Assembly (NCBI RefSeq): GCF_040712075.1
Contig: NZ_JBFCVL010000001.1
Coordinates: forward strand, 441,501 to 505,500
Direction of reading: 5' to 3'
Origin: Fodinicurvata sp. EGI_FJ10296
Lineage (GTDB): Bacteria; Pseudomonadota; Alphaproteobacteria; DSM-16000; Inquilinaceae
DNA: 64,000 bases
Part shown: one piece after another, positions 1 through 64,000 of the stretch
How positions within the stretch are numbered: position 1 is the first letter of the stretch
Layout: every line of letters starts with the position of its first letter
The notes under the pieces: generated by a model
Told to the model about the DNA's origin: nothing
Database searches by the model: none
Seen by the model: only the letters and a program-made list of their open reading frames with translations
Translations under genes and position numbers: made by a program

Positions 1-309
1 CGACCGGATCTGCCCTTCGACGGTATCGCCGGTTCGCAGAGCGAAACGCCGTACCTGATTGGGCGAAACATAGATATCGTCGGGACCCGGAAGATAGTTG
101 GCTTCCGGCGACCGTAGAAATCCAAAGCCGTCCGGGAGGACTTCCAGAACGCCCGAGCCGAAGATCGCAATATCGTTCTCGGCCAACTGTTTCAGGATCG
201 CAAACATCATGTCCTGCTTGCGCAGGTTGCTCGCGTTCTCGATCTCCAACTCTTCGGCATATGCCAGAAGATCCGCCGGAGATTTATCCTTGAGGTCTTG
301 TAGATGCAT
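1..309 (-). CDS. rho: Transcription termination factor Rho, N-terminal part (cut by window edge)
   Basis: Rho is the hexameric RNA-dependent ATPase that ends transcription at C-rich unstructured sites. The 103 codons seen run from the start to the RNA-binding cold-shock-like domain. The N-terminal helical part has [19 protein letters not shown] and [15 protein letters not shown]. The RNA-binding part has [19 protein letters not shown] followed by the [19 protein letters not shown] stretch, all near-invariant in alphaproteobacterial Rho. The ATPase domain lies beyond base 1. The start MHLQDLK is the usual one for the family. It is transcribed leftward, away from the hemE-side origin, in the common order rho-hemJ-hemE, although here a J-domain gene on the other strand separates rho from hemJ. 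Confidence 0.97.
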
Positions 310-695
310 TGATGAGCCCGTAACGGGAGTGACGGCAATCGCACGACGACTGTGTGCGGACGTCAGGTGAAGTGGAAGATGCCTGAAAAGACAGCCGAAG
401 GCGGAGGAGGGAACGTCCCGTAAGGACGATTACAGACCCGGACCGATATCGGAGGTGGAGATGAACGAGAGTCAGTCCGTATCGTCGGACTTCGACTCCC
501 GCCTTTCAGATGGGTAACCGAACCTGCGTTGCAAGTCAAATGATCACCATGACCTCCTGAAACTTTTTCGATCCTGGCAGAGATTTTTTCCCTATCAGGC
601 GACAGGAATGGGCAAGAAAGGCATCTCTGTCGTTCCGGGGCCGATACTGTATCATCCCGCCGAAACGTCCAAAGACAGTGAATCAGAAGGACCGC
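310..695. promoter_or_regulatory. Divergent intergenic region, presumed rho 5' leader with small hairpins
   Basis: This 386-bp stretch separates rho (leftward) from a J-domain gene (rightward). It holds two perfect short inverted repeats, CGTCC-CGTAA-GGACG at 414-428 and AGTCCG-TATCGT-CGGACT at 474-491. No convincing small gene was seen. rho is commonly autoregulated through its leader in other bacteria, so these stems may matter, but that is inference. AGAAGGA at 684-690 is the ribosome binding site of the J-domain gene. Confidence 0.4.
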
Positions 696-1385
696 ATGAA
701 ATCCTACATCGTTACCTGCAGCGCCGGTTTCCGCGACGCCGTCCTAGCTTTGGCGGTGCGCAAGGCCGTCACTGCAAGTGATCTCGTAACTGCGGTCCTC
801 GTTCTGCATGAACATCTCGATCCGGATTCGGTTCCCGATCCCGGAGACGCCGGACCCGATGACCGCGATGTCATCCTGCTCAAATCGGGGCCGCGCGCCG
901 GACGGGTTCTCCGCCGCAAGCCGCGGCTTCAACTTCGGCTCAAGGACGGATTATCAGACGTCTACATTCGCCGAGCTCTCGCATTGCTGCTGGCGCTGGA
1001 TGCCGGTGAACGGGCGTTGTCAGAATCCGACAGCACCGGATCGGCGGATAACGACGATACAACCGATCCCGTCCGGGATCGTGCACGGGGCCGTAGCGAA
1101 ATTGACGATGCACGTGAGCATGCCGAGGAAATGCGCGCGCTTGTATCGTTGATGACCTTCGATCCGCTACCCGACGGCGTCAGAACCGTCTCCGATGCCC
1201 GGTATGTTCTGGGTCTGCCGCCGGGCATGCGGCTCAACCGGAGGATCGTTAAAGCCCGTTTCCGGATGCTGAGCCAGATTTATCATCCCGACAAGGAAAC
1301 CGGCGATACCTTGCGGATGACTCAGCTGATCGATGCCTCACGACTCATGGAAGGCGATCTTCGCCGCCGCGAAGCGGCCGAATGA
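696..1385 (+). CDS. J-domain (DnaJ-like) protein
   Basis: A 229-aa protein with a C-terminal J domain. The signature QIYHPDKETGDT with the invariant HPD tripeptide lies about 30 residues from the end, preceded by the helix II-like stretch RRIVKARFRMLSQI. J domains stimulate the ATPase of a DnaK-type Hsp70, so a co-chaperone role is likely. The N-terminal ~170 residues are Asp/Arg-rich and not recognised. The ATG at 696 is preferred over an in-frame GTG at 678 because AGAAGGA sits 5 nt upstream of it. The gene stands alone between rho and hemJ and converges on hemJ. Client and partner cannot be inferred. Confidence 0.8.
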   Translation: MKSYIVTCSAGFRDAVLALAVRKAVTASDLVTAVLVLHEHLDPDSVPDPGDAGPDDRDVILLKSGPRAGRVLRRKPRLQLRLKDGLSDVYIRRALALLLALDAGERALSESDSTGSADNDDTTDPVRDRARGRSEIDDAREHAEEMRALVSLMTFDPLPDGVRTVSDARYVLGLPPGMRLNRRIVKARFRMLSQIYHPDKETGDTLRMTQLIDASRLMEGDLRRREAAE

Positions 1386-1429
1386 GGATGCGGCCGGGAA
1401 TTAGCAACAGCGATAATCAGGGAAACCGG

Positions 1430-1864
1430 TCAGAACGGCTTCACGATCACCGATATGACGATGATAATCAGCAGGACGGTCGGAACTTCGTTGGCAATCC
1501 GATAGAACCGGGCCGGCCGGGCATTTCGGTCGCCCTCGAAATCCTTGCGCCACCGAGCAAAGAATACATGCATCACCGTCAACGCGACGACGGCAGCCAG
1601 CTTCAGGTGCAGCCAGCCTTGCTCCAGCCATCCCGGCTGCAACGCCAACAACCAAAGACCGAATAGCCAGGTCGCGATCATCGCCGGATTGATAATACCG
1701 CGAAGCAATCGGCGTTCCATGATCTTGAACGTCTCGGAAAGTTCCGACCCCTGCTTGGCATCGGCATGATAAACGTAGAGCCGCGGCAGATAGAACATGC
1801 CGGCCATCCACGCAATGAGCGATAGCACATGCAGGACTAACACCCAGGAATAGTAATCTGTCAT
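1430..1864 (-). CDS. hemJ: Protoporphyrinogen IX oxidase HemJ
   Basis: A 144-aa inner-membrane protein of the HemJ (UPF0093) family, which oxidises protoporphyrinogen IX to protoporphyrin IX late in haem synthesis in most alphaproteobacteria. Four hydrophobic segments are visible. The first carries the conserved His in WVLVLHVLSLIAWMAG, and a later segment carries HLKLAAVVALTVMH. The middle has the family feature FYLPRLYVYHA. Length matches the family. It lies 48 bp downstream of hemE on the same strand, consistent with a haem operon. The ferrochelatase gene hemH, often found between the two in this order, is absent here. Confidence 0.95.
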   Translation of the reverse strand: MTDYYSWVLVLHVLSLIAWMAGMFYLPRLYVYHADAKQGSELSETFKIMERRLLRGIINPAMIATWLFGLWLLALQPGWLEQGWLHLKLAAVVALTVMHVFFARWRKDFEGDRNARPARFYRIANEVPTVLLIIIVISVIVKPF

Positions 1865-1912
1865 GGATCCGCTTTCGGTATGGCAATGTCCGACAGGTCT
1901 CCGGTCGACCTT

Positions 1913-3037
1913 CTAGCGTGATGGCCATTCCCGGATCAATGCACTTAAGGCTTCAACCGCATCGGGCGACGCGGCCGGGGTGATTCCGTGCCCGAGATTG
2001 AAGATGTAACCGCCATGGCCGAGTTGCGCCAGCCGTCGTCTCGCGGCTTGCAGCATCGGGTCTCCGCCTACGGTCAGAAGCACGGGGTCGAGGTTTCCCT
2101 GAATGATCGTGCTTCGCTGCAGCGCTGATGCTGTGTCGAGATCGACACCGGTATCCAGCGATACGGCCGACACACCAGTACGTTCGACATAGTTGGCCAG
2201 TTGCGCACCAATCTGTCTTGGAAAGCCGATGACCGGGATGTCGGCACGATGGGCGTGAAGGCGCTGGACCAGCCTTCTTGTCGGCTCGATGACCCATTGT
2301 TCCAGACCTTCTTCAGATAGCGCGCCGGCCCAGGTATCGAAAAGCTGAATGACATGGGCGCCAGCATCAATCTGGCGGCACAAGTAGCGCGCGGTTGCGT
2401 CGACAAGAAGATCCATGAGGGCGTTCATGGCCTCAGGATCTCGATATGACCATGCCTTGATCGTTGCGAAATCCTTCGAACTGCCGCCTTCGACCATGTA
2501 GGTCGCGACTGTCCAGGGCGCACCCGCGAAACCGATCAAGGCCGTTTCCACGGGCAGATTGCCGGCAACACGATCGATGGTCTCGAATACCGGCGCCAGG
2601 TGTGTCTCGATCCGATCGCCCGAAAGCAAGGCCAGGTCTGCCGCCGATCTTACCGGTGCAAGTTTGGGTCCTTCACCTGTCACGAAGGTAACATCCTGGC
2701 CCAATGCGTGGGGGATGACCAGGATGTCGGAAAAGAGAATTGCCGCATCCATCCCGTAGCGCCGCAACGGCTGGAGCGTGACTTCGCAGGCTTTTTGCGG
2801 ATCGTAACAAAGATCCAGAAAGCTGCCGGCTTGCTCACGGACCTTTCGGTATTCAGGCAGGTAACGGCCGGCTTGACGCATGAACCAGAACGGGGGCCGG
2901 TCGACTGCTTTGCCGTCCAGCACTCTCAGCAGCCTTTTCGACGCTCTCGCGGTCTCTGCCGCCGATTGCTCGTCGAAACCTGCTCGGGTCGCGCCTGAAT
3001 GTGGCTCGTCCATGGTGTTGCCCATCGTTCCACTCAT
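1913..3037 (-). CDS. hemE: Uroporphyrinogen III decarboxylase
   Basis: This cytoplasmic enzyme decarboxylates the four acetate side chains of uroporphyrinogen III to give coproporphyrinogen III. The N-terminal signature RPPFWFMRQAGRYLPEYR, which lines the substrate cleft, is intact, followed by ILFSDILVIPHALGQ and GFAGAPWTVATYM. The C-terminal part has QGNLDP and FNLGHGI. The product is up to 374 aa, with an N-terminal extension of about 30 residues before the conserved core. In-frame ATGs at 3037, 3025 and 3013 are all possible starts and the ribosome binding sites do not decide. It is the left flank of the presumed replication origin, as in Caulobacter and Rickettsia. Confidence 0.97.
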   Translation of the reverse strand: MSGTMGNTMDEPHSGATRAGFDEQSAAETARASKRLLRVLDGKAVDRPPFWFMRQAGRYLPEYRKVREQAGSFLDLCYDPQKACEVTLQPLRRYGMDAAILFSDILVIPHALGQDVTFVTGEGPKLAPVRSAADLALLSGDRIETHLAPVFETIDRVAGNLPVETALIGFAGAPWTVATYMVEGGSSKDFATIKAWSYRDPEAMNALMDLLVDATARYLCRQIDAGAHVIQLFDTWAGALSEEGLEQWVIEPTRRLVQRLHAHRADIPVIGFPRQIGAQLANYVERTGVSAVSLDTGVDLDTASALQRSTIIQGNLDPVLLTVGGDPMLQAARRRLAQLGHGGYIFNLGHGITPAASPDAVEALSALIREWPSR

Positions 3038-3644
3038 CGTCGTTACTGGGTCGGTGCCGGGTCTTCTCGGGGATGGTCCCCGTCGGAGGTGTTGCAGACG
3101 CGCTCCGGACCATCGAGCCGCTCGAAAATGGCCCCGGCAGATCGGCCTGCGGGCTTATCCCATATAAGGCCGGGAACTGCATCTTAAAGTTAGGTTTTTA
3201 ATTAGGTGGTGGTAGTGGTGGTGGATGGCTGTGGATAACATGAATTCCCGCCGCGACTGAAATTGTCCACAAGGTTGCCCACAGGCAAGAGGGCCGATTT
3301 CAATGCCATGGGGACGAATTTGGCGACTCGTGAAATTTTGCCGCGCGAATCGGCGCCGGAGTTACCCACACTCTGGGGATAAAGCTGTGAATAATCCGAA
3401 TGGCCGCCGACTTCCCCCGACGGGCCCCGAAAATTCGCCCTCATGGGGACTGCTTGCTGCGCAACCGCTGTAGACGGTTGCCGGAAATGGGGATGGAAAA
3501 ACACCTGGAACATGGCGCACCGGCTATCCATCAGTTATCAACAGACTTTGCAGGACCGGCGAGCCCGTTCTGCCGACGAATCGCAGATGACCGCCGGCAA
3601 CCGGCAGGCCAAGGCGCGACGACCAAAGGGAGCAGGATCGTATT
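3038..3644. other. oriC: Chromosomal replication origin (oriC) candidate between hemE and the PPDK regulator gene
   Basis: A 607-bp non-coding segment with clustered DnaA-box-like 9-mers. Perfect TTATCCACA lies at 3230-3238 (minus). TTGTCCACA is at 3263-3271, TTGCCCACA at 3275-3283 and TTACCCACA at 3362-3370 (plus). TTATCCCCA is at 3374-3382 and TTATTCACA at 3386-3394 (minus). TTATCAACA is at 3535-3543 (plus). An AT-rich tract at 3184-3205 next to the first box could be the unwinding element. Transcription diverges from here: haem genes go left, the PPDK regulator to dnaQ go right. The hemE / RP001 (DUF299) gap is the mapped origin position in Caulobacter crescentus and the proposed one in Rickettsia. 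No CtrA box with proper spacing was found in it. Confidence 0.82.
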
Positions 3645-4538
3645 ATGATGGCGCCCATCGAAGAGACAGAAGACGGCCGGATTTTCCATGTTCATCTGGT
3701 CTCCGACGCGACCGGAGAGACGATTCAGAGCGTGGCGCGCGCGTGTCTGGCCCAGTTCGACCGAGTCCACCCGGTCGAGCATTTCTGGAACATGGTCCGG
3801 ACTGGCCGGCAACTCGACCTGATCCTGGAAGATGTCCGTGCGAACCCCGGTCTTGTGATCTATACGCTGGTCGATGATCGTCTCTGCCATCGCCTTCATG
3901 ACGAATGCGCGCAGTTGAACTTGCCCTGTATCTCCGTACTCGACCCGGTTATGGAGGGTCTGGCGGTCTTTCTGGGCATGCGCGGCGACCGGCGGCCGGG
4001 GCGTCAGCACACACTGAACGACGCCTACTTCGATCGAATGGCCGCAATGGAATTCGCCCTTGCCCACGACGACGGCCAGTTGACCGGCGACCTGCACGAT
4101 GCCGATGTCATCCTCGTCGGTGTCTCGCGAACGTCGAAGACACCGACCTGCATGTATCTGGCAAACCGTGGGGTCAAAGCGGCAAATGTGCCCTTCGTCC
4201 CGGGCGTCCCGCTAACACCCCATCTGGCCGAGGTGCATCGTCCGTTGATCGTCGGACTGACCAAGGATCCAGACAGTCTGGTCCAGATTCGCAAAAGCCG
4301 CCTGCTTGCGCTGAACCAGGGCACGCCCAACAGCTATATCGATCCGGAGACGGTGCGCGAAGAAGTCATAGAGGCCCGGCGGACATTCAGCCGTCAGGGC
4401 TGGCCGGTGATCGATGTCAGCCGTCGCGCTATCGAGGAAACCGCAGCTGAAATCATGATCCTGCTGTCCCGGCGGGCGCAGGCCGGCGGGAGCGAAAACC
4501 AGGCGGCTCAGTTCGCCGCCACGGGCAAAGCGCAATGA
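3645..4538 (+). CDS. Pyruvate,phosphate dikinase / PEP synthase regulatory protein (DUF299, RP001 family)
   Basis: A 297-aa member of the bifunctional serine/threonine kinase-phosphorylase family. It inactivates PPDK or PEP synthase by ADP-dependent phosphorylation and reactivates it by Pi-dependent dephosphorylation. The N-terminus FHVHLVSDATGETIQSVA is typical. The P-loop-like nucleotide site GVSRTSKTPTCMYLANRG lies near residue 160, followed by the conserved NVPFVPGVPLTP. Length is as usual for the family. AGGA sits about 10 nt upstream of the ATG at 3645; a second ATG follows directly. It is the right flank of oriC and the first gene of a rightward run through dnaQ. Whether the target is PPDK or PEP synthase cannot be told here. 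Confidence 0.93.
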   Translation: MMAPIEETEDGRIFHVHLVSDATGETIQSVARACLAQFDRVHPVEHFWNMVRTGRQLDLILEDVRANPGLVIYTLVDDRLCHRLHDECAQLNLPCISVLDPVMEGLAVFLGMRGDRRPGRQHTLNDAYFDRMAAMEFALAHDDGQLTGDLHDADVILVGVSRTSKTPTCMYLANRGVKAANVPFVPGVPLTPHLAEVHRPLIVGLTKDPDSLVQIRKSRLLALNQGTPNSYIDPETVREEVIEARRTFSRQGWPVIDVSRRAIEETAAEIMILLSRRAQAGGSENQAAQFAATGKAQ

Positions 4539-4558
4539 CCAAGACGAGGGTATGAGGT

Positions 4559-5158
4559 ATGAGTCCTGTTGTTCTGGCCTCCGGCAGCGCCACCCGTGCC
4601 CGGCTGCTGCGCGGCGCCGGTGTCGATTTCATCGTCGATGCCGCCGCGGTCGACGAGGGTGAAATCAAGGCCGCCATGCGGGCGGAAGGCGCTTCGGTCG
4701 GCGATACGGCGGAGGCGCTGGCCGAAGTCAAGGCGACCCGGGTTTCGCAACGGCATCCGGGAAGGCTGGTCGTCGGCGCGGATCAGATGCTGGACGCCGG
4801 CAACGGCGTATGGATGGACAAGCCGCCCGACATCGATCATGCCCGCGCCCAATTGCAGTCGCTGCGGGGGCGGACCCACACGCTGATCGCCAGCGTCGTC
4901 GCTGTGCGCGACGGCGCGCGGCTCTGGCATGAAACCGATCGCGTCACCCTGACGGTAAGGCCATTTTCGGACACTTTCCTTGACGCCTATATCGCGCGGA
5001 TCGGCGACGACATTCTCTCCACCGTCGGCGGATACCAGCTGGAGGGGGAGGGCGCGCAGCTGTTCAGCAGGGTCGAGGGCGATTATTTTACGGTACTGGG
5101 GCTGCCGCTGTTGCCCCTGCTGTCGTTCCTGCGGGCTCAACGCATTCTGGAGGACTGA
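4559..5158 (+). CDS. maf: Maf-like nucleoside triphosphate pyrophosphatase
   Basis: A 199-aa cytoplasmic Maf/YceF-type protein. The family hydrolyses non-canonical or modified nucleoside triphosphates to monophosphates, cleaning the nucleotide pool. The N-terminal motif [19 protein letters not shown] corresponds to the S-x-S-x-x-R loop, and VVGADQML carries the catalytic Asp. Later come the metal- and base-binding stretches [15 protein letters not shown] and [13 protein letters not shown]. It starts 20 bp after the PPDK-regulator gene, and its stop overlaps the aroE start (ATGA), so co-transcription and translational coupling are likely. Substrate preference cannot be read from the sequence. 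Confidence 0.92.
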
Positions 5159-6066
5159 TGACTGAGGTCACACGATTGGCCGGGGTTATCGGGTGGCCTA
5201 TCGGTCATTCGCGCTCGCCGCGATTGCATGGCTACTGGCTGGCCCGCTATGGCATCGACGGTGCCTATCTGCCCATGGCCGTTGCGCCGGACCGGCTGTC
5301 GGCGGCTTTGGCGGGGCTCCCGGCGCTGGGCTTTCGAGGGTGCAACGTCACCGTGCCCCACAAGGAAGCCGCGGTACGCTATCTCGACACCGCCACCGAG
5401 ACGGTCGCGCGGCTCGGCGCCGTGAATACGGTGACGGTGATGCCAGACGGTCGGCTGCACGGCGACAACACCGACGGTCATGGTTTCATGGAAAATCTCC
5501 GTCAGAAATTGCCGGAATGGACCCCCGACGACCGCGGGGACAGGCCGGCTGTCATTCTGGGCGCCGGGGGCGCGGCTCGCGCTGTCGGGGTCGCGCTGGC
5601 GCAGGCCGGTATGGGGACTATCGTGATCGTCAACCGGACACGGGCGAAGGCCGAAGCAGTGGCGGCGCTGATTGCCGACGCCGCGCCGGGTTCGGCCAGC
5701 ACGACCGTTCACGACTTCGAGTCGGTTGCGCGCCCTGAAGGACCGTTGAGCCGGGCAGGCATCCTGATAAACACGACGGTTCTTGGCATGGAGGGCCAGC
5801 CGCCGCTGCACCTACCCCTCGACACACTGGCATCGGATACCGTTGTTTGCGATATCGTCTACGCGCCGCTGATGACGGATCTGCTGAGCCAGGCGGGTGC
5901 CCGGGGCAATCCGATCGTGACCGGTATCGGTATGCTTTTGCACCAGGCCGTACCGGGATTCGAGGCATGGTTTGGTGTGAAGCCGACGGTCGATGACGCA
6001 CTGGAGGCCTTTGTCCTTGGCCAAGATCGCGGGGGCCAAGATCGCGGGAAGGACGGCCCGCGTTGA
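5158..6066 (+). CDS. aroE: Shikimate dehydrogenase
   Basis: This enzyme reduces 3-dehydroshikimate to shikimate with NADPH in aromatic amino acid synthesis. The substrate site shows as GWPIGHSRSPRLHGYW with the two shikimate-binding serines. NVTVPHKEAA carries the catalytic Lys, and NTDGHGF its partner Asp. The NADP-binding fold begins with VILGAGGAARAVGVAL. The C-terminus GIGMLLHQAVPGFEAWFG is the usual end. At 302 aa it is slightly long because of a Gly/Asp/Arg tail (GQDRGGQDRG, an in-frame direct repeat). ATG overlaps the maf stop and the stop overlaps the coaE start, placing it in the maf-aroE-coaE-dnaQ run common to alphaproteobacteria. Confidence 0.96.
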   Translation: MTEVTRLAGVIGWPIGHSRSPRLHGYWLARYGIDGAYLPMAVAPDRLSAALAGLPALGFRGCNVTVPHKEAAVRYLDTATETVARLGAVNTVTVMPDGRLHGDNTDGHGFMENLRQKLPEWTPDDRGDRPAVILGAGGAARAVGVALAQAGMGTIVIVNRTRAKAEAVAALIADAAPGSASTTVHDFESVARPEGPLSRAGILINTTVLGMEGQPPLHLPLDTLASDTVVCDIVYAPLMTDLLSQAGARGNPIVTGIGMLLHQAVPGFEAWFGVKPTVDDALEAFVLGQDRGGQDRGKDGPR

Positions 6067-6782
6067 TCGTACTGGGACTGACCGGATCGATCGGCATGGG
6101 CAAGACCACGGCCGCTACGATGCTGCGTCGGATGGGTGTGCCGGTCCATGACAGCGATGCCGCTGTCCACCGGGCCATGGCCCCCGGGGGCGGCGCTGTC
6201 GGGCCCATTGATGCGGCGTTCGGAGACGTTGTCCGGGATGGTGCGATCGACCGGCGGCGGCTGGGCGCAATCGTGTTCGAAGACGCGGCGGCACTGAAGC
6301 GGCTGGAAGCCATTCTGCATCCACTGGTGGCAGAGGAGTCCAATCGGTTTCTGGCCATTCAGGCGCGACATGGCCGAGCCGTGACGGCGCTCGATATTCC
6401 GTTGCTGCTCGAGACGGGACAACAGGATCGCGTCGATAGCGTGGTGGTCGTATCTGCCCCGGCTTTCATCCAGCGGATACGGGTCTTGGCGCGGCCGGGA
6501 ATGACCTGCTCGCGGCTGGAAAAGGTCCTGGCCCGGCAGATGCCCGACCCGGAGAAGCGGCGTCTGGCGGATCGTGTGGTGCCAACCGGGCTTGGCCGCA
6601 TCGAGACGTGGCGACATTTGGCCGCAATCGTGAGGGCAGCCAGAGCGGACGCGGCTGAAGGCGGCATGGCCGGCCGCCGGCCGGCATGGCCGCCGCGGGC
6701 GTGGCCGCGATCGTCGACGGCGCCGTGTTCGATCTGGCTTAGATCATCGCGCTGCAGTCATCCCATTCCACACGATCAGTGA
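6063..6782 (+). CDS. coaE: Dephospho-CoA kinase
   Basis: This enzyme phosphorylates the ribose 3' hydroxyl of dephospho-CoA, the last step of coenzyme A synthesis. The Walker A loop GLTGSIGMGKTT is at residues 5-16. The substrate-lid elements HDSDAAVHR and LDIPLLLETG and the ADRVVPTGLG region follow, as in the family. The start is TTG at 6063, overlapping the aroE stop. The protein is 239 aa, about 35-40 longer than usual. The extra C-terminus is Arg/Pro/Trp-rich (RRPAWPPRAWPRSS) with no family resemblance and runs to just before dnaQ, suggesting loss of an original stop. The catalytic part is complete. Confidence 0.94.
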   Translation: MIVLGLTGSIGMGKTTAATMLRRMGVPVHDSDAAVHRAMAPGGGAVGPIDAAFGDVVRDGAIDRRRLGAIVFEDAAALKRLEAILHPLVAEESNRFLAIQARHGRAVTALDIPLLLETGQQDRVDSVVVVSAPAFIQRIRVLARPGMTCSRLEKVLARQMPDPEKRRLADRVVPTGLGRIETWRHLAAIVRAARADAAEGGMAGRRPAWPPRAWPRSSTAPCSIWLRSSRCSHPIPHDQ

Positions 6783-6793
6783 AAGGACCAGCG

Positions 6794-7504
6794 ATGCGGG
6801 AAATCGTGATGGATACGGAAACGACCGGACTCGATCCTCATAAAGGGGACCGTCTGGTCGAGATCGGCGGTGTCGAGCTGCTCAATCTCGTGCCCACCGG
6901 ACGGACCTATCACGTCTACATCAATCCCGAGCGCCCGATGTCCGAAGAGGCGTTCGCCGTTCATGGTCTTGGCGACGATTTCCTGTCCGGCCAACCGACC
7001 TTCGCCCAGGTGGCATCGGATTTCCTGGATTTCATCGCCGATGCCAATCTCGTGATTCACAACGCCGATTTCGATATCGGTTTTCTGAATATGGAACTGA
7101 AGAGGGTCGGGCATCGGCCCATCCGGCCGGAGGTCGTGATCGATACGCTGGCGATCGCCCGCAAACGCTATCCCGGGGCCCAAGCGACCCTGGACGCGCT
7201 GTGCCGTCGCTACGGTATCGACAATGCCAACAGGACGCTGCACGGCGCGCTGCTGGATTCGGAATTGCTGGCTGAAGTGTATCTCGAACTTCGCGGGGGC
7301 CGGCAGCCGGGACTGACGCTGACACAATCGGGCCCGTCGTCATCCCGGGACGGTTCAAGGGGTGGAGAGGTTGCGGCCTATCGCCGGCATGCCGCACCGC
7401 GCCCGCCAAGACGACACGAACCGACCGCCGAGGAAATCGCCCGTCACGAGGCATTCATCGATACATTGAAAGACCCGCTATGGCGGGCCGTATCGGCCGA
7501 CTAG
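6794..7504 (+). CDS. dnaQ: DNA polymerase III epsilon subunit (proofreading exonuclease)
   Basis: The 3'-5' proofreading subunit of the replicative polymerase core. The DEDDh catalytic set is visible: MDTETTGLD (Asp, Glu) at the N-terminus, HNADFDIGF in the middle, and HGALLDSELLAEVY supplying His and the last Asp. At 236 aa it has the usual length; the C-terminal 50 residues are basic and Pro-rich, like the alpha-subunit-binding tail. ATG 6794 is chosen because AAAGGA is 6 nt upstream; an in-frame GTG at 6779 lacks that. It ends the rightward run from the origin, just before a strong hairpin. Confidence 0.95.
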   Translation: MREIVMDTETTGLDPHKGDRLVEIGGVELLNLVPTGRTYHVYINPERPMSEEAFAVHGLGDDFLSGQPTFAQVASDFLDFIADANLVIHNADFDIGFLNMELKRVGHRPIRPEVVIDTLAIARKRYPGAQATLDALCRRYGIDNANRTLHGALLDSELLAEVYLELRGGRQPGLTLTQSGPSSSRDGSRGGEVAAYRRHAAPRPPRRHEPTAEEIARHEAFIDTLKDPLWRAVSAD

Positions 7505-7520
7505 CCGCCGCCAAAACCAG

Positions 7521-7551
7521 CCCCAACCCCCGGCGCAGCCGGGGGTTGGGG
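7521..7551. terminator. Bidirectional terminator hairpin between dnaQ and secB
   Basis: A perfect 13-bp stem (CCCCAACCCCCGG at 7521-7533, CCGGGGGTTGGGG at 7539-7551) with a 5-nt loop lies between the convergent genes dnaQ and secB. The T-run is short and only on the minus side (TTTT at 7513-7516). Confidence 0.75.
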
Positions 7552-7603
7552 CAATGGCGTCATCGCGGTCGATTGGATCGGGCGACGTGATCGCCCGCGG
7601 TGG

Positions 7604-8188
7604 TCAGTTCTGTGTCGTCGTTCCCGAAGCGGACGGCGTGGCCGCATCGGCACCGGCCTGCTGGCGCTGGCGTAGTGCTTCCATCTGGCGGCGGAACAAG
7701 GCCGCGAAATCGATCGGCTGGACGAGCATCGGCGGATAGCCGCCATTGCGCGTGGCCTCAGCGATGACCGAGCGGGCGAACGGGAACAGCAGCCGCGGGA
7801 CTTCGACCAACAGGGCCGGTGCCGTGTGCTCCTTGGGAACTTCGTTCAATCCGACGAGCGCCGCATAGGACAGCTCGACAAGAAAGGCCTGCTTTTCCTG
7901 AATCTTGGCGTCGGCCTTCAGGTTCAGAATGACCTCGTATCGCTCTTCCGTCAGCTTGTTGGTGCGGACGTCGACGTTCACCTGAATTTGCGGCGATGGC
8001 GATCCGCCCATGAGCGTCTGGGGCGCGTTAGGATTTTCGAAGGAAAGATCCTTTACGTATTGCGCCAGAACCTGGATCGGCGGCGGACCCTGCCGCTGTC
8101 CGCCGGCATTGGCGCCCGCTGCAGCGTCGCCGTCTGCTCCGACCGCTTGCCCAGCGGACGATGCCTGGTCCTGCGTCTCGTCAGCCAT
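7604..8188 (-). CDS. secB: Protein-export chaperone SecB
   Basis: SecB is a tetrameric cytosolic chaperone that keeps preproteins unfolded and hands them to SecA. The core is typical: IQVLAQYVKDLSFENPNAP, then IQVNVDVR, FLVELSYAALVGL and the near-invariant FPFARSVIAEATRNGGYPP with LVQPIDFAALF. At 194 aa it is longer than most (150-170) because of an Ala/Gly/Asp-rich N-terminus of about 33 residues and a Gln/Ala tail. AAGGG precedes the ATG at 8188. It lies downstream of fxsA on the same strand, 136 bp apart. It could serve the many exported proteins of the cassette region, but SecB is general and this is only context. Confidence 0.96.
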   Translation of the reverse strand: MADETQDQASSAGQAVGADGDAAAGANAGGQRQGPPPIQVLAQYVKDLSFENPNAPQTLMGGSPSPQIQVNVDVRTNKLTEERYEVILNLKADAKIQEKQAFLVELSYAALVGLNEVPKEHTAPALLVEVPRLLFPFARSVIAEATRNGGYPPMLVQPIDFAALFRRQMEALRQRQQAGADAATPSASGTTTQN

Positions 8189-8324
8189 GAGATACCCTTT
8201 TCGATTCAGCCAGTGGAAATCCTCTGGCGTTGGCTAGCACGATCCGGCACCCGCCTCAAGCGCGGCCACATTCCGTCGCGCTGTGTGCAACCGAATGTGC
8301 GACATGGCGACGGCGTTGCCGGTG

Positions 8325-8933
8325 TCACCGGTCCGATTCGCCGCGCCCCCATCGGGATTCGTTGCGCGGCGGCATGTTACCGTCGTCGCCCGGATCGTTG
8401 TTTGATCCGGAATCGGGAGTGTTGCCGCCCGGGCGGATTTCCTCGAAATCGGCATCGATGACCGGCCCTTCGGATCCGCCGCCCCCGGGGCCGCCTCCGG
8501 GGCGACCCTGGGGACCGTCGGCCGCACTGCCTCCCGGTCGTCCGGCGCCGGGTGGGCGGGGATGCCCCCGGCGCTCGGCACGGTTGATCAGGCGCTGCCA
8601 GAGCAGCCGCGCAATCTGCAGTCTGACGGGCGGGACCAGCAGCAAGAAGCCGACGAAGTCCGTGATAAAGCCGGGCGTCAGCAGAAAGGCACCAGCGGCA
8701 AACAGGCACAGGCCGTCGAAAAGCTCACGAATCGGTGGTTCTTGACGGTTAAGCTTGGCCTGTGCTTCCTGTACAGTGTGGAGTCCCTGACGGCGGAGCA
8801 GGACAGCCCCGATCACAGCGGTCAGGACCACGGTCAGCAATGTGGGCGCCAGGCCGATCAGCCCCCCCACCTGAATGAAGACAGCGATCTCGGTGAGCGG
8901 AACGAGGATCAGAGCGATCAAAAGCAGCGGCAT
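8325..8933 (-). CDS. fxsA: FxsA family membrane protein
   Basis: A 202-aa inner-membrane protein of the FxsA family, best known for relieving phage T7 exclusion by F plasmids; its cellular role is unclear. The N-terminal half is hydrophobic: LLLIALILVPLTEIAVFIQV, TLLTVVLTAVIGAVLLRRQG and FLLTPGFITDFVGFLLLVPP, the last containing the family hallmark LTPGFITD. The C-terminal half is Gly/Pro/Asp-rich and looks disordered. The start at 8933 matches the family start MPLLL and has AAGGAAAA upstream; the frame stays open further upstream without family resemblance. FxsA, SecB and Tim44-like genes are commonly grouped in alphaproteobacteria. Confidence 0.92.
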   Translation of the reverse strand: MPLLLIALILVPLTEIAVFIQVGGLIGLAPTLLTVVLTAVIGAVLLRRQGLHTVQEAQAKLNRQEPPIRELFDGLCLFAAGAFLLTPGFITDFVGFLLLVPPVRLQIARLLWQRLINRAERRGHPRPPGAGRPGGSAADGPQGRPGGGPGGGGSEGPVIDADFEEIRPGGNTPDSGSNNDPGDDGNMPPRNESRWGRGESDR

Positions 8934-9341
8934 GAGTTTTCCTTGCCGTTTCCGGGATGAGGCCCTATTTCTGGATAAGGATGCAATAGCTATGGTCGGC
9001 GCTTGGCGGGACATCGTTTCCTGCAGCGGGGCTGGGCAGCAAGGTTGGGTCCGTCCCGGGTGAGAGTTCGTCGGCCGGTATGATCGGACTATAGCCCTGT
9101 GTTGGCTGGTTTGGCCACGGGCGGAACGGGTTTGGATGGATGAAGTTTTTCGCCATCCCGGCGCATTCGGTGTCGGCACGGACCTTATTCCGGGGCTGAA
9201 GCCGGTCAGATCGCTGAATTGAATACGCCGTCGATCGCCTGATAGGCGATCGCGTGGCGGCGTATCTGGGCAGCGGGGAATGGGAACGACATGGCGTCTG
9301 GCGCCATCGTATTTGCGCAGCGGCCGGAGTACGGCGAGGAT
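8934..9341. promoter_or_regulatory. Divergent intergenic region fxsA / Tim44-like gene
   Basis: About 400 bp without a convincing gene, presumably holding promoters for both flanking genes. The one clear element is a perfect inverted repeat CGATCGCC-TGATA-GGCGATCG at 9232-9252, roughly 90-110 bp upstream of the likely Tim44-like start. It has the form of a dimeric regulator site or small hairpin. Nothing else stands out. Confidence 0.35.
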
Positions 9342-10097
9342 ATGGGTGAAGGTCTGTACTTAATCGACATAATCATCTTCGGTATGATTGCGGCGTTCCT
9401 GGTATTCAGGCTGCGCAACGTTCTCGGCCGGCGGACGGGCCATCAGGGTGAGCGGCAGAATCCGCGGGCTGAAAAGCCGGTGGCGCCGGTTGCGGACGAG
9501 GATAACGTCGTTCGTTTGTCCGATCGCAAGGATGCGTCGGCCCAGGTCGAAATGGCAAGCGATCAGGCTGCCCGGGGAATCACGCAGATCAAGATCGCGG
9601 ATGCCGCCTTTGACGAGGCGGAGTTCGTCAGCGGTGCCGAAATGGCGTTCGGCATGATCGTCGATGCCTTTGCCAACGGCGACACCGCCGCGCTGCGGCC
9701 GCTTCTGGCCGATGACCTGTATGACGATTTCGCCGAGGCGATTCGAGACCGGCTGGCCAATGACCAGACGCTTGAGACCCGCATAGAGCTGGTCAAGAGC
9801 GTGGACATATTCGACGCGCGGCTCGAAGGCAACATGGCCTACGTCACCATTCGCTATGTCACCGATCAGATCAACGTGACCCGCGACAGCGATGGCGAGG
9901 TGATCGATGGCGATCCGGCCGTTTCCAGCGAAGTGGTGGATTTGTGGACCTTCGCGCGTAACACCAACAGCGACGATCCGAACTGGCTTCTGGTACAGAC
10001 CGACACACCGGATGAAGAAGACGGAGACGAAGAAAGCGGCGACATCGCCGACGACGATACGCAACCCGGAAACCGGGAAGACAGCCACAAGGGTTAG
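9342..10097 (+). CDS. Tim44/TimA-like membrane-anchored protein
   Basis: A 251-aa protein with an N-terminal membrane anchor (LYLIDIIIFGMIAAFLVFRL) and a C-terminal Tim44-like domain. The latter starts around FDEAEFVSGAEMAFGMIVDAFANGD and ends with VDLWTFARNTNSDDPNWLLV, both typical. In mitochondria Tim44 links Hsp70 to the import channel; the alphaproteobacterial homologues are inner-membrane proteins of unsettled role. It ends in a very acidic tail (DEEDGDEESGD). The start at 9342 fits family members that begin MGEG just before the anchor, but the Shine-Dalgarno spacing is poor. ATG 9291 is the alternative and would add 17 residues. Confidence 0.88.
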   Translation: MGEGLYLIDIIIFGMIAAFLVFRLRNVLGRRTGHQGERQNPRAEKPVAPVADEDNVVRLSDRKDASAQVEMASDQAARGITQIKIADAAFDEAEFVSGAEMAFGMIVDAFANGDTAALRPLLADDLYDDFAEAIRDRLANDQTLETRIELVKSVDIFDARLEGNMAYVTIRYVTDQINVTRDSDGEVIDGDPAVSSEVVDLWTFARNTNSDDPNWLLVQTDTPDEEDGDEESGDIADDDTQPGNREDSHKG

Positions 10098-10163
10098 TGC
10101 CGATTCCAGACTTGCCGGCACAGGATGACGGCAGTCGTGACGACCCCGGACCTGAAACGACCC

Positions 10164-10202
10164 AAAGCGCGGGCAGCGGCAACGCTGTAGCCGCGCTTTT
10201 TT
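10164..10202 (+). terminator. Rho-independent terminator after the Tim44-like gene
   Basis: An outer stem AAAGCGCGG (10164-10172) pairs with CCGCGCTTT (10191-10199). An inner stem CAGCG / CGCTG closes a GCAA tetraloop. A run of six T ends at 10202. This is a textbook intrinsic terminator on the plus strand. Confidence 0.9.
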
Positions 10203-10270
10203 GCGTGGTGCACTCTTCAGCGCTTTCTGGGGCAATTTCGTTCGAGGGATATCTTTCGCATTCCGCCGCG

Positions 10271-10297
10271 TACTGGTAATACCGTACTGGTATTACC
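10271..10297. promoter_or_regulatory. GntR/FadR-type operator upstream of lutABC
   Basis: Two adjacent GGT-N3-ACC boxes, GGTAATACC at 10275-10283 and GGTATTACC at 10289-10297, form one perfect inverted repeat with a 5-nt centre. TACTGGTA is also directly repeated with a 14-bp period. GGT-N3-ACC is the core of sites bound by FadR-subfamily GntR regulators such as PdhR and LldR. Its position about 145 bp upstream of lactate genes fits an LldR/LutR-like repressor. No such regulator gene lies in the window. Confidence 0.6.
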
Positions 10298-10440
10298 ATT
10301 GGCACCGTCCCTACTGTGTCGACGGCTTCCGGCTGGGACTGCCGCGCCGTGATTCATGTCGCCCGGCGCGTCACCGACGCCTGTCGGTCGGCCAATACCG
10401 GCAAGTCGGACGGTGCCGTGGACAACTGACAGGACAGCGG

Positions 10441-11328
10441 ATGACCGACAACGCCAATGCCTCTTCATCATCGCACGTCTCGCCGTCATCGGCCGGACAG
10501 GACGCGGCAGAACAGGACGCAACTGCGGAAAAAGTTCGCCCCAGTGTCGCTCTCTTCGTAACCTGTCTGGTGGACCTTTTCCGACCCAGCGTCGGGTTTG
10601 CCGCCATTGATCTGCTGCAACAGGCCGGATGCCGGGTGGCGGTGCCGGGCGCCCAGACATGCTGTGGACAGCCGGCCTGGAACAGCGGCGATGTGGCGAC
10701 GACGGCTGCGATGGCGAAATCGGTGATCGCTGCGTTCGAGCCCTATGATTATGTGGTCGTACCGTCCGGATCGTGTGCCGGCATGATCCGCCGACATTAT
10801 CCCCAGGCGCTGCGCAAGGATTCGCGGTGGGAGGCCCGGGCCCATGCGTTGGGAGAGCGGACATACGAATTGACCGCGTTTCTGGTCGATGTCATGGACA
10901 TGAAGTCGGTCGATCCCGTCGACTATCAGGGCCGCATTGCCTATCACGACAGCTGTTCGGGCCTGCGCGAACTCGGCGTGAAAGCACAGCCGCGTCAGTT
11001 GCTGGAATCGGTCGCTGGCGCGGAACTGGTCGATCTGCCCGGGGCGGAGACCTGCTGCGGATTTGGCGGAACCTTCTGCGTCAAATACCCCGGCATCTCC
11101 GGCGACATGGTGACGGAAAAAGCGAATGCCATCACTGGTACCGGGGCGGACACCGTTCTGGCGGGTGATCTGGGTTGCCTGATGAATATCGCCGGTAAGC
11201 TCAACCGCGACGGCTCGATGGTTCAGGTGCGCCATGTCGCCGAAGTCCTCGCAGGCGCCGTTGGCGAGGCCCCGCCAATCGGCAGGGCGGTCGGCGATCG
11301 CGCCGGAACACGAGCGGGAGGGCGATAG
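10441..11328 (+). CDS. lutA: L-lactate oxidation complex subunit LutA (CCG-domain Fe-S protein)
   Basis: LutA is the two-CCG-domain subunit of the LutABC complex, which oxidises L-lactate to pyruvate independently of flavin LldD. Two Cys-Cys-Gly motifs are present, GAQTCCGQPAWNSG near residue 75 and GAETCCGFGGTFC near residue 205. Each is preceded by its partner region (VALFVTCLVDLFRP and AYHDSCSGLREL). The product has 295 aa, with a Ser/Asp/Gln-rich N-terminus of about 35 residues longer than usual. ATG 10441 has AGGA 6 nt upstream. It is the first gene of lutABC, 2 bp before lutB, behind a GntR-type operator. Confidence 0.93.
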   Translation: MTDNANASSSSHVSPSSAGQDAAEQDATAEKVRPSVALFVTCLVDLFRPSVGFAAIDLLQQAGCRVAVPGAQTCCGQPAWNSGDVATTAAMAKSVIAAFEPYDYVVVPSGSCAGMIRRHYPQALRKDSRWEARAHALGERTYELTAFLVDVMDMKSVDPVDYQGRIAYHDSCSGLRELGVKAQPRQLLESVAGAELVDLPGAETCCGFGGTFCVKYPGISGDMVTEKANAITGTGADTVLAGDLGCLMNIAGKLNRDGSMVQVRHVAEVLAGAVGEAPPIGRAVGDRAGTRAGGR

Positions 11329-11330
11329 CC

Positions 11331-12773
11331 ATGCAGTCGACCAGCCACACCTTCAAGGACAACGTCAAGACGGCCCTCGCCGACGAGCATCTTCGCAAGG
11401 CGCTGGGGAACATGAAGGCAGGCTTTCAGGACAAGCGGGCCGCGACAATCGCGAAGTTGCCGGAATTCGAAGCACTGCGCGATCAGGGCAAGGCAATCAA
11501 GGACGATGTGCTCGCCAATCTGGATTATTACCTCGAACGTTTCGAAGACAATGTGACCAGGGACGGCGGTCATGTGCATTGGGCGCGGACGCCGCAGGAA
11601 GCCTGCGAAGCCATTCTCGGGATCTGCCGCGACACCGGCGCCAGGGTGGCGACCAAGGGCAAGTCGATGATCGCCGAGGAGATTGGCCTGAACGAGTATC
11701 TGGAGAAGCACGGCATGACGCCGGTGGAAACCGATCTCGGCGAATACATCATCCAGCTCAGGCACGAAGCCCCATCGCACATCATCGCACCGGCGATACA
11801 CCTGAGCAAGGAGCAGGTCTCCGATACCTTCCGGCGGAGCCACAAGCATCTGTCGGCCGACCGGCCGCTGGACGAGCCGCGAGATCTGACCGATGAAGCG
11901 CGGACCGTGCTGCGCCAGCAATTCGTCAACGCCGATGTCGGCATAACCGGCGCGAATTTCCTGATTGCCGAAACGGGCTCGACGGTGATCGTCACCAACG
12001 AAGGCAACGGCGATCTGACTCAGAACCTGCCCCGGGTTCATATCGTCGTGGCGTCGATCGAAAAGATCGTCCCGACTCTCGAAGACTCTGCTGCGATCCT
12101 GCGATTGCTCGCCCGTTCGGCGACCGGACAGGAATACTCGGTCTATACGACCTATTCCACCGGCCCCCGGCGCCCCGACGATCTCGATGGGCCGGACGAA
12201 TTCCACGTTGTGATCGTGGACAACGGCCGGTCGGACCTGCTGGGCACAGAAGCCGCCGAGGCGCTGCGCTGCATCCGCTGCGGCGCCTGCATGAATCACT
12301 GCCCGGTTTACGGCGCTATTGGCGGCCATGCTTATGGCTGGGTCGTCCCCGGTCCCATCGGCGCCGCGTTGACCCCCGGCATTCTCGGCGTAGAGGAAGC
12401 GCGTGATCTGCCGAATGCCTCGACTTTCTGCGGCAAGTGCGAGGAGGTCTGCCCTATGAAGATCCCGCTGCCCAAGATCATGCATTCGTGGCGGATCGAG
12501 GAGTACGATCGCGGACTGACGCCGCCGCGCCAGCGGTTCGGACTGGGCGTCTGGAGCTGGGTCGCGACGCGGCCGCGGCTATACAACTGGTTGACCGGTC
12601 TTGCGGTCCGTGGCGGCCATATGATCGGCCGCCGTCGGGGCTCGTGGCGTTGGATGCCGCTCGCCGGCGGCTGGACAGCCTATCGCGACCTGCCGGTACC
12701 AGCCGGAGACGGGACGTTCCAGCAACTCTATGCCCGGCGCCGGAATCGGGGCACGGCGGGGGACGGGAAATGA
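11331..12773 (+). CDS. lutB: L-lactate oxidation complex subunit LutB (Fe-S / LUD-domain protein)
   Basis: The 480-aa LutB carries an N-terminal LUD domain and a ferredoxin-like segment. Two 4Fe-4S motifs are visible: CIRCGACMNHCPVYG near residue 314 and FCGKCEEVCPMKIPLP near residue 366. The LUD part shows ITGANFLIAETGSTVIVTNE and FHVVIVDNGRSDLLG, both conserved. It passes electrons from lactate oxidation together with LutA and LutC, probably at the inner face of the membrane. GGGAGG lies upstream of the ATG at 11331. Its stop overlaps the lutC start (ATGA), so the two are likely translationally coupled. Length is normal. Confidence 0.95.
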   Translation: MQSTSHTFKDNVKTALADEHLRKALGNMKAGFQDKRAATIAKLPEFEALRDQGKAIKDDVLANLDYYLERFEDNVTRDGGHVHWARTPQEACEAILGICRDTGARVATKGKSMIAEEIGLNEYLEKHGMTPVETDLGEYIIQLRHEAPSHIIAPAIHLSKEQVSDTFRRSHKHLSADRPLDEPRDLTDEARTVLRQQFVNADVGITGANFLIAETGSTVIVTNEGNGDLTQNLPRVHIVVASIEKIVPTLEDSAAILRLLARSATGQEYSVYTTYSTGPRRPDDLDGPDEFHVVIVDNGRSDLLGTEAAEALRCIRCGACMNHCPVYGAIGGHAYGWVVPGPIGAALTPGILGVEEARDLPNASTFCGKCEEVCPMKIPLPKIMHSWRIEEYDRGLTPPRQRFGLGVWSWVATRPRLYNWLTGLAVRGGHMIGRRRGSWRWMPLAGGWTAYRDLPVPAGDGTFQQLYARRRNRGTAGDGK

Positions 12774-13471
12774 GCGAGAAGGCCAGAGAATCGTCGGCGT
12801 CGGCCAGGGCCCAGATAATGGCCGGCATCCGGCGGTCGCATCTGCGCGGCCCGCTGGACAGTGCGGCCCGGGCGGCGATTGATGCGCGCCTCGCCCGCCA
12901 TCCTCGTGGGTTGCAGCCCGGACGCACGGATCTCGATCAGGCAGGCCTGATGCGTTTGTTCGAAGTCCAGGCGACCGAAGCCGCGGCGACTGTTCACCAT
13001 GTGGCGCATTGGGGCGATGTTGCCGCGGAAGTGGCCGGGTACTTGTCCAGCCTGAATCTGCCGGCGACGGTCAAGGTTGCGCCGGACCCGGACCTGGACG
13101 CTGCCGGCTGGCAGGACACGACCCTGACGGTCGAGCGCGGCCGCGGCGAAGAAACCGACGCCGTGGGTGTGACGGGTTGCTTCGCGGCCATCGCCGAAAC
13201 CGGCACGCTGATGATGCTGTCCGGTCCAGGACGGCCGACGACGCTGAACTTTCTGCCCGACACTCATATCGCCATTGTTGCCCGCGACCGGATCGTCGCC
13301 GGCTATGAAGATGGCTGGGATCGGATGCGGGCGGCCGGTGCGGTGCCGCGATCGGTCAACTTCATCACGGGTCCGTCGCGGACCGGCGATATCGAGCAGA
13401 AGCTGCAGATGGGGGCTCACGGACCCCGGCGTCTCCATATCATTGTCGTCGACACGCCCTCGCCATCCTGA
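12770..13471 (+). CDS. lutC: L-lactate oxidation complex subunit LutC (LUD domain)
   Basis: A 233-aa LUD-domain subunit and third gene of lutABC. The domain is recognised by VGVTGCFAAIAETGTLMMLSG, the phosphosugar-like loop TTLNFLPDTHIAIV and the terminal NFITGPSRTGDIEQKLQMG followed by HGPRRLHIIVVD, all near-invariant in LutC/YkgG. The start is ATG 12770, overlapping the lutB stop. A 168-bp gap without clear features follows before the Smr gene, and no terminator was found. Function within the complex is known only at the level of lactate growth. Confidence 0.94.
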   Translation: MSEKARESSASARAQIMAGIRRSHLRGPLDSAARAAIDARLARHPRGLQPGRTDLDQAGLMRLFEVQATEAAATVHHVAHWGDVAAEVAGYLSSLNLPATVKVAPDPDLDAAGWQDTTLTVERGRGEETDAVGVTGCFAAIAETGTLMMLSGPGRPTTLNFLPDTHIAIVARDRIVAGYEDGWDRMRAAGAVPRSVNFITGPSRTGDIEQKLQMGAHGPRRLHIIVVDTPSPS

Positions 13472-13638
13472 ACGCCTGGTCCCGATCCCGAATTCCGGGA
13501 CACAGACTCCCCGACGCCGGCGGCCGGGCAGCAGGCCTGTCGGTGCGGGACTTGACAACAGACGGGCGAGACGCCTTCTTCGGTGCACTGCGGTAGCCTG
13601 GGCTGCCGCAAACGCTGTCTCGAACCGAATGGCCTCTG

Positions 13639-14286
13639 TTGAAACGACGTCGCGACCCATCACCAGACGACCGTGAGCTGTGGCGAACCGTCACGCGCGA
13701 CGTCAGGCCCCTCAAACCACCGCCCCGCTCGGCGATGGAGGCGGACCTGTCGCCGATGCCGGTCGAGGCGCCGCCGGAACCGCCGGGTTCACCGGAATCT
13801 CAGCGGGAAAAGGCAGCACCGGGAATGACGGCCATGGACAAGATCCTCGCGCAGAAGGGGGTCACCCCGGCAAGGAAGGATGTTCCTGCGGGTCCGGCGG
13901 ACTTGACCCACGGCACCACGCCAGGGGTCGATCGCCGGCAGTCAGACCGTGTCCGCAAAGGCCGCGCGGCCATCGGGGCACGGATCGATCTGCACGGCAT
14001 GGGCCGCGACGAAGCCCACAGCGCCCTGATCGACTTCATCATACGAGCCCATGCAGGCGGACACCGGACCGTTCTGGTCATTACGGGCAAAGGCCGATTC
14101 TCGCGGATTCAGGATGATCCATCGCGCGAACCGCATGCGCCACGTCGTGGCTTGCTGCAGACGATGGTGCCGCGCTGGCTGAATGACGCGCCGTTGCGGC
14201 AGAGAATCATCGGGTTCCACTCGGCACAGCCCCGGCACGGCGGGACCGGGGCGATTTATGTCATGCTGAAACGACACGACCGCTGA
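13639..14286 (+). CDS. Smr (small MutS-related) domain protein
   Basis: A 215-aa protein with a C-terminal Smr domain, which in other proteins nicks DNA or binds or cleaves nucleic acid. The domain signature RIDLHGMGRDEAHSAL is followed by TVLVITGKGRFSR and the closing GFHSAQPRHGGTGAIYVML. The basic N-terminus has the alphaproteobacterial family motif DRELWRTVTRDVRPL. The likely start is TTG 13639, since the homologous N-terminus begins there and no ATG is in frame nearby. It converges on the amylosucrase gene, 10 bp apart, with no hairpin between. In many relatives this gene follows a Tim44-MltA pair; here lutABC lies between and mltA is missing. Confidence 0.9.
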   Translation: MKRRRDPSPDDRELWRTVTRDVRPLKPPPRSAMEADLSPMPVEAPPEPPGSPESQREKAAPGMTAMDKILAQKGVTPARKDVPAGPADLTHGTTPGVDRRQSDRVRKGRAAIGARIDLHGMGRDEAHSALIDFIIRAHAGGHRTVLVITGKGRFSRIQDDPSREPHAPRRGLLQTMVPRWLNDAPLRQRIIGFHSAQPRHGGTGAIYVMLKRHDR

Positions 14287-14296
14287 CGATGCGTGG

Positions 14297-16270
14297 TCAC
14301 GGCTGACTGCCGGGTGCAAAGCAGTGAAAGGCATAGGCGTCGAGCATCAGTCCGGGCGCGAAGTGCCGGGATCGGCCTGTCCACAGGTCGTCCAGCGTGT
14401 CCGTTCCCAGCACGCCTGGCACGCCCCAATCATCGAGCGGCTGAGGGTGCTCGCTAAAATTCGCGATCACAACGACCGGTCCTTCGCTGCCCGATTTGAG
14501 GGCGCCGAACAGGTGCTTGTTGTCGAGGGGCAGAATCGTGATCGGCCCCTGATCGAACGCGTCATGGCGTCGCCGCAAGGCGGTCAGGGCCTTGAGCGCC
14601 TCGAACACTTGTGAACCCGGTTCATGAAGATCGGATCCGGAGAGGGCGGGCGCCGACCAGTCCATAGCGGGCCGGTGGACCCAGCGGGCATCCGCTGCCT
14701 TGTCCGGATCGCGCCGGTAGCTGTAGTCGTTGGGCATCGCAATCTCGTCGCACAGATAGATCAGCGGAATGCCACCGAGCGTCATCACAAGGCCATGCAT
14801 CAGGATGATGCGGCGGATCGCGAGCGCCACTGCCTGCTCGTCGCCCTCGTCGGTCGCGGCTTCGAGTCCGGCGAGGCTCGCCGTCATACCGCAGATCCGG
14901 CAGTCACCGGTGCGCGGATTGTCCTGAAACGGCAGACCGCGGGCGAAGCTGCCCGGAAAGCGGCCGGTATAGAAGGCGTTCAGGAACCGGCGATGATCGT
15001 CGGGCGCGATGCCGATTTCACGGCAGTCCTCGTCGGCGAAACCCCAACCGATATCGTCGTGGCACCGGATATAGTTCACCCAGCCGGTGCCGTCGGGCAG
15101 ATCGAACCGCTTGGTCAGGCTGTGGCGCATCAGGCTGGTGTCGCGCGTGGCGAGCGCCTCCCACAGCAGCACCATCAGCAACGGATTATAGCTGAGTTGG
15201 GCTTCGCCGGGCGAAACATAGGACACGACGTCGTCTGGATGAACGATCGCCTCGGACTTGAATGTCAGTGCCGGTGCCGCCAGCTGCACCGCAGCGTTCA
15301 ACGCCTGCACGACGAGATGGGCTTGCGGCAGGTTCTCGCAGGGCGTGCCGATCTCCTTCCAGACGAAAGGCACGGCGTCGAGGCGCAGGATCGAGATCCC
15401 CCGATTGGCGAGGAACAGCATTTCCTCCAGCATCTGCCGGAAGAGGGCGGGGTTGGCGAAATTGAGGTCCCACTGGAACGGATAAAAGGTCGACCAGACA
15501 TATCGGTTCAGCGACGAGACCCAGAGGAAGTTTTCAGACCCCCGGTCGGGAAAGATTTCGCGCAGATGCGGCTGGTAGCGGTCCGGCAGCGTGCGGTCGG
15601 GAAATGTCAGGTAATAGTCGCACTTCTCGTCGTCCCCGGCCGCGGCCGCCTGGGCCCAATGATGATCGTCGGCGGTGTGGTTGAAAACCAGATCCAGGCA
15701 CAGCCGTATGCCTTCCGCCCGAAGCGTCGTCGCCAGCGCCTCGAGATCGGCCATCGTGCCGAACCGGGGCTCGACCTGTCGATAATCTGATACGGCGTAG
15801 CCACCGTCGTTCGGTGGTTGCCGGGTCTTCAGCAGCGGCATCAGATGCAGATAGGTCACGCCGAGCGCGCGCAGATGATCCAGCCGTGCCGGTATGTCCG
15901 GCAACGTTCCAGCCCAAAGATCGACATAGCAGACGGCGCCGACCTCTTTATGGGATCGTAGCCACCGGAAGTCGGCTTCGGCCGTGGCATCGGTGGCGCG
16001 CAGATCGGGCGATCGGGCAAGCATTTGCCGAGCCGCCGTGGCGGTAATCTGTTCCAGGTGCCAGAAGAAATCGTATCGGTCCTGATACAGCGCCCGCAGC
16101 GTGCGGAACAGGCGGTCGAAATGACGATCGAGCCTGGCGTCGAAAACCGGCCAAAGGGCCGGTTCGGCGGCGAACAGTTCGCGCAGCCGGGGACGCAGAC
16201 GCTCAAGCGAACGGGCCGCTTCGCGACCTGAGGAGCCGTTATCGGGAGCGGTGGGGTATGGGGCAGGCAT
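14297..16270 (-). CDS. Amylosucrase (GH13 family)
   Basis: A 657-aa alpha-amylase-family enzyme matching amylosucrase, which builds alpha-1,4-glucan from sucrose and releases fructose. The nucleophile lies in ILRLDAVPF (residue ~298), the acid/base in FKSEAIVHPDD (~340) and the transition-state Asp in CHDDIGWGF (~405). All are shifted by about 12 from Neisseria amylosucrase (286, 328, 393). The N-terminal helical domain with RDLFxxE-like text (LRELFAAEPALWPVFDARL) is typical. ATG 16270 is chosen because the frame further upstream shows no homology. There is no signal peptide, so the enzyme is cytoplasmic. It stands alone, with no sucrose uptake gene nearby. Sucrose hydrolase of the same family is an alternative. 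Confidence 0.85.
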   Translation of the reverse strand: MPAPYPTAPDNGSSGREAARSLERLRPRLRELFAAEPALWPVFDARLDRHFDRLFRTLRALYQDRYDFFWHLEQITATAARQMLARSPDLRATDATAEADFRWLRSHKEVGAVCYVDLWAGTLPDIPARLDHLRALGVTYLHLMPLLKTRQPPNDGGYAVSDYRQVEPRFGTMADLEALATTLRAEGIRLCLDLVFNHTADDHHWAQAAAAGDDEKCDYYLTFPDRTLPDRYQPHLREIFPDRGSENFLWVSSLNRYVWSTFYPFQWDLNFANPALFRQMLEEMLFLANRGISILRLDAVPFVWKEIGTPCENLPQAHLVVQALNAAVQLAAPALTFKSEAIVHPDDVVSYVSPGEAQLSYNPLLMVLLWEALATRDTSLMRHSLTKRFDLPDGTGWVNYIRCHDDIGWGFADEDCREIGIAPDDHRRFLNAFYTGRFPGSFARGLPFQDNPRTGDCRICGMTASLAGLEAATDEGDEQAVALAIRRIILMHGLVMTLGGIPLIYLCDEIAMPNDYSYRRDPDKAADARWVHRPAMDWSAPALSGSDLHEPGSQVFEALKALTALRRRHDAFDQGPITILPLDNKHLFGALKSGSEGPVVVIANFSEHPQPLDDWGVPGVLGTDTLDDLWTGRSRHFAPGLMLDAYAFHCFAPGSQP

Positions 16271-16347
16271 CGGCGCGACCACGAATGTTGCGATAGGCGC
16301 CGATACCGTAGCCCGACACGTCGATGACGCAAGGATAAACCCGAGGT

Positions 16348-16369
16348 TGCCGGCAATGCAGTGCCGGCA
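16348..16369. terminator. Hairpin downstream of the array, possible terminator
   Basis: An exact repeat of the palindrome TGCCGGCA (16348-16355 and 16362-16369), spaced by ATGCAG, can form a stem about 50 bp past the stop of the last exported-protein gene on the minus strand. No T-run follows, so termination is only probable. Confidence 0.4.
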
Positions 16370-16415
16370 TTGGTGTGATGGGGGTCGGATCGGACACGGA
16401 AAGCGGTCCGTTCGG

Positions 16416-16871
16416 TCACTCCTGTGTATCGTCGCCGTTGGTGGTATCCTGACCGTCTTCGCTGCCGGTGGAGGAGGTCTCACTGTCGATCGCGACGTCC
16501 GTGCTGCCGCTGGAACCCTGATCACCCTCGCTGGTCTGATCGGTCCCCTGGTCTACCGTTCCGGACGATCCTTCGGACAGAATCTGATTGATCTCGCTGA
16601 GGTTCCCGACGGATGTCGACGAACTGTTATAGGTGTGATTCTCCACATACTGTTCGAGTGCGGCCTGTCCGTCCTCGTTCTGACGGTCGGCGTGTTGAAA
16701 TTGCGCCGCCAGACTGCGGTTCCGTTGCCTCGCACCATAGGGCGTCTTGCCCATCAGTTGTGCTTCGGCCGTCTGAACCGACAAGGGTCCCGCCCTGTCC
16801 TGGCTTTCCGTTGCAATGGTTATTGCGGCCAACGCGCAGAAGGTCGCCGGGATGAGGAAGATACGTTTCAT
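16416..16871 (-). CDS. Cassette 1 small exported protein (HfaA-like candidate)
   Basis: A 151-aa exported protein of a four-member family in this window. A signal peptide (MKRIFLIPATFCALAA) ends near AEAQ. The mature part has the shared core RNRSLAAQFQHA, then YVENHTYNSSSTSVGNLS and EINQILSEGSSGTVDQGTDQ, and a Ser/Thr/Asp-rich tail. Gln and Asn recur every few residues after Gly or Ser, loosely like curlin or HfaA repeats. Because it follows a CsgG-family pore gene and a larger exported protein, I infer a secreted fibre or anchor subunit. Direct homology to HfaA is not proven. ATG 16871 begins the signal peptide; it is last in its operon. Confidence 0.7.
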   Translation of the reverse strand: MKRIFLIPATFCALAAITIATESQDRAGPLSVQTAEAQLMGKTPYGARQRNRSLAAQFQHADRQNEDGQAALEQYVENHTYNSSSTSVGNLSEINQILSEGSSGTVDQGTDQTSEGDQGSSGSTDVAIDSETSSTGSEDGQDTTNGDDTQE

Positions 16872-16936
16872 GCTTGTGCTCCCTTGATGCGGCTTGAAGC
16901 TGGAGCCAGTGACCGCCGGATGAACCGATGGGCCGT

Positions 16937-16997
16937 GCGGGGCGGTTTTACCCACCCCGCAGGCCTCCCCCATCCGACGAAGCCGCTCATCGAATGG
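16937..16997 (-). ncRNA. Two-hairpin intergenic RNA module, cassette 1
   Basis: The message between the two exported-protein genes can form two stems. The first spans 16997-16970: CCAUUCGAUGA pairs with UCGUCGGAUGG around the loop GCGGCU, 11 bp including two G-U pairs. The second spans 16960-16937: GCGGGGUGG pairs with CCGCCCCGC, including one U-G pair. The wobbles pair only in minus-strand RNA. No U-run follows, so it looks like an mRNA stabiliser or attenuator rather than a terminator. Confidence 0.65.
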
Positions 16998-17008
16998 TGG
17001 ATCCGGTA

Positions 17009-18142
17009 TTATTCGACGTCGACGTCGCCATCGAAGACGTCGCCGGCGCTGACCGTGATCGACTTGTTGTTGCCGACCGCTGTCGCGGCGGAGTTGACGA
17101 TCGGTCCGTCGATCGCGCCGAGGTTCTCGTAGTTGTTCAGATAGATTTCGCTGACATCCGATGTGGCGGTGGTATCGGCGAAGCTGAACTGGACGGCATC
17201 GCCGATCAGCAGACGATCGGCACCCTGGCCTTCGACCTCGACGGTGAGGTTGTTGGAGACGGCCGTGGCCGAGCTGTCCACACTGGCGTTGTGGATGTTG
17301 TTGACCGTGGAATCCGCGTCGATGTCGGCGCTATCCAGCAGGCCAAGAATCGCGGCTGATCCCAGAGTGTTGGCGGCAACCAGATTGGAATTTCTGTCGT
17401 CATCGTCGCCGTTGACATCGTCGTCGACATCCGCCCACAGTTCGTCCCAATCGCCGTCGGCGCTCGAGCCGTTGCCGTCGCCGAAGGAGAACTGCCCTTC
17501 GTGCAACTGGACCGACGCGTCGGACTGAATGGCCGTGTTGTTGGCGACGGCAGTGGCCGTGCTGACGACTTCCGGCAGTTCGGTCGTTGCATCGAGCGGG
17601 TCCAGCGCGATCACGTCACCGACGTCGAACTGTGACAGGTCGACCGTGAATTCCAGGTCGCCCGATCCCGTGCAGGTGTCCGCGCTGGAGCCGTCTCCGC
17701 CTTCGGAACATCCGAAACTCACGGTGTTGGTGCCGTTGCGGAACACGACGCCATCCTCAACCACCTCCAAGGTGACTTCGCTGTCGATCGTCGAACCGTC
17801 CTGACCGAGATCCTCGTACATTGCCGAGTCGATATAGTCGACAAGGAACTGGATCTCGCCTTCAAGGTCGCCGTTGCCGGCAGGCTGGTTGTTGAAGACG
17901 TCGGTGACTGTCGACGTTGCGGTATGATCGCCGACGGAGACCTGCAGGTCTTCGACCATCACCATGCCTGACGGGTTGAAATCAGCGTTGACATCAATGG
18001 TCTTGGTAATGACCTCGTTGACTTCAGCGTTCCACTCCCAGTTCACTTCATCGAACGCGGAAGCAGGTGCGGCGGCGAGCGCCAGACCGATGGCGGTGGC
18101 CGAAGCGCCTGCGAGAATGCCGTGTTTGCTTACGAATCTCAT
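17009..18142 (-). CDS. Cassette 1 large exported ATAVxNN-repeat protein (HfaD-like candidate)
   Basis: A 377-aa exported protein. The signal peptide ends at APASA before FDEVNWEWNAEVNE. Three copies of a short motif are spread along the chain: STATAVANNTAI, SSATAVSNNLTV and SAATAVGNNKSI. A Cys pair (FGCSEGGDG...TCTG) is shared with the other copies and probably forms a disulfide outside the cytoplasm. The protein is very acidic. ATG 18142 is used, with GGAGAG upstream and 2 nt after the csgG stop, suggesting coupling. Together with CsgG and the small protein this resembles the HfaB/HfaD/HfaA holdfast-anchor set; homology to HfaD is inferred from context and repeat style only. Confidence 0.72.
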   Translation of the reverse strand: MRFVSKHGILAGASATAIGLALAAAPASAFDEVNWEWNAEVNEVITKTIDVNADFNPSGMVMVEDLQVSVGDHTATSTVTDVFNNQPAGNGDLEGEIQFLVDYIDSAMYEDLGQDGSTIDSEVTLEVVEDGVVFRNGTNTVSFGCSEGGDGSSADTCTGSGDLEFTVDLSQFDVGDVIALDPLDATTELPEVVSTATAVANNTAIQSDASVQLHEGQFSFGDGNGSSADGDWDELWADVDDDVNGDDDDRNSNLVAANTLGSAAILGLLDSADIDADSTVNNIHNASVDSSATAVSNNLTVEVEGQGADRLLIGDAVQFSFADTTATSDVSEIYLNNYENLGAIDGPIVNSAATAVGNNKSITVSAGDVFDGDVDVE

Positions 18143-18144
18143 TT

Positions 18145-18981
18145 TCAACTCTCCGGTGAACGGTTGCTGTCAAGGGTTTCCCCAAAGAACTCGGTCTCTG
18201 CCAGTTCGCATTCGGGACTGGACGGGAGGCCGAGGAAGTCCGTCATGATCTGATGGGTGGCCATCTCCACGACGGACCGCACGCCGAGTTGAAGCGGTTC
18301 GTTTTCGATGCGACCGGCATCGAACTCGACGAGCTGGTCTCCGAAGAAGCGGAAGACATTGGCTTCGACTTCGTATCCGGAAATCTGCTTCTGCAGGGTG
18401 GTCACATAGGGGACGTCGAAGGTGACGGGGTTCACGACCCGGAGGTCGAGGCCGACATTGATCACCACCGAGCGTCCGCCCAGACCGGCACCGCCGACGT
18501 AAAGTCCGGCGCCCTGGCTGACGATGTTGTAGTTGAGCTCTGTCAGGGCCCCGAGCACGACGAAGTTGGAAGGCCTGACGGTCGGCCCCTGAGGATAAGT
18601 CCGGGGCATGACCCCCTGGTTCACCATCTCGCGTTCGGCGAGCGGGATGCGCAGATCGAAGCGTTCGACGAGGCGCACTTTGCGGGTTCGCCACAGGGCG
18701 CTCATGACCATTTCGGTCACACCCTGGGTCATCACCATGCTGTCGCTCTCGGTGTCGCGCTGACCGGTCTTGTCCAGAATCTCTCCAACTGTAAAGGTCG
18801 GCACGTTGTCTCCCGGCAACTCGGCGAGCTGCGCCAGACATTCGGTATAGGGTGTATAGTTGTTGGTTACGGGAAATGTATAACTGGGCTCTATGCCGTT
18901 CTCTTGGGTTGTTGCCATTCCGGCGCATCCTGAGAGAACACTGGCGGAAAGTAATGAAGCGGCTATTGATCGTAAATCCAT
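18145..18981 (-). CDS. Cassette 1 CsgG-family outer-membrane lipoprotein (HfaB-like)
   Basis: A 278-aa CsgG-family protein, the length of E. coli CsgG. It has a lipoprotein signal with lipobox LSGC (Cys 19), then VPTFTVGEILDKTGQ, the family core VMTQGVTEMVMSALWR, VRLVERFDLRIPLAERE and FVVLGALTELNYNI. Next come the VNVGLDLRVVNP- and QISGYEVEANVFRFFG-type strands. CsgG proteins form nonameric outer-membrane channels that export unfolded subunits without energy; HfaB is the holdfast relative. It is first in the cassette, with its own promoter-like region upstream. From about codon 65 the DNA is nearly identical to the copies at 23.3 and 26.7 kb, while the 5' end has diverged. Confidence 0.9.
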   Translation of the reverse strand: MDLRSIAASLLSASVLSGCAGMATTQENGIEPSYTFPVTNNYTPYTECLAQLAELPGDNVPTFTVGEILDKTGQRDTESDSMVMTQGVTEMVMSALWRTRKVRLVERFDLRIPLAEREMVNQGVMPRTYPQGPTVRPSNFVVLGALTELNYNIVSQGAGLYVGGAGLGGRSVVINVGLDLRVVNPVTFDVPYVTTLQKQISGYEVEANVFRFFGDQLVEFDAGRIENEPLQLGVRSVVEMATHQIMTDFLGLPSSPECELAETEFFGETLDSNRSPES

Positions 18982-19188
18982 AATAACCTCTGTGCGGCTT
19001 CTTTCAACGAGGGATAATTTCTATGTCGTAATCGCACAGTATCAGCGATAATTTCATGAATACACGGAAAGATCGGGATATAACGGGCAGAATACGTAAT
19101 AGATCGTTACCCCGAACTGTGCAGAGGCCACATTTGCGCGACGGCGATCCTCACGATGCCCTAGTACGAAAGGACCTCGCGGTAGGGG
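18982..19188 (-). promoter_or_regulatory. Cassette 1 promoter and leader region
   Basis: Three blocks match the other cassettes. (1) The leader just before the start keeps GAAGCCGC (19001-18994) and an AGAGG ribosome site; CCUC (19012-19009) could pair with GAGG (18990-18987). (2) GCTGATACTGT (19046-19036, minus), 55 nt upstream, resembles an extended -10 box and aligns with equivalents at the other csgG starts. (3) CGAAAGGAC (19167-19175) with GGTAGGGG (19181-19188) about 200 nt upstream recurs before cassette 4. Regulator identity is unknown. Confidence 0.5.
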
Positions 19189-19302
19189 AAATCGCGTGGC
19201 CCGATGGCCGTGGACGCGCGCGTCCATCTCCGGACCGCAAACCACAGTCCGGAAGGTCGAAATGGCGCGAAGGGATGGGAGATCGGAGGAGGAGAAATGC
19301 CG

Positions 19303-19352
19303 ATGCCCCGGACGTCATGCGGATTGCGTATCCTGCATGACGTCCGGGGCAT
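19303..19352. repeat. Perfect 18-bp inverted repeat (extended hairpin) between cassettes 1 and 2
   Basis: ATGCCCCGGACGTCATGC (19303-19320) is followed after 14 nt by its exact reverse complement (19335-19352). The loop itself pairs GGAT with ATCC, giving a 22-bp stem with one bulged T. It lies about 110 bp past the stop of the cassette 2 small gene and is the likely transcript end there, but no proper U-run follows on either strand. Confidence 0.7.
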
Positions 19353-19464
19353 TGGGGTGCGGCTTTGCCGGCTCCGGGGCCTCAAGCGAGGTCAGTGACG
19401 CTCGGCGGCCGCAGGAGGGAGGATGAAGGGCGGGCAGCGCCAATCGCCAGTGCTGGTCGGCGTG

Positions 19465-19950
19465 CTAGTTGACGGTGTCGTTGCTATTGGTGTTGGTGGT
19501 GTTTTCGGCGCCATCGTTTTCGCTGGTTGTCGACGTGGTCTGACTGTCGATCACGACATCGGTCGTGCCCGACGATCCCTGATTGCCATCGTTGGTCTGG
19601 TCCGTCGTCTGACCGACCGACCCGGATGATCCGCCGGAGAGGATCTGATTGATCTCGCTGAGATTGCCGACCGAGTTCGATGTGCTGCTATAGGTGTGAT
19701 TATAGACGTACTGCTCGAATGACCCGGGGCGATTGGCCTCGGAAAGCTTTTCGGCGTGATCGAACTGGGCGGCCAGGCTGCGATTACGCGGACCCGGACT
19801 CCAGGGGTTTTTGCCCATCTGCTGGGCTTCGGCCGTCGACACCGACAGCAGCGCCGGCAGGACCCCCGCCCGCATATCCCCACCGTCCAGATCGACGGAA
19901 AGTGTCGCCGTCGCACAGACAATGGCGGGAATGGCGATCAGTCGGTACAT
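19465..19950 (-). CDS. Cassette 2 small exported protein (HfaA-like candidate)
   Basis: A 161-aa paralogue of the cassette 1 small protein, nearly identical to the cassette 3 copy. The N-terminus MYRLIAIPAIVCATATLSV is a signal peptide, with AEAQ near the cleavage site. The mature part has the shared RNRSLAAQFDHAEKL, EQYVYNHTYSSTSNSVGNLS and EINQILSGGSSGSVGQTTDQ. The tail is Asn/Thr-rich (ENTTNTNSNDTVN). ATG 19950 has AAGGAGA at good spacing; the ATG used as a possible earlier start in cassette 3 is ACG here, which supports this choice. It is the end of cassette 2; a long hairpin follows. Confidence 0.7.
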   Translation of the reverse strand: MYRLIAIPAIVCATATLSVDLDGGDMRAGVLPALLSVSTAEAQQMGKNPWSPGPRNRSLAAQFDHAEKLSEANRPGSFEQYVYNHTYSSTSNSVGNLSEINQILSGGSSGSVGQTTDQTNDGNQGSSGTTDVVIDSQTTSTTSENDGAENTTNTNSNDTVN

Positions 19951-20036
19951 TGTCGTTCTCCTTGAAAGGCTGGCGCCGGCGGTGTGGGAGCGGTTCGCGT
20001 GAAGGATGTCGCCTGTAATGCAGGGATCAGTCGTAC

Positions 20037-20096
20037 GGGGCGGGCCGACGCCCACCCCGCAGACCTTCTTCACCCGGCGAAGCCGCTCATCGAATG
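20037..20096 (-). ncRNA. Two-hairpin intergenic RNA module, cassette 2
   Basis: The equivalent of the cassette 1 module. The first stem spans 20096-20071 with loop GCGGCU and has one A-C mismatch here. The second spans 20058-20037: GGGGUGGGC pairs with GCCCGCCCC around GUCG, with the same U-G pair as elsewhere. The sequence around it is almost the same as in cassette 3, so it is not an independent observation. Confidence 0.6.
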
Positions 20097-20106
20097 TCGG
20101 ATCAGG

Positions 20107-21249
20107 TCACTCTTCAGTACCGTTTCCGTTGTCGAAGATGCCGCCGGCGCTGACGGTGATCGACTTGTTGTTGCCGACTGCGGTCGCGACAGAGTTGACG
20201 ATCGGGCGATCAATCAGGCCCAGGCCCTCGTAGTTGTTGAGGTAGACCTCGCTGACGGTCGACGTGGCAGTGGTGTCGGCGTAGCTGAACTGCACGACGT
20301 CGCCGATCAGCAGACGATCGGCACCCTGGCCTTCGAGTTCGACGGTCATGTTGTTGGCCACGGCCGTGGCCGTGCTGTCGACGGTGGCGTTGTGGATATT
20401 GTTGACCGTCGAATCCGCGGTGATGTTGGCTTTGTCCAGCAAGCCCAGGATCGCGGCCGATCCCAGCGTGCTGGCGGCAGCCAGATTGGAGTTCCAGTCG
20501 TCGTCTTCGCCGTTGACGACATCGTCGTCGAGTTCCGCCCACAGTTCGTCGAAATCACCGTTGAAGCTGGAACCGTTGCCGCCACCGAAGGCGAATTGCC
20601 CTTCATGCAGCTGGATCGAGGCGTCGGACTGAATGGCGGTGTTGTTGGCGACGGCCGTGGCCGTGCTGATGACTTCCGGCAGTTCGGTCGTTGCATCGAG
20701 CGGATCCAGCACGATCACGTCGCCCACGTCGAACTGCGACAGGTCGATGGTGAACTGGAAATTCCCCTGACCTTCACACGAGGTCGTGATCGCGCCGTCA
20801 CCGCCTTCGGAACAGCCGAAACTCACGGTGTTGGTGCCGTTGCGGAATACGATGCCATCCTCGACCACGGTCAGGGTGACTTCGCTGTCGATTATCGAGC
20901 CCTGTCCACCGCCGAGCAGCTCGTACTCAGCCGAGTCGATATAGTCGACCAGGAACTGGATCTCGCCTTCGAGGTCGCCGTTGCCGACAGGCTGATTGTT
21001 GAATACGTTGGTCACCGTCGACGTTGCGCTATGGTCGCCAATCGAGACCTGCAGGTCCTCAAGCATGATCATGCCCGTCGGCGTGAAGTCGGCATCGATG
21101 TCGATGGTCTTGGTGATGACCTCGTTGATTTCGGCATCCCACCGCCAGTCGACGTCGTCGAACGCGGCGGCCGGGGCGGCGATGAATGCAAGTCCAAGGG
21201 CTGCGGCGGAAACGCCGGCATACATGCCCCGCTTGTTGAATTTCTTCAT
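20107..21249 (-). CDS. Cassette 2 large exported ATAVxNN-repeat protein (HfaD-like candidate)
   Basis: A 380-aa paralogue, close to identical to the cassette 3 protein. A signal peptide ends near APAAA before FDDVDWRWDAEINE. The three motifs are STATAVANNTAI, STATAVANNMTV and SVATAVGNNKSI. The Cys pair is FGCSEGGDG and TTSCEG. A 30-residue acidic and aromatic stretch (FDELWAELDDDVVNGEDDD) lies in the middle. It directly follows a truncated csgG remnant, 3 nt away, so it has no intact pore gene of its own upstream. It must rely on read-through from cassette 3 or another promoter, and on pores encoded by the other cassettes. Confidence 0.72.
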   Translation of the reverse strand: MKKFNKRGMYAGVSAAALGLAFIAAPAAAFDDVDWRWDAEINEVITKTIDIDADFTPTGMIMLEDLQVSIGDHSATSTVTNVFNNQPVGNGDLEGEIQFLVDYIDSAEYELLGGGQGSIIDSEVTLTVVEDGIVFRNGTNTVSFGCSEGGDGAITTSCEGQGNFQFTIDLSQFDVGDVIVLDPLDATTELPEVISTATAVANNTAIQSDASIQLHEGQFAFGGGNGSSFNGDFDELWAELDDDVVNGEDDDWNSNLAAASTLGSAAILGLLDKANITADSTVNNIHNATVDSTATAVANNMTVELEGQGADRLLIGDVVQFSYADTTATSTVSEVYLNNYEGLGLIDRPIVNSVATAVGNNKSITVSAGGIFDNGNGTEE

Positions 21250-21252
21250 GAC

Positions 21253-21450
21253 TCAGCTCTCCAGTGAACGATTGTTATCAAGAGTCGCAGCGAAGAACCT
21301 CTCCGCCAGTTCACATTCGGGACTGGACGGGAGGCCGAGGAAGTCCGTCATGATCTGATGGGTGGCCATCTCCACGACGGACCGCACGCCGAGTTGAAGC
21401 GGTTCGTTCTCGATGCGACCGGCATCGAACTCGACGGGTTGGTCTCCCGA
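21253..21450 (-). pseudogene. Truncated csgG remnant of cassette 2
   Basis: Read on the minus strand, about 65 codons match the csgG C-terminus: VEFDAGRIENEPLQLGVR, EMATHQIMTDFLGLP, then SSPECELAERFFAATLDNN and a stop. Homology to the intact copies breaks off abruptly near 21450, at the GDQ of FFGDQLVEF, and unrelated sequence follows for 55 bp to the cassette 3 small gene. No start, signal peptide or channel part remains. The 3' frame is still open, so the loss looks like one deletion or a duplication breakpoint, not decay. Confidence 0.85.
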
Positions 21451-21504
21451 TTGCGCGACGGGCGCTTCTCATGACGAAAGAACCCCGCAGCGCGCCCCCG
21501 AGAG

Positions 21505-21981
21505 CTAGTCGACGGTGTCGCCGCCATCGACGTTGGCGCTCGTGTTTTCGGCGCCACCGTTCTCGCTTGCTGTCGACGTGGTCTGGCTGTCGATCACGAC
21601 ATCGGTCGTGCCCGTCGAGTCCTGATCGCCGCTACTGGTCTGATCCGTGCCCTGATCAACCGTGCCGGTCGATCCGCCGGAGAGGATCTGATTGATCTCG
21701 CTGAGATTGCCGACCGAGTTCGATGTGCTGCTATAGGTGTGGTTGTAGACATACTGCTCGAACGACCCGGGGCGGTTGGCCTCGGCCAGCTTTTCGGCGT
21801 GATCGAACTGGGCGGCCAGGCTGCGATTGCGCGGACCCGGACTCCAGGGGCTTTTGCCCATCTGCTGGGCCTCGGCCGTCTGCACCGACAGGATTCCCGA
21901 CCGCATCTCCCCGGTCTGGAAATCGATGGAAAGTGTCGCCGTCGCGCAGACAATGGCGGGAATGGCGATCAGTCGGTACAT
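21505..21981 (-). CDS. Cassette 3 small exported protein (HfaA-like candidate)
   Basis: A 158-aa exported paralogue. The signal peptide starts MYRLIAIPAIVCATATLSI and processing is expected near AEAQ. The shared core RNRSLAAQFDHAEKLAE, EQYVYNHTYSSTSNSVGN and QILSGGSTGTVDQGTDQ is present, with a Ser/Thr/Asp tail. Of two in-frame ATGs (21987, 21981) the second is chosen because AAGGAGA is too close to the first. It differs from the cassette 2 protein mainly in the signal region and the last 40 residues. After its stop only 55 bp separate it from the csgG remnant, so transcription could run on into cassette 2. Confidence 0.7.
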   Translation of the reverse strand: MYRLIAIPAIVCATATLSIDFQTGEMRSGILSVQTAEAQQMGKSPWSPGPRNRSLAAQFDHAEKLAEANRPGSFEQYVYNHTYSSTSNSVGNLSEINQILSGGSTGTVDQGTDQTSSGDQDSTGTTDVVIDSQTTSTASENGGAENTSANVDGGDTVD

Positions 21982-22067
21982 GGTCATTCTCCTTGAAAGG
22001 CTGGCGCCGGCGGCGTGGGAGCGGATCGCGTGAAGGATGTCGCCTGTAATGCAGGGATCAGTCGTAC

Positions 22068-22127
22068 GGGGCGGGCCGACGCCCACCCCGCAGACCTCCT
22101 TCACCCGACGAAGCCGCTCGTCGAATG
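22068..22127 (-). ncRNA. Two-hairpin intergenic RNA module, cassette 3
   Basis: The first stem spans 22127-22102: CAUUCGACGA pairs with UCGUCGGGUG around GCGGCU, 10 bp. The C-G pair here replaces a U-G pair of cassette 1, a pairing-preserving change. The second stem spans 22089-22068 with GGGGUGGGC and GCCCGCCCC. Both lie between the large and small genes. Confidence 0.65.
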
Positions 22128-22137
22128 TCGGAACGGG

Positions 22138-23289
22138 TTAATCGACAAAACCGTTTCCGTCGTTGTCTCCGTTGTCGTCAAAGATGCCGCCGACGCTGAC
22201 AGTAATCGCCTTGTTGTTGCCAACCGCAGTCGCGACGGAATTGACGATCGGGCGATCGATCAGACCCAGGCCCTCGTAGTTGTTGAGGTAGACCTGGCTG
22301 ACATCCGACATCGCGTCGGTGTCGGCGTAGCTGAACTGCACGACGTCGCCGATCAGCAGACGATCGGCACCCTGGCCTTCGAGTTCGACGGTCATGTTGT
22401 TGACCACCGCCGTTGCCGTGCTGTCGACCGTGGCGTTGTGGATGTTGTTGACTGTCGAATCCGCGGTGATGTTGGCGCTTTCCAGCAGGCCGAGGATCGC
22501 GGCCGATCCCAACGTGCTGGCGGCGGAAAGATTGGAATTCCAGTCGTCGTCTTCGCCGTCGACGACATCGTCGTCGAGTTCCACCCACAGTTCGTCGAAC
22601 TCACCGTTGAAGCTTGAGCCATTGCCACCGCCGATTGCAAACTGCCCTTCATGCAGCTGGATCGAGGCGTCGGACTGAATGGCGGTGTTGTTGGCGACGG
22701 CCGTGGCCGTGCTGATGACTTCCGGCAGTTCGGTCGTTGCGTCGAGCGGATCCAGCACGATCACGTCGCCTACGTCGAATTGCGACAGGTCGATCGTGAA
22801 TTCCAGGTCGCCCGATCCCGTGCAGCTGGTCACAAAGGAACCATCTCCGCCTTCGGAACAGCCGAAACTCACCGTGTTGGTGCCGTTGCGGAATACGATG
22901 CCATCCTCGACCACGGTCAGGGTCACGTCGCTGTCGATTGTCGAGCCCTGTCCACTCCCGAGCAGCTCGTACTCAGCCGAGTCGATATAGTCGACCAGGA
23001 ACTGGATCTCGCCTTCAACGTCGCCGTTGCCGACAGGCTGATTGTTGAAGATATCGGTCACTGTCGACGTAGCGGAATGGTCGCCGATCGAGACCTGCAG
23101 GTCTTCAAGCATGATCATGCCCGTTGGCGTGAAGTCGGCATCGATGTCGATGGTCTTGGTGATGACCTCGTTGATTTCGGCATCCCACCGCCAGTCGACA
23201 TCGTCGAACGCGGCGGCCGGGGCGGCGATGAATGCGAGAGCGGCGGCGGACGCGCCGGCATACATGCTCAGCTTGTTGAATTTCTTCAT
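22138..23289 (-). CDS. Cassette 3 large exported ATAVxNN-repeat protein (HfaD-like candidate)
   Basis: A 383-aa exported protein with a signal peptide ending near APAAA and the mature start FDDVDWRWDAEINE. It has the three ATAVxNN motifs (STATAVANNTAI, STATAVVNNMTV, SVATAVGNNKAI) and the Cys pair FGCSEGGDG and TSCTG. Between the motifs are long stretches of alternating hydrophobic and small polar residues, compatible with beta structure. It starts 3 nt after the intact csgG of the same cassette. The last ~15 residues (FDDNGDNDGNGFVD) differ from the cassette 2 protein, where the two genes are otherwise almost the same. Confidence 0.72.
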   Translation of the reverse strand: MKKFNKLSMYAGASAAALAFIAAPAAAFDDVDWRWDAEINEVITKTIDIDADFTPTGMIMLEDLQVSIGDHSATSTVTDIFNNQPVGNGDVEGEIQFLVDYIDSAEYELLGSGQGSTIDSDVTLTVVEDGIVFRNGTNTVSFGCSEGGDGSFVTSCTGSGDLEFTIDLSQFDVGDVIVLDPLDATTELPEVISTATAVANNTAIQSDASIQLHEGQFAIGGGNGSSFNGEFDELWVELDDDVVDGEDDDWNSNLSAASTLGSAAILGLLESANITADSTVNNIHNATVDSTATAVVNNMTVELEGQGADRLLIGDVVQFSYADTDAMSDVSQVYLNNYEGLGLIDRPIVNSVATAVGNNKAITVSVGGIFDDNGDNDGNGFVD

Positions 23290-23292
23290 GAT

Positions 23293-24129
23293 TCAGCTCT
23301 CCAGTGAACGATTGTTTTCAAGAGTCGCAGTGAAGAACTCGGTCTCGGCCAGTTCGCATTCGGGACTGGACGGGAGGCCGAGGAAGTCCGTCATGATCTG
23401 ATGGACAGCCATCTCCACGACGGACCGCACGCCGAGTTGAAGCGGTTCGTTTTCGATGCGACCGGCATCGAACTCGACGAGCTGGTCTCCGAAGAAGCGG
23501 AAGACGTTGGCTTCGACTTCGTATCCGGAAATCTGCTTCTGCAGGGTGGTCACATAGGGGACGTCGAAGGTGACGGGGTTCACGACCCGGAGGTCCAGGC
23601 CGACATTGATCACCACCGAGCGTCCGCCCAGACCGGCGCCGCCGACGTAAAGTCCGGCGCCCTGGCTGACGATGTTGTAGTTGAGCTCTGTCAGGGCCCC
23701 GAGCACGACGAAGTTCGACGGCCGAACGTTGGGATTCTGCGGACCGGCCCGCTGCATGAGACCCTGGGCGACCATCTCGCGTTCGGCGAGCGGGATGCGC
23801 AGGTCGAAGCGTTCGACGAGGCGCGCCTTTCGGGTCCGCCAGAGGGCGCTCATGACCATCTCGGTCACGCCCTGGGTCATCACCATGCCGTCGCTTTCAG
23901 GGTCGCGCTGGCCGGTCTTGTCCAGGATTTCCCCGACCGTAAAGGTCGGTATGTTAGTGCCAGGCAACTGAGCGAGTTGAGCCAGACATTCAGTATATGG
24001 AGTATAGTTGTTCGTTACAGGGTATGTGAAGCTCGGCTCGACGCCGTTCTGCTGCGTAGTTGCTACCCCGGCGCAGCCTGAAACCAGAAAAATAGTCAGT
24101 AATTGTGGGGCAATTAATTGTAATTTCAT
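23293..24129 (-). CDS. Cassette 3 CsgG-family outer-membrane lipoprotein (HfaB-like)
   Basis: A 278-aa CsgG-family lipoprotein with lipobox VSGC (Cys 19) and the same channel-domain motifs as cassette 1: VMTQGVTEMVMSALWR, RFDLRIPLAERE, FVVLGALTELNYNI and the QKQISGYEVEANVFRFFG strand. It differs from the other two intact copies around residues 115-125 (AQGLMQRAGPQNPNVRPS versus NQG..PRTYPQGPTVRPS). The first ~35 codons are unusually AT-rich for this genome and differ in DNA sequence from the other copies, while the 3' two thirds are nearly identical. It is the first gene of a run that may extend through cassette 2. Confidence 0.9.
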   Translation of the reverse strand: MKLQLIAPQLLTIFLVSGCAGVATTQQNGVEPSFTYPVTNNYTPYTECLAQLAQLPGTNIPTFTVGEILDKTGQRDPESDGMVMTQGVTEMVMSALWRTRKARLVERFDLRIPLAEREMVAQGLMQRAGPQNPNVRPSNFVVLGALTELNYNIVSQGAGLYVGGAGLGGRSVVINVGLDLRVVNPVTFDVPYVTTLQKQISGYEVEANVFRFFGDQLVEFDAGRIENEPLQLGVRSVVEMAVHQIMTDFLGLPSSPECELAETEFFTATLENNRSLES

Positions 24130-24190
24130 GATACCCTCTGCGCGGCTTCTTATAACAAGGGCGAAATATCAATCCGTGCAAGAACGGTAC
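24130..24190 (-). promoter_or_regulatory. Cassette 3 promoter and leader region
   Basis: The leader keeps GAAGCCGC (24149-24142) and the AGAGGG ribosome site. GTACCGTT (24190-24183), 54 nt upstream, aligns with the GTACTGTT block of cassette 4. CCCUU upstream could pair with GAGGG over the ribosome site. The distal CGAAAGGAC/GGTAGGGG block of cassettes 1 and 4 was not found here. From 24191 to 24480 I see no gene. Confidence 0.45.
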
Positions 24191-24480
24191 GAAAATTGTA
24201 CTCGCGATTACACTGAGAGTTCGGCCACGCAGAATGGCATTGGGAATAGCGTCCTACCTCACCCTGTGGATCACACCACGTTGTCGCCGCGGCTATGATC
24301 AGCATGTTCTAGTTCAATGGTATTTGTCGGCGGGGGAAACGCGCGCATTCGGATGGATCGGGGAGCGCGGAACGACGAATTGCGCCGTGCGTGTGACGCA
24401 GGCGCTGTCGTCAGAAGCCCCGGTTCGGTCCCGGGCGCCGTGCCGGAAGGTCCCGGCCTCTCACGGGGCTGCTTGCGGGG

Positions 24481-24954
24481 CTACTTCGGGCCGCCGGTTG
24501 CCAGCACAGTCAGCCGTGCCTTGAGAAAAGCGGCATGCAGCGGCTTTTCCCAGAATTCCACTGCCCATGCGCTAGTGGCGCGGGCCATGCGATCAGCGGC
24601 AGCGAGCCGGGATGGGGTGTCGCCGGGGGCAATGATCACCAATCGGATCACTGAGCCCGCGGCCGCAAGCCCCGGCAGTATCTCGGGCGATTCGATTTCG
24701 GGCCGATGCATGTCGACGATGACGGACCGGGGCTGCAGATCGGTGGCCACGCGCGGGAGATGCCGACAATCCGGTAAGCCAACGATCGTGGCGCCAATGG
24801 TGTCGCCGACCGCCGCGACATAGTCGAAAAAATGCGTATTGTTGTTGACCAGAACAATCGGCGGGGGCGAAAGGCCGGGCGATGGAGACCGCAGCGCGGC
24901 GACCTGGCCGCGTGCTTTCCGCCGCCCGTCGTCCTCAGTCAGTGCCAGCGTCAT
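24481..24954 (-). CDS. Stand-alone receiver-like (CheY-fold) protein
   Basis: A 157-aa protein with a single receiver-like domain and no output domain. After a charged N-terminus, PPIVLVNNNTHFFDYVAAVG stands for the first strand, with Asn where the acidic pocket normally is. SVIVDMHRPEIESPEILPGL carries the candidate phospho-acceptor Asp, VIRLVIIAPGDTPS the switch position, and FWEKPLHAAFLKARL the conserved Lys-Pro. The start (24954; or 24960) overlaps the end of the cassette 4 small gene by about 20 nt, so it is likely translated with cassette 4. No kinase gene adjoins it. It could tune the cassette or a neighbouring two-component pathway. Confidence 0.65.
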   Translation of the reverse strand: MTLALTEDDGRRKARGQVAALRSPSPGLSPPPIVLVNNNTHFFDYVAAVGDTIGATIVGLPDCRHLPRVATDLQPRSVIVDMHRPEIESPEILPGLAAAGSVIRLVIIAPGDTPSRLAAADRMARATSAWAVEFWEKPLHAAFLKARLTVLATGGPK

Positions 24955-25423
24955 CTTCATCGACGTCGGGGCTGGTATTTGATGCCGCGCTGCTGGATCC
25001 GGTTGTTTCGCTGTCGACTGCTACCTGTGTGTTTGCTGCCGATCCCTGATTTCCCTGACTGTCCTGATCGGTGGTCTGCTGAACCGTACCGGTCGAGCCG
25101 TCGGAAAGGATCTGGCTGATCTCGTTCAGATTGCCGATCGAGGTCGACGAACTGTTATAGGTGTACGTCTCTACAAATTGTTCCAGGGCGCCCATGCCGC
25201 TGCCGCCGCCATTGCCGTTGATGCTGCTTTGGCGCTCGGCGTGCTGGAACTGTGCGGCGAGGCTGCGGTTGCGGGGTGTTGCACTCCAGGGCTGTTTGCC
25301 CATCTGCTGTGCGTGCGCTTCCTGCATGGCGAAGGGCGACGGTATATCCAGCCCGGTGGCGCCGGCCTCCAACAGGAAGAACCCCGAGACGGTGCCGCAT
25401 AGTATCAAGGCCGTACGTTTCAT
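24935..25423 (-). CDS. Cassette 4 small exported protein (HfaA-like candidate)
   Basis: A 162-aa exported paralogue, more diverged than cassettes 2 and 3. A signal peptide (MKRTALILCGTVSGFFLLEA) is followed by an extra 15 residues to HAQQMGKQPWSATP. The core RNRSLAAQFQHAERQ is kept. A Gly/Asn insert (NGNGGGSGMG) precedes ALEQFVETYTYNSSSTSIGN and EISQILSDGSTGTVQQTTDQ. The tail is Ser/Thr/Asp-rich. ATG 25423 opens the signal peptide, and its 3' end overlaps the receiver-like gene. Role as for the other small proteins: probably a CsgG-exported subunit, by context. Confidence 0.7.
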   Translation of the reverse strand: MKRTALILCGTVSGFFLLEAGATGLDIPSPFAMQEAHAQQMGKQPWSATPRNRSLAAQFQHAERQSSINGNGGGSGMGALEQFVETYTYNSSSTSIGNLNEISQILSDGSTGTVQQTTDQDSQGNQGSAANTQVAVDSETTGSSSAASNTSPDVDEDDAGTD

Positions 25424-25521
25424 GATCGTGTCTCCTGGCCGTTCGGCAATCATGGCCAAAGGCGCTCGTATGCGGTTGGCTGTCCGTTCGATGAACGCTG
25501 TCTGGCGTTAAACGTTGGCCA

Positions 25522-25587
25522 TGCGGGGCGGGTCTCCCCACCCCGCAGGCCTGCCGCCACCCGATAAAGCCGCTCATCCGGTGGCGG
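25522..25587 (-). ncRNA. Two-hairpin intergenic RNA module, cassette 4
   Basis: The first stem uses CCGCCACC (25587-25580) and GGUGGCGG (25560-25553) on the minus strand, enclosing GAGCGGCUUUAUC with the same GCGGC loop as the other copies but a different outer helix. The second stem spans 25545-25522: GCGGGGUGGG pairs with CCCGCCCCGC around GAGA, again with the U-G pair. Keeping the fold while the sequence changes favours a functional RNA structure. Confidence 0.65.
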
Positions 25588-25600
25588 ACCTCGTTCCGGC

Positions 25601-26710
25601 TCAGTCGTCGATGGACGGTACGGAGACGGTGATGGACTTGTTGTTGCCGACAGCCGTGGCGACCGAGTTGGCGATCGGGCGGCCGAGTTCACCGAGGTTG
25701 GTGTAGCTGTTCAGGTAAACACCGCGGACATCCGACAAGGCGTTGGTGTTGGCGTAGGAGAACTGAACCACGTCGCCGATGAGCAGGCGGTCATCGCCTT
25801 CCGCCGCGACATCCACCGTCAGGTTGTTGACGACCGCGGTGGCGGTGCTGTCGACCGTCGCATTGTGGATATTACCAACCTGGGAGTCGGCATCGATTTC
25901 GGCTTGCTCAAGGATGCCGAGGATCGCGGCCGTGCCGAGTCCAGCGGCGACGACCAGGTTCGAGTTCACCCCGCTGTTCGCCAGATCGGCGGCAACACCA
26001 TAGCTGGCGAGAGCGGCGATGGCGCCTTCGAGACTGTCGACATTGCCGTCACCAAAGGCGAACTGGCCTTCATGCAACTGCACCGACGTGTCGGTTTCGA
26101 TCGCCGTGTTGTTGGCGACCGCCGTGGCGGCACTGATGACTTCCGGCAGCTCGGTCAGCGAGTCGAAGGAGTCGAGCGGGATCATGTCGCCGATGTCGAA
26201 CTGTGACAGGTCGATGGTGATGCCCAGGGAGTTGAGCTGTGTCTCACAGCCGCTGACACCGATTCCATCGTCATCGCAATCAAGTGTGGCCGTTGTGCCG
26301 TCGGTCGCGGTGAATTTGACACCAGCATCCGTCAGTTCGAGCATCACGCCGCCTTCGGCACTCGCCAGGACTCCCGCGATACCTTCGAACTCGCCAAACG
26401 CCTGCCAGTCGACCATGATCTCGATCTCGCCTGGATCGAAGCCGTCGCTGGGCTGGTAATTGAAGATGTCGTTGACGTTGGACCGCGCCGTTTGGTCGCC
26501 GATCGACACCTGGAGGTCTTCCAGCATGGTCATGCCGGTCGGGTCCAGATCGATATTGATATCGACAACCTTGGTGATGTCTTCGTCGATATGGGCGTCC
26601 CAGGTCCAGTTCACTTCGTTGAACGCGGAGGCCGGAGCGGCGATCAGTGCCAGACCCAGGGCGGCGGCGGAAACGCCGGCATACAGACCCACTTTTTTGG
26701 AAATAATCAT
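25601..26710 (-). CDS. Cassette 4 large exported ATAVxNN-repeat protein (HfaD-like candidate)
   Basis: A 369-aa exported protein, the most diverged large copy. The signal peptide ends near APASA before FNEVNWTWDAHIDE. Motifs are SAATAVANNTAI, STATAVVNNLTV and SVATAVGNNKSI. The middle differs: the acidic loop of the others is replaced by GAIAALASYGVAADLANSG, and the Cys pair occurs as LDCDDDG and SGCETQ. IDLSQFDIGDMIPLDSFDSL matches the other copies' DLSQFDVGDVI block, so the overall layout is kept. ATG 26710 follows the csgG stop by 3 nt. The strong sequence difference against a near-identical upstream csgG suggests one pore type serves different passengers. Confidence 0.72.
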   Translation of the reverse strand: MIISKKVGLYAGVSAAALGLALIAAPASAFNEVNWTWDAHIDEDITKVVDINIDLDPTGMTMLEDLQVSIGDQTARSNVNDIFNYQPSDGFDPGEIEIMVDWQAFGEFEGIAGVLASAEGGVMLELTDAGVKFTATDGTTATLDCDDDGIGVSGCETQLNSLGITIDLSQFDIGDMIPLDSFDSLTELPEVISAATAVANNTAIETDTSVQLHEGQFAFGDGNVDSLEGAIAALASYGVAADLANSGVNSNLVVAAGLGTAAILGILEQAEIDADSQVGNIHNATVDSTATAVVNNLTVDVAAEGDDRLLIGDVVQFSYANTNALSDVRGVYLNSYTNLGELGRPIANSVATAVGNNKSITVSVPSIDD

Positions 26711-26713
26711 TGG

Positions 26714-27550
26714 TTAGCTCTCCCGAGTACGATTGCGATTGAGGGTGGCCGTGAAGAACTCGGTCTCTGCCAGTTCGCATTCGGGACTGGACGGGAGGCC
26801 GAGGAAGTCCGTCATGATCTGATGGGTGGCCATCTCCACGACGGACCGCACGCCGAGTTGAAGCGGTTCGTTTTCGATGCGACCGGCATCGAACTCGACG
26901 AGTTGGTCTCCGAAGAAGCGGAAGACGTTGGCTTCCACTTCGTATCCGGAAATCTGTTTCTGCAGGGTGGTCACATAGGGGACGTCGAAGGTGACGGGGT
27001 TCACGACCCGGAGGTCGAGGCCGACATTGATCACCACCGAGCGTCCGCCCAGACCGGCGCCGCCGACGTAAAGTCCGGCGCCCTGGCTGACGATGTTGTA
27101 GTTGAGCTCTGTCAGGGCCCCGAGCACGACGAAGTTGGAAGGTCTGACGGTCGGGCCCTGAGGATAAGTCCGGGGCATGAGGCCCTGGTTCACCATCTCG
27201 CGTTCGGCGAGCGGGATGCGCAGATCGAAGCGTTCGACGAGGCGCACCTTGCCGGTTCGCCACAGGGCGCTCATGACCATCTCGGTCACACCCTGGGTCA
27301 TCACCATGCTGTCGCTCTCGGTGTCGCGCTGACCCGTCTTGTCCAGGATCTCTCCAACCGTAAAGGTCGGCACGTTGTCTCCCGGCAGCTCGGCGAGCTG
27401 CGACAGACATTGCGTATATGGCGTATAATTAGAAGTAACGGGATATGAAAAGCTTGGTTCAAAGCCGTTATCTTGAGTCGAAGCTACACCGGCGCATCCG
27501 GAAAGAAGCGTAGCCGATAGCAACGACACGGAAATGAATTTCGTGTTCAT
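26714..27550 (-). CDS. Cassette 4 CsgG-family outer-membrane lipoprotein (HfaB-like)
   Basis: A 278-aa CsgG-family lipoprotein with lipobox LSGC (Cys 19). The motifs VMTQGVTEMVMSALWR, RFDLRIPLAERE, FVVLGALTELNYNI, SVVINVGLDLRVVNP and QISGYEVEANVFRFFG are as in the other copies. Its DNA is nearly the same as cassette 1 csgG from about codon 65 to the stop, including PRTYPQGPTVRPS, whereas the first 60 codons are AT-rich and distinct. It opens the whole minus-strand array and faces a 720-bp region shared with a divergent LuxR-type gene. The product should sit in the outer membrane as a multimeric peptide channel. Confidence 0.9.
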   Translation of the reverse strand: MNTKFISVSLLSATLLSGCAGVASTQDNGFEPSFSYPVTSNYTPYTQCLSQLAELPGDNVPTFTVGEILDKTGQRDTESDSMVMTQGVTEMVMSALWRTGKVRLVERFDLRIPLAEREMVNQGLMPRTYPQGPTVRPSNFVVLGALTELNYNIVSQGAGLYVGGAGLGGRSVVINVGLDLRVVNPVTFDVPYVTTLQKQISGYEVEANVFRFFGDQLVEFDAGRIENEPLQLGVRSVVEMATHQIMTDFLGLPSSPECELAETEFFTATLNRNRTRES

Positions 27551-27777
27551 GATAACCTCTGTGCGGCTTCTATCATCGAGGATGTGGTCTTTCTGTGACA
27601 GTCAAACAGTACCAGCATAAATGACGATCCGGTAAGGAACGTACGGAATATTATTTGTTGCAAAGGTAATAGACGGCGTACTTCGAATAGCCCGGTCAGG
27701 GGCATCCGCGTCGAAGGCTATTCCGTGCATTCCGCTAATGGAGCGAACGCACCCGAAAGGACGCTCTCGGGTAGGGG
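27551..27777 (-). promoter_or_regulatory. Cassette 4 promoter and leader region
   Basis: The leader keeps GAAGCCGC (27570-27563) and the AGAGG ribosome site. GCTGGTACTGT (27616-27606) lies 56 nt upstream of the start, the same place and nearly the same sequence as in cassette 1. CGAAAGGAC (27754-27762) and GGTAGGGG (27770-27777) form the distal block shared with cassette 1 and are candidates for an activator site. Confidence 0.5.
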
Positions 27778-28271
27778 CCATGAACCGCTGCGCCGCGACT
27801 GACTGCCTTTCGGAATAGTCAGGGGCGCAACAGTGCGCGCGGATTGACGATCGCGCCGCCCCCGTTGCCGTTTGGTCCGGCAATGTGGCTTCGGGCAGTG
27901 GGGGGCGGACGTTGCCGTTCGTTCGCCGGTCGTGAAATCCGGACGGCGAACGGAACAAGCCGAATTCGGTGGATCGGTATGGCGATCTGTATGACGCCTG
28001 GTCGACTGTTCGGATCGTCGATAATTCGAAAGAGTGGCGCCGCGCTATTTTCATCGTCGCCACCCGCCGGATGCGTCCTTGGATAGCAAGCGTGGTCCGC
28101 TACGATATATTCGATCTCCAAGCGCCTGATTGGGTTCGGATGAGCCCCCGTTCGACACCGATTGGCACTATCAGGCGTCGGATTGCCGATGCTCCCGTAT
28201 GGCGCCCGACCCGCTCAATTTCCGCCGCATTGCAAGGAAATCGTGGGTCCGGCCAACAGTCGTGTCATTTG
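27778..28271. other. Intergenic region between the array and a divergent LuxR-type gene
   Basis: About 490 bp without a recognisable gene. A plus-strand frame stays open from 27969 into the LuxR-type gene, but its translation before 28272 resembles nothing. Presumably it holds the promoter of that gene. No clear repeat or hairpin was seen. Confidence 0.35.
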
Positions 28272-28916
28272 ATGGACAATGAAACGGAACCGAGACTGTT
28301 TCTGGCCAGCCGGGATCCGATGATTGGCGGCTGGTTCGTTCATCGGTTGGCAGCTGCCGGCGTCAAGGTTTCGGTGGAGAAGCACGATTGGTGTACCCAG
28401 GGCGCCGAAATACCCGGCGCCGGGGACATGATCGTTCTCGGCCAGGCCGATATTCGAAGGCTGATGTCGAAGCCGGGCGCTGCAACGTTCGATGTGCGCA
28501 TTCTGTTGGGGGTTTCGGCGCTGAATATCGGGAGCGTATTGTCGGCTCTGGCCCGGTTGGGCCGCCCCCGGCCCGGTGACGCGATCGTCGTCCTGGACAA
28601 TCGCAATCAACCCCTCGGTCCCGTTGTCGCAGTGGCAACGGAAGGCTATCTGTCGCTACCCGCCGAAATTCTGGGACCTTTGGTCGAGGAAGCCGCATTC
28701 AGGCGCCTCGCCCTGACGCTTGAGCCGGACGAAGCGCGACTACTTTCGCTGCTGGCGCGCGGATTCAGCAACGCCAGAATCGCCGAGGCCGTCGGATGGC
28801 ATCAAAGTCAGGTCAAGTCGCGGCTGCGGACTCTGATGCGGCGCCTCAACGTGGCGAATCGGACGGCCGCGGCTGTTGCTGCGTTCCGGTTGGGGCTGGA
28901 CACGTTCCCGGACTAG
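28272..28916 (+). CDS. LuxR-type regulator with degenerate N-terminal domain
   Basis: A 214-aa regulator with a C-terminal LuxR/GerE-type helix-turn-helix: LEPDEARLLSLLARGFSN, then IAEAVGWHQSQVKSRLRTLM and RRLNVANRTAAAVAA. The N-terminal ~120 residues have receiver-like spacing (LFLASRDPMIGGWFVHRL at the start, GDMIVLGQAD where an Asp would be expected), but the phospho-acceptor is Gly or Gln. Classical phosphorylation is therefore unlikely. CsgD, the curli regulator, belongs to the same LuxR class, so control of the adjacent array is a reasonable guess. ATG 28272 is the best start by content, though it lacks a strong ribosome site; an upstream in-frame ATG at 28140 is possible. Confidence 0.72.
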   Translation: MDNETEPRLFLASRDPMIGGWFVHRLAAAGVKVSVEKHDWCTQGAEIPGAGDMIVLGQADIRRLMSKPGAATFDVRILLGVSALNIGSVLSALARLGRPRPGDAIVVLDNRNQPLGPVVAVATEGYLSLPAEILGPLVEEAAFRRLALTLEPDEARLLSLLARGFSNARIAEAVGWHQSQVKSRLRTLMRRLNVANRTAAAVAAFRLGLDTFPD

Positions 28917-28968
28917 CCAGATGAGGTCCGCGGTCGCGGCCGGTCACAGGGTTTCACGAGAAATGGCC

Positions 28969-29742
28969 TCAGCGCCGGGATGGCGATCGATCCGACATCC
29001 CGTTGCCTGAAAATCCGTTTCCGGGGACTCCGTGTCCCGAGACTCCGTGATTAAGGCCCCAGATCGCTGCCTGGGTGCGGTTGCGCGCCTTGATCTTGCG
29101 CAACAGGCTCTTCAGATGAACCTTTACCGTGCCCTCTGCGACGTCCAGCTTTCGGGCGATCGATTTGTTCGATTGGCCCTCAATCAGCCCGTGCAGGATT
29201 TCTGTTTCCCGCCGGGATAGCGTTTGCCCCAGTGGGTCCTCCCGGAGCGTGTCGAAGGCTTGCCGTGGGAATAGCGGGGCATCCGGCGCCTGATCGAGAG
29301 TCTCGGTGGCATCGGCGTCCAGGCCGGTGCTGACGAGGATGCTGGCGAGTTCGCTTGGGAACACCATTTCCCCCGTTTCCATCAGCAGCAGCGAATGTAG
29401 CAACGCATCAGGTGAAATGTCTTTGAGAAGATAGCCGCGAACGCCGCTGCGAAGGGCATCAGCCAGAGCATGAGGATCGACGGTATTCGCCAGCGCGACG
29501 ATCCGCAGCCTCGGGGCATTCCGCACAATGGAAGAAACGGCATCCGACAGGGCCGGATCGACCCTCGCCCATTCGATCAGCAGAAAATCAGGATGTCGGC
29601 CTGCTTCTTCCCCCCTCAGAGAAAATCCCGTTAAATCCGCGGATTCCGCGACTACCGAGAATGGCCCCGACTCAAACAGTCGTTTGAGTCCTTCTCGAAA
29701 CAATCGGCTGGGGTCGACTATATGGACACTGAACTGCTGCAT
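28969..29742 (-). CDS. LuxR-family response-regulator-like protein, Asp-to-Glu receiver
   Basis: A 257-aa protein with an N-terminal receiver and C-terminal LuxR helix-turn-helix. The first strand reads VHIVDPSRLFREGLKRLF. The usual phospho-acceptor region reads PDFLLIEWARVDP, with Glu 57 in place of Asp. The switch Lys is kept in RGYLLKDISPDALLHSL. The DNA-binding part has LSRRETEILHGLIEGQSN, then KSIARKLDVAEGTVKVHLK and KIKARNRTQAAIW, all typical. Glu can mimic phospho-Asp, so it may act independently of a kinase. It ends in a Gly/Ser tail with GVSGHGVPGNG-like repeats. It converges on the neighbouring LuxR-type gene and diverges from a small exported-protein gene. Confidence 0.88.
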   Translation of the reverse strand: MQQFSVHIVDPSRLFREGLKRLFESGPFSVVAESADLTGFSLRGEEAGRHPDFLLIEWARVDPALSDAVSSIVRNAPRLRIVALANTVDPHALADALRSGVRGYLLKDISPDALLHSLLLMETGEMVFPSELASILVSTGLDADATETLDQAPDAPLFPRQAFDTLREDPLGQTLSRRETEILHGLIEGQSNKSIARKLDVAEGTVKVHLKSLLRKIKARNRTQAAIWGLNHGVSGHGVPGNGFSGNGMSDRSPSRR

Positions 29743-30190
29743 TGTCGGCCTCCGGCGGGACTTAGCTTCTTGTCATTGTTGCATGAATGATTCCATGGCA
29801 CCTATGCCGAGAAACTTTCATATCCGGAGTGTAATTATTTCGTATGATGTTAATCGGTGTCAAATCGTATTGCGAGTTTCGGTAAATTTTGGGTCAGATT
29901 CTTCGCGTCATCGGCGCAGGACTGGCTACGAGCCCAAACCTCGGCGGCTACCGGGTACTTTTGTGCTATTGGCTACCCCCTTTGGTACGTGATGTCGAGG
30001 AAGGGCGGCAAATACTACCTCTTTTGAACATGGCATAACGCAAAGGTATGCGGGTACTCCATCTCATAGACCCCGTTAACCATCTCCTTGGTAGAGTCTC
30101 GACCCATCGGCAAGACCGATTACCCGTTGGGGCTAGGCCAGTGGCATTCGTCACCGGTCTGCCGACAACCAGAACATCGATGAGGATGCT
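29743..30190. promoter_or_regulatory. Divergent promoter region between a LuxR-type regulator and a small exported protein
   Basis: A 448-bp region, locally AT-richer than its surroundings. It contains several TACC-type elements: GGCTACCGGGTAC, GGCTACCCCC and TACTACCTCTTT between about 29945 and 30025. These look like NarL/LuxR-class half sites, but their spacing is irregular and no regulator can be assigned. GAGGAT precedes the ATG at 30191. Confidence 0.35.
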
Positions 30191-30703
30191 ATGAAGAAAC
30201 TTGCGCTAATTCTCGGGTCGGCCCTGATCGCAGCTTTGCCGGCGGGCGAAACCCTTGCACAGTGGAACAACGCGCCGTATGGGGCCGGTGCCGGGACGTC
30301 TAGCTTCTCGATGAGCAATGCCCACCGCCAGGTCATACTGGACGAGCGCGCCGGTACCTTGCCATCGGGTCAGGTCTATCGCGACCGCACCGGCAATCTG
30401 CTGGTTATCGAGCGGGGGGATGACAATCAGGCGATCGTGCGTGATCGTGCCGGCGTCGAAGTTCGGATCCCGCGGGGCCGGACGTGGCAGGGTCGCGGTT
30501 TCGGTTATGGGGGCCGTGACAGCAGCGGGTTCCGGTCCAGGTCATCGATCGGCGGAGGCCTGATCTTCTCCAGCTACGTGGCGTCCACCGATGTCGGGAA
30601 CGCGTCGCTTGACATGTCCCAGATGCGTTCGGGGTCGTCATGGCAACCCGGCGTTTCGTCGGTTGCCATCTGGACGGAACAACTGGCGGCCATGGCCAAC
30701 TAG
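30191..30703 (+). CDS. Small exported protein with one curlin-like motif
   Basis: A 170-aa protein with a clear signal peptide (MKKLALILGSALIAALPAGE, cleavage near LAQ). The mature part starts QWNNAPYGAGAGTSSFSMS. The stretch VYRDRTGNLLVIERGDDN followed by QAIVRD contains GxxNxAxV spacing, the core of a curlin repeat, once. An Arg/Gly/Ser-rich middle (GRGFGYGGRDSSGFRSRSS) precedes a C-terminus of IFSSYVASTDVGNASLDMS. No family was recognised. It is flanked on both sides by LuxR-type regulators pointing away from and towards it, which links it to the same regulatory unit as the CsgG array. It could be a fibre subunit or nucleator, or a periplasmic accessory protein. Confidence 0.6.
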   Translation: MKKLALILGSALIAALPAGETLAQWNNAPYGAGAGTSSFSMSNAHRQVILDERAGTLPSGQVYRDRTGNLLVIERGDDNQAIVRDRAGVEVRIPRGRTWQGRGFGYGGRDSSGFRSRSSIGGGLIFSSYVASTDVGNASLDMSQMRSGSSWQPGVSSVAIWTEQLAAMAN

Positions 30704-30735
30704 GCCGCCCGTGCTGTCCCGGACCAGATAAGGTG

Positions 30736-31425
30736 TCAGCGCAGATCGTGCTCCAGGGCGGTGGCCATGCCGTGATTCATTGCCCAGATGGCTGCCTGCG
30801 TACGATTGGCGGCTTTGATCTTTCGCAGCAGCGCCTTGAGATGGACCTTCACCGTGCCCTCGGCGAGGTTGAGGTTGCTGGCGATGACCTTGTTGGGCTG
30901 TCCCTGAACGAGACAGTGCAGAATCTGCATTTCCCTGTCGGACAAGCCGTATTGCCGGACATCGGCCATCTCGATGTCCGGTCCATTTTGTTTGACCGTT
31001 GCGATCAGATAGGCTGCCAACTCGGTCGGAAATACGACCTCTCCCGTCCTGACCAGCATCAGTGACTGAATCAGCGCTTCGGGCGACATGTCACGCAACA
31101 GAAAGGCGTGGACACCCGTCCGCAAGGCGCTGATCAGCGCTTCGGAATTCATCTGGTCGCTCAATGCGACGATGCGCAACGCGCCGTGCTTTTTCAGCAA
31201 ATCAATTTCTGCAAAGAAATCCGGATCGCCCGGAAGCCACTCCACGAGCACGAAGGCCTCATGGGCGCTGGTATCCTGGAGGCTGGGCAGAAGGTCCGAG
31301 AGCGTCCGCGCTTCGCTGAGGATTCTGAATGGTGTCGCTTCGAAAAGCCGGCGCATGCCCTCCCTGAAAAGGCGGCTCCGGTCAACGAGAATGATGCCTG
31401 GTCCTGACATTTCGATGCCCCTCAT
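30736..31425 (-). CDS. LuxR-family response-regulator-like protein, Glu for Asp and Arg for Lys
   Basis: A 229-aa paralogue of the regulator at 29 kb. The receiver begins GIILVDRSRLFREGMRRLF. The phospho-acceptor region AFVLVEWLPGDPDF has Glu 62 instead of Asp, and the switch Lys is Arg in HAFLLRDMSPEALIQSL. Its output is a canonical LuxR domain: LSDREMQILHCLVQGQPN, then KVIASNLNLAEGTVKVHLK and KIKAANRTQAAIWAM. Loss of both key residues argues for a phosphorylation-independent regulator, as reported for some biofilm LuxR regulators. A CtrA-type box lies 22 bp upstream of its start. The downstream neighbour converges on it with a 32-bp gap. Confidence 0.88.
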   Translation of the reverse strand: MRGIEMSGPGIILVDRSRLFREGMRRLFEATPFRILSEARTLSDLLPSLQDTSAHEAFVLVEWLPGDPDFFAEIDLLKKHGALRIVALSDQMNSEALISALRTGVHAFLLRDMSPEALIQSLMLVRTGEVVFPTELAAYLIATVKQNGPDIEMADVRQYGLSDREMQILHCLVQGQPNKVIASNLNLAEGTVKVHLKALLRKIKAANRTQAAIWAMNHGMATALEHDLR

Positions 31426-31446
31426 TATCTTGATTTTCCACTACGC

Positions 31447-31463
31447 TTAACCGTTTCTTAACC
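31447..31463. promoter_or_regulatory. CtrA-type box upstream of the LuxR-type regulator
   Basis: TTAACCGTTTCTTAACC fits the CtrA consensus TTAA-N7-TTAAC exactly, with 7 nt between the TTAA halves. It lies 22-38 bp upstream of the regulator's ATG (31425), close enough to overlap its promoter. CtrA is the alphaproteobacterial cell-cycle and motility regulator; its gene is not in the window. Confidence 0.55.
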
Positions 31464-31800
31464 AATGCGACCATCATACTGTCTCAGGTGATGAATGAAA
31501 ATTCCACTTTGGGGTGGTTTTCCGTCCTTTTTAATCTCACCTTATCCGAGATGTTGCTCCATTCGGGCCAGCAGGGTCGAACATCCGCTCGAAAGAGGTA
31601 GGAGAGTCAGGTGGGCCGACGGGTAATGCCATACTGAATTTCCCGGCCTGCGACTTGATCTGTCGAATCAGCCACTGCGAACGATTTTTACCAGCCGATT
31701 CTGTTCCGAGTCGCCCACCCGGTGTGCCTGCCGACGTCCAGTATCGACGGGGAAACGACTGGAAAACCTGCTGCCGTACGTTGTGCCGGCGGCGGTGTGT
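31464..31800. other. Intergenic region downstream of the histidine kinase
   Basis: About 340 bp between the kinase stop and the CtrA-type box. There is no gene or strong terminator hairpin. A loose palindrome around 31502-31526 (AAAATTCCAC ... GTGGTTTTCC) could end kinase transcription, but pairing is imperfect. Confidence 0.25.
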
Positions 31801-33345
31801 TCAGGTCGGATCCACGCGGTCGGCCGGAAAAACCAGCCGGACCGTCGTCCCGACGCCAAGCGCGCTGTCGATTTCGAGCCTTCCGCCATGCAACTCTATC
31901 AGTGAACGGGTGAGCGGAAGGCCCAGTCCCGTTCCTTCGAATGATCGGCTCAGGCGGTCGTCGGCTTGCTTGAAGGGCTGCAGCAAGGATTCGATGTTGG
32001 CGCTATCGATGCCGATTCCATTGTCCGTGACCGTCACCACGGCTTCGCCCTGCGGCGACCGGTGGCCGGAAATGGTCACGCGACCCCCTTTGTTCGTGAA
32101 TTTCACCGCATTTGACAACAGGTTGATGATCATCTGGCGAAGTTTCTGCTCGTCCGCGAACAGGACCGGGAAATCCTCTGCGATGTCCTGATCGAGAGAG
32201 ATCTGTTTGTTCTCCGCTTGCAGGGACAGCAGACGAATGCCGGCGCTGATCGTTTCCGACGGATCGAACCGGTCAGCCTGGACCATCATCTCTCCGGCTT
32301 CGAGCTTTACGACATCGAGAATGTCGTTGATGATCGACAGCAAGTGGCGGCCGCTCTGCAGCACGTCGGCGGCATAGTCCTTGTATTCCGGGCGCCCGAT
32401 CGGCCCGAACAACTCGTCGCTCATGACTTCGGAGAAGCCGATGATCGCGTTCAACGGGGTGCGCAGTTCATGGCCGATCATGCCCAGGAATAGGCTCTTG
32501 GCACGATCCGCGTCGCGTGCCTGGGCGAGCGCGCCGTCCAGGCGCGCGTTCGTGGCCGTCAATTCCGTCAGTGCTTGCTCCAGTTCCAGCCTGTAGGCAC
32601 CGGCCCGTTCCTCGGCGGCAAGCCTTTCGGTGACATCGGTGCCAGAGCCGCGAAAACCCTGGAACCCGCCCGCTTCGGCATCAAAGACCGGTATCCCGGA
32701 CAACAGGTAGATGCGCTCCCCGCCCGCCGGACGCTCCAGCACGAACAGGACGTCCCGAAAGGGCGCCCGGGTCCGCAGTGTCGGTGGCCGGCGTCCGGAA
32801 GCGGGTCGGAATTGGCCGATGTCGAACAGCGATCTGCCGGTTAGCTCTGCGCAGGTTTCGATGTCGGTTCCAATGTCCCGCGTGACCGAGTGAACGATCG
32901 TCCAGTCTGTGTCCGTTTGCCATACCCAGTCGGAAACAGTTGATAGAAGCTCGTCGGACCGTTCCTTGACGGTGCCGAGTGCGGCCCGGAGTTCGGTTTC
33001 TATCGTCTGATCGTCGTAAACGCCCACCAGCGTGTCGCCACCATGGCCGGCAAGTTTCACATGCCGCCCGGACAGCGTCCGCTTTCGGCCGTCGATCTCG
33101 ACCGACTCCCTTTGCCGGATCGGCGCCGAGGATCGGCGCAGGGCCGACAGCAAACGCGGGCTGATCCGCCGAAGGGGGTGGCCGTCCGAGCGGCGAAATA
33201 TGTCGTTGAAGGCTTTGTTGGAATAGCGAATGACGCCGTCGGTGCCGGCTATGTAGACAGGGCTGCACAGTCCCAGCGCCATGGTGGCGATGTCGGCAGG
33301 AGGAAAGGTGTCAGAACCGTTGTCGTCTGCTTCGAAATCGGACAT
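31801..33345 (-). CDS. PAS-containing sensor histidine kinase of the PleC/DivJ type
   Basis: A 514-aa soluble kinase with no membrane segment. PAS-like domains come first (VYIAGTDGVIRYSNKAFND; then SDWVWQTDTDWTIVHSVTRD ending in GFRGSGTDVTERLAAEE), followed by a short coiled coil. The HisKA domain has the phospho-acceptor His in GHELRTPLNAIIGFSEVM and the FGPIGRPEYKDYAADVL text typical of the PleC/DivJ/PdhS group that act on DivK/PleD-like receivers. The ATPase part shows NLLSNAVKFT, DNGIGID and GTGLGLPL. It starts 5 nt after the stop of the EAL-like gene, so the two form an operon. Link to CtrA control is plausible by family. Confidence 0.9.
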   Translation of the reverse strand: MSDFEADDNGSDTFPPADIATMALGLCSPVYIAGTDGVIRYSNKAFNDIFRRSDGHPLRRISPRLLSALRRSSAPIRQRESVEIDGRKRTLSGRHVKLAGHGGDTLVGVYDDQTIETELRAALGTVKERSDELLSTVSDWVWQTDTDWTIVHSVTRDIGTDIETCAELTGRSLFDIGQFRPASGRRPPTLRTRAPFRDVLFVLERPAGGERIYLLSGIPVFDAEAGGFQGFRGSGTDVTERLAAEERAGAYRLELEQALTELTATNARLDGALAQARDADRAKSLFLGMIGHELRTPLNAIIGFSEVMSDELFGPIGRPEYKDYAADVLQSGRHLLSIINDILDVVKLEAGEMMVQADRFDPSETISAGIRLLSLQAENKQISLDQDIAEDFPVLFADEQKLRQMIINLLSNAVKFTNKGGRVTISGHRSPQGEAVVTVTDNGIGIDSANIESLLQPFKQADDRLSRSFEGTGLGLPLTRSLIELHGGRLEIDSALGVGTTVRLVFPADRVDPT

Positions 33346-33350
33346 TCGGG

Positions 33351-34430
33351 CTATGCTTCGCCCGTTCTGGATGCGCGTGCCTGCCCGGCCGTCTCTGCGG
33401 CGCCGACGAGCGGCCCCTCAAGAAAGGTGGTCCCATGCTCATAGAGAAATATGGCATCGGGTTCGCCAGCGATGCCGCAGGCGACCGTATCGATCCGCAG
33501 CCGTTGCGCCATCTCCAGAAGCTTGCGGACCACGATGCTCTTGTACGGGTCGTCGGCGACACCTGTGGCGACCCGCGGAGAGATCCGGATCATGTCCGGC
33601 TTGACCTGGGAGAGCAGGTCCAGCGACGCCGCGCCGGACCCGACATCGTTCAGCGCCACCTGGAACCCGGCGTTGCGATAATATCTGAGAATTCCGCGCA
33701 AATGGTCGATGTCGACCGGATTGTCGTTCATGACCATGGTAAAAATGATCATCCCGGGGTCCAGATCGGCTTCCTTGACCGCGGCAACGGTGGTCCGCAG
33801 ACAGAATTCCGGGTCGTAGATGGATGACGGCGAAAACGGGATGAAGGTCGGCTGTGTTGCTTTCGTGCGGCCGATCTCGCGGATTGCGGTGACGCGGGCT
33901 GCCCGGTCCACGGGGGCGAGAATGCAGGCATTGGCCGCGGTCCGGTAAATCTGGTCCGCGCCAATCAAATTGCCGCCAGAATCGGTGCCATGGAGGGTGG
34001 CGTTCAATGCGAACACATCGCTCCATTCCTCGGCGTGGACAACGGGGGACAGCGCGATCTGCAGCTGGGCCTGATCGACCATCGAAAGCAGCCAGCCGGC
34101 GTCGACGAAACTTGAAACGGCTTCCAGGCTGCGGGCGTCGGGAATGTCGGCCACGCCGGGCTCCACGCCCTGTTCCTTGACCAGAACGGTCGTTGCGCGC
34201 CGTTCTTCGCTGGAAAGAACGCCGGTTAACGCGACACTGGTGCGTTTGAACAGATCGACCGGGGCATCGAACGTAATCGCCCCGGTCTCATCGTCGATGA
34301 CGAAGGGGGTGTCCAGTCCCGTCAGGACATCCCGGATCTTCGTGCCGCTGTGGCCGATCGGGGGCCAGACAAAATAACGGCGCACGCCGCTAATAACCGC
34401 CGGCGTAACCTCGCATTTCTGGCAGACCAC
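33351..34430 (-). CDS. Degenerate EAL-domain protein (probably not catalytic)
   Basis: A 359-aa protein whose C-terminal ~230 residues follow the EAL fold. The EAL-like motif region is replaced by LQIALSPVVHA. FIPFSPSSIYDPEFCL and IIFTMVMNDNP stand where substrate and metal residues belong. VALNDVGSGAASLDLLSQV replaces the DDFGTG loop (D-D to N-D), DMIRISPR replaces the catalytic K-x-D, and VACGIAGEPD replaces AEGVE. c-di-GMP hydrolysis is therefore very unlikely; binding or protein interaction is possible. The N-terminus has a CQKC pair. The start is GTG 34430 with AAGGGGAAA upstream. It lies in an operon with the PleC-like kinase. Confidence 0.8.
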   Translation of the reverse strand: MVCQKCEVTPAVISGVRRYFVWPPIGHSGTKIRDVLTGLDTPFVIDDETGAITFDAPVDLFKRTSVALTGVLSSEERRATTVLVKEQGVEPGVADIPDARSLEAVSSFVDAGWLLSMVDQAQLQIALSPVVHAEEWSDVFALNATLHGTDSGGNLIGADQIYRTAANACILAPVDRAARVTAIREIGRTKATQPTFIPFSPSSIYDPEFCLRTTVAAVKEADLDPGMIIFTMVMNDNPVDIDHLRGILRYYRNAGFQVALNDVGSGAASLDLLSQVKPDMIRISPRVATGVADDPYKSIVVRKLLEMAQRLRIDTVACGIAGEPDAIFLYEHGTTFLEGPLVGAAETAGQARASRTGEA

Positions 34431-34560
34431 CGTATTTCCCCTTGTGAGACGGCCTCGCGCTGCTGGTCGGGAAGGCCGTCATGCCCGATCAGGAAATCTT
34501 GATCGCACAAGGGAATTAACAAGCTCTTTCCATTCGCCTGTTTCGGCTGGAATTCGACGA

Positions 34561-35868
34561 CTACAGGATGAACCGGCTGAGATCGCTGTCCTTGCTGAGA
34601 TCGCCCACCCGCTGTTCGACCATGGCCGCATCGATCGTCACCGTTTCGCCCGTGCGATCGCTGGCTGTGTAGCTGATGTCGTCAAGAAGCCTCTCCAGCA
34701 CCGTGTGCAGCCGCCGTGCCCCGATATTCTCAACCGACCGGTTGATCTCGGCCGCCAGCCGGGCCAGCGTGTCGATCGCGTCGTCGGTGAACTCAAGGAT
34801 AACCCCCTCGGTATCGAGCAGGGCAATGTACTGCTTGATCAGACTGTAATCGGGTTCGACCAGGATCCGGCGCAGATCGGCCTCGGCCAATGCCTGCAGT
34901 TCCACCCGGATCGGCAGTCGGCCCTGCAGTTCCGGCAGCATGTCGGCCGGTTTGGACACATGAAAGGCCCCCGACGCGATGAACAGGATGTGATCGGTCG
35001 AAACGGTGCCGTGCTTCGTTGTGACCTGGGTGCCCTCGATCAGTGGCAGCAGATCGCGCTGAACGCCCTCGCGGCTGACATCCGCCCCGCCGCGATCGGA
35101 ACGCGCCGTGATCTTGTCGATTTCGTCGAGGAAAACGATTCCGTTCTGTTCGACGGCCGAAATCGCTTCGCGCGTCACCTGCTCCTGATCGAGCAACTTG
35201 TCGGCTTCTTCCGCAATCAGAGGTTCGTAGCATTCGCCGACGGTCACCGAGCGGGTCTTGTTCCGGCCGCCCATCGCCTTGCCGAAAAGGTCGCCGAGAT
35301 TGATCATGCCCATCTGGCCGCCCTGGCCGCCAGGCAGTTCCATGGTGGGGAACGGATTACTGGTGTCGGCCATCTCCACATCGATCTGGCGATCGTCGAG
35401 GGCGCCCTCGCGCAGCATCTTGCGGAATTTCTGGCGCGTTTCGGCGGCCGCGTTCTGGCCGACAAGGGCATCGATGACCCGCTCCTCGGCACGAACTTCG
35501 GCCTTGGAGTGCACGTCCCGGCGCAGCCGCTCGCGGGTCATGGTGATGGAGATCTCGACGAGATCGCGAACGATCTGCTCCACGTCGCGGCCTACATAGC
35601 CGACTTCGGTGAACTTGGTCGCTTCCACCTTGACGAAGGGCGCGTTGGCGAGGCGCGCGACCCGCCGCGCGATCTCGGTCTTGCCGACGCCGGTCGGGCC
35701 GATCATCAGAATGTTCTTCGGCAGCACTTCGCCGCGGATGTCCTCGGGGAGCTGCTGACGGCGCCACCGGGTTCGCAGGGCAATGGCGACGGCGCGCTTG
35801 GCCTCTTTCTGGCCGACGATATACCGATCGAGTTCGGAAACGATTTCACGGGGGCTGAAGTCGGTCAT
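34561..35868 (-). CDS. hslU: HslU, ATPase subunit of the HslUV protease
   Basis: A 435-aa AAA+ unfoldase that feeds substrates into HslV. Walker A is [19 protein letters not shown] and the Walker B region is [11 protein letters not shown]. The pore-loop signature [15 protein letters not shown], the sensor region [20 protein letters not shown] and the closing DLSRFIL tail that docks into HslV are all intact. The inserted I-domain lies between. ATG 35868 begins [17 protein letters not shown], the usual start, and is 1 nt after the hslV stop. Opposite-strand open frames over this gene are shadows. Confidence 0.97.
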
Positions 35869-35869
35869 C

Positions 35870-36430
35870 TCAGAGTTTTTCCACGGTAAGAGAGTGATTC
35901 GTATAGACGCAGATGTCGGCGGCGACGCCCATCGCCTTGCGCGCAATGCTCTCGGCGTCCATGCCATCGATGTCATAGAGCGCTCGCGCCGCCGAAAGTG
36001 CCATGGGACCGCCGGAACCGATGGCGATGAGACCGTCATCGGGTTCCAGCACATCGCCCGTGCCGGTCAACAGCAGCGAGATATCCTTGTCGCATACGGC
36101 CATCATGGCTTCGAGCCGGCGCAGATAGCGGTCGGTCCGCCAGTCCTTTGCCATCTCGACGCAGGCCCGCATCAACTGACCCGGGTGCTGTTCGAGTTTC
36201 GCTTCAAGGCGTTCATAGAGGGCGAACGCATCGGCCGTCGATCCGGCGAAACCGGTCAGAACCGACCCCTGCGCCAGTCGGCGGACCTTGCGCGCCGTTC
36301 CTTTCATTACGGTGTTGCCGGCCGTGACCTGGCCATCCCCGGCAACGACGACGTCACCATCCTTGCGAATGGCCAGGATCGTCGTTCCGCGCCAACCCGT
36401 CGGGTCCCCGGATCCGTTCTGTCTGTCCAT
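35870..36430 (-). CDS. hslV: HslV, peptidase subunit of the HslUV protease
   Basis: A 186-aa proteasome-like threonine peptidase. The catalytic Thr lies in [19 protein letters not shown] and is exposed after removal of a short propeptide ([15 protein letters not shown]). [39 protein letters not shown] and [16 protein letters not shown] are conserved. ATG 36430 gives the normal length. It precedes hslU directly, as in most proteobacteria, and the two should be co-expressed. Upstream are two copies of a 12-bp repeat that may be regulatory. Confidence 0.96.
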
Positions 36431-36750
36431 ACACCTGTTCCCTGCTAGTTGCCCACGAAGCGGGTAAAGACGGAGCGGGTAAAGATATCGCCCCGACCCG
36501 CCGGGCCGCGAAGTCCGCTCACGAAACCGCAATTCCACTCGATATTCGCCGCGCCCGTCTTGCCACGGTCGCGGCGGTCCTGCCTCCATGTTGGAGGCCC
36601 CGGCAGTCGGATCAACCCCGTGCCCCGGGCGAGCGTCAGTCGGGTGTGGCGGTCCGGCGAAGCCGGCGTGCGGGGGCAGGATAGCCGGTTGACTGGCGGT
36701 GGCGCGAAGTTCCTGTTAAAAGTCCGGCACGCACCGGAAAAGGCATCGCA
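36431..36750. promoter_or_regulatory. Divergent region hslV / hisB with a 12-bp direct repeat
   Basis: A 320-bp divergent region. AGCGGGTAAAGA occurs twice, at 36459-36470 and 36474-36485, with a 15-bp period, 29-55 bp upstream of the hslV start. This is a possible regulator or promoter element. I did not recognise a heat-shock sigma-32 promoter with confidence. AAGGCATCGCA precedes the hisB ATG. Confidence 0.35.
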
Positions 36751-37371
36751 ATGACCACCCGCACGGCAACCTATGATCGCAAGACCAACGAAACCCTCAT
36801 CAGCGTCACGGTGGCGCTGGACGGCACAGGCCAAAGCCGCGTTGCAACAGGGATCGGCTTTTTCGATCACATGCTCGACCAGCTTTCGCGCCATTCGCTG
36901 ATCGATCTGACGGTCGAGGTCGAAGGCGATCTCCATATCGACGCCCATCATACCGTCGAGGATACAGGTATCGTGCTGGGTCACGCGCTCGCCCGGGCGC
37001 TGGGCGACAAGGCCGGGATTCAGCGTTATGGAAATGCCCTGCTTCCGATGGACGACGCGCTGTGCCGCGCCGCTGTCGACCTGTCCGGGCGCCCCTGGCT
37101 GCACTGGAATGTGGCGTTCACGCAGCCCGCGCTCGGTTCGATGGATACAGAGGTCTTCAAGGAGTTTTTCCAGGCGCTGGCCAACGGCGCTGGTGCCAAT
37201 ATTCATATCGACATTCTTCATGGGGTCAACAACCACCATATGATCGAAGCGGCGTTCAAGGCATGTGCACGGGCCCTGCGCGCCGCCGTCGAGATCGACC
37301 CGCGGCGCCCGTCGGGTCTTGCCACCACCAAGGGACGCCTGGCCGACACGCCGGACGGCAGCACCGCATGA
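36751..37371 (+). CDS. hisB: Imidazoleglycerol-phosphate dehydratase
   Basis: A 206-aa monofunctional HisB, step six of histidine synthesis. Metal-binding histidines lie in GFFDHMLDQLSRHSLIDL, HIDAHHTVEDTGIVLG and HGVNNHHMIEAAFKA. The phosphate-binding and C-terminal SGLATTKGRL are typical. The N-terminal phosphatase domain of the enterobacterial fusion is absent, as usual outside gamma-proteobacteria. It starts the rightward his operon; its stop overlaps the hisH start (ATGA). Confidence 0.97.
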   Translation: MTTRTATYDRKTNETLISVTVALDGTGQSRVATGIGFFDHMLDQLSRHSLIDLTVEVEGDLHIDAHHTVEDTGIVLGHALARALGDKAGIQRYGNALLPMDDALCRAAVDLSGRPWLHWNVAFTQPALGSMDTEVFKEFFQALANGAGANIHIDILHGVNNHHMIEAAFKACARALRAAVEIDPRRPSGLATTKGRLADTPDGSTA

Positions 37372-38027
37372 AGATCGCCATCATCGACTACGGCTCGGGC
37401 AATTTACGCTCGGCGGCAAAGGCAGTCGAACGCATGGCCGGTGAAGCCGGACGACCGGCGACCGTAGAAACCACCGCTGACCCGGCTGTGGTCGCTGCGG
37501 CGGATCGGGTGATCCTGCCCGGAGTCGGGGCGTTCGGCGACTGCCGCGCCGGCCTCGATGCCATTGACGGCATGATCGAGGCCATGGACTATGTCGGTCG
37601 CGACCGGGCGCGGCCATTTCTGGGCATCTGCGTCGGTATGCAACTTCTGGCCGATGTCGGCCGCGAGTATGGCGACCACCCGGGACTGGGCTGGATTTCC
37701 GGCGCCGTCACCGTGCTTCCCCCGGGCATGACCGACAGCGAGGGCCGCAAGCTGAAGATCCCGCATATGGGCTGGAATCAGCTGACGTTCCGGACGGAGA
37801 CTCACCCGATCGTCCGGGGCCTGTCGTCCGGCGCTTATGCGTATTTCGTCCATTCCTATCGGTTCGAGCCGACGGCGGCCGCCGATGTGCTGGCCGAAAC
37901 GCATCATGGTGTGCCGATTGCCGCCATTGTCGCCAACGGAACGGTGGTCGGCACGCAGTTCCATCCGGAAAAAAGCCAGGAGACCGGATTGACCATCCTG
38001 AAGAACTTCATCGAATGGTCGCCATGA
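37368..38027 (+). CDS. hisH: Imidazole glycerol phosphate synthase, glutaminase subunit
   Basis: A 219-aa class I glutamine amidotransferase that supplies ammonia to HisF. The oxyanion loop IIDYGSGNLRSAAKAVER is at the N-terminus. The nucleophile Cys lies in FLGICVGMQLL, and the His-Glu pair in GTQFHPEKSQETG close to the end. PHMGWNQLTF and YFVHSYRFEP are family features. ATG 37368 overlaps the hisB stop, and the last codons overlap the following acetyltransferase start. Confidence 0.97.
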   Translation: MKIAIIDYGSGNLRSAAKAVERMAGEAGRPATVETTADPAVVAAADRVILPGVGAFGDCRAGLDAIDGMIEAMDYVGRDRARPFLGICVGMQLLADVGREYGDHPGLGWISGAVTVLPPGMTDSEGRKLKIPHMGWNQLTFRTETHPIVRGLSSGAYAYFVHSYRFEPTAAADVLAETHHGVPIAAIVANGTVVGTQFHPEKSQETGLTILKNFIEWSP

Positions 38028-38611
38028 CCGATCACAACGACAGCGATCTCTCACAGCGGACAGATTTCGGCGTCGAGCGACTGTCGGAGTTTGCGGGCTC
38101 TGACCTCTACGACCTTTGCGATGCCGCCATTCTCGCCATCAAGGACGGCGGCGGCTTTGGCTGGGTATCGCCGCCGCCGCTCGAATCGCTCGAACGCTAT
38201 TATCGTGGCGTGTTGTCGGTGCCGGGCCGCGAGTTGTTCGTGGCCCGGCTCGACGGCGTGATCTGCGGTTCGGCCCAACTGGTCAGGCCCAGCCCCAACA
38301 ACGAGGCGCAGGCATTCGCCGCGACACTGGCGTCGTCTTTCATCGCGCCCTGGGCGCGGGGCCACGGATTGGCGCGCATGACCGTCGAGGCGGTAGAGGA
38401 AGCGGCCCGCGATGCCGCGTTCGACGTATTGTCGCTGGATGTGCGTGAAACCCAGAAAGCGGCGATCGAACTTTACAAATCGCTCGGCTATCGGTTCTGG
38501 GGCCGCAACCCGGTATATGCGCGGGTCGGCGGCCGCCTGATTGCCGGCGTCTACTATTACAAGGCCCTGAATCCCGAGCGGGTCCGGGTACTGGAGGATG
38601 GCAGCGGATGA
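38024..38611 (+). CDS. GNAT-family N-acetyltransferase in the his operon
   Basis: A 195-aa acetyltransferase of the GNAT fold. The acetyl-CoA loop appears as SFIAPWARGHGLARMTVEA, with ELFVARLDGVICGSAQL before it and LDVRETQKAAIELYKSLGYR after it, a common GNAT ending. It lies between hisH and hisA with 4-nt overlaps on both sides. Such a gene is often seen in this place in alphaproteobacterial his operons. The acceptor is unknown, and a role in histidine synthesis is not implied by the fold. The start 38024 overlaps the hisH stop; an in-frame ATG at 38015 is possible. Confidence 0.85.
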   Translation: MTDHNDSDLSQRTDFGVERLSEFAGSDLYDLCDAAILAIKDGGGFGWVSPPPLESLERYYRGVLSVPGRELFVARLDGVICGSAQLVRPSPNNEAQAFAATLASSFIAPWARGHGLARMTVEAVEEAARDAAFDVLSLDVRETQKAAIELYKSLGYRFWGRNPVYARVGGRLIAGVYYYKALNPERVRVLEDGSG

Positions 38612-39345
38612 GATTCTACCCGGCGATCGATCTCAAGGATGGCGACTGCGTTCGCCTATTGAAAGGCGACATGAACGCCGCGACCGTCTTCAATACCGAT
38701 CCGGGCGCCCAGGCTGCTGCCTTCGAGGCTGTTGGCGCCGAATGGGTGCATGTCGTGGACCTCAACGGTGCGGTCGAGGGGCGCGCCGTCAACCGCGCGG
38801 CCGTGGAGTCGATCATTTCGCGCGTGACGATTCCGGTCCAGCTCGGCGGCGGCATCCGCTCGATGGAGGCGATTGACGCATGGCTGGCCGCCGGTGTGCG
38901 TCGCGTCGTGCTGGGAACGGTGGCGCTGCGGGACCCTGACCTGGTCAAGGCCGCCTGCGCACGGCATCCGGGACGAATCGCCGTCGGCATCGATGCGCGC
39001 GGCGGCCGGGTAGCGGTCGAGGGATGGGTGCAGACGTCGGAGACAACCGCGGAAGACCTGGCGCTGCGCTTCGAGGACAGCGGCGTTGCCGCGATCATCT
39101 ATACCGATATCGATCGTGACGGCACACTGACCGGCGTGAATGCCGAGGCGACCGCGGCGTTGGCGCGGCGGACCGAAACGCCGGTCATCGCGTCCGGCGG
39201 CGTTTCCGGCCCCGGAGATCTTCGTGCTTTGATGGCATTGGAAGCTTCCGGGATCGAGGGCGTCATCTGTGGCCGGTCGCTCTATGACGGCCGTCTGGAT
39301 CCGGCTTCCGCTGTCGCGATACTCGCCGGGCGGGCGCCGCAATGA
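38608..39345 (+). CDS. hisA: ProFAR isomerase (phosphoribosyl-formimino-AICAR-phosphate isomerase)
   Basis: A 245-aa TIM-barrel isomerase, step four of histidine synthesis. The first catalytic Asp is in [19 protein letters not shown]. The phosphate-binding loops are [12 protein letters not shown] and [13 protein letters not shown], and the second catalytic Asp region is [14 protein letters not shown]. The ATG overlaps the preceding stop. hisF follows 13 bp later. Confidence 0.97.
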
Positions 39346-39358
39346 AAGTAATTCAACG

Positions 39359-40129
39359 ATGCTGACGAAACGCGTTATCCCCTGCCTCGACGTCAAGGAT
39401 GGCCGCGTCGTCAAGGGCGTGAACTTCGTCGATCTGCGTGATGCCGGCGATCCGGTCGAGCAGGCGAAGGTCTACGACGCGGCGGGGGCGGACGAACTGA
39501 CATTCCTCGACATTACCGCGTCCCACGAGAACCGCGGCATCATTTACGAAGTCATCGAACGCACGGCGGCGCAGGTCTTCATGCCGTTGACCGTGGGCGG
39601 TGGCGTTCGAACGCTGGAAGATATCCGGCGATTACTGCTGGCCGGCGCCGATAAGGTCTCGATCAACACAGCAGCCGTAAAAACGCCGGAGTTCGTCGCC
39701 GCAGCCGCCGAGAAATTCGGTCGACAATGCATCGTTGTGGCTGTCGATGCGAAGCGGACCGGTCCCGGCACCTGGGAGGTCTTCACCCACGGCGGGCGCA
39801 ACCGGACCGGCCTGGAAGCGATCGACTGGTGCGCGCGCATGGCCGATCTGGGGGCAGGGGAGCTTTTGCTCACATCCATGGACCGGGATGGTACTGGTGA
39901 AGGTTTCGACGTGGATTTGCTGGCGCGGGTATCGGCTGCGGTGGAAATCCCGATCATCGCGTCCGGCGGTGCCGGAACGCTGGATCATCTGGTCCAGGGC
40001 GTAAAACAGGGCAACGCCGACGCCGTGCTTGCGGCCTCGATATTTCATTTCGGCACCTATACTATTGCCGAAGCCAAATCCCACATGGCCGACGCCGGCA
40101 TCCCGGTACGGCCTGTAGCGCCGCGTTGA
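39359..40129 (+). CDS. hisF: Imidazole glycerol phosphate synthase, cyclase subunit
   Basis: A 256-aa TIM-barrel cyclase that joins ammonia from HisH to PRFAR. The catalytic Asp is in [19 protein letters not shown], and the second in [15 protein letters not shown]. Phosphate loops are [13 protein letters not shown] and [27 protein letters not shown] is typical. Length is usual. It lies between hisA and hisE in a compact operon. Confidence 0.97.
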
Positions 40130-40144
40130 GAGTATCAGGGCCCA

Positions 40145-40513
40145 ATGACAACACATGATCCCAAAGCCGCGACCAAGGGCGACATTCTCGATTCCATATA
40201 CGAGGTCATTGCCTCGCGTCGGGGCGCCGATCCGGAAACATCCTACACGGCCAAGCTCTTCAGGGGCGGCCCGCCGAAGATGGGACAAAAGGTTGGCGAA
40301 GAAGCTGTCGAGGCGGTCGTTGAAATCATCCAGGGCAAGCCGCAGGCATTGGCCGAAGAAAGCGCCGATCTGTTGTTTCATCTGATGGTGGCCTGGGCGG
40401 AAACCGGCGTCAGGCCGGACGATGTCTGGCGCGTGCTCGAAAACCGGATGGGCACCAGCGGGGTCGACGAAAAAAAGCGGCGGGGGAAAGTCAGCGAGGA
40501 AAGCAGCAAATGA
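40145..40513 (+). CDS. hisE: Phosphoribosyl-ATP pyrophosphatase
   Basis: A 122-aa HisE, step two of histidine synthesis. The MazG-like metal site shows as KVGEEAVEAVVEII and EESADLLFHLMVAW. SYTAKLFRGGPPKMGQ is the usual N-terminal part. A Lys/Arg/Ser tail (VDEKKRRGKVSEESSK) follows. It overlaps the HIT gene by 4 nt. Confidence 0.96.
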   Translation: MTTHDPKAATKGDILDSIYEVIASRRGADPETSYTAKLFRGGPPKMGQKVGEEAVEAVVEIIQGKPQALAEESADLLFHLMVAWAETGVRPDDVWRVLENRMGTSGVDEKKRRGKVSEESSK

Positions 40514-40881
40514 CGAGGGACTACGACGATACCAATATTTTCGCTCGCATTCTCAGGGGCGAAATCCCTTGCGACAAGGTTTTCGAGGACGAGCATGTAC
40601 TGGCGTTCAAGGATATCCAGCCACGCGCGCCTGTTCACGTTCTGGTAATCCCAAAGGGCCGCTACAGGTCGTTCGCCGATTTCAGCGCCAATGCATCAGA
40701 AGACGAAGTCGTCGCGCTTATTCGGGCGGCCGGCCGCATTGCGAAAGAAATGGGTGTCGAAGATCCCGGCTATCGGCTTTTGAGCAATGTCGGCGACGAC
40801 GGCGGGCAGGAAGTGCCACACCTGCACTTTCACATTTTTGGTGGACGGGCTCTGGGCGCGATGCTGCCGAGTGCCGATTAG
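40510..40881 (+). CDS. HIT-family (HINT-type) nucleotide hydrolase
   Basis: A 123-aa histidine-triad protein. The triad HLHFHIFGG lies at residues ~104-112. FARILRGEIPCDKVFEDEHV and DIQPRAPVHVLVIPKGRY are typical of HINT purine nucleoside phosphoramidases. It is the last gene of the his operon, as in many alphaproteobacteria. The physiological substrate is unknown. A hairpin terminator follows within 60 bp. Confidence 0.95.
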   Translation: MTRDYDDTNIFARILRGEIPCDKVFEDEHVLAFKDIQPRAPVHVLVIPKGRYRSFADFSANASEDEVVALIRAAGRIAKEMGVEDPGYRLLSNVGDDGGQEVPHLHFHIFGGRALGAMLPSAD

Positions 40882-40922
40882 TACGGCACGATAGATATTC
40901 TCAATGATCTGTCAGGAAAGCA

Positions 40923-40946
40923 CAGAGGGCGGTTGCCCGCCCTCTG
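40923..40946. terminator. Bidirectional terminator between the his operon and pnp
   Basis: A 10-bp perfect stem (CAGAGGGCGG at 40923-40932, CCGCCCTCTG at 40937-40946) with a 4-nt loop between convergent units. T-runs are absent on both sides. Confidence 0.7.
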
Positions 40947-40972
40947 GCCATCCATATGCGGCACTCCGATAA

Positions 40973-43084
40973 TCAGGAGGCCGTTTCTCCTTCGATGAAT
41001 TCGCCGGTTTCCTGATCGACGCGCTTCATCGACAGCTTCACTTTTCCGCGATCGTCGAAGCCGATCACGACCACCTTCACCGAATCGCCCTCGGCGACAA
41101 CGTCGGAGACGGCCTTGACCCGTTCCGGGCGCAGTTCGGAAATGTGCACCAATCCATCCCGCGAGCCGAGGAAGTTGACGAAGGCACCGAAGTCCATGCA
41201 CCGGACGACCTTGCCGGTGTAGATCTTGCCGATCTCAGGGACGGCAACGATGGACTGAATCCAGTCGATCGCCCTTTGCGCGGCTTCGGCGTCCGTCGAG
41301 GCGACCTTTACCGTGCCATCGTCATCGATATCGACCTTGGCGCCGGTGGTATCGACGATTTCACGGATCACCTTGCCGCCGGTGCCGATCACTTCGCGGA
41401 TCTTGTCCTTGGGCACCTGCAGGGTGGTGATGCGCGGTGCGTTCTGGTTGACCTCTCCACGTGAGGTGTCGAGTGCCTTGGCCATCTCACCAAGAATGTG
41501 GATCCGGCCGTCGCGCGCCTGGTTGAGCGCGACTTCCATGATTTCCTTGGTGATCGACGTGATCTTGATGTCCATCTGGAGCGCGGTGATGCCGGCATCC
41601 GTCCCGGCCACCTTGAAGTCCATGTCGCCCAGGTGGTCTTCGTCGCCGAGAATGTCGCTGATGACGGCGTATTTGTCGCCTTCCTTGATCAGCCCCATGG
41701 CGATCCCGGCTGCCGGCCGCTTGATCGGGACACCCGCGTCCATCATTGACAATGATGTGCCGCAGACGGTGGCCATCGACGACGAGCCGTTGGACTCCGT
41801 GATTTCCGACACCACGCGAATGGTATAGGGGAAATCTTCCTTCGCCGGCATGATCGGGTTGATCGCCCGGTAAGCCAGCTTGCCGTGGCCGATCTCGCGG
41901 CGGCCGGGCGGCTTCATGAACTGCGCTTCGCCGACCGAGTAGGGCGGGAAGTTGTAGTGCAGCATGAAGTGTTCGCGGTAGCTGCCTTCGAGCTGGTCGA
42001 TGATCTGTTCGTCCGAGCCGGTGCCAAGCGTGGTCACCACCAGAGCCTGCGTTTCGCCGCGCGTGAACAGGGCTGAACCGTGGAGACGCGGCAGAACGCC
42101 GACCTCGGAAACGATCGGCCGCACCGTGCGGGTATCGCGGCCGTCGATCCGCTGACCGGTTTCCAGGATGTTGGAGCGGACGATGTCGCTTTCCAGCGCC
42201 TTCATCACCGACGAAAAGGACGCCAGCGCGGCATCGTCGTCTGCGATGGCGGCCATGGCTTCCTGCTTGACGCCGGCAACCGCGTCCGTGCGTTCCTGCT
42301 TCGCCGTGATCCGATAAGCCTTGCGCAGCTTGTCGCCGACAGCGGTCATCAGCTTTTCCCGAACGGCGGAGGTATCCGACGTCGGAACCGCCCAGGGTTC
42401 CTTGGCGCATTCTTCGGCCAGATCGATGATCGCGTCGATGACCGGGATCATCTGTTCGTGGCCGAACGTGACGGCGCCCAGCATGACGTCCTCGGACAGC
42501 TCGTGAGCTTCGGACTCGACCATCATGACGCCCTGGTCCGTCCCGGCGACAACCAGATCGAGCGCGCTGTTCGGCAGCTCGTCGAGGCGCGGGTTCAGGA
42601 CGTATTTGCCGTCAATATAGCCGACGCGGGCGCCGGCAATCGGGCCGAGGAACGGGATTCCCGACAGGGTGAGCGCCGCAGAGGCGCCGATCATGGCGAC
42701 GATATCGGGATCGTTCTCAAGGTCGTGACTCAGCACGGTGCAGATGACCTGGGTCTCGTTGGAGAACCCCTTGGCGAACAGCGGACGAATGGGACGGTCG
42801 ATCAGACGGGAAGTCAGTGTTTCCTTCTCGGCCGGACGTCCTTCTCTCTTGAAGAATCCGCCGGGGATCTTGCCTGCGGCAAACGCCTTTTCCTGGTAGT
42901 TCACCGTCAGCGGAAAGAAATCAATCCCGGGCTTCGCGGACTTCTGGGCCACGGCGGTGCACAATACCGTGGTTTCGCCGTAGGTCACCAGCACGGCGCC
43001 GTCGGCCTGACGGGCGATCTTGCCGGATTCGAGAATCAGCGGGCGTCCGCCCCACTCGATTTCCTTGCGGTGAATGTCGAACAT
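40973..43084 (-). CDS. pnp: Polyribonucleotide nucleotidyltransferase (PNPase)
   Basis: A 703-aa phosphorolytic 3'-5' exoribonuclease of the RNA degradosome. Two RNase PH-like domains come first ([35 protein letters not shown]; then [33 protein letters not shown]). These are followed by a KH domain with [17 protein letters not shown] and an S1 domain with [35 protein letters not shown] and [20 protein letters not shown] are catalytic regions. It follows rpsO with a strong hairpin between, the arrangement whose stem is the RNase III / PNPase autoregulation site in E. coli. Confidence 0.98.
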
Positions 43085-43190
43085 ATACTCTTCCTTCCAT
43101 CGGATACCCCTCGCTCCCCATTGAGCGAACGGGTTGGCCAGCCCTTGCCGGCCGTCAGTTTCAGTGTTTCGTCTCTGTCAGAAATGGCAA

Positions 43191-43221
43191 CGCCGCCGAT
43201 GGCGAAAAGCCATCGGCGGCG
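43191..43221 (-). terminator. rpsO-pnp intergenic hairpin
   Basis: A 13-bp perfect stem CGCCGCCGATGGC / GCCATCGGCGGCG with a 5-nt loop in the 244-bp gap between rpsO and pnp. There is no clean U-run. It may be a partial terminator for rpsO or the processing hairpin of the pnp leader; sequence alone does not decide. Confidence 0.6.
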
Positions 43222-43328
43222 CGTCACGGTCCTCAGCCCCGGGCAGAGCATCACCGTTGCCGTCTACAATATCGGGGTCGACGGCAATCGGATCGCACCT
43301 TTTTCCCGGGTCTTCGTCGATCATACGG

Positions 43329-43598
43329 TTAGCGACGGAGCTTCAGCCGCTGTACGACGGTGTCGTAGCGGGCCTTTTCCTTGCGCCGCAGATAATCCAG
43401 CAGACGTCGACGCAATCCGACCATCATGAGCAGACCGCGACGGCTGTGGTAGTCCTGCTTGTGGACCTTGAGGTGTTCGGTCAGATTGGTGATCCGTTCG
43501 GTCAGAATGGCCACCTGGACCTCCGGCGAACCGGTGTCCTTGTCGTCCTTGGCGAACTCTTTGATGAGTTCCTGTTTCCGTTCCTGGGTGATCGACAT
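43329..43598 (-). CDS. rpsO: Ribosomal protein S15
   Basis: An 89-aa small-subunit protein that binds the central domain of 16S rRNA early in assembly. [37 protein letters not shown] and [19 protein letters not shown] are near-invariant. Length is the usual 89. It lies 13 bp downstream of truB, in the conserved truB-rpsO-pnp order. Confidence 0.98.
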
Positions 43599-43611
43599 CG
43601 TTTTCTCCTGA

Positions 43612-44544
43612 TCACAAAAGGTTCAATAGACGCACCGGCTGAATCTGGGCCGCGCCATACGTTGCCAGCGCGACCGGGGTCTGCCCGAGTAGCGCCAGAA
43701 CAATGCCGTCGTCCGAAGTCTCCAGCGTCCGAAGACGCTGCAGGTCGGAACGTTTCAGCAGAGGCACCGGTTGTCCGTTTCGCAGCCGCTGCGCTTCCTG
43801 CTCTGTCACGGCCACCGCCGGGATGTCGTCCAGCGGGGTCTGTACAGGAAGCAAATGATCGTCCAACGTCCCTCGTTCAGCGGACGCCTCTAATTGATCC
43901 AGTGTCACGGCCACGTCAAGGGTAAACGCTCCGACGGCCAGACGCCGGATCTCCTGGATATGGGCGCAGGCACCCAGTTCCCTGGCGATATCTCTTGCCA
44001 GCGCCCGCATATATGTGCCCTTGCCGCATTTGACCGTAAGGATGGCCGATCGGGTGTCGGCGTCGTCCAGCTCAATGGAATGGATCGTAACCTGACGGGG
44101 TTTCGGCTCGACGGTCTTGCCCTCGCGGGCGAGATCGTAAGACCGTTGGCCGTCGATCTTCAGAGCAGAGTACACGGGCGGAATCTGGGTAATGGTGCCG
44201 ACGAAGCGTGGCAGAACAGCCTTGACCTCTTCGCGCGCGGGTCGACGATCCGAGCGCGCCGTCACCGCTCCCTCGCGGTCGTCGGTGTCGGTTTCGCTGC
44301 CCCAGGCCACGGTGATGCGATAGACCTTTGTCTGATCGACCGTATAGGTCATGGTTTTGGTCGCTTCGCCGAATGCGATCGGCAGCATGCCGGTCGCGAT
44401 CGGGTCCAGCGTGCCGCCATGGCCGGCCTTGGCCGCGTTGAACAGGTGACGCACCCTGTTCAGCGCCTGGGTGGATGTCATGTCAGCAGGTTTGTCGAAA
44501 GCGATCCAGCCGTGGACAGGACGTCCCTTGTTCTTCCGGCCCAT
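43612..44544 (-). CDS. truB: tRNA pseudouridine-55 synthase
   Basis: A 310-aa enzyme that makes pseudouridine 55 in the T loop of tRNAs. [19 protein letters not shown] opens the domain. The catalytic Asp lies in [39 protein letters not shown] and [20 protein letters not shown] are conserved. The ATG overlaps the rbfA stop by one base. Opposite-strand frames over it are shadows. Confidence 0.97.
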
Positions 44545-45056
44545 CAGCTGTCTTCCCTGCCGGGCTCATCCTTGCGCGGCACGGTCTCGTCATCGCCGTC
44601 GGCGTCTTCGTTCCCGCCTTCAATCCCGCCTTCGATCCCGTCGTCTCCGAAGGCGACATCCGCAAGGGTCCGTTCGACGTTCGGTTCGAGCGAGCGCAAC
44701 AGATTGTCCATGCGATCGGCATCATCGAACCGCGTATCGATCTCGAATCGCAGCGTCGGTGTAAATTTCAGCCGTACCTGCCGGCCGATCTGACCGCGCA
44801 GAAATGGCGTGGCGCGGCTGAGCGCCGCCAGTACCGTGTCCCTGTTCTCGCCGGCCAGCGGCATGATGAACACATGTGCCGAGCGGAGATTCGGCCCCAT
44901 ACGGACCTCGCTTACGGTCACCGATATACCGTCGAGATCGGGGTCGTGGATGTCATTTCGATTGAGTATGGCTGACAGCGTGTGGCGGACTTCTTCGCCA
45001 ACGCGCAGCTGGCGCTGGGTCGGTTCCGTGCGCCCTTGCCTTTTCCGTGCCGGCAT
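44544..45056 (-). CDS. rbfA: Ribosome-binding factor A
   Basis: A 170-aa KH-fold factor for 30S maturation. QRQLRVGEEVRHTLSAIL, ISVTVSEVRMGPNLRSAHVF and LRFEIDTRFDDADRMDNLL are typical. The C-terminal ~40 residues form an acidic, Gly-rich tail (GIEGGIEGGNEDADGDDE) with a short internal repeat. ATG 45056 (MPARKRQ) fits the family; the frame is open further upstream through a tandem repeat but without homology. AAAGGAG lies about 10 nt upstream. Confidence 0.95.
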   Translation of the reverse strand: MPARKRQGRTEPTQRQLRVGEEVRHTLSAILNRNDIHDPDLDGISVTVSEVRMGPNLRSAHVFIMPLAGENRDTVLAALSRATPFLRGQIGRQVRLKFTPTLRFEIDTRFDDADRMDNLLRSLEPNVERTLADVAFGDDGIEGGIEGGNEDADGDDETVPRKDEPGREDS

Positions 45057-45073
45057 TGGGCCAGAACTCCTTT

Positions 45074-45133
45074 GCGGTATTGGCGGGTTCGGTATTAGCG
45101 GGTGCGGCATCGGCGGATGCGGTATCGGCAGCC
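45074..45133. repeat. 15-bp tandem repeat in the rbfA leader
   Basis: Four imperfect copies of a 15-bp unit (GCGGTATTGGCGGGT, TCGGTATTAGCGGGT, GCGGCATCGGCGGAT, GCGGTATCGGCAGCC) lie directly upstream of the rbfA ribosome site in the infB-rbfA gap of about 210 bp. Copy number could vary between strains. Confidence 0.75.
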
Positions 45134-45268
45134 CCCTTGGCAGCGGGCCGTGCGGCCCGATGCTAAGCCCGGAGGATCCGGCGGCAAACCGGCCGTCAGT
45201 GTACGCAGAGGTGTCTCCGGATTGGCGCCGCCGGGCCTATAGCGGTCCGGCGGCGCCAGACGCCGAAT

Positions 45269-47983
45269 CTAGAGTTGGCGCGCCACTTCTTCGACCTCGA
45301 AACACTCAATGACGTCACCGGCCTGGATGTTCTCGTAGTTCTCGAATGCCATACCGCATTCGAACCCTTCCCGAACTTCCTTGACCTCGTCCTTGAACCG
45401 CTTGAGCGTCTTCAGACGGCCTTCGTGCACGACGACATTGTCGCGGAGCAACCGGACGCCGGCGCCTCGCTTGACCACGCCATCAGTGACCATACAGCCG
45501 GCAACCTTGCCGACCTTGGTGATGTTGAAGACCTCGCGGATGGCCGCATTGCCGATAAAGGTCTCGCGCATGACCGGGCTCAACATGCCGGTCAGGGCCG
45601 CCTTGATGTCGTCGATGACGTTATAGATCACGCTGTAATAGCGGATCTCGACACCATCGCGCCGCGCCGTTTCCCGAGCCTGTGGGTTGGCGCGAACATT
45701 GAAAGCGATGATCAGCGCGCCGGTTGAACTGGCCAGCGAAACGTCGCTCTCGTTGATCCCGCCAACCGCGGAGTGGAGCACGCGGACCTTGACCTCGACA
45801 TTGTCGCCGGCCGCCTTCTCCAGACTTGAGACGATAGCTTCGACCGAACCCTGGACGTCGCCCTTGACGACAACCGGGAATTCCTTGGCCTCGCCTTCGG
45901 AAATCCGCGAGAAGATCTGCTCGACCGATCCCCGTGCGCCCGCCTGCAGGGCCGCATCCTTTTCACGCCGCTTGCGCTGGCGATATTCCGAAATCTCGCG
46001 CGCCTTGCTCTCGTTGTCGACGGTGACGAACAGATCGCCGGCGTTGGGTGCGCCCTGCATGCCGAGGACTTCTACCGGCTGCGCCGGTCCCGCATCCTCG
46101 ATCTGTTGCCCGCGATCGTCGATCAGAGCCCGAACGCGCCCCCATTCGGAACCGGCAACGAAGACGTCGCCAACCCTCAGCGTGCCGCGCTGGATAAGCA
46201 CCGTGGCGACAGGGCCGCGACCCCGTTCCAGCTTGGCCTCGATAACGACGCCTTCGGCGTTGCGATCCGGATTGGCCGTCAGTTCGAGAATTTCGGCCTG
46301 CAGGAGGATGGCTTCCTGAAGCTTGTCCAGTCCTTCCCGTGCCTTTGCCGAAACCTCGACGGTCTGGATATCGCCGCCGAGTTCCTCGGGGACCAACTCG
46401 TGTTGAAGGAGTTCGTTCCTCACCCGGTCCGGATCGGCATCGGGCAGATCGCACTTGTTGATCGCCACGATTATGGGGACACCAGCCGCTTTCGCGTGCC
46501 GAATCGCTTCGACCGTCTGCGGCATGATGCCGTCATCGGCGGCAACGACGAGCACGACGATATCGGTCGCGGTGGCGCCCCGTGCGCGCATTTCAGTGAA
46601 CGCCTCGTGACCCGGCGTATCGATGAACGTCATCGCCTCGCCGGTGTTCAAGGTGATCATATAGGCGCCGATGTGCTGCGTGATACCGCCGGCTTCTCGG
46701 CCGGCGACGTCCGTAGACCTGAGCGCGTCGAGGAGCGAAGTCTTGCCGTGGTCGACATGGCCCATGACCGTCACGACAGGCGCTCTCGCGATCAGGCTTG
46801 CCGGATCGTCCGTACCCGCATCGAGTCCAATCTCGACATCGGCCTCGGAGACGCGACGGCTCTTGTGTCCGAATTCCTGCACAACCAGTTCCGCCGTGTC
46901 TGCGTCGATGGACTGCGTGATCGTCGCCATCACGCCCATCTTCATGAGGGACTTGATGACGTCGGCGGCCCGTTCGGCCATCCGGTTGGCCAGTTCCTGC
47001 ACCGTGATGACGTCCGGAATGGTCACGTCGCGGACGATCTTCTCCTGCGACTGCCGAAGCATCTCGTTGCGCTGATTCTTTTGCCGGGCGCGGCGGACCG
47101 ACGCCAGACTGCGTGTCTTGCCTTCGTCGCCAGAGAGCGCCTGCGTGACGGTCATTTTCGAACCGCGACGACGCTGATCGGTCCGTGTCCGGGTCGGCGC
47201 AGCCTTTTCCGGCTTCTTCCCGATGCCGCCGCGCTTGTTGGCGCCGCGATCTTCGGTGTCGGCTCCCGGAGGTCCCGAAGGGCGTGCCGTGCCGGACGGC
47301 CGTGCCGTCCGCGCCGGTGCCGTGCTGTCGGCCTCGATGTCCGCTTCCCTGGACTGCGCGGGGGTCGGCGCTTCCGGCTCGGCTTCCCGTCGCCGACGGT
47401 CTTCCTGCTCTTGCCGGAGTTCCTCGGCCTGACGGCGCTTCTGTTCTTCCTCCTCCTGGATATGGCGGAGTTCTTCCATTTCCCGTTCGCGCAGCGTCGC
47501 GGGATCAAGGGGCTTGCGCTCGATCGTCGGCTCGGGTTCGGCCGGAGCGGCATCCGCCTCCTGCTGCTTGCGCACAGCCTCTTCCGCCGCCGCCTGCTGA
47601 GCAGCAAGTGCACGGCTTTCCGAGTCCTCACGCATCAGCCGAAGCGCGCGTTCCCGGCTCTCCCGTTCGGCTGTCGTCAGCGTCCGGCCACCCGATCCAC
47701 TGGACTTGCCGCCGCCACGCGGCGACTTCCCGGACGATCCGCCACCTTCGGCGGACCGGCGCGCCGCCGCACCGCCGTCGGCCAGATCACCTGCCGGGCC
47801 ACGGTCGACGGCTTTTTCCAAGCTGCGTTTGCGCTTGACTTCGACCTGAACTGTCTTCGAGCGGCCATGGGAGAAGCTCTGGCGCACTTGATTGCCATCA
47901 GCGCCCTTGCGAAGCTCCAGCTTACCCTTGGCGCCGCCTAGGCTCAGCGTGGTCTTGCGATCCTGTTCCTTGCTATCCGTCAT
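45269..47983 (-). CDS. infB: Translation initiation factor IF-2
   Basis: A 904-aa GTPase that brings initiator tRNA to the 30S subunit. The N-terminal ~290 residues are low-complexity and highly charged, with a likely coiled coil of Glu/Gln/Arg ([17 protein letters not shown]). An IF2-N helper domain follows ([19 protein letters not shown]). The G domain has [34 protein letters not shown] and [10 protein letters not shown]. Later beta-barrel and C-terminal domains end with [19 protein letters not shown] 47983 ([15 protein letters not shown]) is the family start. Antisense open frames here are composition artefacts. Confidence 0.98.
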
Positions 47984-48110
47984 ATCGTCCAGCGTACCCG
48001 CACAAATCCTTAATCCCCGAGGCTGGCGCATCGTCTGCTTTCAGCCTCCATCCGTCAAGCCGCAGTTTGGGGTGCAACCCTGCTCTGCCGGCGTCGTCCG
48101 TTTTTACCGC

Positions 48111-48767
48111 TCAGCCGGGGCGTTCTCCCCCGTCGGCGGCAAGGGCCACGCCGGTATATCGGCGTGCGTCGCGGCGCAAGCGCGTCGCGAGACCTCCCTT
48201 TGCCACAGCGACGTGAACAACGACATCGCGACCGAAGATCGAGCCGAGCGATGAGCCGGTGAAAGCTGTTATTTCGGCCGTTTTCGGCCCCGCGGCCGAG
48301 GCCAGCGATCGCGCGCGCCTCAGGCCGTCCGTGCCAGCGTCGCTGGCCGTCAGCAATATGTCGGCCTGGCCGTCGGCTACCGCTTTGCGCACCTTTTCGT
48401 AACCGGCAACAGCCCGTCCCGACCGGTTTGCCAGGCCGATCAGATCGAGGCATCGGCGACGGAGCGACCATTCGATCGTTTCCAGCAATCCGTTCGGTAC
48501 CGTGACCGACCGTCGGGCGCCGCGTCCGAAAAGGCGTTTGGCGATTGCCTGTTCGATGATCGTCCGTTCGGCCCTGAGGTAGTAACCACGACCGGGCAAA
48601 TTGTTGTCCAGGTCCGGTACCACCGTCCCATCGGGACCGGTGACGAATCGAATCAACCTCTCCTTGTCCAGCCGGTCGCCACTGACGAAGCAGCGCCGTA
48701 CGGGATTGTGGCGGTCGTCCTCGTCGTCATCCTGCGAATCGGAGCCGCCCGAATCAGGCGGATTCAC
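48111..48767 (-). CDS. YlxR-family RNA-binding protein with L7Ae-like C-terminus
   Basis: A 218-aa protein with a DUF448/YlxR domain (NPVRRCFVSGDRLDKERLI, FVTGPDGTVVPDLDNNLPG, RGYYLRAERTIIEQAI). A second part resembles the L7Ae/L30e fold (LIGLANRSGRAVAGYEKVR, then ADILLTASDAGTDGLRRA). This fusion is standard for alphaproteobacteria between nusA and infB. YlxR proteins bind RNA and, in some bacteria, RNase P. ATG 48767 gives an acidic N-terminus. The tail (TRLRRDARRYTGVALAAD) is basic. Confidence 0.93.
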   Translation of the reverse strand: MNPPDSGGSDSQDDDEDDRHNPVRRCFVSGDRLDKERLIRFVTGPDGTVVPDLDNNLPGRGYYLRAERTIIEQAIAKRLFGRGARRSVTVPNGLLETIEWSLRRRCLDLIGLANRSGRAVAGYEKVRKAVADGQADILLTASDAGTDGLRRARSLASAAGPKTAEITAFTGSSLGSIFGRDVVVHVAVAKGGLATRLRRDARRYTGVALAADGGERPG

Positions 48768-48943
48768 CTGCCCAGCACTCTCGCTCGGCGGTAGAGCCGT
48801 GCCGTTCCCGGCGTCGTTCGCAAGCGCTACGCTTGTCGTGTCATCAACCTTGCTCGTCAGGGTTCACCCCATGTTGGTATGATGTTCAATCGGAAACAGT
48901 GCCGACCCGGATTCGAATGTCGGACTCCCGATATGCCGGTGTT

Positions 48944-50446
48944 TCATGTCGTTTCTGCAGCCGCACCTTCGTCTGCGAACCAATGGGCACGGGCGGCCAT
49001 GATCATCTCATTCGCCTTGTCGGTCGAAATGCTGTCCTCGCCCAGAATTTCCAGCAATTCGTCGCTGGCGAGATCGGCGAAATCATCGAGTGTCTTGACG
49101 CCGGCGTTGCCCAATTTGACCAGCTTCTGCGGATCCATGCCGGCGAGTTCAATCAGGTCGGCCGCGACGCCGAGATCGTGGATCTCTTCATAGACCGCGT
49201 TGTCGCGCTGGTCGATCCATGCCCGCGCGCGTTCCTGCAACTCGACCGCCACATCCTCATCGAAGCCCTCGATCTCTGTCAACTCCGGCAGATCGACGTA
49301 GGCGACTTCATCCACCGAGGTGAAGCCCTCCGTTACCAGCAAATGGGCAATCACGTCGTCGACGTCCAGGGCATCCATGAAATCCTGGCTGCGCTGCTGG
49401 AATTCAGCCGACCGGCGCTCGCTTTCCTCGGCTTCGGTCAGGATGTCGATTTCCCAGCCCGTCAACTGCGAGGCGAGTCGAACATTCTGGCCCCGCCGGC
49501 CAATGGCCAGCGACAATTGCTCGTCCGGGACCACAACTTCGATCCTGTTCTGATCGTCGTCCAGCACGACCTTGGTGACCTCGGCCGGCGCCAGCGCGTT
49601 CACGATGAAGGTCGCCGGCTCGGTCGCCCAGGGAATGATATCGATCTTTTCGCCCTGCAATTCGCCGACGACGGCCTGAACACGGCTACCGCGCATGCCG
49701 ACGCAGGCGCCGACCGGGTCGATCGAACTGTCATGGCTGATGACCGCAATCTTGGCCCGCGAGCCCGGATCCCGCGCGACGGATTTGATCTCGATGATGC
49801 CGTCGTAAATCTCCGGCACCTCCATCGCGAACAGCCGCGCCATGAATTCCGGGCGCGTACGGGACAGGAAGATCTGCGGTCCGCGGGGTTCTTCACGGAC
49901 ATCGTAAATATAGCAGCGCACCCGGTCGCCGACCTTGTACGTCTCGCGCGGGAGCAGTTCGTCGCGCCGCATCAGGGCTTCTGCACGGCCAAGATCGACG
50001 GTGACATTGCCGTATTCCACGCGTTTGACCAGCCCGTTGACGACTTCGCCGACGCGGTCCTTGTAGTCGAGGAACTGGCGGTGTCGCTCGGCATCGCGGA
50101 CGCGCTGGACGATGACCTGCTTTGCGGTCTGGGCCGCGATGCGGCCGAAATCGATCGGCGGCAGCGTGTCCGTTATGAAGCCGCCGATCTCGGAGGCCGG
50201 ATCGCGACTCCTGGCGTCCTCAAGCCGGATCTGGACCGCGTCGTCCTCCACAGCTTCGACGACCTCGCGGTACCGAAGCAAACGAATATCGCCGGAACGC
50301 CGATCGATATGCGCACGAATGTCGTGTTCCTGCCCGTATTTCGAACGGCCGGCCTTCTGGATGGCCTGCTCCATCGCCACGAGAACTTCCTCGCGGTCGA
50401 TGTTCTTTTCACGGGCGACGGCGTCGGCGACTTGAAGCAATTCCAT
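48944..50446 (-). CDS. nusA: Transcription termination/antitermination protein NusA
   Basis: A 500-aa factor that binds RNA polymerase and modulates pausing. The N-terminal domain starts [20 protein letters not shown]. The S1 domain has [20 protein letters not shown], and the KH domains have [20 protein letters not shown] and [18 protein letters not shown]. Two acidic C-terminal repeats end with [13 protein letters not shown]. It follows rimP by 62 bp and precedes ylxR-infB, the classic order. Confidence 0.98.
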
Positions 50447-50508
50447 GATCTTGTTCGCGTTCGTGCTATTCGAGACGATAGGAAGCAGGTTGCGGCATGG
50501 TGTACCGC

Positions 50509-51078
50509 CTAGGCAGGTGGTGGCCCTTCAGGTGGCGCGGACGCTGATGCGTCCGGCCCCCCCTTGCGGGCGTCATTGCCAGCCGCCAGCAGGGCGTCGG
50601 TCATCAGCAGCTTGGCCCGCACAATGAAATCGATCGGGATCGCATCGGCGGAAACCTCGACACCTTCCGGCAGACCGGTAACATCCTCTGCGGCAATCAG
50701 CACGGCATCGCCATCGGTACCCAGGATGCGCCCCCGAAACCGTTTGCGCCCGTCGACCGGCTCGCGCGTTTCGATCTTCGCATCGAAGCCCGCAAAACGG
50801 TCGAAATGTTCAAGACGCGTCAGTGGCCGGTCTACGCCGGGGGACGACACTTCGAGCGTATAGGCGTCCGTGATCGGATCTTCGACATCGAGGATCGCGG
50901 AGACGGCACGGCTGATGGCCGCGCAATCGTCGACCGTCATACCGACCCTGTCCTGGCGCTCGGCCAGAATCTGCAGCATGGGCCGTTGCTTGCCGCCGAC
51001 GGTCAAACGGACGATTTCGTAGCCCATATCGGCAAGCGTCGGAGCGATCAATTGCTCAACGCGACGGTCGATTTCCAT
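50509..51078 (-). CDS. rimP: Ribosome maturation factor RimP
   Basis: A 189-aa 30S assembly factor. MEIDRRVEQLIAPTLADMG, MTVDDCAAISRAVSAILD and AYTLEVSSPGVDRPLTRLEH, with DRFAGFDAKIETREPVDG, are all typical. The end is a Pro/Ala/Gly-rich tail of about 20 residues. ATG 51078 is the family start; the frame upstream is spurious and runs through a terminator hairpin. It is the first gene of the rimP-nusA-ylxR-infB unit. Confidence 0.96.
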   Translation of the reverse strand: MEIDRRVEQLIAPTLADMGYEIVRLTVGGKQRPMLQILAERQDRVGMTVDDCAAISRAVSAILDVEDPITDAYTLEVSSPGVDRPLTRLEHFDRFAGFDAKIETREPVDGRKRFRGRILGTDGDAVLIAAEDVTGLPEGVEVSADAIPIDFIVRAKLLMTDALLAAGNDARKGGPDASASAPPEGPPPA

Positions 51079-51123
51079 CAGAAAACCAATCAGCTTCAAA
51101 GGTGGCTGCCAGGCCCCACCGGC

Positions 51124-51160
51124 CCGAAAACAAAAAGGGCGGCCCACCCGGGCCACCCTT
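51124..51160 (-). terminator. Rho-independent terminator upstream of rimP
   Basis: In minus-strand RNA, AAGGGUGGCCC (51160-51150) pairs with GGGCCGCCCUU (51145-51135) around GGGU, including one U-G pair. The run UUUUUGUUUU follows. It ends transcription from the MFS-transporter side about 100 bp after that gene. If a promoter lies above it, it could act as an attenuator for rimP-nusA-infB. Confidence 0.85.
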
Positions 51161-51259
51161 GCTAAGCCGGTCAGTTGTGAGCCGGCCTGGGATTTGTCGT
51201 AACTATAGTCTCCCGCCTGTCTCGACGCAATGGATTTTTCTTCGCCGCATCGGCTCTGC

Positions 51260-52525
51260 TCAGGGGTTGGCGGCCGACAGTATTTTCTGGCGCAGCCGCC
51301 ACAGGAGCAGTGCCGCGACCAAAGATCCCCCCGCAAAGACCGGTATCGATGCCGCCCAGTCGTTTGCCGCAGGTCCTCGATCGACCAGAAAAGCGAGCAC
51401 CGGGGCGGCGACAAGCACCGCCAGACTGCCGAACTGGGCGAGCAGACCATTGGCCAGCCGGAGTTGATCCGGCACGGGTGTGCTGAGCGGTATCAGGCCA
51501 AAGCATACCGAGCCACAGATGCCGCCGGCGAAGCCGAGCAGCAGGCTGGCCCCCACGATACCGGCAGCAGGTGTTGCGCCGCCATAGATGACCGCGGCCG
51601 ACGCGCCGATGACAACAAAGCCGCCAATCGCCACTCGAATGCCGGTTTCCGGGCGGCGCATGGCGCGGGCGGCAACCAGCGCTCCGGGTATGTAGATCAA
51701 CGCCACGGCGGCTGCGGCGGTGCCGGCGCTGCCGGCGCTCATGCCGGTGCTTTCTCGAAGAAACAGGGGCAGGAAACTGAGGAATCCGACATGCAGGAAT
51801 GCAAAGCAGAAGAAGGCCGCCGCAACACCCACCGCAGCGGGATTGGCGAAGGCGAGGCGATGCTCGGCCAACAGTCGTGTCGGGAGCCTGGAAAGGCGGG
51901 GTGGCTCTGACCGTACGGGCTCTTCCAGAGAGACCGCCAGAAGACCCGCGAATCCCGCCGCCTGCATGGCGGCGCCCGCCAGGAAAACCGAGCGCCACGA
52001 GTCTAATGCCAGGATCAGGGGGGCGAGCTGATTCATCAGCGCCAGCCCCGTTGCAACGAAGCAGCCCCATAGCGCCAATGCCAGGGCACGATCCCGCCCC
52101 GCCGCGTTGAAGGCGATCAGCGCCGGGCAGGCGATCGTGATCACGAGATAGCCGATCCCCTCGACCGCACGGACGGCCAGCAGTCCGCTGCCACTGGATA
52201 CGAATGCGCCGGCGAAGCTGGCCGCCGTTCCGAGCGCCAGCGCAACCAGCAATCCCTTCTTCATCGCGATCCGCCCCAGCAGGCTTCCGGCGGACAGGCC
52301 GAAGACGACGCTGACAAGGGTGATGACGGACATCGCCCATCCGATGGTGACCAGCGACAACCCAAGCTCAACGCCCAGCGTTTCCGCCAGAGGGGGGATC
52401 TTGCCGAGTTGAGCCGCCGCGGAGATGCCGATAGCGATCAGAAGGGCGATCGCCGCCCAGGGCGTCCGGAAGGCTGTCGCCTGGTCGGGGGCGGATTCCC
52501 TTTCGGCCGACTCGGCAGCGGTCAT
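51260..52525 (-). CDS. MFS transporter
   Basis: A 421-aa inner-membrane protein with about 12 hydrophobic segments. PWAAIALLIAIGISAAAQLG is the first, and a conserved loop like the MFS A-motif appears as SLLGRIAMKKGLLVALAL. It resembles CynX/YeaN-like or generic drug/metabolite MFS carriers; the substrate is not recognisable. ATG 52525 overlaps the trmB stop (ATGA). This position usually holds no transporter in the conserved trmB-rimP neighbourhood, so it is probably an insertion into the block. Confidence 0.85.
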   Translation of the reverse strand: MTAAESAERESAPDQATAFRTPWAAIALLIAIGISAAAQLGKIPPLAETLGVELGLSLVTIGWAMSVITLVSVVFGLSAGSLLGRIAMKKGLLVALALGTAASFAGAFVSSGSGLLAVRAVEGIGYLVITIACPALIAFNAAGRDRALALALWGCFVATGLALMNQLAPLILALDSWRSVFLAGAAMQAAGFAGLLAVSLEEPVRSEPPRLSRLPTRLLAEHRLAFANPAAVGVAAAFFCFAFLHVGFLSFLPLFLRESTGMSAGSAGTAAAAVALIYIPGALVAARAMRRPETGIRVAIGGFVVIGASAAVIYGGATPAAGIVGASLLLGFAGGICGSVCFGLIPLSTPVPDQLRLANGLLAQFGSLAVLVAAPVLAFLVDRGPAANDWAASIPVFAGGSLVAALLLWRLRQKILSAANP

Positions 52526-53271
52526 GATGGGGCCTGATTGCTCGGGCGGTTGTGCCGTGTGAAGGTGAAATAGCAGGGCTCGCCATGCAGGCGTTTTGCC
52601 TCGTACCGTGTCGGCGGCCAGCCTTCGGGACGGTTGCGCCAATCCCCAACGCCCGAGACTTCCCATGTGAAGGATGGATGCGGGCGTGCCTGCCTCAGCA
52701 TCCAGTCGACCATGATCGGATGATCGCTGGCCATCCGCAGCGTCCCGCCGTCGGCCAGCAGCCGCGCCATTTCGTCAAGCGTTTCACGCTGCAGGAACCG
52801 GCGCCCGGCGTGGCGGCGCTTGGGCCACGGATCGGGAAACAGCAGATATACCCGGCTCAGGCTGGCATCCGCGAGCCGGCGCAGAACAGGCCCGGCATCG
52901 TCGCCATGCAGCCGAAGCCGGTTGACGATCCCGGTGCCCTCGACCTGACGCAGCAGGCTCGCCATGCCGTTGGTGAACGGTTCGCATCCGATCATCGCCA
53001 GATGCGGCGATGCTGACAGCAGAGCCAGCAGATGCTCGCCGCTGCCAAACCCGATTTCCAGGCCGACTTCATCGACACCGGGCGGAAACAGATCCATCGG
53101 CGCCAGTGCGCCGGTCCGGTTCGGTTCATCCGGAACCGCCAATGCGGGCAGAAGCGTTTGAAGGAGTGCGCGCTGGCCGTCTCTGAGCCCACGGCCGACG
53201 CGGCGGCCGTGAAAGCCGCCCATGCCGGATGAGGGCTGATTGGGAGGGACTGAATCCACCTTGCCGGTCAT
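52522..53271 (-). CDS. trmB: tRNA (guanine-N7)-methyltransferase
   Basis: A 249-aa SAM-dependent enzyme that methylates G46 of tRNA. The SAM motif GLEIGFGSGEHLLALL and the catalytic signature LLFPDPWPKRRHAGRRFLQ are intact. The N-terminus has FHGRRVGRGLRDGQRALL, typical of alphaproteobacteria. ATG 53271 (MTGKVDS) is preferred over 53298. In many relatives metK lies between the XRE regulator and trmB; here only about 230 bp without a gene separates them. Confidence 0.94.
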   Translation of the reverse strand: MTGKVDSVPPNQPSSGMGGFHGRRVGRGLRDGQRALLQTLLPALAVPDEPNRTGALAPMDLFPPGVDEVGLEIGFGSGEHLLALLSASPHLAMIGCEPFTNGMASLLRQVEGTGIVNRLRLHGDDAGPVLRRLADASLSRVYLLFPDPWPKRRHAGRRFLQRETLDEMARLLADGGTLRMASDHPIMVDWMLRQARPHPSFTWEVSGVGDWRNRPEGWPPTRYEAKRLHGEPCYFTFTRHNRPSNQAPS

Positions 53272-53501
53272 GCTGGGTCCGTACTTTCCTGTCCGCAATG
53301 GCCGCGTCAGAATCGGTCACCGATCTTTCGTGCCTTCCTTCGCGGCTCGCGCAATAGCGCCGACCGGACCGAAAGTCGACCGCGAATCGTCGAATCCGTG
53401 GCGGAAACCGGCTGATCGGCCCATCTGCGGACCCGATGGGAATGCCGCCGAGTGTGCCGGTTCCGTCCTGTCGCCGGAGATCGGGTCCCGGAACAGTCGG
53501 A

Positions 53502-54005
53502 TCAGGCCGGTGTGTTTCCGTCGTCGGCGTGCGAGTCGTCATCGTCGTCGCCATGGCCGGCAAGGCTGCGGGTCAAGTCGAGGATCCGGCGCCGTACGGC
53601 CACGTCGCGTATCTGATAATAGCTGCGGATGAGTTCGAGTGTTTCCCGGCGCATCATCGGATCGTCATAGTCCGCGTCCTCGGCGACACCAAAGGCATCC
53701 TTGCCGGAGAGGGAGGGCGCGCCGTCAAAGAAATGGCCGACCGGAACCTGCAGTATGACGCTTAGCTCGTAAAGGCGGCTGGCGCCGATCCGGTTTGTGC
53801 CACGTTCGTATTTCTGGATCTGCTGAAACGTCAATCCGAGCAGGTCGCCCAGTTTTTCCTGCGACATGCCCAGCAGCGTCCGGCGTTGGCGCAGGCGGCC
53901 GCCGACATGAATGTCGATCGGGTTGGGAGCGGTATATTTGGGCCCGAGCGGGTTGCGGGCCGGTGTTGCCGGACCGCCGCAGGCGCCGGGTGGGGTGTCG
54001 ATCAT
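53502..54005 (-). CDS. XRE-family helix-turn-helix regulator
   Basis: A 167-aa regulator with a Cro/CI-type domain at residues ~30-85: VGGRLRQRRTLLGMSQEKLG, LLGLTFQQIQKYERGTNRIG and SRLYELSVILQVPVGHFF. The text matches the SinR-like alphaproteobacterial group. The C-terminus (LELIRSYYQIRDVAVRRRIL) is helical, followed by an acidic tail (GDDDDDSHADDG). AGGATCA precedes ATG 54005. It sits next to lnt, as in many alphaproteobacteria. Targets unknown. Confidence 0.9.
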   Translation of the reverse strand: MIDTPPGACGGPATPARNPLGPKYTAPNPIDIHVGGRLRQRRTLLGMSQEKLGDLLGLTFQQIQKYERGTNRIGASRLYELSVILQVPVGHFFDGAPSLSGKDAFGVAEDADYDDPMMRRETLELIRSYYQIRDVAVRRRILDLTRSLAGHGDDDDDSHADDGNTPA

Positions 54006-54122
54006 TGATCCTGCCTCGTTGCGCATTGACGATGACAGAGTCCTAGCGCGGCAAGAGTCAAGAAAACGTGAATACTGCGGCATTGATTCGCGCATATCGT
54101 GCAACTCAGGGCGCCGCCACGG

Positions 54123-55667
54123 TCAACGCCGTAATCGGTCGGCAGCAACAGCGACCGCACATCCAAGTAATAAAAGCCCGAACAGTGCCCAGTTCCCGAC
54201 CACGCTGAACACTGTTCTGCTCGGCCATACACCCGGTAGTGTTGTGTCGATAATGCCCTGCTGGCCCAGCCCCAGACGCGACAGAACGCGGCCGGCCGAA
54301 TCGACCACACCGCTGATCCCGGTATTTGCGACCCGCACCACCGGCATCCCTTCCTCGGCGGCTCGGACCCGGCTGATGGCGAAATGCTGATAGGGCCCGC
54401 TGGTATGGCCGTACCAGGCGTCATTCGTGACGTTCAGCAGCCATTCGGGCCGGTCGTCGGACCCGATGACACGTCCGGGAAAGATCACCTCGTAACAGAT
54501 CAGCGGTCCGACCGGCGGGAGACCATCGAGGTGGAGCGTGCGCAGCCCGGGCCCCGGCGAGAAGTCGATGCGGCCCGGTGTGATCTTGTCGATCGGCAGC
54601 AGCGAGCGCAGCGGGACATACTCGCCGAACGGGACCAGATGGACCTTGTCGTAAGTCGCGACGACGTCACCCGATCCGTTCACGGCCGAAAGGCTGTTGT
54701 AGATCCGGCGCCCAGGGTCCGACCAATCGCCCTGCAGCCTTGGCGCGCCGGTCAGGATCAGCCCCTCCGGCGGAACGCTTTCGGCAATCATCGACCGGGC
54801 GCCGCCGTCCTGGGTAAGAAAATACGGGATCGCGGTTTCCGGCCAGATCACATGGGTGATATCGGTGGCGTCCTCCCGGCTCATGGTCAGCAGACGGTCG
54901 AAAATTGCCGGCCATTGGTCGGCATCCCATTTGCTTTCCTGCGCCACATTCGGCTGGACGAGGCGCAGCGTCACATCCGCGACCGCCGGACTGTCCTGGA
55001 CAGCGGCGAGCCGCGCCCAACCGCCGATCGCGATCAGGGCAAACAGGGCGATGCCGGCGGCGGTGGCCCATCCCGATTGGCGGCTGGCGGCGCTACGTCG
55101 GGGGCCCAAGAGCAAACCATAGGGCAGAGCGGCGACCAGAATGGTCAGAAACGACAGACCGTGGATTCCGATCACGGAAACCGACTGCAGAACGGGCAAC
55201 CACCCGGTCCAGCCGTAGCCCAGCAGGTTCCAGGGGAAGCCTGTCAGCATCACCCCGCGCAGTGCTTCGGCTGCACTGAAGATGACCGCGAAGGCGACGG
55301 CGCGGGCCGTCGGGTCCGCCAGCGGCAGGCGACGCCAGGCGAGGGCGACCAGCCCGGTCAGGATCGCCAGAAACGCAGGCAACCCGGCGATGGCAAAGGG
55401 GATCAGCCACCAGAAAGCGGCGAGATCGACCGTGAGTGCCCAGGCGATCCAGTAGAGACCGGACACGAACATTCCGAAACCGAATACCCAGCCCGTGAAA
55501 AATATCTCCCAGCGACCGTTGGCGGCGTCAATGAGTGCCAGCAGCCCCGGGATCAGGACCAACAGGACGGGGACCGCGAAGAACGGCGGCAGGGCAAGGG
55601 CAACCAGCGCACCGAGGAAAAGCGCCAGACCCAGGCGCCGCCAGCGCGGCACGGTCTCCAGCCTCAT
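54123..55667 (-). CDS. lnt: Apolipoprotein N-acyltransferase
   Basis: A 514-aa inner-membrane enzyme that adds the third acyl chain to lipoproteins. About six N-terminal membrane segments precede the nitrilase-like domain. The Glu-Lys-Cys triad lies in HVIWPETAIPYFL, TYDKVHLVPFGEYVPLR and GPLICYEVIFPG. LLNVTNDAWYGHTSGPYQH is the conserved loop. It is needed to mature lipoproteins such as the CsgG-family products encoded in this window. The start overlaps the corC-like gene end (ATGA). Confidence 0.97.
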   Translation of the reverse strand: MRLETVPRWRRLGLALFLGALVALALPPFFAVPVLLVLIPGLLALIDAANGRWEIFFTGWVFGFGMFVSGLYWIAWALTVDLAAFWWLIPFAIAGLPAFLAILTGLVALAWRRLPLADPTARAVAFAVIFSAAEALRGVMLTGFPWNLLGYGWTGWLPVLQSVSVIGIHGLSFLTILVAALPYGLLLGPRRSAASRQSGWATAAGIALFALIAIGGWARLAAVQDSPAVADVTLRLVQPNVAQESKWDADQWPAIFDRLLTMSREDATDITHVIWPETAIPYFLTQDGGARSMIAESVPPEGLILTGAPRLQGDWSDPGRRIYNSLSAVNGSGDVVATYDKVHLVPFGEYVPLRSLLPIDKITPGRIDFSPGPGLRTLHLDGLPPVGPLICYEVIFPGRVIGSDDRPEWLLNVTNDAWYGHTSGPYQHFAISRVRAAEEGMPVVRVANTGISGVVDSAGRVLSRLGLGQQGIIDTTLPGVWPSRTVFSVVGNWALFGLLLLGCAVAVAADRLRR

Positions 55668-56806
55668 GCGGCCGGGCCGGCCGTCCCGGGTTGCCGATCG
55701 GGGCCATCGGACTCCGGGCCCACCGTGGATTTCGGCCCGGACGGCCCTTCCGGCTCGGGGGTGTGCTCGCGGCCTTCATGGCCGGTCCCGGCTGCATCGG
55801 GCGTAGGTGCTGCGCCCCTTTGGTTCTCGGTGGACAGGTCTGCTTCGCCTTTGGTGCGGGGGGCGGGATCCTGACGAACCACGAGGCGGCGGATCCGGCG
55901 CGGATCCGCGTCGACGATTTCGAATTCGAGGCCGGCGTCGTGCCTGATCAGTTCGCCGCGGCCCGGAATCCGGCCAGCCAGGGAGAAGACCAGTCCGCCG
56001 ACGGTGTCGATGTCTTCCTCGTCCTCGGGGTCGACCAGCGTGCCGAATGTCTCCTCCAGAACCTCCAGAGGAACGCGCGCGTCAATGGCCCAGGTGCCGT
56101 CGCCGATATGGCGCATCTCCGGCGATTGATTGGTGTCGTGCTCGTCGGCGATGTCGCCGACGATTTCCTCGACGAGATCCTCGATCGTCACCAGACCATC
56201 GATGCCACCGAATTCGTCGACGACAAGTGCCAGATGCTGTCGTGACTCACGCATTTCGAAGAGCAGTTCCAGCACCGTCATGCTCGGCGCGACGATCAGG
56301 ACGTCGCGGACGATTTCCTTGAGCTTGAATGACGGGGACGCCGCCATCTGCGCCAGAACATCCTTGATATGGACAATGCCGACGACATCATCGAGAGAGT
56401 CCCGATAGATTGGCAACCGGCTGTGAGGATGTTTGGCGAGCGCGTACAGCAATTCCTCCATCGTTGAGGAGACATCGACCGCGACGATATCCGCTCGGGG
56501 AATCATCACGTCATAGACGGTCAGTTCCCGCAGTCGGAGGATGTTGCCGATCAGATCGCGTTCCGCCGCCGGAATGGACGTGTCCAGTTCGCTGGACGTG
56601 TCGATCAGATCCTCGATGGCGTCGCGCCAGTCATTGTCCGCCCGCCCCTTAAGGCTGGCGGTCAGCCAGCCCCGGAACAGCCCGCCAAGGGTCGTGGATT
56701 GCTTCGAGGATCGAGAGGAAGGCTCCGCGTCGGCGCCGGCGCCATTTGCGCCACGATCATTGCCGCCGGAGGACTGCGTTTGTCGACTTATGGAAGTGTC
56801 CGTCAT
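55664..56806 (-). CDS. CorC/TlyC-family CBS-domain protein
   Basis: A 380-aa soluble protein with tandem CBS domains and a C-terminal CorC_HlyC domain. YDVMIPRADIVAVDVSSTM opens the first CBS domain, then HSRLPIYRDSLDDVVGIVHI. LALVVDEFGGIDGLVTIEDL precedes the second. The C-terminal part includes DARVPLEVLEETFGTLVD. Relatives were named haemolysins or magnesium/cobalt efflux factors; the role is not certain. The usual N-terminal membrane domain is absent, as in CorC. The tail is Pro/Gly/Glu-rich. It lies in the ybeY-corC-lnt run. Confidence 0.93.
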   Translation of the reverse strand: MTDTSISRQTQSSGGNDRGANGAGADAEPSSRSSKQSTTLGGLFRGWLTASLKGRADNDWRDAIEDLIDTSSELDTSIPAAERDLIGNILRLRELTVYDVMIPRADIVAVDVSSTMEELLYALAKHPHSRLPIYRDSLDDVVGIVHIKDVLAQMAASPSFKLKEIVRDVLIVAPSMTVLELLFEMRESRQHLALVVDEFGGIDGLVTIEDLVEEIVGDIADEHDTNQSPEMRHIGDGTWAIDARVPLEVLEETFGTLVDPEDEEDIDTVGGLVFSLAGRIPGRGELIRHDAGLEFEIVDADPRRIRRLVVRQDPAPRTKGEADLSTENQRGAAPTPDAAGTGHEGREHTPEPEGPSGPKSTVGPESDGPDRQPGTAGPAA

Positions 56807-56829
56807 TGTGTGCCGTCGGCCGTACTGGC

Positions 56830-57387
56830 CTACGGGGTATCCTCCTGGTAAGGGTTGGGTATGGAAAACCGGGCGAGAACGTCGATTTCGATCCGCTCCA
56901 TTTCCTCGGCTTCAGTGTCGGTCAGGTGGTCGTACCCCAGTAGATGCAGGACCCCATGCGCGATCAAATGCAACAGATGGTGCCGCACGGGGCATCCTTG
57001 AAGGTCAGCCTCCTGCAATATCGTGTCATAAGCCAGGACAAGGTCCCCGAGTTCGACCGGGACTCCGTCGGGTTGCGGGATCGGTTCCCCATCCTGAAGC
57101 GCAAATGACAGGACATTGGTCGCGTTGTCGCGGTCGCGATAGTCCCGATTCAGTGTCCGAACGGCTTCGTCATCGGTGAAGGTCAGCCCCAGACAGACAT
57201 CGGTGCCGAGTTCGGGACCCCCTAGGCGCGGCCCGGCGGCCAACGCCGCATGCACGATGGGAGACACCAGATCGAGGGGCGCTTCGCCGAGAATGTCGTT
57301 CCATCGCTCATCATCGACGGTTAACGCGATATCGGCACCATCCCCGTTGTCATTGTCGCCGGTAGTCAGGATTTCACGATCGGCCAT
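56830..57387 (-). CDS. ybeY: Endoribonuclease YbeY (16S rRNA maturation)
   Basis: A 185-aa zinc endoribonuclease for 16S rRNA 3' processing and ribosome quality control. The zinc site HLIAHGVLHLLGYDHLTD contains the three histidines. LTFTDDEAVRTLNRDYRD and ATNVLSFALQ are conserved. It overlaps the phoH-like gene by 14 nt, the usual neighbour. Confidence 0.97.
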   Translation of the reverse strand: MADREILTTGDNDNGDGADIALTVDDERWNDILGEAPLDLVSPIVHAALAAGPRLGGPELGTDVCLGLTFTDDEAVRTLNRDYRDRDNATNVLSFALQDGEPIPQPDGVPVELGDLVLAYDTILQEADLQGCPVRHHLLHLIAHGVLHLLGYDHLTDTEAEEMERIEIDVLARFSIPNPYQEDTP

Positions 57388-58549
57388 TGGTCGAGTCCGA
57401 TATCGTCACCGGCGCGGCCGCACGGCCGGCCTCGCCGTCCTGAGGGATGTCCCGGTCGTCGCGCAGCCCGTCCTCCGCTACCCCGTTTTCCGGCAACACG
57501 TCCTTTGGCAGCCCGTCGATCGAGGCGTGCGGATTCTGCAGGCGACGCTCCGCACGCCCCTCGTGCCGGTTGCGATCCGCCTTTTCATAGGCGCGGACGA
57601 TGCGCGCGACCAGTTCGTGCCGGACGACATCGGCGTCGCTGAACCGGACGAGAGACACCCCATCCATTCCGTCGAGAATGGACACCGCATCGGCCAGTCC
57701 GGATCGGGTGCCGTGGGGCAGATCGATCTGGCTGAGGTCGCCGGTTATGACCATGCGGCTGCCTTCGCCGAGTCGCGTCAGCACCATCCGCATCTGCATC
57801 GTGGTCGTATTCTGCGCCTCGTCGAGAATCACGTAAGCGTTCGACAGGGTACGCCCGCGCATGAACGCCAGCGGCGCGATCTCGATGACGGCATTCTCCA
57901 TATGCTTTGTGACGGTCTCCATCGGCAATGTGTCGTACAACGCGTCGTAAAGAGGACGAAGATAGGGATCGACCTTTTCCTTCAGGTCGCCGGGCAGAAA
58001 TCCCAGTCGTTCCCCGGCCTCGACGGCAGGACGCGACAGGACCAGACGCTCCACCCGCCCCTGAATCAGTAGCGAAACCCCGTAGGCAACAGCCAGATAG
58101 GTCTTGCCGGTTCCGGCCGGTCCGAGACCAAAGGCAAGGTCCGACTGGGACAGGGCGTCGATGTACTGCGCCTGCGTCACGGTTCGCGGCGTGATCAGCC
58201 GCTTTTTCGTTCGGATCAGGTTGTCAGTGCGGTTGAACCGGCTGAGGGCCGCCGTCGTTTCCGGTTCACCCGGCCCGGACTCCATCATCCGAATGACTGT
58301 GTCGATTTCAGCATTGCCGATGGTCAACCCCCGTTCCAAACGGTTCCATAGTGTTTTCAACACCGTAACGGCGCTGTCCGCGGCGCCTTGTGCGCCGATC
58401 ACCGTAATCTCATTGCCCCGCGACGCCAGACGTACGCCCATCTGGTGTTCGATGCGAACCAGATGCGTATCGTGTTCTCCGTACAGGAGCGGGACCAAAC
58501 GGTTATCATTGAACGAAACGGCGATGCGAGCTTCCGGCGCCTGCGTCAA
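57374..58549 (-). CDS. PhoH-family ATPase
   Basis: A 391-aa PhoH-like protein. Walker A is AFGLGPAGTGKTYLAVAYG and Walker B is YVILDEAQNTTTMQMRMVL. RLVLSRPAVEAGERLGFLPG and RMVITGDLSQIDLPHGTRSG are typical. Family members are RNA-associated ATPases often encoded with YbeY. A C-terminal ~70-residue Asp/Gly/Arg-rich extension (EDGLRDDRDIPQDGEAG) is beyond the domain. It lies between miaB and ybeY. Confidence 0.95.
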   Translation of the reverse strand: MTQAPEARIAVSFNDNRLVPLLYGEHDTHLVRIEHQMGVRLASRGNEITVIGAQGAADSAVTVLKTLWNRLERGLTIGNAEIDTVIRMMESGPGEPETTAALSRFNRTDNLIRTKKRLITPRTVTQAQYIDALSQSDLAFGLGPAGTGKTYLAVAYGVSLLIQGRVERLVLSRPAVEAGERLGFLPGDLKEKVDPYLRPLYDALYDTLPMETVTKHMENAVIEIAPLAFMRGRTLSNAYVILDEAQNTTTMQMRMVLTRLGEGSRMVITGDLSQIDLPHGTRSGLADAVSILDGMDGVSLVRFSDADVVRHELVARIVRAYEKADRNRHEGRAERRLQNPHASIDGLPKDVLPENGVAEDGLRDDRDIPQDGEAGRAAAPVTISDSTNGRS

Positions 58550-58566
58550 TCCTTATCCCTCTGGTC

Positions 58567-60036
58567 TTATCCCTCGGGCGAAGTGCGGCGTGGTGCGTGC
58601 GTGTCTGCATCGTCCACCCGGATACCGGCCGCCTGAACGCCGGTAACGATGTCGCCCCCAAGGCTATTGGGTCGCGCCCGGGTAATCAAGACATCTGCGA
58701 CCCGACCCTGCAATCTGTCCGGGCATTGGGCGTGGACAGATTGCATGAAGGGCGACCGGCCGATCTTCTGTCCCGGATGACGACCGGGGCGTTCGAACAG
58801 AACCGGCATGGTCGCACCAATGCAACGGTCGTTGAAAGACTGTTGTTGCGCGTTCAATAGCTGTTGAAGGCTCTGCAACCGATCGTCGGCCACGTCGTGG
58901 GGCACAGGATCGCCCAATCCGGCCGCCGGCGTGCCCGGTCTGGGTGAGTATTTGAAGCTGTAGGCCTGTGCATAACCAACATCGTTGACCAGTCGAAGTG
59001 TCTGGGCAAAATCGGAATCGGTTTCACCGGGAAAACCGACAATGAAATCGGAACTCAGCGCCAGATCGGGCCGGGCAGTGCGCAGTTTGTCGACGATACG
59101 ACGGTAGTCGTCGGATGTATGTTTCCTGTTCATTGCCTGCAGTAACCGGTCCGATCCGCTCTGGACCGGTAGATGCAGGAACGGCATCAAGGCCGGAACA
59201 TCGCGATGGGCGGCAATCAGGTCGTCGTCCATGTCGCGGGGATGCGACGTCGTGTAGCGGAGGCGTTCCAGACCGTCGATCTCGGCCAGAGCGCGGCATA
59301 GCCGTCCCAGCCCCCATTCCCGGCCGTCCGGCCCCTCTGCGTGCAGGGCGTTGACGTTCTGGCCGAGCAGCGTGATTTCCCGGACGCCGCCGGCGACCAT
59401 GCGGCGGGCTTCCTCAAGAATGGTGGCGACCGGTCGCGAGAATTCGGCCCCGCGTGTGTAGGGTACGACGCAGAAGGTGCAGAATTTGTCGCAGCCTTCT
59501 TGCACAGACAGAAAAGCCGAGGGTCCCTGAGACGCGAATTCCTCGGGCAGACTGTCGAATTTGCTTTCCGCCGGAAAATCCGTGTTCAGTATCGACTGGC
59601 CGGTGTCGCGTTCGATCCGTGCCAGCATTTCCGGCAGCGTGTGATAGGTCTGGGGTCCGAAAACCATCGAGACATACGGCGCACGGCGAAGAATTTCCTC
59701 GCCTTCGGCCTGGGCCACGCATCCGCCGACCGCAATGATCTGATCGTGGCGACCGGACTCGTCGCGCTGATCGCGCAGCCGCCCCAACTCGGAAAACACC
59801 TTTTCCGCCGCTTTTTCCCGGATGTGGCACGTATTCAAAATCACCATGTCGGCCTGATCCGGCCGGGATACCGGCTGAAAGCCAAGCGGCGCCAGGACGT
59901 CGGACATCCGTGCACTGTCATAGACGTTCATCTGGCAGCCATAGGTTTTGATATAGAGCCCGCGCTTCCGCGTGGCGCCGGCAGCTTCGTCGGGCGTGGC
60001 GGTTGGGGCGTCATCAAGCATGGTCGAATCCTGCAT
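58567..60036 (-). CDS. miaB: tRNA-2-methylthio-N6-dimethylallyladenosine synthase
   Basis: A 489-aa radical-SAM methylthiotransferase acting on A37 of tRNA. The N-terminal cluster cysteines are in [32 protein letters not shown] and [12 protein letters not shown]. The radical-SAM motif is [18 protein letters not shown]. The C-terminal TRAM domain follows. Length is slightly above the usual because of an Ala/Thr N-terminus and a tail of ~15 residues. It lies upstream of phoH and ybeY in the conserved order. Confidence 0.97.
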
Positions 60037-60106
60037 GGTCGATCCGGGATACTGTCAATGGCCCTGTTGTGGCGTGAATCGGGGGCGAGATCAAGGCGGG
60101 GCGCGA

Positions 60107-60982
60107 TCAGGCGGCGGCGCGATCATCAGTGGCCGTGCACCGGCCCTTCTGCCCCCTTCTGCCGGACAGCAGGCCGGCCACGCCGTCGGCGACCTCGCAC
60201 CAGCAATGATCGGCCAGTGCTTTCCGGTTGGTGAACCGGGCGGCCGATACTGGCTCGTGAAACGCGATCTGAACGCGAAGCCGTCCCATACCGATCATTG
60301 ACCAGAGATGGGGAGCCAGATCCGTATCGCCATACCACGCATAAACCGCACGGTATTCCCGCCCCAGCGGAATGCCGTCCAGATGGGTTGGCACGATGGA
60401 CACGGGCTGGACGGTGAGTGCCGGTGACGCCGTACCGGCGTGAACACCCGCGACACCGAACAGGGCTGACTTGAACGCAAGGGTCCGGTTGCCGTCGCTG
60501 CTGGTGCCTTCGGGAAACAGAATCATGCAGTCGCCCCGGTCCAGACGCGAACGCAGCGATTGGCTGTCTCTTTTTGCGTTCCGGGCTCTTCGGTCGACGA
60601 ATACGGTATGTTGAAGACGGGCCAGAGTGCCGAAAAGCGGCCACGATCCCACTTCGGTCTTGGCGACGAAGCTGCCCTCGATCCGCGAGCCCAACACAGG
60701 GATATCCAGATACGATGAATGATTGCTGACGAACAGGGTCGGCCGGTGGCGGCTCACCCGGCCATGGACAACGACCTCGATGCCGAGAATGCGGCAGCAG
60801 AGTCGGTGATACCATACCGGCAAGCGGTAGCTGAGCGGCCGCCTGAAAATCACGGCCAGCCATTGAACGGGCAGCAGTGCCAGCGTCAGTAGCGCGTATG
60901 CGAGCAGCCGTACCGGCCCAAGGGCCGGGCTGCAGGCGGCATGCAACGCGTCTTTGTGGTACCGCCGGGGCTGAGGCGTCAT
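60107..60982 (-). CDS. olsA: Lyso-ornithine lipid / 1-acylglycerol-phosphate O-acyltransferase (OlsA/PlsC)
   Basis: A 291-aa acyltransferase. The catalytic HX4D motif lies in LFVSNHSSYLDIPVLGS and the second motif is MILFPEGTSSDGNR. FVDRRARNAKRDSQSLRS is the third. One or two hydrophobic segments lie near the N-terminus (LLAYALLTLALLPVQWLAVI). It overlaps the olsB-like gene by 4 nt, the olsBA layout in which OlsA adds the second acyl chain to lyso-ornithine lipid. It may also act as PlsC in phospholipid synthesis; the sequence does not separate the two. Confidence 0.88.
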   Translation of the reverse strand: MTPQPRRYHKDALHAACSPALGPVRLLAYALLTLALLPVQWLAVIFRRPLSYRLPVWYHRLCCRILGIEVVVHGRVSRHRPTLFVSNHSSYLDIPVLGSRIEGSFVAKTEVGSWPLFGTLARLQHTVFVDRRARNAKRDSQSLRSRLDRGDCMILFPEGTSSDGNRTLAFKSALFGVAGVHAGTASPALTVQPVSIVPTHLDGIPLGREYRAVYAWYGDTDLAPHLWSMIGMGRLRVQIAFHEPVSAARFTNRKALADHCWCEVADGVAGLLSGRRGQKGRCTATDDRAAA

Positions 60983-61830
60983 GACGAGTAAATTGCGACC
61001 GGACGTTTCTCGCGTTTTTCATAGTGCCGATAGTATTTGGCCGTGACGAGATCGGTCTTCACCAGGATGCAGACATCAGTCGTATTGAACTGATGGTCGA
61101 TGACCGCCCCGTCGCCCACCATTCCTCCGAGCCGAAGATATCCTTTGAGCAGCGGTGGAAGGGCAGTGAGCGCGCCGCGGTGATCGATTTCATCTGCCGG
61201 CATCAGATCGATACTGGTGTATCGCGAGTCGATCGCCCGGGGACGAAGCGGCGGAGGAGCGAGATGATGATGATGCAGATAGGACAGCGGAAGCTTCAAG
61301 GCGGCCGGTTCGACCCCTGGCAAGCTGCCGCAGCCGAACATCAGCTTGATGTCGTGATCAAAGACATAGGCCGCAATACCGCGCCACAACAGTTGCATGC
61401 ACTGACCCGTTCTATGCCGGGCATCGACACAGGAGCGGCCTAGTTCCAGGACCTCGCCTGGCAGCGAAAGGATGCCGCCGATGTCGAACTCCGTGGCTGT
61501 GTAGAAGCCACCGCACCGCGCCGCCGCCTCGCGACGTATCAGCCTGTAGGTACCGACCACGGCGTCCGGTCCGCTTCCGATCGACCGGTCGAGCACAAGC
61601 ATGTGATCGGCGACCGCGTCGTAATCATCGAAATCGCGTTCCAGGCGCGCCGTGTCACTGGACGGCCGGGCGGCCATCTCCTGATAGAAAATCCGATAGC
61701 GCAGGGCCTGCGCCGCATCGATCTCACGGCGCCCTTCAGCCAGTCGTACTTCGAGATCGCCGGCGCGAAGCGCCCATGAACAGCCGTTCGGGCTGGCCGA
61801 CGATTGGTCGACGGATGCCTGGTCTACCAT
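60979..61830 (-). CDS. olsB: L-ornithine N-alpha-acyltransferase OlsB
   Basis: A 283-aa GNAT-like acyl-ACP-dependent acyltransferase, the first step of ornithine lipid synthesis, phosphate-free membrane lipids common in alphaproteobacteria. RLAEGRREIDAAQALRYRIF, FDDYDAVADHMLVLD and VLELGRSCVDARHR are the typical motifs, with GIAAYVFDHDIKLMFGCGSL after them. The ATG at 61830 gives normal length. It is followed by olsA with overlap. The former label haemolysin-like is a misnomer. Confidence 0.92.
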   Translation of the reverse strand: MVDQASVDQSSASPNGCSWALRAGDLEVRLAEGRREIDAAQALRYRIFYQEMAARPSSDTARLERDFDDYDAVADHMLVLDRSIGSGPDAVVGTYRLIRREAAARCGGFYTATEFDIGGILSLPGEVLELGRSCVDARHRTGQCMQLLWRGIAAYVFDHDIKLMFGCGSLPGVEPAALKLPLSYLHHHHLAPPPLRPRAIDSRYTSIDLMPADEIDHRGALTALPPLLKGYLRLGGMVGDGAVIDHQFNTTDVCILVKTDLVTAKYYRHYEKREKRPVAIYSS

Positions 61831-62088
61831 CTTCGCATCCCTTTCGGCGTCCCGATTTCATCCGGCGCCACCCTTGACGGGTTTGAGCCTGTCCGGCTCC
61901 CGTCGCATGGAGCCCCGCACGCGGGCTATCCTACGGTGCGATGTCGGGGTGGGGCAAGTGTCCTGAAGACCAGACCGGCTCATCGAGAAAGACCCGTGCC
62001 CGCTTGACCGGTGCCCGCTAGACGAACGAAGTACATGGCTTTTCACGTTGCGACGCAATGCCCCGACTGGCCTGGAGAGCGGCGCGAA
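61831..62088. other. Gap between mucR and olsB
   Basis: About 260 bp without a supported gene. Many relatives carry a fur gene in this neighbourhood; none is present here. No clear hairpin was seen. Confidence 0.3.
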
Positions 62089-62502
62089 TCAGGCGTCCTT
62101 GCGCCCTCGGGTGCCGAGACCGATTTCTTTTGCGAGCATACTGCGCTGCTTTGCGTAATTTGGGGCAACCATGGGATAATCAGCCGACAATCCCCACCTT
62201 TCCCGGTAGTCTTCCGGCGTCATGTTATAGGCCGTTTTCAGATGGCGCTTGAGCATTTTTAGCTGCTTCCCATCTTCGAGGCAGACAATATAATCCGGAT
62301 GCACGGATTTCTTGACGGGGACGGCGGGCTGTGGGCGCTCCTGCTGGGGGCTTGGCTCCCGACCGGCATTCGCCAGGCTCTTGTAGACCTGTTCGATCAA
62401 CTGCGGCAGATCCGACATGGCGACCGTGTTGTTGCGGACATGCGCCGCCACGATCTGCGAGGTCAGAACAAGATACTCATTTGACGGTGCTTCGTTGGTC
62501 AT
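62089..62502 (-). CDS. MucR/Ros-family transcriptional regulator
   Basis: A 137-aa zinc-finger regulator. The finger region reads DYIVCLEDGKQLKMLKRHL followed by KTAYNMTPEDYRERWGL, with Cys-x2-Asp and a downstream His as in MucR. VLTSQIVAAHVRNNTVAM is the conserved N-terminal oligomerisation part. MucR-type proteins bind AT-rich DNA and control surface polysaccharide, motility and cell-cycle genes in alphaproteobacteria. ATG 62502 fits family starts. Its upstream region is AT-rich with an inverted repeat GGGGA-TAAAACT-TCCCC at 62575-62591. Confidence 0.94.
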   Translation of the reverse strand: MTNEAPSNEYLVLTSQIVAAHVRNNTVAMSDLPQLIEQVYKSLANAGREPSPQQERPQPAVPVKKSVHPDYIVCLEDGKQLKMLKRHLKTAYNMTPEDYRERWGLSADYPMVAPNYAKQRSMLAKEIGLGTRGRKDA

Positions 62503-62687
62503 CGACACCTCTCCGGTCTGATAGGACACCCTGCGCCTGCTTCTGTGAGGCTTCATGACCTGGTGGGGATAAAACTTCCCCTTGTGTATCTGTCCATGAA
62601 GACACCAAAAACATGCCCACTGGGTATATGGCTGCTGCCTAAATAATGCAAGAACCGCTATGAAGAAAGTAAGAGAAGGTTATCTCA

Positions 62688-62945
62688 ATGAAAAAAAATC
62701 CTGACTACACCGTCGATATCACACAAGAGGTTTGCCCATTCACGTTCATTCGCACCAAGTTGGTTTTGGAACGAATGAAGACCGGCGAGATTCTGCACGT
62801 ACGCCTGAAGGGCGAGGAGCCACTCGAAAACGTGCCCAAGGCTGTCAGGGAGATGGGCTCGACCATCCTGTCACTGGAGCCGGAACCAGAATCCGATACC
62901 GAGGGTGTCAAGATTCTTTCGATTGAGAAAGGTTCGGCACGATAG
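62688..62945 (+). CDS. TusA-family sulfurtransferase-like protein
   Basis: An 85-aa TusA/SirA-fold protein. The signature Cys lies in DITQEVCPFTFIRTKLVL, in the CP-x-x-x position, but the second Pro of CPxP is replaced (CPFTF). The C-terminus has VPKAVREMGSTILSLEPEP. TusA-like proteins carry persulfide sulfur for tRNA thiolation, cofactors or sulfur oxidation. GAGAAGG precedes the ATG. It is the only plus-strand gene within the conserved minus-strand block, between mucR and rimI. Confidence 0.85.
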   Translation: MKKNPDYTVDITQEVCPFTFIRTKLVLERMKTGEILHVRLKGEEPLENVPKAVREMGSTILSLEPEPESDTEGVKILSIEKGSAR

Positions 62946-62967
62946 GAAGCTCCCGAGTCGGCATTTG

Positions 62968-63489
62968 TCATTCGGTGTCTTTGCCGGCAAGAGTCTTTTT
63001 CATAACGACGGCTGTGGCACCATATGTCGGATCTGTATAATAATTGAGTCGCCGTCCGGCAATTATATATCCCGCTTGGCGATAGAGGCACGTCGCCCGC
63101 TCGTTATTCTCTGCGACTTCAAGGAAGATAATCGCTGCCCCCAGTCGATGCGCCGCCTCTTCGCTCGCTGCGAGCAGGCGCCGGCCAATGCCTTTGCCGC
63201 GGTAATCGGGATCGACACAGATCGTCAACAGATCCGCCTGATCGCCAATCGCCCGGACGATTGCCAAACCCGAAAGGGTTCGCTGCCCTGTCCTGCCTTC
63301 GCAGCGCTCTCCTTCCCAGCATTGACAGGCGCCGATACCCAACGTGCCGACGATATCGAAGGATTTCTTCAGCGTCTCGCTGCTCCAGCCATCGGCGAAG
63401 CAACGACTGTGAAGTTGGGCGGCGCTCTGAAGATCGCTTTTGACAAGCGCGCACAGCACCGTGTTCTCCGAACCGGTCGGCGCGGTCAC
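62968..63489 (-). CDS. rimI: Ribosomal-protein-alanine N-acetyltransferase-like GNAT protein (RimI)
   Basis: A 173-aa GNAT protein. The acetyl-CoA loop is LLTICVDPDYRGKGIGRRL, followed by GAAIIFLEVAENNERATCLY and the closing RQAGYIIAGRRLNYYTDP, as in RimI. It overlaps the tsaB stop with a GTG start (63489, GTGA), and the tsaB-rimI pairing is common. It acetylates the S18 N-terminus in E. coli; the target here is by analogy. Confidence 0.92.
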   Translation of the reverse strand: MTAPTGSENTVLCALVKSDLQSAAQLHSRCFADGWSSETLKKSFDIVGTLGIGACQCWEGERCEGRTGQRTLSGLAIVRAIGDQADLLTICVDPDYRGKGIGRRLLAASEEAAHRLGAAIIFLEVAENNERATCLYRQAGYIIAGRRLNYYTDPTYGATAVVMKKTLAGKDTE

Positions 63490-64000
63490 TGTTCGATGCC
63501 CCGCCCGGGCGGGGCCGCGACGGCGTCCGGGGGCCGAAGATAGAGGGGGGTCGGAATATCCGACGAGGACCGGGATCGTGCCTCCCATGCGAGGCGGGCG
63601 ACGACGCCGCCGTCGATGGCATAAGGGGGTCGCCGTGCATCCGGCGAAACGGCGGGATGAAGATCGCAGAAGCGCCGCGCGCCGTCTCCGATCACGATCA
63701 ATCCCCCGGGGGACTTCTCACGGTCCGTCATTTCCAGACCGGCGGGCGGCGCACAGATCATTTCGCCGCCGGAACCCAGCGACCAGGCGTCGAGCCCGCA
63801 TTCGATCGGGTATAGCCGAAGATACATTTCCAGACGCCGACTTTCGATGGCGACTGCAAGCGATCCGCGCGTTGCTCCGATCGGCGGCGGCGCAAAAGCC
63901 AGGCCGGGCATCGCGGCATGCGCCAATGCATCGAAGGCATTGACGCCGACCACACCCGCTCCCGTTGCCAAGGAGAAGCCGGCGGCCGCAGCCAGCCCGA
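63486..64000 (-). CDS. tsaB: TsaB, tRNA threonylcarbamoyladenosine synthesis subunit, C-terminal part (cut by window edge)
   Basis: The visible ~170 codons cover the later part of TsaB, the partner that stabilises TsaD in forming t6A37 of tRNA. GLAAAAGFSLATGAGVVGVN is the characteristic helix-loop, AVAIESRRLEMYLRLYP a later strand, and SDIPTPLYLRPPDAVA the standard C-terminus. The frame stays open to base 64000, so the N-terminal metal-site half lies outside. It overlaps rimI by 4 nt. Confidence 0.94.
   Translation of the reverse strand, partial: GLAAAAGFSLATGAGVVGVNAFDALAHAAMPGLAFAPPPIGATRGSLAVAIESRRLEMYLRLYPIECGLDAWSLGSGGEMICAPPAGLEMTDREKSPGGLIVIGDGARRFCDLHPAVSPDARRPPYAIDGGVVARLAWEARSRSSSDIPTPLYLRPPDAVAAPPGRGIEQ

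Follow-up and report, generated by a model that had tools for sequence, protein, structure and literature searches.

A four-unit array of CsgG-type pores with HfaD- and HfaA-like exported proteins in Fodinicurvata sp. EGI_FJ10296: a probable surface-attachment system

The window, the whole stretch of 64,000 nucleotides of Fodinicurvata sp. EGI_FJ10296 that was analysed, carries on its minus strand, between positions 16416 and 27550, four tandem units that each follow the order CsgG-family pore, large exported protein and small exported protein. From sequence comparison, and with a probability of about 0.7, this array would encode a CsgG-pore export and surface-attachment system, kin of the curated HfaABD system of Caulobacter and lying outside it. 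Most likely, it would be a surface anchor or fibre of HfaABD type that leaves the cell by way of a CsgG-family pore, the pore having been homogenised by gene conversion and the cargo diverging.

Organisation of the array

The four units, all on the minus strand, have been termed D, C, B and A. In unit D, the pore (26714-27550), a CsgG-family lipoprotein of 278 aa that matches Pfam CsgG at E 1.3e-27 (hmmscan) and whose lipobox LLSGCAG was read by eye, precedes a large exported protein with HfaD-like repeats (25601-26710; assigned by the HMM of its family and by hhalign of that family against HfaD), an HfaA-like small exported protein (24935-25459; assigned by its family HMM, which matches HfaA) and, as last gene, a receiver-like protein (24481-24960). 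Unit C consists of a pore of 278 aa (23293-24129; Pfam CsgG E 6.6e-27, hmmscan), a large protein (22138-23289; family HMM and AlphaFold2 model) and a small protein (21505-22104; family HMM), the likely start of which is an internal ATG at 21981. In unit B, only a remnant of the pore persists (approximately 21253-21447), recognised by local alignment to the intact pores and comprising codons 214-278, the last 65, with no start codon; its large (20107-21249) and small (19465-20073) genes, both assigned by family HMM, are intact. Unit A again has a pore of 278 aa (18145-18981; CsgG match at C1:459738-460298 in the genome search), a large (17009-18148) and a small (16416-16973) gene, the last two recognised by family HMM.

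Each array pore has a lipobox, read by eye as LSGC or VSGC, and the CsgG domain scores over the Pfam cut-off, in two array pores by hmmscan and in all three by genome search, which bears out the assignment to CsgG-type pores made earlier from the letters alone. Likewise, the fourfold arrangement on one strand holds as first described, together with its coordinates, gene order, copy number and three intact pores (units D, C and A).

The genome as a whole contains five pores (genome search with Pfam CsgG), six large and six small genes (profile searches). Beyond what the sequence-only reading had described, two single units lie dispersed on the same contig, at C1:90-92 kb and C1:317-320 kb, some 365-370 kb and 140 kb away from the array, both of them complete and with a LuxR regulator 5' of each. 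The receiver-like gene, a further addition to that reading, comes after the small gene in unit D; both dispersed units have a homologue in the same place (phmmer E 1.2e-32 and 3.7e-22 with the unit D protein), and C, B and A have none. The receiver matches of its product are weak and below threshold. Since this gene is common to D and the dispersed units only, its distribution would make D the older unit and C, B and A later tandem copies.

The gap between the small gene of unit C and the pore remnant of unit B measures 57 bases and showed no promoter-like match, and a 21-bp inverted repeat (19300-19355) lies 3' of unit B; units C and B are therefore probably read as a single transcript.

Distribution among relatives

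HMMs built from the window were applied to 43 related loci, almost all of them labelled as alphaproteobacterial; 40 of these hold one unit each, in the order pore, large and small. Two of the other three loci end at the edge of the stretch, and L024 has no detected large gene. Thus, as far as sequence relationships indicate, pore-large-small is an alphaproteobacterial gene set that has been expanded in this genome, and the earlier statement that known CsgG loci have a single copy fits these counts. The large family was found in nine of 385 genomes of the class, the window's included, with one open frame in each of the other eight; at most five candidates per genome were scored in that scan (five of the six large genes of the window's genome appear), so that more copies elsewhere are possible. 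Any CsgG match at all occurs in 23 of 116 relatives, counting the window's genome, and, within the window's own family, in one of 16 listed members, where it adjoins CsgF and curlin genes. The gene set is patchy across the class, and its expansion was seen, in these samples, only in this genome. More than one CsgG match is present in 14 of 43 genomes; most of the extra ones score curli-like or far lower, and in G339 and G329 the second match falls within the score range of the unit pores, which leaves an expansion possible there.

The HfaB model scores over its cut-off in 15 of 289 class genomes. One genome, G110, holds a CsgG-CsgF curli locus and a pore-large-small unit 41 kb apart, and another, G054, holds a unit together with a gene that resembles HfaB but stays under its cut-off at 233.7 bits. 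From this coexistence it can be concluded, in terms of gene content, that pore-large-small is neither curli nor HfaABD renamed. A literature search, limited to titles and abstract openings, returned no multi-copy CsgG/HfaB array and no name for this gene set.

The exported proteins

When the profile of the large family was compared with HfaD by hhalign, a probability of 94, an E of 1.3e-7 and a score of 58.2 were obtained over 118 columns, the best of 29 decoy families reaching 17.6; an earlier run with a smaller HfaD set had given a probability of 62. The score also lies above 60 column shuffles, with the exception of one artefact of four aligned columns. Across the whole shuffle control, three of 120 shuffled profiles scored above 130 and the other shuffles listed scored at most 14.2; the three high scores, which in a second run proved to align only two to five columns at a gapped end, were treated as artefacts. 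The part that the large protein and HfaD have in common is an ATAxGN-type repeat followed by a Q-rich strand, to which the match is confined, the N-terminal half of the large protein having no HfaD counterpart. None of 36 large proteins (four from the window) matched the HfaD model NF037936 at E 0.1; in the same set Pfam matched none, and NCBIfam gave scattered single matches, none accepted over cut-off. The sequence-only reading had proposed HfaD-type cargo, and the large profile is indeed nearest to HfaD, as distant kin and not as a member of that family. Mature large proteins begin FDxVDWxW, in a trimmed set (A1) from which five of 41 trimmed proteins were left out; the trimming pattern demanded F or DGS, so that the invariance of F1 is partly forced and that of W6 and W8 is not.

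In the AlphaFold2 model of the unit C large protein, 109 of 356 residues reach a pLDDT of at least 90 and the repeat region forms confident long beta strands. The first PDB match of the model is FapC (E 0.015) and the third a CsgA fibril (E 0.42), neither significant. No fold match was accepted: Foldseek returned 55 matches at E <=10 and none at E <=0.001, and the best VIA Z was 3.4, to FapC. A sequence search of solved structures with the large protein gave no match.

For the small protein, its HMM was run on the open frames of the fetched hfa loci only, to which its E-values refer, and had by then absorbed at least one protein of family d (see below). Its eleven best matches, with E 4.7e-13 to 0.009, are all HfaA genes. 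They come from nine genomes; eight of these have an HfaA over the curated cut-off, and the ninth, G209, counts as HfaA by our own HMM only. In all, nine genomes have an HfaA over that cut-off; the curated model matches that of G291 best, yet the small HMM missed it. Profile comparison of small with HfaA gave a score of 27.9 and a probability of 22 (9 in an earlier run with a smaller HfaA set), with best decoys at 16.9 against small and 20.6 against HfaA. With the HfaA model NF037934, one of 42 small proteins matched, at E 0.025 and below the cut-off, and a search of the genome gave no match anywhere. No family was found over an accepted cut-off (NCBIfam, 42 proteins; Pfam, the four window copies), the AlphaFold model is poor (pLDDT 50), and a sequence search of solved structures yielded chance-like matches only. 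The HfaA-type cargo proposed earlier is supported by the small HMM, which ranks HfaA first; the profile comparison, with its probability of 22, is weak by itself, and the curated model does not place small within the family. Mature small proteins begin QQMGxxPWxF, three of 45 having been left out of the trimmed set (A2). Although this N-terminal aromatic motif recalls CsgF, a CsgF-like identity was rejected on a profile score of only 8.6, in a weak test with two CsgF sequences.

Taken together, HfaD- and HfaA-type cargo is supported by these comparisons in the sense of distant kinship, with better profile support for the large than for the small protein. The curated models that score below cut-off, the HfaA of G291 missed by the small HMM, the weak profile link of small to HfaA, the unmatched N-terminal half of large and the poor model of small all count against a kinship with HfaABD.

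Comparison with known systems

As in Caulobacter HfaABD, a CsgG-family lipoprotein pore is linked here to two exported proteins, a larger and a small one, and all three parts show remote homology, which for HfaA is stronger by HMM than by profile. The two differ in gene order, hfaA-hfaB-hfaD there (an A-B-D order seen in L096) versus pore-large-small, that is B-D-A, here; in the curated HfaA, HfaB and HfaD models, whose cut-offs are not reached here; and in the multiple copies, the divergent fourth protein and the LuxR regulators of the present system. In Caulobacter, as stated in PMC6707917, the surface location of HfaA and HfaD depends on HfaB.

The curli system (csgBAC-csgDEFG) has in common with the array the CsgG pore family, a LuxR-type regulator nearby and a Gln/Asn-rich small cargo, whereas it differs in its eyelet residues and in the CsgE, CsgF and curlin repeats that were not found here. 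The absence of CsgE and CsgF, noted before for the window, extends to the whole genome at Pfam sensitivity, and curlin repeats (PF07012) gave no match genome-wide. The Fap fibre system has a different pore, FapF, and its likeness to the array is a weak structural match, not significant, between the large model and FapC.

From these likenesses, it could be proposed that large and small are amyloid subunits that build curli- or Fap-like fibres alone, with no polysaccharide anchoring. The common pore family, the Gln/Asn-rich repeats and the order of the structural matches of large, with FapC first and the CsgA fibril third, speak for such fibres, and the missing CsgE and CsgF hardly speak against them, since according to PMC3521004 roughly one in two alphaproteobacterial genera with curli has neither. 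That source also describes genomes in which CsgA/B homologues number as many as six, frequently within additional curlin operons. However, no curlin repeat is encoded in the genome, the structural matches of large are not significant, and the curli locus and the unit of G110 occur side by side as separate systems. Moreover, when large and small were tried as relatives of curlin, their profile scores (11.5, 11.9) were at decoy level and both candidates were rejected. Independent fibres are therefore regarded as unlikely, albeit deserving consideration, and an HfaABD-like anchor or fibre is the reading retained.

Evolution of the units

The pore and cargo genes of the array have followed different courses. 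Over codons 120-265 of the array pores, pairwise dS is 0.08-0.17, whereas dS between the corresponding large genes is 0.54-1.14, and over the first 60 pore codons dS ranges from 1.4 to infinite, saturated or nearly so, with dN of 0.19-0.41 across ten pairs. Between the array and the dispersed units, dS is 0.35-0.51 for the pore body and 0.91-1.28 for large, and the dispersed pore at 91 kb matches array pores D and A without a difference over stretches of 125-126 bp. The near-identity of the pore bodies is likely to stem from gene conversion, because selection on the protein is unlikely to equalise synonymous sites. Such concerted evolution had not been described from the letters alone.

It could be argued that the extra copies only reflect neutral or dosage amplification, in which tandem duplicates are kept alike by recombination and function is not diversified. 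The pore already lost from unit B and the close duplication of C and B (large dS 0.29) would agree with this. Nevertheless, large D is separated from C, B and A by dS of 1.00-1.14 and the frames have stayed open at dN/dS of about 0.3, both dispersed units are intact too, and the N-terminal 60 codons of the pores have strongly diverged beside a homogenised body, all of which makes simple amplification improbable. The intact cargo of unit B appears constrained as well, with dN/dS against C of 0.19 for large and 0.42 for small, values in which part of the history may predate the loss of the pore. Under the HfaABD-like reading, the homogenised pore would accompany a diversifying cargo.

The pore

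The unit C pore aligns with residues 43-248 of the solved E. coli CsgG at E 2e-14. The eyelet residues of CsgG are Tyr51, Asn55 and Phe56 (PMC6957492), to which, in a mature numbering that we inferred, Glu, Asp and a gap correspond in the unit C pore. The loop of this region reads DKTGQRDxESDxMVxTQG in all five pores of the genome, DKTGQINYDENGHALTQG or similar in many relatives, while seven of nine HfaB carry DYTGKEEFEGGRKVTQG or a like sequence and the other two did not fit the pattern; the HfaB loops that were read also depart from CsgG. Taking into account the long alignment to CsgG and the replaced eyelet residues, a channel fold is likely for the unit pores, and their gate would be a different one. 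A loss of channel-forming residues had been named beforehand as an observation that would weigh against the sequence-only reading; in part this applies, as the CsgG eyelet is not conserved, although the HfaB loops that were read differ from CsgG too. That the CsgG-like proteins are no export pores, and large and small ordinary periplasmic proteins, is very improbable: the lost eyelet residues and the many paralogues that PMC3521004 reports within Pfam CsgG could be adduced for it, but the long alignment to CsgG, the linkage to HfaA/HfaD-like cargo and the likewise divergent HfaB loops oppose it.

With the HfaB equivalog NF037935, the five pores of the genome score 140.7-153.6 bits in the genome search, and two of them 151.2 and 154.8 bits by hmmscan, all below its cut-off of 300 bits. 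In the pore tree, the five form one clade (100/100) and HfaB a separate one (99/95); with curli as outgroup, HfaB is nested inside the unit pores (96/99), a rooting that hangs on a very long curli branch.

Neighbouring genes and RNA elements

A fourth exported protein, family d, which is an addition to the sequence-only reading, is encoded divergently at 30191-30703 on the plus strand; phmmer links it, at E 1e-11 at best, to proteins encoded in the vicinity of related pores. Family d is present in 35 of the 43 related loci (seven of them belonging to a weaker subgroup from iterated search), and in 34 of these 35 its gene sits 5' of the pore and runs in the other direction. Its mature form begins QxNNxPFxF, resembling the QQMGxxPWxF of small. 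Small and d are connected through HMM searches, in the later rounds of which the two families became mixed, because in profile comparison one decoy family scored as high against d (33.7) as small did (31.6). PMC6957492 describes how, in curli, CsgA and CsgF each bind the pore with a short N-terminal segment; by analogy, the N-terminal aromatic motifs of large, small and d would be the leading candidates for a pore address.

Two LuxR/GerE regulators with degenerate receivers, at 28969-29742 and 30736-31425, both on the minus strand, match GerE at E 2.2e-20 and 1.5e-20, confirming the LuxR-class regulators seen earlier near the array; their receivers score below cut-off. Read by eye, both have Glu at the usual phosphate-accepting Asp position, where Asp is found in 15 of 37 aligned rows. 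LuxR/GerE relatives of these regulators occur somewhere within 36 of the 43 related stretches.

Between large and small, an RNA double hairpin is predicted in all six units of the genome (in the array, on the minus strand, D 25470-25600, C 22015-22137, B 19985-20106 and A 16885-17008), and is likewise new with respect to the sequence-only reading. Changes on both sides, hence compensatory, affect seven of 30 predicted pairs in at least one of the six units, in a comparison of six sequences of which two are near-identical and with a covariation term of only -1.13. The double hairpin is no plain terminator, since it has no T-run; one guess is that it tunes the ratio of large to small products.

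Proposed mechanism and significance

The following sequence of events can be proposed. A nearby LuxR regulator would switch a unit on, and pore, large and small would cross the inner membrane by Sec, as suggested by signal peptides and lipoboxes recognised by eye. By homology to CsgG, the pore lipoprotein would form a ring in the outer membrane, through which large and small might pass unfolded, perhaps guided by their mature N-terminal motifs. Outside the cell, both would fold into beta-strand stacks, with large, by comparison with HfaD, as a membrane-side scaffold and small, by comparison with HfaA, as the polymerising part, and would attach the cells to their matrix or to some surface. As the bodies of the pores are near-identical through gene conversion, the pores are probably exchangeable, and the cargo of the pore-less unit B could then be served by the pores of neighbouring units.

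As a tentative extension, which is less likely than not, pore-large-small could constitute a third, unnamed branch of alphaproteobacterial CsgG-dependent secretion and a possible source of the Caulobacter holdfast anchor; in this genome it would have become a repertoire, with pores converted across hundreds of kb and any of them exporting the diverging cargo of any unit, that of unit B included.

If the array is an HfaABD-like anchor or fibre, holdfast-type sets of pore plus cargo would exist in another gene order and outside the curated HfaABD family. Its near-identical pores, diverged cargo pairs and one pair without a pore would offer a natural test of how CsgG-type pores recognise their cargo.

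Conserved and variable features of the units

A double hairpin is kept between the large and the small gene in all six units, both in the array (D, 25470-25600; C, 22015-22137; B, 19985-20106; A, 16885-17008) and in the two dispersed units of the same genome (L049, 10116-10240; L050, 7005-7136; locus coordinates). Comparison of the six revealed some compensatory base changes in this structure, and none of them has a T-run 3' of it. An inverted repeat of 21 bp (95% complementary) lies between units B and A (19300-19355), and may mark where the C-B transcript ends.

The pores of D, C, A, L049 and L050 diverge strongly in their 5' 60 codons (first 180 bases), where G+C is 0.47-0.53 versus 0.60-0.63 in the remainder, as if this segment lay outside the conversion tract proposed for the pore body. 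Unit D and both dispersed units end with a receiver-like gene (24481-24960; L049, 10633-11328; L050, 5873-6439), which is absent from C, B and A.

Neighbouring genes and related loci

In loci L104 and L105 from other genomes (G054 and G181, respectively), a small exported protein of a different kind precedes an HfaB-like pore, whose C-terminal end resembles an extra domain, apparently OmpA-like when its sequence is inspected by eye; a 1176-aa open frame is found further along L104, after the pore. Another locus, L014, encodes a Sel1-repeat exported protein (12514-13395), whose relatives form a 12-locus cluster, mostly immediately downstream of the unit.

The exported protein divergently encoded in the window (30191-30703) belongs to a family with members in 35 of the 43 related loci, and is similar to the small protein in its mature N-terminus.
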